Assembly: GCA_024232855.1 (NCBI GenBank)
Contig: JAAEPH010000181.1
Location: forward strand, 1 to 34,822
Direction of reading: 5' to 3'
DNA from: Gammaproteobacteria bacterium
GTDB lineage: Bacteria; Pseudomonadota; Gammaproteobacteria; GCA-001735895
DNA length: 34,822 nt
Under the pieces are notes generated by a model, which was not told the origin of the DNA, made no database searches, and saw only the letters and a program-made list of their open reading frames with translations. How positions within the stretch are numbered: the first letter of the stretch is position 1; every line of letters begins with the position of its first letter. This document shows, in pieces, positions 1-34,822 of the stretch. The translations under genes were made by a program, and so were the position numbers.

Positions 1-96
1 AAGATCGCGCAGTATATTGATTTCACAAGGAAATATCCGAAGAAGTCTCGTATCGGTGATTACGAGCGACTGAGGATATATTTCTTGTGGAATCAA

Positions 97-126
97 TAGA
101 CAAGCGAGATTGTGCATATTTATGAA
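97..126 (+). promoter_or_regulatory. Possible sigma70 promoter upstream of the DksA-like gene
   Basis: TAGACA at 97-102 (five of six matches to the -35 consensus) is followed after 18 nt by TATGAA at 121-126 (four of six to the -10 consensus). A start site near 133 would give a leader of about 35 nt before the GTG at 167. The rest of 1-139 is AT-rich and shows no convincing gene. This is a consensus match by eye only. Confidence 0.25.
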
Positions 127-166
127 TTTTCCGGGCTAGTTGAAGCATTACCCAGGAGCAGACAGC

Positions 167-496
167 GTGGACACAGACCACTACAAACAGATTTTGCTGG
201 ATCTTAAGCGCGAGGTCAGCGGACGCATCAATGCAATAGACCGCGACATTCGCCACGAAGACCTGTCCGCCGACTGGAGTGAACAGGCGAGCGAGCGCGA
301 GAACGATGAAGTGCTGGAATCTCTCGGCAATAGCTCGGAGCAGGCACTGTCAATGATAAAGTTCGCCCTGATACGCATCGACGAGGGCACTTATTTTCAA
401 TGCGCTGAGTGTGGCGAACAAATTCCGAGTGCACGCCTCGATCTGTTGCCTTTCGCGGCACACTGCGTCGACTGCGCTGAAAAAATTGAAAACTAG
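167..496 (+). CDS. DksA/TraR-family C4 zinc-finger protein
   Basis: A 109-residue protein of the DksA/TraR family. Family members bind the RNA polymerase secondary channel and alter promoter activity, often with ppGpp. The C-terminal zinc finger is intact: CAECGEQIPSARLDLLPFAAH runs into CVDC, giving C-x2-C-x17-C-x2-C. The N-terminal half is charged and helical, rich in Asp, Glu and Arg, and fits a short coiled coil. At about 110 residues it is shorter than canonical DksA (about 150), so it is probably a YbiI/TraR-like paralogue rather than the housekeeping DksA. The start is the GTG at 167 because AGGAG (154-158) lies 8 nt upstream; a longer TTG start at 140 has no such site. A DUF465 gene follows 25 nt downstream in the same direction and may be co-transcribed. 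Confidence 0.85.
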   Translation: MDTDHYKQILLDLKREVSGRINAIDRDIRHEDLSADWSEQASERENDEVLESLGNSSEQALSMIKFALIRIDEGTYFQCAECGEQIPSARLDLLPFAAHCVDCAEKIEN

Positions 497-521
497 AAAC
501 GACGACCTGACGAGAAACACT

Positions 522-761
522 ATGCTGACTGAAAAACACGACCTGGTACACGAACTACCCGAGCACCGTGACACCATCCACCACCTGAAAATGACCAATA
601 ATCACTTCGCGCGGCTGTTCGACGAGTATCACGAAGTCGATCACGAAGTGCACCGCATCGAAACCGGCATCGAAAACACCTCCGACGACTACCTCGAAAA
701 ACGCAAAAAGATTCGCCTGCACCTGAAAGACGAACTCTATCGAATGATTCAGCAGACCTAG
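522..761 (+). CDS. YdcH-like DUF465 family protein
   Basis: A 79-residue, strongly charged, probably all-helical protein. It matches the YdcH/DUF465 pattern: an N-terminal helix beginning MLTEKHDLVHELPEHRDTIH, a central stretch with FARLFDEYHEVDHEVHRIE, and a Lys/Arg-rich end with YLEKRKKIRLHLKDEL. Family members are small cytoplasmic proteins of unknown biochemical role. The ATG at 522 is chosen because the upstream in-frame extension overlaps the preceding gene out of frame and does not look like coding sequence. It lies 25 nt after the DksA-like gene. No terminator is evident before the convergent pseudogene that ends at 787. Confidence 0.85.
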   Translation: MLTEKHDLVHELPEHRDTIHHLKMTNNHFARLFDEYHEVDHEVHRIETGIENTSDDYLEKRKKIRLHLKDELYRMIQQT

Positions 762-786
762 CCCGCATCGCTCACCGATTTCCCGC

Positions 787-2230
787 TCAATCGTCACGCA
801 ACTGCGCAACTTCGCGCCGAAAGGGTAACGCATCTCCGATGTCCGGGTTATCGAGCTCGCGCGCGTAGCGATGACCGGCGTACGTCGCCCAGGCGATCGG
901 CGCGGGCGACTGGGCGTCGCCAATCAGCTTGATCGACTTGATACCCTTGCCCTGCCATTCGTTTTCACGTGCACCAAGCGCCTGCCACAAGGCATCGTTA
1001 CCGACGCGCGAGGCGACCATCACCACCGCGTCGGCCTGCATCGAACCAGCCTGCCCGGAAAACACGCACTCGCTCGACACGCGGCCTTGCTCAATGCGGC
1101 TCAGTGCCCGGTTGAGCACTATGTCGACACCCAGCTCGACCAGCCGGGCATGAATCGCCGCCTGCTCCAGCGTGTTGTCGCTCCACTGTGAAACGTAGGT
1201 CGCCGGCGTCAACAGGGTCACTTCACGGCCCTCGTCGATTTTGCGCGGCAAATACGGATCGGCGATCGACGGCCTGGCACAGCCGATCAGGTCGAGGGTT
1301 CCCGATTTAACCTGCCTGACCATCACGTCCGGCGAGGTAAAACGCCCAACGCCGACAACAGGCCTGGGGGTCAACTGCCTGATTCCCGCAACCAGCTCCT
1401 GTTGCGCGGCTTCATCCTTGAAACGCGACGGTCCCGAGCAATCCTCCCAGGCGCCGTGCGCCAGATCCCAGAGGTCGGGCAGCTCGGCATGCATTTCGAT
1501 CAGGTCTCGCAATTCGCTGTTGCCAAAGCCGAGCTCGCCCAGGGTTTCATCGAGCGACAATCACAGCGTAATCGCACATTTATCGCCGATCACGTCCCTG
1601 CCCTCCGCGACCAGCTCACGCATCAGGCGCGAACGGTTTTCGAGACTGCCGCCATACTCGTCACTGCGCTGATTGGTTGCGCGTGACAGGAAATGCTGGA
1701 TGATGCCGAAGCCATGCGCGCCGTAGAGGCAGACCAGGTCGAATCCCGCGGTCTTCGCACGCTTGAAAGCGTTGCGATGCCAGCGGCGTAAATCGCGGAT
1801 ATCCCGTTTGCTCATGGCGCGTGCACTCAACGGATCGTTAAAAACCGTCCTCACCGGCATGGCGCTCGGCGCCATCGGCACTTCCCGCGAATACAGGTTG
1901 GGTCCATTCACTCCCGAGTAAGCCAGCTGGATACCGGCGAGAGTATCGAACTCGTGAATGGCGTCAGACATCTTCGCCAGCATCGGTACGCCGTCATCGT
2001 CCCACATCGATGTAGGGTGTGATCTCGCTACTGTGGTGCATTTCCACCTGCTCGGTGAAAACCACACCCCAGCCGCCCTCGGCTTTTACCCGGCGCATTG
2101 CCGCTACCGCCGAGGGATCTCGATAGCCTCCGCCGTTACAGTGCGGTACCTGGTAAAAGCGATTGCGCGCGGTTAGCGGACCGATCTGCACCGGTTCGAA
2201 CAAAATATCGTAACGTGGATCTCTGGCCAT
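787..2230 (-). pseudogene. Decayed trimethylamine/dimethylamine dehydrogenase-family flavoprotein (NADH:flavin oxidoreductase)
   Basis: Three minus-strand fragments read together as one member of the TMADH/DMADH/histamine dehydrogenase family (old yellow enzyme barrel, 4Fe-4S site, ADP-binding domains; roughly 650-730 residues intact). The N-terminal piece (2230 down to about 2008) has ILFEPVQIGPLTARNRFYQV then PHC, where Cys31 sits at the site that carries the 6-S-cysteinyl FMN in TMADH. The reading frame then shifts near 2008, between 'TPYID' and 'WDDDGVP'. The middle piece continues through YGAHGFGIIQHF and SDEYGGSLENR and stops at TGA 1563-1561, where relatives have Arg (CAIxxR); CGA to TGA is the simplest explanation. 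The same frame continues (SLDETLG...GPSRF...GVGRF...GCARPSIADP) to EGR at about 1225. There it jumps to sequence matching the late ADP-binding region (EVTLLTP...GKGIKSIKLIGDAQSP). The jump removes about 250 residues, including the four-Cys iron-sulfur site. A strong Shine-Dalgarno site is still present. Confidence 0.87.
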
Positions 2231-2612
2231 GTTTTCATCTCCTCCAAAAAGCTTTATAAATTAGCCATTCCCGGTACTTTCTCGGTGCTGATGTGCCTGG
2301 TTGAAGCTATCGACCACTATCGTCTTTCGACTGGTTGGGACAGGTGTCGCGCGTATTGAACATACGTATGCGTTTATGTGTCGGCATATAACGCTTTAAC
2401 CGTTGTTTGATTTGGGACAGATAAATTCTGTGCGGATTCCTGGCGCATGTAAACCAGTATTTTTCAGGTGCTTGATTCATAACTTTTACCCAGAATCCCA
2501 ATTACAAATAGCGGCACCCGAAAACGGCCGGCAGTGGTAACACGCCCTATCGCTGATGACATCAGTGCCGTTCGTGTTATTCTTCGCCATCCTACGGTGT
2601 ATCGGGAGATCC
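2231..2612. other. Divergent intergenic region (about 380 nt) between the pseudogene and argE
   Basis: No convincing gene is seen. A 64-codon minus-strand frame at 2307-2501 has no recognisable similarity and no good ribosome-binding site. The region is more AT-rich than its surroundings. It contains a perfect 10-bp palindrome, CATACGTATG (2361-2370), that could be an operator half-site or chance. AT-rich TTTATAAA at 2253-2260 may be a remnant -10 region for the pseudogene. No clear ArgR box was found ahead of argE. Confidence 0.4.
2239..2245 (-). promoter_or_regulatory. Strong Shine-Dalgarno site retained by the pseudogene
   Basis: On the minus strand GGAGGAG lies 8 nt before the ATG at 2230. 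This is one of the best ribosome-binding sites in the window, although the reading frame behind it is broken. It supports recent rather than ancient inactivation. Confidence 0.6.
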
Positions 2613-3779
2613 ATGGTGAACAGCGAGGCACTGCTGGCGAAGCTGATCGCTTTTGACACCACCAGCAAGACATCGAACCTGCAACTCATCGATTTTGTGC
2701 GCGACCTGCTCGATGACCACGCAATCGACTCGCAGCTGGTACACAATGACGATCGCAGCCGCGCCAACCTGTATGCAACCATCGGCCCCGATGACATCGG
2801 CGGTGTCATGCTCTCCGGGCATACCGACGTGGTGCCGACCGCCGGGCAGAACTGGCGCAGCGACCCCTATCGCATGCACAGCAGCGACGAGTCACTGGTC
2901 GGACGCGGCGCCTGCGACATGAAGGGATTTATCGCCTGTGTGCTGGCGGCGTTGCCACAAATCAGCGCCGACGCGTTAAAGACACCGATACACCTCGCAT
3001 TTTCCTACGATGAAGAAATCGGCTGTGTCGGCGCAAAGCGCCTGGTCGAGTCAATGTCGACTTTTGAGGTCAAGCCGCGCGTCGGCCTGATCGGAGAACC
3101 CACCGATATGGCGATGGTGCTCGGGCACAAGGGCAAGGTTTCCTACCGCGTCACCATCACCGGCCTTTCATGCCATTCCGCGTACATCAGCAGCGGCGTC
3201 AACGCCGTCGAGTACGCCGCCGAGTTGATCGCTTTCATTCGCACCATGAACGATCGCGTACAACGGCAAATGCTCGATCAAAGCTACTCGGTGCCACACT
3301 CGACCTTCCACGTCGGCAACATCAACGGAGGCACAGCGCTCAATATCGTGCCGCAACAATGCCAGTTCGAGTTCGAGATACGCAATTTGCCGCAACAGGA
3401 TCTCGATGCGCTGGCTCATGAAATCAGGCATTACGCCAACGACGTCCTGCTCACCGACATGCAGTCGCGCTACCCTCAAAGCGAGATCCGGTTTGAGGAA
3501 ATTTCACATTACCCGGGCCTGCATACCGACCCGGCCTCGGCCGTCATCGCCTATACGCGCGCGATCAATCCGATCGACCGTATCGGCGACAATGTCAGCT
3601 TTGGCACCGAGGCCGGCCTGTTCGACAACATCGGCATCAATTGCGTGGTATGCGGTCCCGGCAGCATCGACCAGGCCCACAAAGCAGATGAGTTCGTGCG
3701 CCGCGAGCAAATGCAATACTGCGATCAAATGATCGAAAACCTTGTACATCGCTGCCGCGAGACTTCAGAATTCGGGTAA
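2613..3779 (+). CDS. argE: Acetylornithine deacetylase ArgE
   Basis: A 388-residue M20-family metallohydrolase that removes the acetyl group from N2-acetylornithine to give ornithine in the linear arginine pathway; it acts in the cytoplasm. Dinuclear zinc-site residues are visible: SGHTDVVP (His70, Asp72), GRGACDMKG (bridging Asp102), YDEEIGC (general base Glu134, ligand Glu135), GEPTDM (Glu162 region) and DQAHKADEF (His356). The dimerisation insert runs from about residue 175 to 290. Length matches E. coli ArgE (about 383). The ATG at 2613 follows GGGAGA at 2604-2609 with a short spacer; the adjacent GTG at 2616 has better spacing and is a possible alternative. The in-frame ATG at 2556 would add 19 hydrophobic residues not expected in this cytoplasmic enzyme. 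DapE is a related family, but the DTTSKTSN start and the overall sequence fit ArgE better. Confidence 0.9.
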
Positions 3780-3802
3780 CCAATTCGAAATCAGTTCATC
3801 CC

Positions 3803-4267
3803 ATGTCAACAGGCTCCGAACATGCCACTATCGGCTGGCGCGAATGGGTCGCATTGCCCGACCTCGGTCTACCCGCGCTCAAGGCCAAGATCGATACTGG
3901 CGCCCGCACCTCTGCCCTGCACGCTTTCCTCATAGAGCCTTACCGGCAGGAGAACATCGACATGATCCGGTTTCTGATCCATCCGCTGCAGCATGACCAT
4001 GACTTCGAGATCGAGTGCCATGCCCCGATTTACGATTTTCGCGAAGTGACCGATTCCGGTGGGCACCGCGAGATGCGCTATGTCATCCAGACTGATGTCG
4101 TCATCGGTGATAGCCGCTGGCCTATTGAAATGACGCTGACGAATCGTGATACAATGCGCTTTCGTATGCTGTTGGGGCGTCGGGCCATGGAAAACCGTTT
4201 CCGGGTCGATCCGGGCGCATCCTATCTCAGCGGCAAACTAAGACCAAAAAAACTTTACGGGTTATAG
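3803..4267 (+). CDS. Retropepsin-like 'ATP-dependent zinc protease' family protein (RimB-like)
   Basis: A 154-residue protein of the family annotated as ATP-dependent zinc protease (Pfam Zn_protease). The fold is thought to be that of a retropepsin-like aspartic peptidase. The diagnostic motif [14 protein letters not shown] is at residues 28-41, with catalytic Asp31 in the D-T-G-A box, and the conserved MLLGRRAM and [11 protein letters not shown] segments are near the C-terminus. The gene sits 12 nt before rimK. This linkage is widespread, and in Pseudomonas the corresponding rimB gene product is reported to influence RimK-dependent glutamylation of ribosomal protein S6. A role in trimming or controlling RimK products is therefore inferred, not shown. 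There is no signal peptide. The upstream ribosome-binding site is weak. Confidence 0.85.
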
Positions 4268-4279
4268 GCGGGTATTCAA

Positions 4280-5182
4280 ATGAAAATCGCTTTGCTATCG
4301 CGCAACCGGCGCTTGTACTCCTCCCGGCGCATCATCGAGGCGGCCGAACAACGCGGGCATGAAATCGTCGTCATCGATGTCCTCCGCGCCTATATGAACG
4401 TCGCCGCGCATAAACCGTCGATACATTATCGCGGCGAAATGCTCGAGGGTTTCGAGGCGGTGATACCGCGCATTGGCGCCTCGGTCACCCATTACGGTCT
4501 CGCAGTACTACGGCAGTTCGAGATGATGAGTGTGGTTTCGCTCAACGAATCGGTCGCTATCGGGCGTTCCCGTGACAAGCTGCGCTCGCTGCAACTGTTA
4601 TCGCGACGCGGTATCGGCATGCCGCTAACCGGTTACGCCAACAAGCCCGACGACATCAAGGACGTGATCAAGATGGTCGACGGCGCTCCGTTGGTAGTCA
4701 AGCTACTGCAAGGCACCCAGGGCATCGGCGTGGTGCTGGCGGAGACACAAAAAGCCGCCGAAAGCGTCATCGAGGGGTTCATGGGCGTCAAGGCCGATAT
4801 CCTTGTTCAGGAATACATCAAGGAGGCCGGCGGCTCCGATATTCGTTGCTTCGTCATCGACGGTAAGGTGGTAGCGGCGATGAAGCGTCAGGCGCCCAAG
4901 GGCGAGTTCCGTTCCAACCTGCATCGCGGCGGTTCTTCCAGCCTGATCAAAATCACGCCCGAAGAACGCTCCACCGCGGTGCGTGCCGCGCGTATCATGG
5001 GACTCAACGTAGCCGGTGTCGACCTGCTCCGCTCCAACCACGGTCCGGTGGTCATGGAAGTCAACTCGAGCCCCGGCCTGGAAGGTATCGAAGGCGCGAC
5101 CGGAAAAGACATTGCGAGCATGATCATCGCCAACCTGGAAAAACTGCGACCGGGTAGAACCAGGACCCGTGGCAAGGGTTAA
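4280..5182 (+). CDS. rimK: RimK: ATP-grasp glutamate ligase for ribosomal protein S6
   Basis: A 300-residue ATP-grasp ligase, the same length as E. coli RimK. E. coli RimK adds glutamate residues to the C-terminus of ribosomal protein S6 and can make poly-alpha-glutamate. Visible motifs are the RimK N-terminal domain ([18 protein letters not shown]), the ATP-binding loop [14 protein letters not shown] at about 137-150, VQEYI at about 176-180, [18 protein letters not shown], and the metal-binding stretch [16 protein letters not shown] near 250-265. It is the middle gene of a tight plus-strand cluster: protease-like gene 12 nt upstream, aspartoacylase-family hydrolase 15 nt downstream. The cluster suggests a glutamate-tag writing and erasing unit. 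Confidence 0.94.
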
Positions 5183-5197
5183 GCGGCAAGGTTTAAA

Positions 5198-6244
5198 ATG
5201 CGCTCCGCCATAGAGATTGCCGGCGTCAAGGTAAAACCCGGCAGTCGCCAATCGATCGATATCCCGCTTCCCAGCTTCTACACCCATAGCAGCGTCAACA
5301 TGCCTGTGCACGTGGTGCACGGTCGTCGCCCCGGGCCGGTTTTGCTGGTCAGCGCCGCGATACACGGGGATGAAATCAATGGCGTCGAGATCATCCGCCG
5401 CCTGCTGTCGCACAAATTCATCGATCGCATCCAGGGTACGCTGATCGCCATTCCGGTGGTCAACGTTTACGGCTTCGTCTCCAAGTCGCGTTACCTGCCC
5501 GATCGGCGCGACCTCAACCGCTCTTTTCCAGGCTCCGAAAACGGCTCGATGGCATCCCGGCTCGCCAACGTGGTAATGACCCGGATTCTGCCTCACTGCA
5601 GCCACGTCGTCGACCTGCACAGCGGCGCGGTGAATCGTGAAAACCTGCCGCAAATACGCGCCCGTCTAAGCAATGACGCCGAGCTGGAGGCGCTGGCAAA
5701 GGCCTTCGGAGTACCTGTTGTCCTCAATGCCGAATTTCTCGAACACTCATTTCGCGCGGCCGCCAACGCGATGGGGATCGGTGTACTGCTCTACGAAGCC
5801 GGTGAAGCCCTGCGCTTCGACGAGGTTTCCATCAGGGCCGGTGTGCGCGGCGTGCTGCAGGTCATGACCGAACTCGGTATGCGTCCCAGGACCAAACGGC
5901 CGCGTAAGCTGGATTCGATGGTAGCCAACACCACCCGCTGGGTACGTGCCGCGCAAAGCGGCATCCTGCGCGCGCTGGTCGCCACCGGAACCAAGGTAGA
6001 GGAAGGCGATCTGCTGGCCTATATCAACAACCCCCTCGGCGAAAACAGCGAGCAATTGTTCAGTCCCGTCTCCGGCATCGTCATCGGTAAAACCAACCTG
6101 CCGCTGGTGTTCGCCGGCGAAGCGCTTTTCAACATCGCCAGCTACGAGGAGGTCGACCAGGTCGCCTCGAACATCGACGCTTACAACGATGAACTCGACC
6201 CCAGTACCGATGAACTCCTGAGCGACGAACCGCCTTTGGTTTAA
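5198..6244 (+). CDS. Succinylglutamate desuccinylase/aspartoacylase-family zinc hydrolase
   Basis: A 348-residue M14-like amidohydrolase. The zinc ligands are visible as HGDE (His56, Glu59) and DLHSG (His141). The substrate-binding motif DRRDLNRSFPG is at 102-112, and the catalytic Glu is in LLYEAGE (Glu200). The C-terminal part (about 250-335; AQSGILRALVATGTKVEEGD ... SPVSGIVIGK) has the look of a small beta-barrel, biotinyl/lipoyl-like domain, as in other AstE/AspA-fold proteins. Despite the common name there are no ast arginine-succinyltransferase genes nearby, so true AstE is unlikely. Its constant partnership with rimK suggests removal of a glutamyl or N-acyl group linked to RimK chemistry; this is inference. 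The start at 5198 fits the gene pattern, 15 nt after rimK. Confidence 0.85.
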   Translation: MRSAIEIAGVKVKPGSRQSIDIPLPSFYTHSSVNMPVHVVHGRRPGPVLLVSAAIHGDEINGVEIIRRLLSHKFIDRIQGTLIAIPVVNVYGFVSKSRYLPDRRDLNRSFPGSENGSMASRLANVVMTRILPHCSHVVDLHSGAVNRENLPQIRARLSNDAELEALAKAFGVPVVLNAEFLEHSFRAAANAMGIGVLLYEAGEALRFDEVSIRAGVRGVLQVMTELGMRPRTKRPRKLDSMVANTTRWVRAAQSGILRALVATGTKVEEGDLLAYINNPLGENSEQLFSPVSGIVIGKTNLPLVFAGEALFNIASYEEVDQVASNIDAYNDELDPSTDELLSDEPPLV

Positions 6245-6277
6245 TTGACAGCCCTGTACCCTCGGAGAGCGTTCCTT

Positions 6278-6310
6278 CGATTCTGGATCCCGGCCTTCGC
6301 CGGGACGACA
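6278..6310. repeat. REP-like intergenic hairpin
   Basis: The motif CTGGATCCCGGC at 6283-6294 opens a perfect 7-bp stem: TCCCGGC (6288-6294), loop CTTC, GCCGGGA (6299-6305), then CGACA. This matches the widespread proteobacterial intergenic pattern 'CTGGAT(T)CCCG...CGGGAATGAC'. It lies 34 nt downstream of the hydrolase stop codon. It could act as an mRNA-stabilising or weak terminating structure. No T-tract follows, so it is not a typical intrinsic terminator. Confidence 0.65.
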
Positions 6311-6503
6311 GACCCTGGTGTGGTTGCAAACTCGTATCCTCGATGGGGACACGGCACATTCGCTGGAGTTCAGGCTTCGTTGCTGGCTAAACAGGGGCGC
6401 GGAAATCATACCAGCACATCGGGATAGTGGAGCGAAAGCAAGAAGTTTACAATAATCCTCTGGCCGTTTGGCCGTTTTTCTATTGCAACCACAGGAGATC
6501 GCT

Positions 6504-6992
6504 TTGACGATCAGAATCTTTACCACCGGCGGCACCTTCGACAAGCTTTATTTCGACGCCAAAAGTGAATTTCACTTCGGCGATCCCATGGCCGGGGAGT
6601 TGCTCGAGGAAGCCAATGTCAACTTCGAGTATCGCATCGAATCGCTACTGCAAAGGGATAGTCTCGACATCGACGAGCAGGACCGCGAGGTGATCCGCAA
6701 GGCGGTCGCTAACGCGCGGGAATCGTTGATTCTGATCATTCACGGCACCGACAGCATGGTCGACACCGCCCGGGCCTTGCTGGACATTGCCGACAAGACC
6801 ATCGTCCTGCTTGGCGCCATGCAGCCGGCGCGCATGCGCTACAGCGACGCCCTGTTTAATCTCGGCTTCGCCAGCGCCGCGGCTCAGTTGTTGCCGGCAG
6901 GTTGTTACATTGCCATGAACGGCGAGATTTTCGATCCGCTCAAGGTGGCTAAAAACAGATCACAAAGCCGCTTTGAGCCGACAGAACAATAG
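6504..6992 (+). CDS. Single-domain asparaginase-like protein
   Basis: A 162-residue protein that covers only the N-terminal catalytic domain of type I/II L-asparaginases (normally about 330 residues). Present are IFTTGGTFDK at the start (first catalytic Thr), IIHGTDSMVDTA (second Thr-Asp pair), LLGAMQPARMRYSDALFNLG, and CYIAMNGEIFDPLKVAKN near the end. The C-terminal domain is missing but the end looks clean, and short 'asparaginase domain' proteins of this size occur in other gammaproteobacteria, so this is probably a normal stand-alone form. The TTG at 6504 is preferred because AGGAG (6493-6497) is 6 nt upstream; the ATG at 6468 has no such site and adds 12 unrelated residues. The substrate is uncertain. 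Its position behind the rimK cluster raises the possibility of action on amide or glutamyl-type products. Confidence 0.75.
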   Translation: MTIRIFTTGGTFDKLYFDAKSEFHFGDPMAGELLEEANVNFEYRIESLLQRDSLDIDEQDREVIRKAVANARESLILIIHGTDSMVDTARALLDIADKTIVLLGAMQPARMRYSDALFNLGFASAAAQLLPAGCYIAMNGEIFDPLKVAKNRSQSRFEPTEQ

Positions 6993-7034
6993 CCATAGGG
7001 TTATACTCGAACCAATGCTCGACCGGAACCACTC

Positions 7035-8273
7035 ATGACCGCCAGATCCCAGGCCAAACTTGTACTACCGATGCTGGTGTTGCTACTCGCCGGTGGGATT
7101 TACTATTCACTGGTCGCCAGCAAGACGCAGCGGGAAAGTCCGGTGCTTTCCGAGAAAATCTGGCAGATCGAGATCATCGAGGTTCGGCAGCAAACACTAT
7201 CTCCGACCGTGACCCTGTACGGCCGCATCGAATCACCCGAACAGCTGAAAGCTGCGGCGCCCGGAGGCGGCATCGTCGACAGGGTCTACGTGCGCAATGG
7301 CGCCCGCGTCAGCAAGGGAGCCCCCCTGGTCACCATGGACAAGCGAGACTTCAGTGTGGCCCTGCAGCAGGCCCGGGCCGATGTGCGCGATATGGACAGC
7401 CAGATCGCCGAGCTCGAAATCCGAAATCGTTCAAACCGCGCGTCGCTGCAAACCGAACGCGAACTGACGACGCTTGCCGAAGCCGAAGTGGATCGCCTGG
7501 TCGCATTGAAAAAGCAGAAACTGAGCGCCGACACCGCCCTCAATAGCGCGCACAGCGAACTGGCTCGACGACAGTTGGCCGTGACCTCGCGCGAACTCGA
7601 AGTCGACAGCCACCCCGCGCGGCTACAAATCCTGAATGCCAGAAAGGATCGCGGCAAGGCCCAATACGATCAGGCAAAACTGGCGATGGACCGCTCCGCG
7701 GTGCGCGCGCCCTTCGACGCGATTATCAGCGAAGTCGCGGTTGCGGCGGGTGATCGAGTCTCACTGGGACAGCTACTGGTTTCACTGTTTCCGCTCCATG
7801 CACTCGAGATTCGAGCCCATCTTCCCATCAATTACATCGACTCGGTGCAGCCTGCGATTGCAAGCAAGGAAACACTTTTCGCCAGCGTCGTCGGGCGCGG
7901 CGATCTGGGTCGATTTCCGCTACTACGCCTCTCCGGAGAAGCCGAGGCCACCGGCATCGACGTCTACTTCGCGATCGATAGCGACGCCGTGCAATATCGC
8001 CCCGGAGAATTACTGGCATTATCCCTGCAACTGCCAGCCCAGAGCGATGTTTTCGCGGTTCCCTACCAGGCGATTTACGGGAACTCGAGAATTTACCGGG
8101 TCGACGAAGATCGCCTGCAGGCAATTGACATCGTCTCGATCGGCCAGGCGAGAATGGATGACCAGGTCCAGGTGCTGATCCGTAGCGATGCGATCGCCGA
8201 CGGTGATCGCATCGTGGTAACGCATTTACCCAATGCCGTCTCCGGGCTCAAGGTGAAAGTCGGTGGCAACTAG
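7035..8273 (+). CDS. RND efflux periplasmic adaptor (membrane fusion protein)
   Basis: A 412-residue HlyD/AcrA-type adaptor. It has an N-terminal membrane anchor or signal segment (about residues 8-28, LVLPMLVLLLAGGIYYSLV) and a first half-lipoyl region containing KAAAPGGGIVDRVYVRNGAR. An alpha-helical hairpin rich in Glu, Arg and Ala spans about 110-215 and would contact an outer-membrane channel. The second lipoyl half (SAVRAPFDAIISEVAVAAGD) and beta-barrel and membrane-proximal domains follow. The gene overlaps the start of the RND pump by 11 nt. There is no lipobox Cys, so anchoring is by the N-terminal helix. The substrate is unknown. A TATACT hexamer at 7002-7007 could be a -10 element but lacks a good -35 at normal spacing. 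Confidence 0.9.
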   Translation: MTARSQAKLVLPMLVLLLAGGIYYSLVASKTQRESPVLSEKIWQIEIIEVRQQTLSPTVTLYGRIESPEQLKAAAPGGGIVDRVYVRNGARVSKGAPLVTMDKRDFSVALQQARADVRDMDSQIAELEIRNRSNRASLQTERELTTLAEAEVDRLVALKKQKLSADTALNSAHSELARRQLAVTSRELEVDSHPARLQILNARKDRGKAQYDQAKLAMDRSAVRAPFDAIISEVAVAAGDRVSLGQLLVSLFPLHALEIRAHLPINYIDSVQPAIASKETLFASVVGRGDLGRFPLLRLSGEAEATGIDVYFAIDSDAVQYRPGELLALSLQLPAQSDVFAVPYQAIYGNSRIYRVDEDRLQAIDIVSIGQARMDDQVQVLIRSDAIADGDRIVVTHLPNAVSGLKVKVGGN

Positions 8274-11200
8274 CCTGCTGGGAGTATTCGCACGCCATCG
8301 CGTGGCCGCCAACCTGTTGATGGTGATGATGTTGCTCACGGGCGCCCTAGCCTTGAAACAGCTGAACGTTCAGTTTTTTCCCAATTTCGAACTCGACCAG
8401 ATCTCCGTCAGCACCGTCTGGAGCGGGGCCAATGCCGAAGACGTCGAATCGGGAATTACCAATCCGCTGGAGCAGCGGCTGCGTAGCGTCGACCATCTCA
8501 AGGAGATGACTTCGACTTCGGCATCCGGCGCATCCGGGATTACGCTTGAGTATGACGAAGGCATCGATATGAGTTTTGCGCTCGAAGAAGTGAAAAAGCA
8601 GGTCGATGATTTCAACAATCTTCCAGGCGATGCGGAAGACCCGAAGGTGACGCAGCTGGTGCGCTATGAATCGGTCGCCCGATTTCTCATCAGCGGGACC
8701 TCGCAAATCGACGAACTACGCATAATTGCACGCCGCTTCGAGCAGGAATTGATCGACGCCGGTATCGACAAGATCGAAATCCAGGGATTGCCCAAGCAGC
8801 AGTTGAAAATCGAACTGGCCGCCGAGCAGATGCAACGCCTGGGCCTGGGTCTCGATGAACTGGCGGATAAAATCGATGCGGAAAGCCAGGATCTGCCCGC
8901 CGGTCAGATCGGTGAAGAAGACGGGGCGCGCGAAATCCGCAGTCAGAATCAACGTCGAACACCGCGCGACTTCGCCAGTCTCGCCATTGTCAGCGAGGCC
9001 GACAGGCGCATTCACCTCGGCGACATCGCCAACATCGAACAGCGTCACCTGCCCGGTTCCCCGACCATCAGCCTGGGGGGCAACAATGCGCTTGTTCTGG
9101 TGTTGAGACGCAATGAATCCGGCGATTCGCTCGAAGCCGCCCGGATCCTGCAGAACTGGCTCGAGAAAACCCGCGCCCAGTTGCCACCCGGTATCAAAAT
9201 ACAGGTATTTAACGAACACTGGCAACTGATCAAGGAGCGAATCATGCTGCTGGTCAAAAACGGCGCCGGCGGGCTGGTACTGGTATTGCTCATCCTCTAC
9301 CTGTTCCTGTCGACGCGAGTAGCATTCTGGGTCGCGGTCGGCATTCCGGTTTCGTTCATGGCAACGCTTGCGGTGCTTTACATGGTTGGCGGTTCGATCA
9401 ATATGATCAGCCTGTTTGCGTTGATCATGGCGCTTGGCATCATCGTCGACGATGCCATCGTCGTCGGTGAAGATGCTCAGGCTCATTTCGACATGGGCGA
9501 AGACCCACTAATGGCCTCGGAAGGAGGCGCCAGACGGATGCTGGCGCCGGTGCTGGCCTCGTCGCTGACGACGATAGCCGCGTTCCTGCCGTTGATATTA
9601 ATCGGCGGGCGCATGGGCGCCATCATGATGGCCATACCTATCGTCATCGTCTGTGTCATCGTCGCCTCACTGATCGAGAGCTTCCTGATCCTGCCGGGTC
9701 ACTTGCGGCACGCCTTCGTACAGGGCCGGGAAGTCAGGCAATCGCCGCTTCGCATGCGTCTGAACAGTGGTTTCCTACAGCTGCGCGACCATTGGTTTCG
9801 CCCCCTGGTCAGGCTCGCGATCGAGTTCCGCTGGACCACCATCGCGGGCGCAATCGGTTTTTTGCTACTGGCCGCCGGCGTCTTTTTTGGAGGTAAGACC
9901 GGTTGGCAGTTTTTCCCGTCACCCGAGTCGACCACGGTTTACGCGAACGTGCGCTTTGTCTCCGGCAGCGAAGCTGCGCTGGTGGATGCTTTTATCGACG
10001 AGGTCGAAGCCGAGTTACGCAACACCATCGCGGATATCGATGAAACCTTGGTTTCAACCTACTACCGCGTGCACTCTTCCGCGGTCGGTCGCGGTCGCCA
10101 GATAAAGGGAGAACGGGTTGGTTCACTCTACGTCGAACTGTTGGGTTCGGATCAACGCCGCACCGATAATGTCAGTTTTATCGAGAACTGGCGGTCGCGT
10201 ATTACGGTTCCAGCAGGCGTCGAAAGTTTCCAGATCACATCACGCAGCGTCGGCCCGGCCCGGCGCGAGCTCAACCTGCGACTTACCGGATCGACGCCAC
10301 ATCAACTCAAGGCAGCGGCGCTGGACCTGGCGCAAACCCTCGAAACCATACCCGGCGTCAGCGCCATCGATGACGACCTCCCCTATGGCAGAGAGCAACT
10401 GATCTACGAATTGAGTCCCGCCGGCGAGTCGCTGGGTCTATCGATTTCCGATATCGGGCGACAACTGCGTGCCGCTTATGACGGTATCATTCTGCAACGG
10501 TTTCAACAGGGTGCCGATGAGGTTGAAGTCCGCCTGCAACTACCTGAATCCGAACAGCGCCGCCTCGACAGCTTGTTGCACCTGCCGATCAAGTTACCGA
10601 ATGGTAAATTCGTCGCTCTCGAAACGGTCGCCAACTGGCGCTCGGCACAGGGTTTCGAAACCCTGCGCCATTTCAACGGCCGGCTTTCGGTCGATGTTTC
10701 CGCCGATGTCAATGCCGCGCTCAACAATACCGCCGAAATCGTCGCCGATTTGCAACAGTTTACCTTGCCGACCCTCGCCAGCAAGTACGGCATTCAGTAC
10801 AGCGTCGAAGGGCGATCCGCCAGCCAGCGCGAAACCTTTGCCGACATGCGCCTGGGTGCGATCATCGCGCTGGTACTGATGTACCTGGTGCTGGCCTGGG
10901 TTTTTTCATCCTATGGCTGGCCGATACTGGTAATGCTCGCCATTCCGCTGGGCCTGACCGGCGCTGTGCTGGGGCACTGGTTCATGGGGATAAACCTGAC
11001 AATTCTGTCGATGTTCGGTTTCTTCGGCTTATCCGGTATCGTGGTCAACGATTCGATTATCCTGGTTATTTTCTACCGCCAGATTCGCGAGCGCGGATTG
11101 CCGATATACCAGGCCCTCGAGGAAGCTGCCTGCCAACGCCTGCGCGCCGTGTTGCTAACCTCGCTGACGACCATTGCCGGACTCACGCCACTGTTGTTTG

Positions 11201-11370
11201 AAACCTCGCGCCAGGCCCAGTTTCTGATACCGATGGCAGTATCGATCGCGTTTGGCCTCGCCTTCGCAACGATACTGATCTTGCTGGTGGTGCCGGCACT
11301 GTTGTCGATTTATGAAGACCTGCACCTAGCACTGCAGCCTGAACCGTTAAACCCGACGCAAACGACATGA
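8263..11370 (+). CDS. RND-family efflux pump, inner-membrane subunit
   Basis: A 1035-residue RND permease (AcrB/HAE1 superfamily): two repeats, each with one transmembrane helix, a large periplasmic loop and five more helices. The N-terminus FARHRVAANLLMVMMLL and NVQFFPNFELDQISVSTVW is typical. The proton-relay region shows LGIIVDDAIVVGEDAQAHF with the adjacent Asp pair in helix 4. A matching second-half helix has FGFFGLSGIVVNDSIILVI. Translation starts at GTG 8263 inside the adaptor gene, an 11-nt overlap that implies coupling. No outer-membrane TolC-like gene is adjacent, so the pump probably uses a channel encoded elsewhere. Specificity (drug, lipid or metabolite) cannot be read from the sequence, though the sequence does not look like a CusA-type metal pump. 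Its stop codon TGA abuts the repeat-bounded element at 11371. Confidence 0.95.
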   Translation: MATSLLGVFARHRVAANLLMVMMLLTGALALKQLNVQFFPNFELDQISVSTVWSGANAEDVESGITNPLEQRLRSVDHLKEMTSTSASGASGITLEYDEGIDMSFALEEVKKQVDDFNNLPGDAEDPKVTQLVRYESVARFLISGTSQIDELRIIARRFEQELIDAGIDKIEIQGLPKQQLKIELAAEQMQRLGLGLDELADKIDAESQDLPAGQIGEEDGAREIRSQNQRRTPRDFASLAIVSEADRRIHLGDIANIEQRHLPGSPTISLGGNNALVLVLRRNESGDSLEAARILQNWLEKTRAQLPPGIKIQVFNEHWQLIKERIMLLVKNGAGGLVLVLLILYLFLSTRVAFWVAVGIPVSFMATLAVLYMVGGSINMISLFALIMALGIIVDDAIVVGEDAQAHFDMGEDPLMASEGGARRMLAPVLASSLTTIAAFLPLILIGGRMGAIMMAIPIVIVCVIVASLIESFLILPGHLRHAFVQGREVRQSPLRMRLNSGFLQLRDHWFRPLVRLAIEFRWTTIAGAIGFLLLAAGVFFGGKTGWQFFPSPESTTVYANVRFVSGSEAALVDAFIDEVEAELRNTIADIDETLVSTYYRVHSSAVGRGRQIKGERVGSLYVELLGSDQRRTDNVSFIENWRSRITVPAGVESFQITSRSVGPARRELNLRLTGSTPHQLKAAALDLAQTLETIPGVSAIDDDLPYGREQLIYELSPAGESLGLSISDIGRQLRAAYDGIILQRFQQGADEVEVRLQLPESEQRRLDSLLHLPIKLPNGKFVALETVANWRSAQGFETLRHFNGRLSVDVSADVNAALNNTAEIVADLQQFTLPTLASKYGIQYSVEGRSASQRETFADMRLGAIIALVLMYLVLAWVFSSYGWPILVMLAIPLGLTGAVLGHWFMGINLTILSMFGFFGLSGIVVNDSIILVIFYRQIRERGLPIYQALEEAACQRLRAVLLTSLTTIAGLTPLLFETSRQAQFLIPMAVSIAFGLAFATILILLVVPALLSIYEDLHLALQPEPLNPTQTT

Positions 11371-11648
11371 TTAACCTGCATATTGCACCAGTCGGTCTCG
11401 GACCTGGGTATAACCAACTGAAAGATAAGTGTAAACTTGGGAATTTACAAATGGAGACAAAAGTGCAGTTTGTCAACGGTCCGAGTCCTATCCCGGTTCT
11501 GACTTGTCCAGATACGCCTGAACTTGGTCTTCCCTCAAGCCATAGCCTAAGCTATGGCTTTCGGTCCAGACCGGCGTTCAGGCGCATCTGTCCTGCGCCG
11601 GGATGCCGTATCACAGCTCCCGGGATACTGGTGCAATATGCAGGTTAA
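11371..11648. mobile_element. Element A: 278-bp MITE-like segment with perfect 22-bp terminal inverted repeats
   Basis: The 22 bases at 11371-11392 (beginning TTAACCTGCATATTGCACCA) are the exact reverse complement of 11627-11648 (ending TGCAATATGCAGGTTAA). Both outer ends are TTAA, which could be a 4-bp target duplication enclosing 18-bp repeats. The segment lies immediately after the RND pump stop codon, and no transposase is encoded inside. The interior is rich in secondary structure: a 10-bp perfect stem at 11537-11560 (AAGCCATAGC, loop CTAA) and an 8-bp pair, CTCGGACC (11397-11404) with GGTCCGAG (11478-11485). The right repeat contains the ATG of the following small gene. Confidence 0.65.
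11537..11560. repeat. Perfect 10-bp hairpin inside element A
   Basis: AAGCCATAGC (11537-11546), loop CTAA, then GCTATGGCTT (11551-11560) form a perfect stem. CGGTCC follows rather than a T-run, so intrinsic termination downstream of the RND operon is possible but not clearly supported. Confidence 0.6.
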
Positions 11649-11994
11649 ATTTTCCCGGTTACAAAAAGAACAATTGCGCTCGGTCGCGCAACCCATCTGG
11701 AACAATATTATCGAAGCGGCTCGTGAGCACGACTATGCCCGCTTTTCGCGTGGATTTTCCAACGCTTTGCTGGCAAAGCTTTCGGAAGAACATTTCCGCC
11801 AGAGTTGTGAAGACTTTCCGCTGCTGACCACGATAGAAAACGATTTCGAATTTATCGATTCGATCCACCGCGAACAGGCGGTCACCATATTGTGGCGCTT
11901 GACCAGCACCCGCTATGAAGGTGAGTTCCTCGGCTTGCTGACCCTGCAGAGCGGCGAATCCGGGATGGAGATCACCACAGTATCAGTCAACTAG
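11638..11994 (+). CDS. Orphan small protein of unknown function, flanked by two repeat elements
   Basis: A 118-residue protein I do not recognise. It is predicted cytoplasmic, with no signal peptide or membrane helix. The first 60 residues look helical (KEQLRSVAQPIWNNIIEAAR, FSRGFSNALLAKLSEEHF). The second half alternates like beta-strands (AVTILWRLTSTRYEGEFLGL, MEITTVSVN). This helix-then-sheet order with a final strand resembles NTF2-like or SnoaL-like folds, as a guess. The ATG at 11638 lies inside the right inverted repeat of element A with only a weak upstream GGGA, and the TAG at 11992-11994 lies inside the CTAG end of element B. The frame stays open upstream to 11554, but that part runs through element A. 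The true start is therefore uncertain. Codon use looks like that of neighbouring genes, which supports real coding. Confidence 0.6.
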   Translation: MQVKFSRLQKEQLRSVAQPIWNNIIEAAREHDYARFSRGFSNALLAKLSEEHFRQSCEDFPLLTTIENDFEFIDSIHREQAVTILWRLTSTRYEGEFLGLLTLQSGESGMEITTVSVN

Positions 11995-12293
11995 CTTGCA
12001 TATCACACCAGCAGGCCCACCACACAGGACTACCAGGGATGTTTCCCTGGGGGGTTCTCGCGGAGGCGCGGAGGAGCAGGGGTCGCAGAGAGGGCCAGGT
12101 TGTTGGATTTTGAAGAGAGGAATCCGAGAAAGAAATCCGGACACCCACCTTAAATAGTTTCCTCGTCGCTCTCTGCACCTCCGCGCCTCCGCGAGAACCT
12201 CCCCGGGAAGAGTCCGCAGCACAACTGCAGGGACGCAGGGGCTAGAGCAATGCAGGAGCAATGCCGAGGAAATCGGTGAGATTTGCGGGCTAG
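11991..12293. mobile_element. Element B: 303-bp MITE-like segment with CTAG ends, related to element A
   Basis: The left end (11991-12011, CTAGCTTGCATATCACACCA plus G) matches the left end of element A at 16 of 21 positions, or 18 if the first and fourth bases are read as Y and R. The right end (12273-12293, TCGGTGAGATTTGCGGGCTA plus G) matches the reverse complement of its own left end at 15 of 21. TTAA (element A) and CTAG (element B) both fit YTAR, the 4-bp target pattern known for IS701-type transposition. No transposase is encoded. The left CTAG supplies the stop codon of the 118-residue gene and the right CTAG supplies the stop codon of the convergent tldD. The centre holds a strong inverted repeat, described separately. 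Confidence 0.5.
12053..12199. repeat. 22-bp perfect inverted repeat (long hairpin) inside element B
   Basis: Bases 12053-12074 (beginning GGTTCTCGCGGAGGCGCGGA) are the exact reverse complement of 12178-12199, separated by 103 nt. Flanking bases extend the similarity: CCCTGGGG against CCCCGGGA outside, and GCAGAGAG against CTCTCTGC inside. The pattern 'CTCTGC...CTCCGCG...CTCCGCGAGAA' resembles a dispersed intergenic repeat seen in many environmental proteobacteria. Placed between converging genes, it could also act as a bidirectional transcription stop. Confidence 0.8.
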
Positions 12294-13732
12294 TCGGTTC
12301 CACCCACGGTTATTTCGTCGATCCTGAGGCTGGGCTGCCCGACCCCAACCGGTACCGATTGCCCCTCTTTGCCGCAGACACCGACCCCTTGATCCAGTTC
12401 AAGATCATTGCCAACCATCGAAATCCTGCCCATGACTTCGGGACCCGATCCGATTAGCGTAGCACCCTTGACCGGGGCGCTTATCCTGCCCTTTTCAATC
12501 AGGTAGGCCTCGGACAGGGAAAATACGAATCGCCCCGAAGTGATGTCCACCTGGCCGCCGCCAAAATTAACCGCGTATAGCCCCTTGTCTACCGAAGCGA
12601 TGATTTCACCGGGGTCACTCTCTCCGGGCAGCATGTAGGTGTTGGTCATGCGCGGCATCGGCAGATGGGCAAAAGATTCTCGCCGCCCGTTGGAGGTCGA
12701 GTCGGTTCCCATCAAACGCGCATTCATCTTGTCCTGCATATAAGCCTTCAGAATTCCATTTTCGATGAGGGTGGTGCATTGCGCGGGAACGCCCTCGTCA
12801 TCGACGCTCAGCGATCCACGACGATGCGGCAGGGTTCCGTCGTCGACCACGGTACACAACGACGAAGCAACCTGTTCGCCAAGGCGGTTGCTGAATGCCG
12901 AGGTCCCCTTGCGGTTGAAATCTCCTTCCAGCCCGTGACCTACCGCTTCATGCAGCAACACCCCCGGCCAGCCCGGCCCCAGCACAACCGGCATGGCGCC
13001 GGCCGGGGTCGCAACCGATTCGAGGTTAGTCGCCGCCTGCCTTACCGCTTCGCGTGCAAGTTCACGGGCCCGGTCGCCTTCGAAAAATACATCATAGGCG
13101 TGACGACCACCGGTGCCGGCGCTACCCTGCTCACGCCGCTCGTTCTGGCACATTAACACCGTGACATTGAGTCGCACCAGTGGGCGGATATCGGCGGCCA
13201 GTGTATTGTCGGTAGCGGCAACCAGGATATGATCGATACCGCCCGATAACGAAATAATGACCTGCTCAATGCGTTCGTCGAGCGAACGGGTGTAAGCATC
13301 CAGCTTCTTCAGCAGCTCTACTTTTTCTTCGGCGCGTCGACCATCGACGGGGTTACTCGATGTATACAACGCCTTCGCCGGGCGATTCGCCAGGGTAATT
13401 CTGCTACTACCCGACTGTCCCTGCTTTACGATAGCGCGAGCATTGTTCACCGCCTGGGTAATGGCGTTGCCGTGCAGATCATCACAATAGGCAAAGCCGG
13501 TCTTCTCCTCGGACATGGCGCGAATACCGACGCCTTTTTCGATATTGAAACTACCCTCGCGCAGGATGCCGTCATCCATGACCCAGGATTCCTGCTGGCT
13601 GGTCTGAAAGTAAAGGTCACCCGCGTCGATGAACTTCCCCTGCAGCGCATCGAGGAACCCGTCGAGGCGATCGATTCCCAGTTCGCTCGGTTCGAGAATG
13701 CTGTGACTAACCGTTTCAAGTATCGAGGACAT
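12290..13732 (-). CDS. tldD: TldD, metalloprotease subunit of the TldD/TldE (PmbA) complex
   Basis: A 480-residue U62-family peptidase, the length of E. coli TldD (481). TldD pairs with TldE/PmbA as a heterodimeric zinc metalloprotease that degrades unfolded peptides, matures microcin B17 and processes antitoxin CcdA. The metal motif HEAVGH is at residues 261-266 and the conserved Cys is in GVCGKEGQS (Cys453). The N-terminal domain carries [10 protein letters not shown] and the glycine-rich region near 160-170. It is the last gene of the rng-yhdP-orphan-tldD series, 6 nt after the small exported protein's stop. TldE/PmbA is not in this window; it is usually encoded elsewhere. The stop TAG sits inside the CTAG end of element B, so the 3' flank has been replaced by the element without changing the usual C-terminus. 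Confidence 0.95.
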
Positions 13733-13738
13733 GCTTTG

Positions 13739-14119
13739 TTATTGCTCCAATTCATCACGATTGCCGACCACGACCCTGATTTCGTCGGCGGCCTGCGTGC
13801 CTGCAACCAGGCGAATGTAATCTGAGGGCACCCCCAACGATATCAACCAGTCTCGCAGTTCCGCGGCCCATAACTCACCGCTGTCCTCGCCCGGGTAGCG
13901 CACCACCATGATGGCGTTCTCCGACCTGCCCCAGTAATGGACCGCAGCCCGCAATGCGCTGAGCTCGGCAATTACTTCACCACTGCGTGGCCTTGCCCAT
14001 TCATCGGCGCTGAGGGTATAGATTCGCGCCGTACTGGCCGCCACCTGAGCGCACAGGAACAGGCCGGTAATGCAGACACTACTTATTATCAATCTTCGGT
14101 AATTCTTTCTGGTTTTCAT
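13739..14119 (-). CDS. Small exported protein of unknown function between yhdP and tldD
   Basis: A 126-residue protein with a clear N-terminal signal peptide: basic start MKTRKNYRR, then a hydrophobic stretch LIISSVCITGLFLCAQVAA and likely cleavage after Ala-Ala. The mature part is about 98 residues. It contains a strand-helix-strand pattern (AIMVVRYPGEDSGELWAAEL, then LRDWLISLGVPSDYIRLVAG, then IRVVV) loosely similar to an OmpA-C/peptidoglycan-binding-like fold, though no diagnostic residues can be confirmed. The ATG at 14119 is preferred over the TTG at 14122. The gene overlaps the 3' end of yhdP by 41 nt and stops 6 nt before tldD, so the three are almost certainly co-translated. A periplasmic role next to envelope genes is inferred from position only. 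Confidence 0.75.
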   Translation of the reverse strand: MKTRKNYRRLIISSVCITGLFLCAQVAASTARIYTLSADEWARPRSGEVIAELSALRAAVHYWGRSENAIMVVRYPGEDSGELWAAELRDWLISLGVPSDYIRLVAGTQAADEIRVVVGNRDELEQ

Positions 14120-17100
14120 CAACTGCCTTTATCAAATCAATCTTTGGATCGTCCCAACTGCCGCTAACCCGGTATTCTACCTCGACGGCATCGTCTATGA
14201 CTTTCTTGAACAGGTTTTGTAGTAACAACAGGCCCCAGCCCACGGTGGTGCCGGCCGCAACCGCGCCGACGAGCGGCAGCGTATGCCTGATTTTGGGGGT
14301 AACGCGAATGGTCTGATCATAATCGCGGTCCATTATACCTGTTTTACCCGAAATCTTGATCTTCGCCGCCGGGCCATCCATTCTCGTATCCTCGGTAAAC
14401 AGCACCCCGTTGGCGATGCGGTAATTACCGTCTATTTTATCGAACCCCATGCCATCGATGAGAACATCGGAAAAATCAAGCGCCAGGCGTCGCGGTATTG
14501 CGCTCAGGCTGAGCAAGCCGACAAACCTGCCACTGCCCGGTTCGACGTTATTCAACACGCCATCGGTAATCTTCATGCGCGATTTTCCAGACACGTTTTC
14601 CAGGGTAAACCCGTACAGCGGGGCTGGCCAGGTGAAGCTGCCGCTAAGATCGATATTGCCATCGGTCATGCTGTCGCCAAAACCGAGGCCGGCCATGGCT
14701 TGCCCCAGTTGCGGGCCCTTGATGGTCCCCTTGATACTGGACAGGTGCTGCTGGCTGGTTGCATCGTATTCCCATTTAGCCTTGCCGGCTATCTGGATGG
14801 AATCGAGCCGCAGGCTAAACTTGTCGACCACCAGCGTGCCTTTGCGCGGTCTGGCCTCGATCGACAAATCGCTGAACATCATATCGTGGTAGCGCAGTGA
14901 ATTACTGACCAGGCGAAAGGCAGGCAGGTCCGAGGGGGTAATGGCGGCGTAATCGGGCTCCTGCTCCAGCTTGTCGATCACCAGGTATTCGAGGTCGATG
15001 ATTACCGGGTTGCTCGTGGAAGGTTGCCGTGGAGCTGCGAAGCTGCCCCTGAGGATGGGCGCATCGATGAATCCGTAAAAGAATCGGTCGGTCCGATGCA
15101 GTGCAAAATCAACCGCTTCGAGCCTGCGGCCGTAGATCTCGGCGCGGTCAACATCGAGATCGACCGAATTCAGTATCGTCAGATCGTTTTCACCCGCGTC
15201 AGTGAAGAACTTTTTCCATTCATCGACGGGTAACTCGGCAATCCGGCCATGCAGGTTTATTCCCGGCGACAGTTCCTCTTCGAGCGGGGATGAAAAAGCG
15301 AGTTGGAGAGCATCGAGCCGATATTCACGGTCGGCGTCGGTATTCAGTAAACCCCGCCCCCTGAAATTCTTACCCAGGCTGGTTTCGAATCGGACCTGTT
15401 CCGGGAAGAAGTCGATATCGGCCGAAATCCGGGCGATATCAGGGCCGCTTTTTCGCATGGGCAAGGCTAAGGTGATCTGCGTATCCTGCAGGTTACTCGC
15501 CGCGTTGATGTGCAGGAAGGGCTTTTCGACCTGCGCAGAGGCACCGGCGATATCGATTCCGATCTGCCAGTCACTGTGGCCTTTTACATTTTCAGCCAAC
15601 TGCCGCGGCAACCGCTTCAGCAGGTTGCTTGACTCGAGATTGCCCTGCACCGTCACACGCGTGTTAACACTGGTATTCTCACTGCTGGCGTCGATCTCGA
15701 CCGGATCGCCGAAAAACCGGGCCGTCACCTGGCTCGCCGCCAGGCTGTCTTCGGTAACATTGAGGCGCCCCGTAATCTGCGACAGATCGAGGCCCCAGTT
15801 TTTCGCCTGCAGGGCGGCGTTTTTAAAATCGACGTTGACGTCCACACTGCGTTCGGTCTGGTTTCCGCCGAGCGGCAGCAGGACCTCGATTTCGCTACTC
15901 ACACTGCCTTCGAGATCGTGAAGATTAGCCAGTATATCGCTAAAGCGTTCGCCGACCGGCGTATCGCCCCATATTCGTAACGCATCACTGGTTGGCGCGT
16001 CCGCGCTGATGTTCAGTTCCAGCGACGCCTTTGTGAAATTCGCTATTCTGCCGTTGGCCCGTATCCCGTCGAGCCGTTCATAACTGACACTATCGAGGTC
16101 GAATTCAACGCCGAGGTTATGAAACAGGACCCGGCCGGCGCCATTTTTCGCCGGCAACCACCCGGGCGCAAAAAAGACATCGGCACGCTCGACAGCGAAG
16201 TCGACAAAGAACTCGCCCTCGCGGTTGTTCTCGAAATCATGAATACGCCGCAGTCGACCATGAAACTGCAAGTCTCCGGCGGGCGCAAAGCCATCGATAA
16301 TGCCTCGATCCAGCCATTCCATTGTCTTCGCGGGCAACAAGGTTATCGGGAAGTACTTGCCGGCACTACTGGCCTGTGCATCGGAAAAATTCGCGCGCAG
16401 GAACATGAACGGCGCATGATCACCATCGGTTTCCAGCCGCAATCGACCCGAGACGCTAGCGTCCCGGTTGCGCACCTCGATATTATCGGCCATCACCAAC
16501 AGGTTCCCGGAAGGCTGGAGGTTAACAACGGCATCCAGCGCTACCGAATCAAAATACAGTGGCGCGCGGAAAAATTCACCAAAGTCGAGGCTGATGGCTT
16601 CGCCGTACACCCGGGCAGCCAGCCTGCTGTTGCCTATGACCAGATCGGCATTCAAATTGGTGGCGCCCGGAAACTTGCGAAATTGATCACTGCTCAGATC
16701 GGTGGCGCGCATCGCCATGTGCGCCAGGCGTGGATTTTCGAGGTCCATTTCAAAGACCAGATCCTGTAGCAAGCCCTTCAACTTACCCTGCTCAATCGGT
16801 TCATTGATCGTGTTGTGCAACCACTGTCCGGCGACAACCGGCAGGCTCGAAAGCTGCAATCGATCGATCCAGGCCGATATCAACCTGGTATCCTCGGCGA
16901 GCGGAATTTTCACCTGGGCGTTAAACCCCGGAACGTTTTGACCATTGATACCGAGACGATCGATTTTGCTGTTGATACGCCAGCTGTCATGGTCGCCGAC
17001 GGCATTGAAGTGCGCGTGATAGTCGATCGACAAGGGTGGCTTGTCGTCACTCACCTGCAGTACCGCCTGTTTGAGTAGCAGGTTGCCGTTCACCGCGGTG

Positions 17101-17879
17101 ATCCGGTAACCCGACATCCCGACCCACAACTCTCCATCGAGAGCGCCGCTTTTTACTCCATGTGTATCGATATCGAACAAACGCGCCAACGGCGCCAATT
17201 GCAAATCGGTTGAATTGATATAAATCAGGCTGGAAGCGGGATCGACTACCGACTTGAGCAAAACGCCACGGCCGAACTCGTCTGGCAGGGCCGCGCTTAG
17301 CTGCGTCAGAAACTGGCCCTCGCGATGATTGATCTGGGCCTCGACCCGATCGAACTGATGCGTCGCCTGGTATTTCTGATCGTGCACAATCAGCCGGCGC
17401 AGGTTCAGTTTCAGATAGCGCGGCAACAGCCCTAGAAGTTCCGAAAAACCGGGCAGATCGACATCGCCCGCGCCCGCGCCAATATGGTACTCATTGATCA
17501 ACCATCGCCCCGACATATCCTTCGTCAGCTCAAGCTTCTCCAACTGACCGCTGATTTCCAGCGCCACCGGCGCGCGTTCGCGCAAGCTGCTCCAGAAATC
17601 GAATTCGACTTCGAGGCGGTCGATGAACAACGGTTGCGATCGATCGGGCAGGTTTACCGAAACATTTTCGATGCGCAGTATCGGGTTGAAGCGATTCATG
17701 CTCCCGCTAACGCGGTTGAAAACAATGCCCTCGTGGACATCGCGCTGCAGCAGATAATCGATTTCGGGTTTGAAGTACTCGATATTGCTGATCACCAGGC
17801 GTATGCCGCCCATGGCCACGGCGAGCAGGACTATGGCACTGAACAACAGTGCGAAGCTGATTCTCTTTAACAATTCCAT
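14079..17879 (-). CDS. yhdP: YhdP family AsmA-like inter-membrane phospholipid transport protein
   Basis: A 1266-residue protein, the length of E. coli YhdP. It has an N-terminal transmembrane anchor (about 8-30, ISFALLFSAIVLLAVAMGGI) followed by a very long periplasmic repeat of beta-strand-rich segments, as in AsmA/TamB/YhdP bridge proteins. In E. coli, YhdP works with TamB and YdbH to move phospholipids from inner to outer membrane. The C-terminal AsmA-like region includes SGSFTWPAPLYGFTLENVSG, DGVLNNVEPGSGRFVGLLSL and YDQTIRVTPKIRHTLPLVGA, which are typical of the family. The gene begins 18 nt after the rng stop codon, and the rng-yhdP-tldD order is conserved in gammaproteobacteria. The last 41 nt overlap the small exported protein gene. 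Confidence 0.93.
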   Translation of the reverse strand: MELLKRISFALLFSAIVLLAVAMGGIRLVISNIEYFKPEIDYLLQRDVHEGIVFNRVSGSMNRFNPILRIENVSVNLPDRSQPLFIDRLEVEFDFWSSLRERAPVALEISGQLEKLELTKDMSGRWLINEYHIGAGAGDVDLPGFSELLGLLPRYLKLNLRRLIVHDQKYQATHQFDRVEAQINHREGQFLTQLSAALPDEFGRGVLLKSVVDPASSLIYINSTDLQLAPLARLFDIDTHGVKSGALDGELWVGMSGYRITAVNGNLLLKQAVLQVSDDKPPLSIDYHAHFNAVGDHDSWRINSKIDRLGINGQNVPGFNAQVKIPLAEDTRLISAWIDRLQLSSLPVVAGQWLHNTINEPIEQGKLKGLLQDLVFEMDLENPRLAHMAMRATDLSSDQFRKFPGATNLNADLVIGNSRLAARVYGEAISLDFGEFFRAPLYFDSVALDAVVNLQPSGNLLVMADNIEVRNRDASVSGRLRLETDGDHAPFMFLRANFSDAQASSAGKYFPITLLPAKTMEWLDRGIIDGFAPAGDLQFHGRLRRIHDFENNREGEFFVDFAVERADVFFAPGWLPAKNGAGRVLFHNLGVEFDLDSVSYERLDGIRANGRIANFTKASLELNISADAPTSDALRIWGDTPVGERFSDILANLHDLEGSVSSEIEVLLPLGGNQTERSVDVNVDFKNAALQAKNWGLDLSQITGRLNVTEDSLAASQVTARFFGDPVEIDASSENTSVNTRVTVQGNLESSNLLKRLPRQLAENVKGHSDWQIGIDIAGASAQVEKPFLHINAASNLQDTQITLALPMRKSGPDIARISADIDFFPEQVRFETSLGKNFRGRGLLNTDADREYRLDALQLAFSSPLEEELSPGINLHGRIAELPVDEWKKFFTDAGENDLTILNSVDLDVDRAEIYGRRLEAVDFALHRTDRFFYGFIDAPILRGSFAAPRQPSTSNPVIIDLEYLVIDKLEQEPDYAAITPSDLPAFRLVSNSLRYHDMMFSDLSIEARPRKGTLVVDKFSLRLDSIQIAGKAKWEYDATSQQHLSSIKGTIKGPQLGQAMAGLGFGDSMTDGNIDLSGSFTWPAPLYGFTLENVSGKSRMKITDGVLNNVEPGSGRFVGLLSLSAIPRRLALDFSDVLIDGMGFDKIDGNYRIANGVLFTEDTRMDGPAAKIKISGKTGIMDRDYDQTIRVTPKIRHTLPLVGAVAAGTTVGWGLLLLQNLFKKVIDDAVEVEYRVSGSWDDPKIDLIKAVDENQKELPKIDNK

Positions 17880-17897
17880 TTCAACTTCTAGTGACCA

Positions 17898-19379
17898 CTA
17901 GACCGGCACCACGTCGTAGGATTCCTGCGATAAATGCGCCTCTACCTGTAGTTTGACCGGAATTTTGATAAAGGTTTCCAGCTCGGCCAGATTAGCTGCT
18001 TCTTCGTCCAGCAAACGGTCGACGACGTCCTGGTTCGCCATCACCAGCAGCTGCTGCGCCTCGTCGTAAAAACGCGCCTCGCGCAGGATTTCACGAAAAA
18101 TTTCATAACACACGGTTTCCGTGGTCTTGAGTGACCCCCGCCCATGACAAATCTTGCAGGATTCGCAGAGCACGTGCTCGAGGCTTTCTCGCGTCCGCTT
18201 GCGCGTCATTTCGACGAGGCCGAGCGGGGAGACCTCGCAAACCTGGGTCTTGGCGTGATCCTTGGCCAGGTATTTCTGCAGTGAATTCAATACCTGGCGC
18301 TTATGATCGTCGCGCTCCATGTCGATAAAGTCGATGATGATGATGCCACCCAGGTTGCGCAGCCTGAGCTGTCGCGCAATCGCCTGCGATGCTTCCATAT
18401 TGGTCTTGAAAATGGTTTCTTCAAGATTTTGATGACCCACGAACGCACCGGTATTGATATCGATAGTCGTCATTGCCTCGGTTTGATCGATGATCAGGTA
18501 TCCCCCCGACTTCAGGCCTACCTGGCGCGCCAGCGCGCGCTGTAACTCGTCGTCTATGTTGTACAGGTCGAACAGCGGCCGATCGCCCAGATAGTGCTCG
18601 ATCCGCGCCGGCAGATCGGGAATATATCGCGCGGCAAAAGCACTCATCTTCTGAAAGGTTTCACGCGAGTCGACTTTCACCAGGTTAGTATCGCCCCCGA
18701 CCATGTCGCGCAGGGTGCGTATCGATAGCGGCAAATCCTCGTGGATTATGGATCCCGCCTCAATCGCCTCGGTGGATTCCAGCAATGCCCCCCAAAGCTT
18801 CGACAAAAAGGCCATATCGCGTTGCAGCTCCTTTTCGTCCACGCCTTCGGCCGCGGTGCGAATGATACATCCACCGATCTGGTTTTCGGCCCGGCAGGCC
18901 TGCAGCAGATTTTTCAGGCGCTCGCGTTCATCTTCGTCTTCGATCTTCACCGAAATACCGATGCTGGATGAATTCGGCATGTAGACCAGGTAACGCGAAG
19001 GCACCGAAATGCTGGTCGTCAGGCGCGCGCCCTTGGTCCCCATCGGATCCTTCTCCACCTGCACCAGTAATGTCTGACCTTCGTGCAACAACTCGTTGAT
19101 CGCGGGGCGGACAGCTGTGTCTTCGTCGCCATCGCCCGCGAATGCACCAACATCGATATCCGACACGTGCAGGAAACCGGCCTTTTCCAGGCCGATATCG
19201 ACAAATGCCGCCTCCATCCCGGGCAGCACCCGGTTGACCTTTCCCTTGTATATATTGCCAACGATTCCACGACTGCTTTGACGCTCGATACTGACTTCCT
19301 GCAGGGTGCCGTTTTCAATGATCGCTACCCGGGTTTCCTGGGGCGTTATATTGATCAGAATTTCTTCATTTCTCGTCAT
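17898..19379 (-). CDS. rng: Ribonuclease G
   Basis: A 493-residue endoribonuclease of the RNase E/G family that trims the 5' end of 16S rRNA and starts decay of some mRNAs. Domains in order: S1 RNA-binding fold (about 37-125, GIVGNIYKGKVNRVLPGMEA), 5'-sensor/RNase H-like region, DNase I-like catalytic domain with Asp307 (TTIDINTGAFVGH) and Asp350 (IIIIDFIDM), and the zinc link C-E-S-C-K-I-C at 405-411. The long C-terminal scaffold of RNase E is absent, so this is RNase G. The ATG at 19379 gives MTRNEEILINITPQETRV, matching relatives; the TTG two codons earlier is less likely. It follows maf by 2 nt and precedes yhdP. Confidence 0.96.
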   Translation of the reverse strand: MTRNEEILINITPQETRVAIIENGTLQEVSIERQSSRGIVGNIYKGKVNRVLPGMEAAFVDIGLEKAGFLHVSDIDVGAFAGDGDEDTAVRPAINELLHEGQTLLVQVEKDPMGTKGARLTTSISVPSRYLVYMPNSSSIGISVKIEDEDERERLKNLLQACRAENQIGGCIIRTAAEGVDEKELQRDMAFLSKLWGALLESTEAIEAGSIIHEDLPLSIRTLRDMVGGDTNLVKVDSRETFQKMSAFAARYIPDLPARIEHYLGDRPLFDLYNIDDELQRALARQVGLKSGGYLIIDQTEAMTTIDINTGAFVGHQNLEETIFKTNMEASQAIARQLRLRNLGGIIIIDFIDMERDDHKRQVLNSLQKYLAKDHAKTQVCEVSPLGLVEMTRKRTRESLEHVLCESCKICHGRGSLKTTETVCYEIFREILREARFYDEAQQLLVMANQDVVDRLLDEEAANLAELETFIKIPVKLQVEAHLSQESYDVVPV

Positions 19380-19381
19380 AA

Positions 19382-19957
19382 TCAAAATATCTCGATAGCG
19401 GCGTTACCCAACAGTTCGGCGGTCTCTAGCAGCGGCAATCCCATGACTGCCGAATAACTCCCCTCGAGCTGCTCGATAAACACCGCAGCCTTACCCTGTA
19501 TAGCGTAGGCGCCGGCTTTATCCATCGGTTCCACCGTCGCACAGTAGGCTTCTATCTCTCGTTGCGACAGATTCCTGAAGCGAACCCGGTTACAAGTCAG
19601 TCGAAATTCCAGCCTTTGTGGCGTCGCTAGGGCGACCGCCGTCAGCACCTGGTGCTGCCTGCCGGAAAGCTTTTGCAAAATACAGCGGCAATGGCTTCGA
19701 TCAGCGGGTTTGCCAATAATATCACCATCGAGCTCGATAGTAGTATCCGCCGCCAGTACGACACAGGAATCCTGCGTTTTGATAATTTCGGAAGCGGCCA
19801 CCAGGGCCTTGTTTCGCGCCATGCGGCAAACGTACTCGTGCGGCGATTCCGAGGCCAGCCTGCTCTCGTCTATATCGCTGACGTAGACCTCGTATTCGAC
19901 ACCGATCTGACGCAATAATTCGGCGCGGCGAGGCGATTGGGAAGCCAGATAAATCAT
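19382..19957 (-). CDS. Maf/YhdE-type nucleoside triphosphate pyrophosphatase
   Basis: A 191-residue Maf-family enzyme. YhdE-type members hydrolyse dTTP and UTP (and some modified nucleotides) to monophosphates, a house-cleaning role linked to division control. Motifs are IYLASQSPRRAELLRQIG at the start, the phosphate-binding SQSPRR, VLAADTTIELDGDIIGKPAD (catalytic Asp in ADT), MDKAGAYAIQGKAAVFIE and GSYSAVMGLPLLET. The ATG at 19957 is the family start; upstream in-frame sequence to 20125 overlaps rlmH and is not coding in this frame. It lies between rlmH (32 nt away) and rng (2 nt), as in other gammaproteobacteria. Confidence 0.93.
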   Translation of the reverse strand: MIYLASQSPRRAELLRQIGVEYEVYVSDIDESRLASESPHEYVCRMARNKALVAASEIIKTQDSCVVLAADTTIELDGDIIGKPADRSHCRCILQKLSGRQHQVLTAVALATPQRLEFRLTCNRVRFRNLSQREIEAYCATVEPMDKAGAYAIQGKAAVFIEQLEGSYSAVMGLPLLETAELLGNAAIEIF

Positions 19958-19989
19958 TACGGCATGATAGCCCGAAAGCCCGGAGGCGC

Positions 19990-20460
19990 CTATTCGCGAT
20001 GGTAGGGATGACCCTGGCATATCGTCCAGGCACGGTACAGCTGTTCCAGCACCACTACCCTGACCAGAGCATGGGGCATTGTCATCCTGCCCAGTGAAAC
20101 CCGTTGCTGGCAGACCTCGATACATTGCCGCGACAAACCATCCGGGCCGCCAATAATCAGGTTGACACGGGGGAATTCCTGCATCCAGTGTCGTAGCTGT
20201 TTCGACCAGTCCTCGCTGGTCCAGGACTTCCCCTTGTCATCGAGCGCGATGTTGAGACTACCGGGCTGCAGCTTAGCCAGGATCAATTCGGATTCGCGCT
20301 CAAGCCGGCGCATTGCCGACTGTAGCGACTTGCCCGTCGCCAGCGGCACGGTGACGAGCGTTGGCGTCAGTTCGCGCGGCATTCTTTTCAGGTAGTCGGC
20401 GCAACCGGCATCGATCCAGGCCGGCATTTTCTGCGCCACACTAATCAACTGAATCTGCAT
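19990..20460 (-). CDS. rlmH: RlmH, 23S rRNA pseudouridine-1915 N3-methyltransferase
   Basis: A 156-residue SPOUT methyltransferase (E. coli RlmH has 155) that methylates pseudouridine 1915 in helix 69 of 23S rRNA on assembled 70S ribosomes. The trefoil-knot SAM-binding segment is visible as VNLIIGGPDGLS. The C-terminus SLGRMTMPHALVRVVVLEQL followed by YRAW...GHPYHRE is diagnostic. The start ATG at 20460 gives MQIQLISVAQKMPAWIDAG, matching relatives. It lies 10 nt after rsfS, so the two ribosome-associated genes are probably translated from one message. Confidence 0.97.
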   Translation of the reverse strand: MQIQLISVAQKMPAWIDAGCADYLKRMPRELTPTLVTVPLATGKSLQSAMRRLERESELILAKLQPGSLNIALDDKGKSWTSEDWSKQLRHWMQEFPRVNLIIGGPDGLSRQCIEVCQQRVSLGRMTMPHALVRVVVLEQLYRAWTICQGHPYHRE

Positions 20461-20470
20461 GACGGCACGG

Positions 20471-20830
20471 CTAGCTGGCAGCCAGTTCCTCACCCCAGAG
20501 CTTTTCCAACTCGTAGTAAAGGCGCACATTGGGCAGCATGACGTGAACCACGACATCACCAAGATCGACCAGTATCCATTCGCCCACTTCTTCGCCCTCG
20601 ACGCCGACCGGCGGCTGATTCGACGCCCTCGCAGCCTCGACAACCGCCTCCGCGATGGCGCCGACATGGCGCGTGGAACGGCCGCTCGCGAATATCATGT
20701 AATCGGTGAAACTCGCGATCTCGCGCACGTCGAGGGTCACCACATTGTCCGCCTTGAGCGCTTCCAATGCCTCTAGCGTCATCTTTTTGCTGGCTTCAGC
20801 CTGCAACTCGCTGGGTTTTGAATCAGTCAC
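20471..20830 (-). CDS. rsfS: Ribosomal silencing factor RsfS
   Basis: A member of the RsfS/Iojap family that binds ribosomal protein L14 on the 50S subunit and blocks subunit joining under starvation. Motifs are ADNVVTLDVREIASFTDYM, FASGRSTRHVGAIAEAV, GVEGEEVGEWILVDLGDVVV and HVMLPNVRLYYELEKLWGEE. The GTG at 20830 gives 119 residues and covers the N-terminal helix found in relatives. The ATG at 20782 (103 residues) would start inside this helix, so GTG is favoured. With GTG the gene overlaps the end of nadD by 8 nt, implying coupling. Confidence 0.92.
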   Translation of the reverse strand: MTDSKPSELQAEASKKMTLEALEALKADNVVTLDVREIASFTDYMIFASGRSTRHVGAIAEAVVEAARASNQPPVGVEGEEVGEWILVDLGDVVVHVMLPNVRLYYELEKLWGEELAAS

Positions 20831-21443
20831 CTGGTTTCCGATATAAGTTATGTTGATCAATGTAATCCGCCACCGGCGGCGCCAGATATTGCCGCGGAGT
20901 CTCGCCTGCATGCAGTGCCGCACGCACGGCGCTCGAAGAGCAGTCGATGGCGTCGACGCGCAGCAACAGGATGCAGCCGGCGGCTCGATTCGATAATTCA
21001 ACCGCCGAATCGACCCGCCGCTCAGCATATAAATCCTGTTCGACCTCAAAGCCCGGACGGCAACAGACCACCAGGTGCGCCAAAGCAAGGATTTCGCGTG
21101 GTGATTTCCAGCCGGCAAAACCGTTAAACGCATCTGCTCCCAGCACCAGCGCCAGGCTGGCATCGGTAGTGCGGCGGATCTCGCGCAAGCTGTCAACGCT
21201 ATAGGATGGTCCCTTGCGTTCGAGCTCGAGGGTGTTTAGAGCGAGATTGGAATCGCCTTCGATAGCCAGGCTGATCATGGCGCAGCGATGTTCGGGCGAG
21301 GCATGCGGCTGATCACGATGCACGGGCAGCGCGCAGGGCATTAACTGCAACTGTTGTAAACCCAGCTGCGCCGAAACCCGGGTCGCGATCTGTAAGTGCC
21401 CACGGTGAATCGGATCGAAGGTTCCGCCTAAAATCCCTATCAT
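20823..21443 (-). CDS. nadD: Nicotinate-nucleotide adenylyltransferase NadD
   Basis: A 206-residue cytidylyltransferase-like enzyme that converts nicotinate mononucleotide and ATP to deamido-NAD in NAD synthesis. The nucleotide-binding signature MIGILGGTFDPIHRGHL is at the very start. The second signature is CSSSAVRAAL near the end, with a Ser-rich S-S-x-R type loop. The C-terminus PPVADYIDQHNLY is typical. The ATG at 21443 gives the standard N-terminus; a TTG two codons upstream overlaps proA. It lies 2 nt after proA and overlaps rsfS by 8 nt. Confidence 0.96.
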   Translation of the reverse strand: MIGILGGTFDPIHRGHLQIATRVSAQLGLQQLQLMPCALPVHRDQPHASPEHRCAMISLAIEGDSNLALNTLELERKGPSYSVDSLREIRRTTDASLALVLGADAFNGFAGWKSPREILALAHLVVCCRPGFEVEQDLYAERRVDSAVELSNRAAGCILLLRVDAIDCSSSAVRAALHAGETPRQYLAPPVADYIDQHNLYRKPGD

Positions 21444-21445
21444 TA

Positions 21446-22735
21446 TCAAGCGCGCAGGTTTCCGTCCCCGAAAACAACGTACTTCTGCGATGTCAGTCCT
21501 TCGAGACCAACCGGTCCGCGCGCGTGCAGCTTGTCGGTACTGATGCCGATTTCCGCTCCCAGACCATACTCGAAGCCATCGGCGAAGCCGGTCGACGCGT
21601 TGACAATGACCGAGCTCGAATCGACGCGACGCAGAAACTCGCGCGCGTGGCTGTAATCTTCGCTGACGATGGCGTCGGTATGCTGCGAACCGTAACGGTT
21701 GATATGATCGATCGCCTGCTGCAGGCCGTCGACGATGCGAATCGATAGAATCGGCGCCAGGTACTCCGCGTACCAGTCGTCCTCGACGGCCGGTTTAAAA
21801 CTTGCGCCGTCAAGCTTGCAGCATTGTTCACAGCCGCGTAACTCGATGCCATGGGCGCTCATCTGTTCCACGATCCGCGGTAAAACCCGGGGCGCAACGG
21901 CGCCGGCGACGAGCAGGGTTTCCATCGCATTACAAACCCCGTAACGCCGCGTCTTGGCGTTGATTGCAATATCAACCGCCTTCTGCAGATCGGCGTGATC
22001 ATCGATGTAAACGTGGCAGACACCGTCGAGATGCTTGATCACCGGGATGCGCGAATCGTTGCTGATACGTTCGATCAGCGATTTCCCGCCGCGCGGGATA
22101 ATGACATCGATGCTGTCCTGCATCTGTAACATTTGCCCGACCGCCGCGCGACCGGGGGTATTGACGACCTGCACCGCGGACTCCACCATCTCGGCCTGTT
22201 GCAGCCCCTGCTGGATACAGCTGTAGATCGCCTGATTCGAATGCAGCGCCTCCTTGCCGCCCCTGAGGATACTCGCGTTACCCGACTTCAGGCACAAGGC
22301 CGCGGCATCGATAGTCACGTTTGGACGCGACTCGTAAATGATGCCGATAACACCCAGCGGAACCCGCATTTTGCCTACCTGGATGCCCGAAGGCCGATAG
22401 CGCAGATCACTGATTTCACCGACCGGATCAGCGAGGCCGGCAACCTGTTGCAATCCTTCGATCATCGCGTCAACCCGGGCCTGGTCGAGCTTGAGCCGTT
22501 CCAGCATCGCCGCGGAGATACCTTCCTTGCTGGCCGCGTCCAGGTCGCGGCGGTTTTCCTGCAAGATAAATTCGCACCGCTGATCCAGCACCGCGGCGAT
22601 GGCGAGCAATGCCCGGATTTTATGCCGGGGATCGGCATGCGCAAGAACGCCCGCGGCCTGCCGCGCAGCCTGCCCTAGCGCGGACATATAGCGGCTTACA
22701 TCCGCATCGGCTTCGTTATGTAATGCTGCACTCAT
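21446..22735 (-). CDS. proA: Gamma-glutamyl phosphate reductase ProA
   Basis: A 429-residue aldehyde dehydrogenase-superfamily enzyme that reduces gamma-glutamyl phosphate to glutamate semialdehyde in proline synthesis, using NADPH. The catalytic Cys268 is in [14 protein letters not shown]. Also visible are [45 protein letters not shown] and the C-terminal [20 protein letters not shown]. Length is slightly above E. coli ProA (417) because of an N-terminal extension. ProB is not in this window; it is commonly found with obgE elsewhere in pseudomonad-like genomes. It starts 1 nt before the holA stop and 2 nt upstream of nadD. Confidence 0.97.
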
Positions 22736-22736
22736 A

Positions 22737-23747
22737 TCATTTACCGTTCACACCACTAAAATCGACTACCAGCGACTTGATCTCGAACCAGTCCTGGTCC
22801 GGAAATTCACTGCCCTGCTGCCCTTTTCCGAGGCGATCTAATGTAGCACAGCTTTGTAACAAACGCTCAATCTGCGGGCTCGCCAGGCGCGACATCGCAG
22901 CCTGGTAAAGGCGCTGTTTGTTGCGCCAAATACGCAGCTCCTGCCAGATACGATCGCCCAGCGCACCGCTGCGTTCGGCCAGCTTGAGTCGATCCAGTTG
23001 CTCCAGCGAACTTTGCAGGGCCCAGCGCAACTGGGCGGTTGCGTAGCCTTCCGCGCGCAGGCTTTTAAGGATCCTGAGCGCGCGTCCGGTGCTGCCGGCG
23101 AGGCAAGCGTCGACCAGCAGGAAGTGACTGTAGCGCGCCGACTGCGCAACCGTTGCTTCGATGGTTTCGAAATCGATAAGGCCATTGTCGACGAATCGAA
23201 TCGAAAGCTTTTCCAGTTCCTGGTCCGCCGCCAGCAGGTTACCCTCGGTGCATTCGGCCAGGAACTGCGCCGACTGCCCGTCGATGGTCAATCCCCTCGA
23301 ACGCGCACGCTGCATCAACCAGTCTGCCAGCTGATTATCGTAAACGGGCTTGAGTTCGACCATCTCGCCACAGGACTGTATCGCCTTGCACCAGCTCGTG
23401 TTACGCGCTTGCCGGTCGAGTTGCGGGGTTACGAATATATAGACGTTTCCTTCGCCCGGATTTTCACACAGGCCCTGTATCGCCTTGCTGCCCTGTTGCC
23501 CGGGTTTCCCATTCGGCAGGGTCACGATGCGACACTTGCTGGTCGAAAACAACGACATCATGTCGCCTTCCCCCAGCAACTCCTGCCAGTCGAACCCGGT
23601 ATCGGCCTGGAGATTCAGAATATCTTCGAAACCGGCGCCGCGTAACGCGCGTCTGGCCTCGTCGAGCCAGTCGCGGGTCAATAACGGTTCGGCGCTGGCG
23701 AGCAGATAAACCGGCTTCAGCTGTTGTGTAATCTGGGACCCTTGCAT
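22737..23747 (-). CDS. holA: DNA polymerase III delta subunit HolA
   Basis: A 336-residue clamp-loader subunit (E. coli delta 343) that opens the beta clamp. Family pattern: the start [23 protein letters not shown]+-like domain with degenerate nucleotide site (delta does not bind ATP), [20 protein letters not shown], the [20 protein letters not shown] helix typical of delta, and C-terminal collar domain. It is followed immediately by proA-nadD-rsfS-rlmH. In many gammaproteobacteria lptE lies directly upstream. Here about 4.8 kb with the ABC/VWA operon separates the two. Confidence 0.94.
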
Positions 23748-23846
23748 CGGGCCGTAATGCTATCACAGTAACGGCTTTGAACCCTCGTCATGACTGCGAA
23801 AAAATGATCCCGACCCGAAACCGGACACGGCAGCGGAGATTGTTTT

Positions 23847-23864
23847 TGCAGGACTGCTCCTACA
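23847..23864. repeat. Imperfect hairpin in the short gap between the permease gene and holA
   Basis: TGCAGGA, loop CTGC, TCCTACA forms a 7-bp stem with one mismatch. On the minus strand it reads TGTAGGAGCAGTCCTGCA, which resembles a dispersed proteobacterial intergenic repeat starting TGTAGGAGC. On that strand it is followed by an A-run, not a T-run, so it is not a terminator for the permease gene. Nothing else is seen in 23748-23868. Confidence 0.35.
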
Positions 23865-23868
23865 GAAT

Positions 23869-25080
23869 TTAAAGGTCGCGCAATCCGTCGGAAGGCTGGA
23901 TACGTGCGGCGCGCATTCCACCGAGGACGGCTGCCGAAACGGCGATAACGACAGTCAGCGCCAACGCCCATAGAAAATGCTCGATGAGCAAAAAGCAAAG
24001 TACGCGATCGAGATTGATCCGCGGCGCCAGGAAAACGTTGATGAGGTACTCGAAGGCGAGATAAACCAGGACCGCAAGCAACCAGCCGAGAACCGCCGTG
24101 TAGCAGGATTGCAACACCGGGAACATGACGATTCGCCCACCCTTGAATCCAACCAGGCGCAATACGCTCAGGTCCTTGCGCTTGCGGTCTACATTTGCCC
24201 ACAGGCTTGCCCCCAGGGAAAAGGCGAAGCCGATGGCGCCGACACAGGCGATAATCCAGAAGATGACGGAAAGATTCCGATCGATCGACCGCACAGTCGA
24301 AATTTCGGCGACGTTGGCCTTCACCCGGGCGCCCTCCTTTTCAAGATCGGAAAACAGGTTCTCGACGTCATAAATAGAGCGCGCATACAGGCGAAACGAG
24401 GGGTACATACGGCCCTCCGGGCCGCCGGTATTACCCTGCCAGCCGAATGCCTCGATGGCGCGTCCGTCCTTGAACTGTTCACTGGCGATTAAAAGTTCAA
24501 GATCGACAAAGGCGACATTGCGCGAGATGACACCGGCAGCGGCTACATCGATGACCTCCAGTGGCAGGTGCACGCGTTCGCGCTTCCCCTGAAACTGCCT
24601 GGCGAGACTGGCATCGATTTCATCGCCGGAATTGACATTCAGCTTTTTCGCGGCGGCATGGCTGAGGACCACCTGGAAATAGTTCCGCGGTTGCCGGGTC
24701 GCTCCGCCAAGCAGCGGATCTCCCGGCGCGGTAGCGAGCAGTTCCGTCGACACGATACGCTTGGCGCTGGTACTCTTCAGTTGTATGGTCGCGGCCAGCG
24801 CACGCGTCCTCGGAATAATAAACTCGACATCGTCCCGCTGGCGCATGCCTTCGATCCACGCGTCGTCATAACGGCCACTGCCAATCGGCTTGATCTCGCG
24901 GTTGGCGGGATTCTCCACCAGTTCGTGAATCATTGTCGTGACGATTCCAAATTTCAGCCCAAACAGAATCATCATCGGCGCGAGCACCGACGCCAGCGCC
25001 AGAATGAAACAGCCTGACATCCGCCACTCGTGGCTGTAATCACGAAAACTGAGCCGAATGATGTTGCTGAACTGCGTCAT
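23869..25080 (-). CDS. ABC transporter permease, FtsX/LolC-like (TagS-like)
   Basis: A 403-residue membrane protein with FtsX/MacB topology. One helix lies near the N-terminus (about 24-48, CFILALASVLAPMMILFGLK), then a large periplasmic domain of about 220 residues, then three C-terminal helices beginning at IFWIIACVGAIGFAFSLG. The cytoplasmic coupling segment DRKRKDLSVLRLVGFKGGRI is typical of FtsX-domain proteins, where RLVG contacts the ATPase. The C-terminus ARIQPSDGLRDL is the usual 'P.e.LR..' ending. Such permeases act mechanically on periplasmic partners or extract lipoproteins (LolCE), rather than transporting small solutes. The start codon overlaps the ATPase stop by 1 nt, so one transporter is formed with it. 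I infer similarity to TagS because of the VWA partner upstream. Confidence 0.85.
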   Translation of the reverse strand: MTQFSNIIRLSFRDYSHEWRMSGCFILALASVLAPMMILFGLKFGIVTTMIHELVENPANREIKPIGSGRYDDAWIEGMRQRDDVEFIIPRTRALAATIQLKSTSAKRIVSTELLATAPGDPLLGGATRQPRNYFQVVLSHAAAKKLNVNSGDEIDASLARQFQGKRERVHLPLEVIDVAAAGVISRNVAFVDLELLIASEQFKDGRAIEAFGWQGNTGGPEGRMYPSFRLYARSIYDVENLFSDLEKEGARVKANVAEISTVRSIDRNLSVIFWIIACVGAIGFAFSLGASLWANVDRKRKDLSVLRLVGFKGGRIVMFPVLQSCYTAVLGWLLAVLVYLAFEYLINVFLAPRINLDRVLCFLLIEHFLWALALTVVIAVSAAVLGGMRAARIQPSDGLRDL

Positions 25081-25805
25081 CAGTCGCTGAAGCTCGACTG
25101 GTAAACCTTGCCGTCATCGACCGCCACGGCTTCCTGCCTGAGGGTACGCAATTCCATTTTATAAACATGCGCCCAGTCGTGGCTCGCGGTGATCAGCGTA
25201 ATCTTGAGCCCGCGAATGACCTCCATTACCACCGCCATTATCTTGTGCGCGGTAATCGGATCGAGCGCGGCGGTCGGTTCGTCGGCGATCAGGATTGACG
25301 GCCGATGCGACAGGGCGCGCGCAAAGGCCGCGCGTTGGCGTTCACCGGCGGACAGCAGTCCGGGCAACTTGTCGAGCTGACGACTGATGCCGAGCACCTT
25401 CGAAATCGAGTTTATCGAATCGTCATCGGGCAACTTCAGCAGCCTGCGGGGTAACTCGATATTTTCGCGCACGGTCAGATAAGGCAGGAGGCCGCCGGAC
25501 TGCAGCACATAGCCAATGTGCTGCTTGCGGATCTGGGAAAGCCGGCTGTAGCGGTCGCGCCGCCACAGGCCCGCGACATCGTGGTTATCGCCCTGCACAG
25601 GATGCAGGCTAAACTCATCCGATGTGTCGGGGCGCAATATCAGCGCGAGCATGTCCAGCAGCGTGCTCTTGCCGCAGCCACTGTGCCCTATCAGGGCGAT
25701 ATTTTCCTCGGCACGTATCTGAATCCTTGGTACCTGCAGACGAAAACCGACGCCGTCGATGAGACGCTCCTTAACGACGTTCTCCAGTGAATAGACGACC
25801 GTCAC
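25080..25805 (-). CDS. ABC transporter ATPase, LolD/TagT-like
   Basis: A 241-residue nucleotide-binding subunit. The Walker A motif GHSGCGKST is at 40-48, the Q-loop at Gln102 (YVLQSGGLLPYLTV), Walker B ILIADEP with the catalytic Glu at about 171-177, D-loop AALD, and the switch His209 in TASHD. The ABC signature reads LLSAGERQRAAFARAL, so the canonical LSGGQ is changed to LSAGE; LSxGE forms are found in LolD/MacB-type ATPases. Translation starts at GTG 25805, 6 nt after the VWA gene, with only a weak ribosome-binding site, suggesting coupling. It pairs with the downstream FtsX-like permease. Confidence 0.88.
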   Translation of the reverse strand: MTVVYSLENVVKERLIDGVGFRLQVPRIQIRAEENIALIGHSGCGKSTLLDMLALILRPDTSDEFSLHPVQGDNHDVAGLWRRDRYSRLSQIRKQHIGYVLQSGGLLPYLTVRENIELPRRLLKLPDDDSINSISKVLGISRQLDKLPGLLSAGERQRAAFARALSHRPSILIADEPTAALDPITAHKIMAVVMEVIRGLKITLITASHDWAHVYKMELRTLRQEAVAVDDGKVYQSSFSD

Positions 25806-25811
25806 GGGTCG

Positions 25812-27770
25812 TCAGGGGAGCAGTTCGAGTGCAACCGGGAAAACCGAATTACCGTTGACCGGTCCACCGCCAGGGGTCACCCACAAATCGGTATGATCGT
25901 GCAGGGCCTGGTAGTAGTTGATCTTGCTCTCTAGCCGGTGCATGAACTCGATCTGTACCTTGGCGGACCACTCTTCCCAGGTTTCCAGGGTCAGGTTCAT
26001 GACCTCGCCGGTATAGGGTAAATCCTCGATATACTCGCGCATGTAACCCATGTCGGCGAGATTGGCGCCCGCACCGGAGGTGCTGCCAGCAACCGAAGAA
26101 GGATCTCGACTCACCGTCGCCGCCAGGCTTTTCAGATCGTCGATAAAATTCTGCGGGCTGAGCACGCCTTCCTCGGCGAGTTCCAGCACCTGCTGCATGA
26201 CATACTTGAGGTCGCTGAGCTGATCCCGGGTCAGGAGGACACGGACATCAACCGCCGAACGTCCGGGATTGAGAAAGTCGCGGTCAACCATCCAGGCGTC
26301 GAAAACCGCCGGGAGCGGCTGCCCCGATTCCTTTTGCAGGTAGCGCATGCGCAGCGCATGACCGAGCTTGGCGACACGGCCCTGTAATTGCGAGAGTTGC
26401 GTCTGACCGGACTGTTGTTGCGGCAGCGGCAACGGCGGCACGCCGTTGGTGGTTGTCAACACCTGCTGCGTAATCTGGTTGGCGAGCACTTCCAGCACGT
26501 TACCGAACTCGTCGACCTGGCCGAGACTGACACCGTAGTAAAAATCCCCGATTCCCGGGTAGTAGGACAACTGCTTGTACCGGGTTTCGGCGGCTTCATG
26601 ATCCGCCGCAACCGCGGGCGTGCGTAGATGCAGCACCCAGATCGAAACGCCCTTGTCAAACGCAAACTGGCGCAGAGCCTGGGCGCTGAGCCGGGTTTCG
26701 CTCAGCGAGTCATGGCTATCACGCGGCCCCGCATCGGTTATCAGCACCACGTAACGCGCATCGAACTGGGTCCAGTCGGTTTCCTCGATCGCCGATTTAA
26801 TGCCCGCGTAGGCGTCTTCGCGAAAGTCCCGACTGGATACCTGGGACGGGTTCAGCGAATTGACGCGCTCGAAGAATTGCTTGACGTCGGTGCCCTGCTG
26901 CAAGCTGACATAACGACGGGTCAGGTACTCGAGTTCCGGCACCTCGTCGATGTTATCGCGGTAAGCCGTCAAACCAAAACCAACCTGGTTGGTCAACCCC
27001 TGCGTTTCGATCGCCGAGTACACTTTAGCCACGGCTTCACGCGTGCGATCGATGTACGGACCCATCGACTGGGTGGAGTCGATGACAAAGTGGATTCCGC
27101 TGCGATAGCTGCGTTTTTCTGGCGGGGTGGCGGCAGAGCCTGACCCCGGGTTGGTGTCTTCCAGCGGTACACTGGCAATTTCCAGCAGGCGCGCCTGTTC
27201 GTTGCCGAGGTAAACGTCTTCATGCTGCTTGATTGGCACCAGGTAAAAATTTCCGCGGATATCGAGATGAGCCTCAGGCTGGATGGCGGTCACCGGCGAA
27301 TCCGCGGGCATCTCGTCGTTTACGACCGAGTCGTACAGCGCCTGGTAGCCTTGCTTGTCGTAATCCTCGACCAGCTTCTGCAAATCATCCTTGTTATTGA
27401 ACATCATGACCCGCTGTATATCCTGGGGATCCTTGAAGGAGACGGTCAACGCCTGGTTCCAGGCGATGGCCTTGTCGCGCTTCACCCAGCCCGCGATCTT
27501 GCCGAAACTGCCGTAACCGACCTTGAGCCATTCACTGCCTCTCTCGTAAACGTAGAGCACGCTGAACGGAATGATTTCGCTGGAAGCGGCCGACGACGCC
27601 ACCGGGATTTCGTAGAGACGCGCCTCGGGGATGCTGAGAACGCGTTGATACAGGGCCTTTTTGCCTTCCATCAATAGCGGCTTGTCGTCGGCAAACAGAT
27701 TCCCCGCATGCACGACCAGCAAACACATCAGCAGCAGACTAAATTTGGTTTGACCGGACTTGATGTGCAT
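25812..27770 (-). CDS. Exported SH3-like and VWA-domain protein (PpkA C-terminal-like)
   Basis: A 652-residue secreted or periplasmic protein. A signal peptide is clear (residues 1-27, MHIKSGQTKFSLLLMCLLVV then HAGNLFA). An SH3-like segment follows at about 45-105 (RLYEIPVAS... VLYVYERGSEWLKVGYGSFG ... GWVKRD). The von Willebrand A domain starts near 222 (SGIHFVIDSTQSM) with a MIDAS site D231-S-T-Q-S235 and Asp346 in VVLITDAGPRD. About 270 residues of mostly helical C-terminal sequence end at ALELLP. Wording and order resemble the periplasmic part of PpkA-type kinases, which carry a VWA domain, but no kinase domain is fused here. The start at 27770 is preceded by AGGT. It is the second gene of a four-gene operon with a Sel1-repeat protein and an ABC pair, implying a membrane signalling or envelope-remodelling assembly. 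Confidence 0.8.
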   Translation of the reverse strand: MHIKSGQTKFSLLLMCLLVVHAGNLFADDKPLLMEGKKALYQRVLSIPEARLYEIPVASSAASSEIIPFSVLYVYERGSEWLKVGYGSFGKIAGWVKRDKAIAWNQALTVSFKDPQDIQRVMMFNNKDDLQKLVEDYDKQGYQALYDSVVNDEMPADSPVTAIQPEAHLDIRGNFYLVPIKQHEDVYLGNEQARLLEIASVPLEDTNPGSGSAATPPEKRSYRSGIHFVIDSTQSMGPYIDRTREAVAKVYSAIETQGLTNQVGFGLTAYRDNIDEVPELEYLTRRYVSLQQGTDVKQFFERVNSLNPSQVSSRDFREDAYAGIKSAIEETDWTQFDARYVVLITDAGPRDSHDSLSETRLSAQALRQFAFDKGVSIWVLHLRTPAVAADHEAAETRYKQLSYYPGIGDFYYGVSLGQVDEFGNVLEVLANQITQQVLTTTNGVPPLPLPQQQSGQTQLSQLQGRVAKLGHALRMRYLQKESGQPLPAVFDAWMVDRDFLNPGRSAVDVRVLLTRDQLSDLKYVMQQVLELAEEGVLSPQNFIDDLKSLAATVSRDPSSVAGSTSGAGANLADMGYMREYIEDLPYTGEVMNLTLETWEEWSAKVQIEFMHRLESKINYYQALHDHTDLWVTPGGGPVNGNSVFPVALELLP

Positions 27771-27791
27771 CGCGTTACCTGTTGACTATCC

Positions 27792-28412
27792 CTATTGAAT
27801 ATTAAGCAGCAGCTGCCTGGCTTCCGGATTACCCGTTGTCGCGGCGTCTTGCGCCCATTGGCGCAGCTTGTCGATACTCTCGGCGGCAGCCGGCTGCCCC
27901 AGCTCGGCCGCTTTGCTGTACCACTTGTAGGCCTGGATGACATCGGCCTGGTCGAGCAATGAATTCTCGGCCTGGAACAGCAATGGATCCGACAATTGCG
28001 CCATCATCATCATGGCCGGCACAAAATTTTCACGCGCCGCGAAAAAATACAGCAGATGTGCATCGGCAAGGCTGCCCTCATGCTGGAATTTTTTCGCCTT
28101 TTCGTAAACCTGCGCCAGTGGATAGGGCTGGCCGGCGGCACGTATCTGTCCGATATACTCGCGTGCGCGCATGCCGGGGGGCAGCAGCAGGCTGCGTTCT
28201 ATGGTGCCCTCAGACGAACTGCCTTCGGACAAATTGCTTTCGGGCGAACTGCCTTCTTCGATGACCTGGCTGTCTTCGGCTTTACCCGGTACACGCGCAT
28301 CACGACGATCGCCACCAAGAAAAACAAACAGAATCAGGCCGATAACAATCAGCGCAATCCAGGTTAGTGGATTTCGCCGACCCCGTGGCGCCTGCTCATT
28401 TAACTCTGACAT
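27792..28412 (-). CDS. Membrane-anchored Sel1-repeat protein
   Basis: A 206-residue protein with a short cytoplasmic tail (MSELNEQAPRGRRNPL), one transmembrane helix (about 17-34, TWIALIVIGLILFVFLGG), an acidic and Ser-rich linker (EEGSSPESNLSEGSSSEGT), and a helical C-terminal domain with a recognisable Sel1-like unit (VIQAYKWYSKAAELGQPAAA). Upstream helices (LAQVYEKAKKFQHEGSLADA, HLLYFFAAREN) look like a second, degenerate unit. Sel1/TPR-like repeats bind protein partners, so this may tether the VWA protein or ABC transporter. The ATG at 28412 is chosen because the upstream in-frame sequence is basic and unlike a protein. No strong Shine-Dalgarno precedes it. It is the first gene after the promoter at 28489-28517. 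Confidence 0.75.
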   Translation of the reverse strand: MSELNEQAPRGRRNPLTWIALIVIGLILFVFLGGDRRDARVPGKAEDSQVIEEGSSPESNLSEGSSSEGTIERSLLLPPGMRAREYIGQIRAAGQPYPLAQVYEKAKKFQHEGSLADAHLLYFFAARENFVPAMMMMAQLSDPLLFQAENSLLDQADVIQAYKWYSKAAELGQPAAAESIDKLRQWAQDAATTGNPEARQLLLNIQ

Positions 28413-28488
28413 GTCATGCTTCGGTGATTTCGATGTTTTATGTTTCGTTATTCGGCCGCGAGGTGGCCGGCGCTGACGGCATCGGCGA

Positions 28489-28517
28489 ATTATAAACACT
28501 TGTAGTCAGCGGGTAAA
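28489..28517 (-). promoter_or_regulatory. Sigma70-like promoter for the Sel1-VWA-ABC operon
   Basis: On the minus strand a perfect TATAAT -10 box lies at 28494-28489. It is preceded after exactly 17 nt by TTTACC (28517-28512), which matches the -35 consensus at four of six positions. Initiation near 28482 would give a leader of about 70 nt. The -35 box touches the end of a 14-bp direct repeat. Confidence 0.55.
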
Positions 28518-28546
28518 TTTAACTGCCCAATTATTTAACTGCCCAA
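28517..28546. repeat. Near-tandem 14-bp direct repeat (16-bp period)
   Basis: ATTTAACTGCCCAA occurs at 28517-28530 and again at 28533-28546. The copies overlap the -35 region and upstream flank of the operon promoter. They could be paired regulator-binding sites or a simple duplication. Confidence 0.75.
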
Positions 28547-28548
28547 CA

Positions 28549-28578
28549 AAATGAGTGTTAACTAAATGAGTGTTAACT
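28549..28578. repeat. Perfect 15-bp tandem duplication at the lptE stop codon
   Basis: AAATGAGTGTTAACT occurs at 28549-28563 and again directly at 28564-28578. On the minus strand the junction of the two copies creates the TAG that ends lptE. With one copy, lptE would read four residues further before TAA. Confidence 0.85.
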
Positions 28579-29053
28579 GCCTGATCAACTGATCGAACAG
28601 GGCCTTTTCCAGGTCCCGCGTCACCGTATCTTTCTCGCGATCCGATGAAAGCAGGTTATCGTCATCCAGGGAAACATCCTTCCGCTGCGACAGGGTGCTC
28701 AACGGCACTACGGTCTTGCCCTCGGCGGATTTTACACTGAAATCGAGCTGGCGCGTAATACGCTTGACGTTTGCGCCCGTGCCGGCACCGGTCGCCATCT
28801 GCCGATCCGGTACTTTTTTCAGGTAGACGCTGAGTTTTACCGCGCCGCTGTCGGGCTGTTCAACCAATGTGGCGCCGGCCTGGGTCAGGCGGCGCTGCAA
28901 GGCTTTTAGCTGAGACTGGTTGAAACCGTTGTCGGACAGGTAAATCGATGCCAGCTGGTCCGGTAGATCCGCGGTTCCAGCCAGCCTGAAACCGCAGGCC
29001 GACAGGTTCAGAGCGAAGCAGAGCATCAATATAAGCGGGCTAGTCCTATGCAT
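28562..29053 (-). CDS. lptE: LptE, LPS-assembly outer-membrane lipoprotein
   Basis: A 163-residue lipoprotein that plugs the LptD barrel and helps deliver LPS to the cell surface. The signal peptide MHRTSPLILMLCFALNLSAC has a lipobox L-S-A-C with Cys20, followed by GFRLAGTADLPDQLASIYL, typical of LptE (formerly RlpB). The central region has the mixed alpha-beta pattern of the family (LSVYLKKVPDRQMATGAGTG ... ITRQLDFSVKSAEGKTV). It begins 4 nt after leuS, and the ATG at 29053 gives a proper lipoprotein signal. Its stop codon is produced by a 15-bp tandem duplication that shortens the tail slightly. In many relatives holA follows directly; here the Sel1-VWA-ABC operon intervenes. Confidence 0.92.
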   Translation of the reverse strand: MHRTSPLILMLCFALNLSACGFRLAGTADLPDQLASIYLSDNGFNQSQLKALQRRLTQAGATLVEQPDSGAVKLSVYLKKVPDRQMATGAGTGANVKRITRQLDFSVKSAEGKTVVPLSTLSQRKDVSLDDDNLLSSDREKDTVTRDLEKALFDQLIRQLTLI

Positions 29054-29057
29054 CGAT

Positions 29058-31562
<2,505 letters not shown>

Positions 31563-31583
31563 TTAACCTGTGTATTGCAGCTG
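31563..31583. repeat. Solo copy of the element A/B terminal repeat
   Basis: TTAACCTGTGTATTGCAGCT plus G matches the left end of element A (11371 onward) at 17 of 21 positions, including the first eight bases and TATTGCA. It lies in the 106-nt gap between leuS and lnt. No convincing inverted partner is seen nearby; the CTAG at 31612-31615 is at the right orientation but the bases before it match poorly. Confidence 0.4.
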
Positions 31584-31606
31584 TGTATTTTCCCGGTCGC
31601 CAGCCT

Positions 31607-31620
31607 GCCGGCTAGCCGGC
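31607..31620. repeat. 14-bp perfect palindrome across the lnt stop codon
   Basis: GCCGGCTAGCCGGC is self-complementary and contains the TAG stop of lnt (minus strand). On the plus strand it is followed by TTTT, but on the strand of lnt transcription no T-run follows. Its role is unclear. Confidence 0.55.
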
Positions 31621-33129
31621 TTTTGCCTTACGCAACGCAAGTAATAGCAACAGTGCTATTGGCAGCAGGCCAACCAGCCACTGGAGCTTAGCGAAATAAA
31701 AGAACGGCGTGACTCCGCTGCGGCCCTGCACTACCTCGGTGATCGACTGGGTTTTGAACTGTTCGGTGACGGATAACACCCTGCCCTTGTGATCGATAAA
31801 AGCGGTGATACCGGTATTGGTGGCGCGCATCATCATGCGCTCGGTTTCCTGGCTGCGCATCTGCGCGATCTGCATGTGCTGGTGCGGCGCGGTCGAGTTA
31901 CCGAACCAGGCATCGTTGCTGAGATTGACGAGCAGATTTGCATCCGGTAACGCAAGCTGCACATCGCGGCTGAAGACATCTTCGAAACAGATCGAAACAC
32001 CCAGTTGTAAACCGTCGACCTGCATTAATTTCTGCTCTTTGGGGCCCGCGGTCAGATCCGAATAGGGAATGCTGATCAAACCGCTGAGTAAATCGAGCAG
32101 CCAGCGCATCGGGTAGTATTCGCCGAACATGACCAGGTGACGCTTGTGGTAGAGGCCGCGTTCCCGGCCGAGCTGAATGACGCTGTTGTAAAACTGGTTT
32201 TGCGCGTTACCGGCGAACACGAGGCCACTGATTATGGCGCTACCATTCTCCAGCGCCGCCGCCTGTAGTGGTGCTAGCAACGAAGTTTCGATATCGCTCG
32301 AATGGCCGGGCAAAGCGGTTTCGGGCCAGATGATCAAATCGCTGTCCCAGTGCCGGCCAGTCTCGCGCCAGTAGGTATTGAAGATGTTTTGCCGTTGATC
32401 ACGGCGCCATTTTAGTTCCTGCGGAATATTTCCCTGCACCATGGTGACCTTGAGCGGTTGCGCCATCGGTTCGCTCCATTCCAGCTGTTGCAGCAGCCAT
32501 CCCGACAACGGGATCACCAGTATCACGGCCAGTTTCAGGACCAGCACCGGGTAGCGACGCTCACGCACGGCGACGATCAGCGCCACCGCCATCAGGATAC
32601 ACAGTGCGCCGATGCCGTAGACGCCCACCAGTGGCGCAAAACCGGCGAGTGGCGACGGGGTTTGCGAGTAGCCCAGGCTCAGCCAGGGCATACCGGTCCC
32701 GAACCAGCCCTTGACCCACTCCAGGCCAAACCACAGCAGCGGCAGCAACCACAGCCCTCGAGTACCCAGCAGGCGTTGGGCGCAGCCCCAGAAAACCAGG
32801 ATGAGTCCCGGCGTCAGTGCGAGATAGATCGCCATCAACCCGGTAATACCGCCCGCGACCAGCGGTGGCGCCATGCCGAAGTCGTGCAGGCTGTTGTAAA
32901 TCCAGTACACGCCGCAACCAAAGTAGCCGATTCCGAACAACCAGCCGCTGGCGAACAGGCGCTGTAGCGAGGATTCGTCTCGGTTTAGCCAGAACAGGCA
33001 GGCTGGAGCCAGAATCGCCAGCGGCCACAGGTAAAAAGGCGCAAACGCGAGCACCAGTATTGCGCCCAGCAACAGGGACGAGCTCAGTCTGATATAAGAG
33101 GATCTGAAACTAATGACGTTCAGCGGCAC
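31612..33129 (-). CDS. lnt: Apolipoprotein N-acyltransferase Lnt
   Basis: A 505-residue inner-membrane enzyme that adds the third acyl chain to the N-terminal Cys of lipoproteins. The N-terminal half has about seven hydrophobic segments (for example SSSLLLGAILVLAFAPFYLW, GLMAIYLALTPGLILVFWGC). The nitrilase-like periplasmic domain carries the catalytic triad in IWPETALPGH (Glu), YHKRHLVMFGEYYP (Lys) and GVSICFEDVF (Cys). A final helix, LVGLLPIALLLLLAL, ends the protein. Length matches E. coli Lnt (512). The GTG at 33129, inside the end of corC (20-nt overlap), is the most plausible start: it is preceded by a GGTGG-like site and gives a normal N-terminus. The corC-lnt pairing is standard, and the lipoprotein LptE encoded downstream is one of its likely substrates. 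Confidence 0.94.
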   Translation of the reverse strand: MPLNVISFRSSYIRLSSSLLLGAILVLAFAPFYLWPLAILAPACLFWLNRDESSLQRLFASGWLFGIGYFGCGVYWIYNSLHDFGMAPPLVAGGITGLMAIYLALTPGLILVFWGCAQRLLGTRGLWLLPLLWFGLEWVKGWFGTGMPWLSLGYSQTPSPLAGFAPLVGVYGIGALCILMAVALIVAVRERRYPVLVLKLAVILVIPLSGWLLQQLEWSEPMAQPLKVTMVQGNIPQELKWRRDQRQNIFNTYWRETGRHWDSDLIIWPETALPGHSSDIETSLLAPLQAAALENGSAIISGLVFAGNAQNQFYNSVIQLGRERGLYHKRHLVMFGEYYPMRWLLDLLSGLISIPYSDLTAGPKEQKLMQVDGLQLGVSICFEDVFSRDVQLALPDANLLVNLSNDAWFGNSTAPHQHMQIAQMRSQETERMMMRATNTGITAFIDHKGRVLSVTEQFKTQSITEVVQGRSGVTPFFYFAKLQWLVGLLPIALLLLLALRKAKAG

Positions 33130-33973
33130 GCCCACCGCTATCGATAACCTGGTACAGGTGGACCTGGCGGTTATCGGCACGCATCACCTTGAAGGTCAAA
33201 GCGTCGAGGGTAATCGATTCACCGCGTTCCGGAAGATAGCCGATTTGACGCAGCAGGTAACCGCCGATGGTTTCGACATCGTCAATTTCAAACTCGGTGT
33301 CGAAATATTCATTGAATTCCGGCAGTGGCGTCAATGCGCGCACGCTGTACCGATTGGAGCCATGCGGCTGGATGTCGGCCTCTTCATCTTCGTCGTCGTA
33401 TTCGTCATCGATCTTGCCGACGATTTGTTCGAGCACGTCTTCGATGGTAATCAATCCGGAGACACCGCCGTACTCGTCGACGATCATCGCCATGTGACTG
33501 CGATTGAGTCGAAATTCCTTTAACAACACGTTGAGGCGTTTGCTCTCCGGAATAAACGATGCCGGGCGGATGTATTCATTGATTTCGAAATTCTGACCCG
33601 GTTGCTGCGACAGCGACAGCGTCAGTAAATCCTTGGCCAGCAGGATACCGACCAGGTCGTCCTTATCGTCGTCGATTACCGGAAAACGCGAATGCCCCGA
33701 TTCGGTAATTTTATCGATTATCTCGGTGAAGCCGTCTTCGTGATCCAGCACCACCATTTGACCGCGCGGTATCATGATGTCGCGTACATGCATGTCGGCA
33801 ACCTGCAGCACGCCCTCGATCATGGATAGCTCGTCGGCGCCAATTAACTCGCTCGAGCGAAGATTTTTTAACAACTCCAGCAGCTGCTTCTGATTCTGGG
33901 GTCCACTGGAAAAAATGTTATGGATACGATCCAGCCACCCCATTGACGACCCGCCGTGTTCAGCGTCAGCCAT
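33110..33973 (-). CDS. corC: CorC/YbeX, CBS-domain magnesium and cobalt efflux-associated protein
   Basis: A 287-residue cytoplasmic protein (E. coli YbeX/CorC 292). Two CBS domains bind adenosyl nucleotides: VRDIMIPRGQMVVLDHEDGF ... GHSRFPVIDDDKDDLVGILL at about 63-120, and a second ending HMAMIVDEYGGVSGLITIED near 165-185. An acidic stretch DDEYDDEDEEAD then leads to the C-terminal CorC/HlyC domain (ETIGGYLLRQIGYLPERGES). The membrane DUF21 domain of CorB-type proteins is absent, as expected for CorC. The ATG at 33973 has AGGA 6 nt upstream; the GTG at 33985 is less likely. The gene overlaps lnt by 20 nt and follows ybeY by 26 nt. Confidence 0.95.
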   Translation of the reverse strand: MADAEHGGSSMGWLDRIHNIFSSGPQNQKQLLELLKNLRSSELIGADELSMIEGVLQVADMHVRDIMIPRGQMVVLDHEDGFTEIIDKITESGHSRFPVIDDDKDDLVGILLAKDLLTLSLSQQPGQNFEINEYIRPASFIPESKRLNVLLKEFRLNRSHMAMIVDEYGGVSGLITIEDVLEQIVGKIDDEYDDEDEEADIQPHGSNRYSVRALTPLPEFNEYFDTEFEIDDVETIGGYLLRQIGYLPERGESITLDALTFKVMRADNRQVHLYQVIDSGGRAAERH

Positions 33974-33999
33974 TTCTGTCCTCACTGCGGTCTGTAGGC

Positions 34000-34449
34000 T
34001 CAGTCATTATACGGATTTGTATAGCCCAGGGTATCGAGAATTTCTACTTCGAGTGCCTCCATGCGCGCCGCCTGGGCCTCGGTATGATGATCGTATCCCT
34101 GTAGATGCAGCATGCCATGTATCACTAGATGGGCCCAATGCGCGTCCAGGCTCCTACCCTGCGCCATCGCCTCGGTCACAACCAGCGGGGCGCAAATCAC
34201 CAGGTCTCCAAGGCAGTCGTAATCGAGCAACTCGCTGTCCGCGGGAAAAGCCAGCACGTTGGTGGCGCTGTCGCGGTCGCGAAACTGCCTGTTTAACGAA
34301 CGACTTTCAGGCTCATCGACGACACGGATAGTTTGCTCCAGGCGCGCATAATCGGCTTGCAGGGCTGCCTTCAACCATTGCTGAACCTGCCTGGCCGCGG
34401 GTACCGAGGTAGCGGCCGACTCGTTTTGCAGATCAAGAATTATTGCCAT
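34000..34449 (-). CDS. ybeY: YbeY endoribonuclease
   Basis: A 149-residue zinc-dependent endoribonuclease involved in 16S rRNA 3'-end maturation and ribosome quality control. The metal motif [11 protein letters not shown] is present with His111, His115 and His121, and the conserved Arg/Asn loop is in [20 protein letters not shown]. Length matches E. coli YbeY (155). The start at 34449 gives [11 protein letters not shown]; upstream in-frame residues to 34539 overlap ybeZ and are not family sequence. The gene overlaps the end of ybeZ by 17 nt. Confidence 0.95.
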
Positions 34450-34822
34450 TCTCGAACTGGTCGTAGGCTTCGACGATCGATTGCACCAGGGGGTGGCGGA
34501 CGACATCACGTGACGTGAAATAGGTAAAACCGATTTCATCCAGCGCTTCCAGTATTTTGAGACTGTGGCGCAGTCCCGAGGCTTTCTGGTCGGGCAAATC
34601 GGTTTGCGTGAGATCGCCGGTTACTACTGCACGCGAGCCGAAACCGATACGGGTGAGGAACATCTTCATCTGCGTCGGCGTGGTGTTCTGCGCCTCGTCG
34701 AGGATGACGAAGGCATTGTTGAGGGTACGCCCGCGCATGTAGGCAAGCGGCGCCACCTCGATGATATGACGCGAAATCAGTTTCTCGACCTTGTCGAAAC
34801 CGATCATTTCATAGAGCGCGTC
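34433..34822 (-). CDS. ybeZ: YbeZ, PhoH-like ATPase (partial, C-terminal part)
   Basis: About 129 C-terminal residues of a PhoH-family P-loop ATPase; the 5' part lies beyond the window end at 34822. Visible are [20 protein letters not shown], the family segment [20 protein letters not shown] with DEAQNTT (Walker B-like Asp-Glu), [20 protein letters not shown] with TQTDLP, and [20 protein letters not shown]. Walker A would be upstream. In E. coli, YbeZ interacts with YbeY and is encoded directly before it; the same order and a 17-nt overlap occur here. Confidence 0.95.

Follow-up and report, generated by a model that had tools for sequence, protein, structure and literature searches.

What does a VWA protein do next to an ABC pair when the kinase with which such proteins are linked in type VI secretion (T6SS) loci is missing? 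This question is raised by a four-gene operon in a gammaproteobacterial assembly (4.15 Mb, 97% complete), found in a window of 34,822 nucleotides that is an entire contig. The features of the locus are, in the direction of transcription:

28562..29182, minus strand: lptE, upstream neighbour (context only)
28489..28517, minus strand: sigma-70-like promoter match TTTACC-17-TATAAT, between lptE and sel
27792..28412, minus strand: sel, TM-anchored Sel1-like protein, 206 aa
25812..27770, minus strand: vwa, exported VWA protein, 652 aa
25080..25805, minus strand: abc, TagT-like ABC ATPase, 241 aa, GTG start
23869..25080, minus strand: permease, FtsX-type type VII ABC permease, TagS-like, 403 aa
23806..23825, minus strand: terminator-like stem followed by ATTTTTT, between permease and holA
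22737..23747, minus strand: holA, downstream neighbour (context only)

The first-pass annotation of this DNA had described four co-directed genes between lptE and holA with a 1-nt overlap and gaps of 6-21 nt, and the coordinates agree with it: all four genes lie on the minus strand, sel and vwa are separated by 21 nt, vwa and abc by 6 nt, and abc and permease overlap by 1 nt. The distance from the end of lptE to sel is 149 nt, and that from the end of permease to holA is 121 nt. The candidate promoter is suggestive through its position only, as the number of sigma-70-like matches was not above chance. The surroundings of the operon (14079-33180) are well supplied with genes for outer-membrane biogenesis, namely lnt, lptE and yhdP, among which leuS, holA, proA and a gene for RNase E/G are interspersed. 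At 4280-11370 a RimK-like ATP-grasp gene and an AstE/AspA-like gene are followed by an HlyD-AcrB-type RND efflux pair.

When the phylum was searched with a mixed alignment, some VWA matches fell inside frames of about 1,020 aa. The gene order at those loci was TssJ-TssK-TssL-TssM-(TagF)-PP2C-PpkA-TagT-TagS-TagR, as in the P. aeruginosa H1 cluster, and they are called Pseudomonas-type here on the basis of this order. PpkA from such an H1-T6SS locus has a Pkinase domain at residues 8-249, a TM helix at about 325-343 and a VWA part at 378-992. In a direct BLASTP comparison, residues 30-652 of the vwa protein aligned to PpkA 378-992 with 33% identity over 643 aa (E 1e-109), the alignment reaching the last vwa residue. 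The suggested relationship to the part of PpkA that follows the TM helix thus extends over the whole length. Pfam VWA_4 scored over its cut-off, and TM prediction gave a signal peptide and no other TM segment. Judged from its sequence, vwa is the periplasmic half of PpkA in the form of a free exported protein.

The structural model of the vwa protein was of moderate quality (mean pLDDT 70) and poor in the C-terminal part. It contains an integrin-I-type VWA core at about 220-440, for which the fold search, limited to this core, gave a best Z of 18 and an rmsd of 2.5-2.8; a PDB sequence search with the protein returned nothing relevant. The MIDAS residues D231, S235 and D346 were invariant in 54 of 54 sequences, the position of T233 being occupied by T or S, and MIDAS residues were kept in every stand-alone vwa sequence examined. 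With regard to the SH3-like N-terminus that had been proposed, a beta-rich model and an SH3_3 match in one homologue (E 0.45) point weakly in that direction without confirming it, whereas the exported VWA part stands.

The ABC pair leads to the same system. The abc product was assigned to ABC_tran by Pfam, with Walker A GHSGCGKS and signature LSAGE, and it is 47% identical to TagT of the Pseudomonas-type H1-T6SS locus (E 3e-64), while the permease is 41% identical to TagS of the same locus (E 6e-91). The Walker A motif was kept in the stand-alone-form ATPases examined. Pfam FtsX (PF02687) scored over its cut-off in the permease, which has 4 TM segments, the first and second of them separated by a periplasmic domain. 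In its model (pLDDT 86) a periplasmic domain likewise accompanies four long TM helices, and the fold resembles LolE, YtrF, MacB and FtsX (Z 22-14); a PDB sequence search matched YtrF and, weakly, LolC. With this topology and the FtsX match, the modelled permease would belong to the type VII ABC (mechanotransmission) superfamily. When an ATPase tree was rooted with E. coli LolD, FtsE, YbbA and MacB, every VWA-linked ATPase fell into one clade apart from this outgroup (100/100). The tree was less clean than that of the VWA proteins, since the Tistrella T6SS ATPase sat beside the stand-alone ones. The pair is accordingly closer to TagT/TagS than to LolCDE, FtsEX, YbbAP or MacB, as first supposed. 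It shares with LolCDE, FtsEX, MacB, YbbAP and YtrEF the permease fold of 4 TM segments plus a periplasmic domain, but differs from them in that its partner is a VWA protein and its ATPase lies outside the LolD/FtsE/YbbA/MacB clade. MacB itself was rejected, as it would be one fused ATPase-permease and here there are two genes with a 1-nt overlap and an ATPase in a separate clade. A defence system was rejected as well, PADLOC having given generic ATPase matches alone.

The sel protein is predicted to have about 15 cytoplasmic residues, a single TM segment at 16-34 and a periplasmic Sel1-like tail. The membrane anchor of the earlier description is thereby retained, but its Sel1 repeat was found by Pfam as a single match below threshold (17.1 bits against a cut-off of 30.7), so that the name rests on homologues. 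One of these is the T6SS kinase of Tistrella mobilis pTM1, whose tail is 35% identical to sel over 86 aa (E 6e-11). A profile built from 82 sel proteins scored 39.8 bits on the Tistrella kinase and up to 61.9 bits on Srf-linked TM proteins. The link to the kinase tail is good yet partly generic, because an unrelated generic Sel1 protein in the operon's own genome scored 23.8 bits. By these comparisons sel seems to correspond to the TM-Sel1 portion at the end of a split T6SS kinase, but lacks the kinase domain.

Three types of locus can be set beside the operon. It has the order vwa-abc-permease of PpkA-TagQRST from the P. aeruginosa H1-T6SS, and the VWA, TagT-like and TagS-like parts are homologous by sequence. 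Unlike that system, the operon is without kinase, PppA, TagR, recognisable TagQ and linked Fha or T6SS, its VWA protein is free and exported, and its TM-Sel1 protein is separate. The T6SS cluster of Tistrella mobilis pTM1 comprises PP2C, kinase, VWA, ABC, FtsX and SUMF1 genes, kinase and VWA being separate. This split PpkA locus resembles the operon in having a TM-Sel1 gene followed by separate genes for the VWA protein, ABC ATPase and FtsX permease, but it has a kinase domain, PP2C, a SUMF1/TagR-like gene and a full T6SS. The SrfABC-associated VWA-ABC-SUMF1 locus, carried by Klebsiella, Leclercia, Cereibacter plasmids and others, shows the same order of a TM protein with Sel1-like tail, VWA protein, ABC ATPase and permease, again with no kinase domain. 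It differs from the operon by the presence of SrfA, SrfB, SrfC, an FGE/TagR-like protein and lipoproteins, and its TM protein bears a different cytoplasmic domain that is absent from sel. PpkA and TagQRST genes beside srfB-srfC and without T6SS machinery were reported in 2013 from host-associated Deltaproteobacteria (PMC3608642), and T6SS-control genes adjoining srfABC are known from Xenorhabdus (PMC6950479). A form free of kinase, TagR and Srf proteins was not found described in the literature, within a limited collection.

As a unit, the four genes are conserved. In a set of 57 genomes of relatives, almost every congener had full-length vwa, which was also present in the window's family, and every complete locus of this family kept both the order sel-vwa-abc-permease and the place between leuS-lptE and holA-proA. 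Sets of the same four genes occurred at different genomic places in other families. A class sample of 369 genomes contained a full-type VWA protein in 26, and in 21 of these it was of the stand-alone form. A survey of the neighbourhoods of homologues showed that the VWA protein and the ABC pair co-occur in other genomes, abc and permease being on the same strand in 82 of the 86 loci with sufficient flank. No ordered neighbour besides the four genes recurred in 51 wider loci. Chance assembly of unrelated genes is ruled out by this co-conservation. In the VWA tree, 31 stand-alone sequences made up one side of a branch with 100/100 support, apart from the T6SS and Srf-linked forms. On the evidence of these sequences the stand-alone form is a branch of its own in many marine and sediment gammaproteobacteria.

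The absence of a linked kinase, phosphatase, TagR and secretion genes, claimed for the window at the outset, extends to the relatives. None of the four operon proteins has a kinase domain. Among 124 stand-alone loci (some of them two fetches of one place), each checked within the fetched flank, none had a TagR-like FGE protein, PP2C phosphatase, SrfA, SrfB, SrfC or T6SS gene, and none had a linked kinase, the single kinase match being the sel protein itself. Both matches to the Srf-linked TM protein in this set were also sel proteins. Near these loci nothing matched the lipoproteins of Srf and T6SS loci as a counterpart of TagQ, such lipoproteins being fast to diverge. In its own genome (G000) the operon is accompanied by one FGE match, which is unlinked and covers the central region only (104-308 of 517). 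SrfB is absent from this genome and from 24 others with the stand-alone form.

Taken as a whole, we give a probability of about 50% to the explanation that the operon represents a branch of the PpkA-TagST envelope module which has no kinase and stands alone. The homology part of this reading is nearly certain as far as sequence comparison can make it so, and the original description of the operon as a kinase-less relative of that module was largely right. We infer a role in the mechanotransmission of envelope damage; the envelope stress sensing or lipoprotein handling suggested at first pass would be possible functions.

In one alternative, the ABC pair would act like Lol proteins, extracting a lipidated or hydrophobic inner-membrane substrate and delivering it to the VWA protein. 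The best matches of the permease model were LolE/LolC and MacB (Foldseek E 4e-17, Z 22), although all type VII permeases have this fold. The operon lies beside lptE in the family of the window, and lnt follows beyond leuS in the window itself; the link to lptE is local, because the neighbours of the operon differ outside this family. A precedent is E. coli YbbAP-TesA, in which a type VII pair is reported to extract hydrophobic compounds for a periplasmic partner (PMC12646458). However, the ATPase is only 32% identical to LolD and falls into a separate clade, and the permease reached 24.5 bits with the LolCE model TIGR02212, whose cut-off is 362. Together with 114.8 bits against 307.8 for TIGR02211, these values led us to reject a LolCDE operon, and we regard a Lol-like handler as unlikely.

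Less favoured still is a PpkA-like sensor that signals through an unlinked Hanks-type Ser/Thr kinase. The genome search for such a kinase, proposed at first pass, returned nine strong Pkinase matches, and at 1e-15 at least one match was found in 20 of the 22 module-bearing genomes tested and none in two. Against this, no Hanks kinase was found in a congeneric genome with the whole operon (G014, 99% complete), its best Pkinase match at a loose threshold being one of 16 bits over 35 residues, and a further module-bearing genome (G298, 97% complete) had only one partial match of 35 bits at the same kind of threshold. Moreover, no kinase was seen in the fetched flank of the 124 stand-alone loci, and sel exposes merely some 15 residues to the cytoplasm. 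These points make the alternative improbable.

It is very improbable that the module helps to regulate a T6SS whose genes lie elsewhere in the genome. A sheath gene was found in 9 of 39 other module-bearing genomes, but the search of the operon's own genome gave no VipB/TssC (T6SS sheath) gene, and with the remaining 30 of 39 this makes 31 of 40 module-bearing genomes without one. As a general partner, T6SS, whether linked or unlinked, is refuted by these counts, although such a partnership may hold in single species. Within the limits of draft genomes, neither T6SS nor a Hanks kinase appears to be a general requirement, because 30 of 39 genomes had no sheath gene and G014 and G298 no full kinase match. 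Four congeners that have a T6SS sheath gene (G010, G011, G014 and G024) contain no full-length VWA protein other than that of the stand-alone form.

Degeneration from a former T6SS or Srf locus is hardly credible as the origin of the operon: the genes that accompany the core in those two larger loci are missing and sel resembles a kinase minus its catalytic domain, but the unit is kept intact in nearly all congeners and many other families, its frames are open with conserved MIDAS and Walker A motifs, and the VWA tree shows one deep branch without scattered losses.

For the stand-alone PpkA-TagST-like module a mechanism can be outlined, which we put forward tentatively. In type VII ABC pairs, ATP hydrolysis drives the movement of periplasmic parts. 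The TagS/TagT-like pair would be a homodimeric machine of this type, in which ATP turnover moves periplasmic domains and no small solutes are pumped. It may capture or release the MIDAS-containing VWA protein together with the membrane-tethered Sel1 protein; the VWA protein is suggested as its object because the two are constantly together, with or without TagR. In the PpkA version, the complex would gate the cytoplasmic kinase. The stand-alone version carries no output domain. Its effect is therefore probably exerted in the envelope itself: in response to envelope damage, it could use ATP to assemble, release or repair a target in the outer membrane or periplasm. Envelope damage is a first guess, because outer-membrane damage is what P. 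aeruginosa senses via TagQRST-PpkA (PMC11881912). The signal may differ from that in P. aeruginosa, since TagQ and TagR are required there (PMC6657622) and no counterpart was found here.

TagS/TagT mutants of P. aeruginosa retain partial activity (PMC6657622), and the VWA domain of PpkA was proposed as a sensor in 2011 (PMC3224232). The kinase-less branch bears on the roles of both in T6SS retaliation. Once kinase, TagR and T6SS are stripped off, what is kept is the VWA protein, the ABC pair and the TM-Sel1 protein. The VWA protein and TagS/TagT may thus be an independent envelope machine that exists beside, and perhaps before, T6SS, with modular outputs and, in the kinase-less form, a mechanical output in place of phosphorylation; we consider this to fall just short of an even chance. 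If it is true, the real partner of TagST in P. aeruginosa would be the VWA domain of PpkA and not TagR. The prediction from the kinase-less branch is that the VWA domain is the object of TagST action, and the branch offers a simple, secretion-free system for finding signal and output.

The cytoplasmic partners of the core vary among loci: a Hanks kinase (fused in the Pseudomonas type, separate in Tistrella), an AAA_22 ATPase, the Srf-linked domain, or none. The AAA_22 ATPase was found on two Methylomonas-labelled MAG contigs (L103:6813-9920 and L106:6813-9923), N-terminal on the VWA protein together with a TM segment, the ABC pair being divergently transcribed. On a Klebsiella plasmid (CP061360.1; L145:12013-13980) a gene annotated as 'serine/threonine protein kinase' gave an end-to-end VWA match, with no space left for a kinase domain; apparently it was named after PpkA, and the same kinase-less VWA protein may underlie reports of 'ppkA' in srf loci. 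One locus (L027) is probably a broken Srf-type locus, because its genome has SrfB on another contig. Another (L122:2205-10759) encodes TM-Sel1, VWA, ABC and permease proteins and an FGE-like protein with a Sel1-like tail, followed by a weak MotA/ExbB-like match and a predicted membrane protein, in a stretch without T6SS or Srf genes. Finally, a genome that has the stand-alone form (G169) carries a second, divergent VWA-ABC-permease set (L119:531-9823), in which the permease frame gives two matches, as a duplication or an interruption would, and of which the nearest relative is L157.
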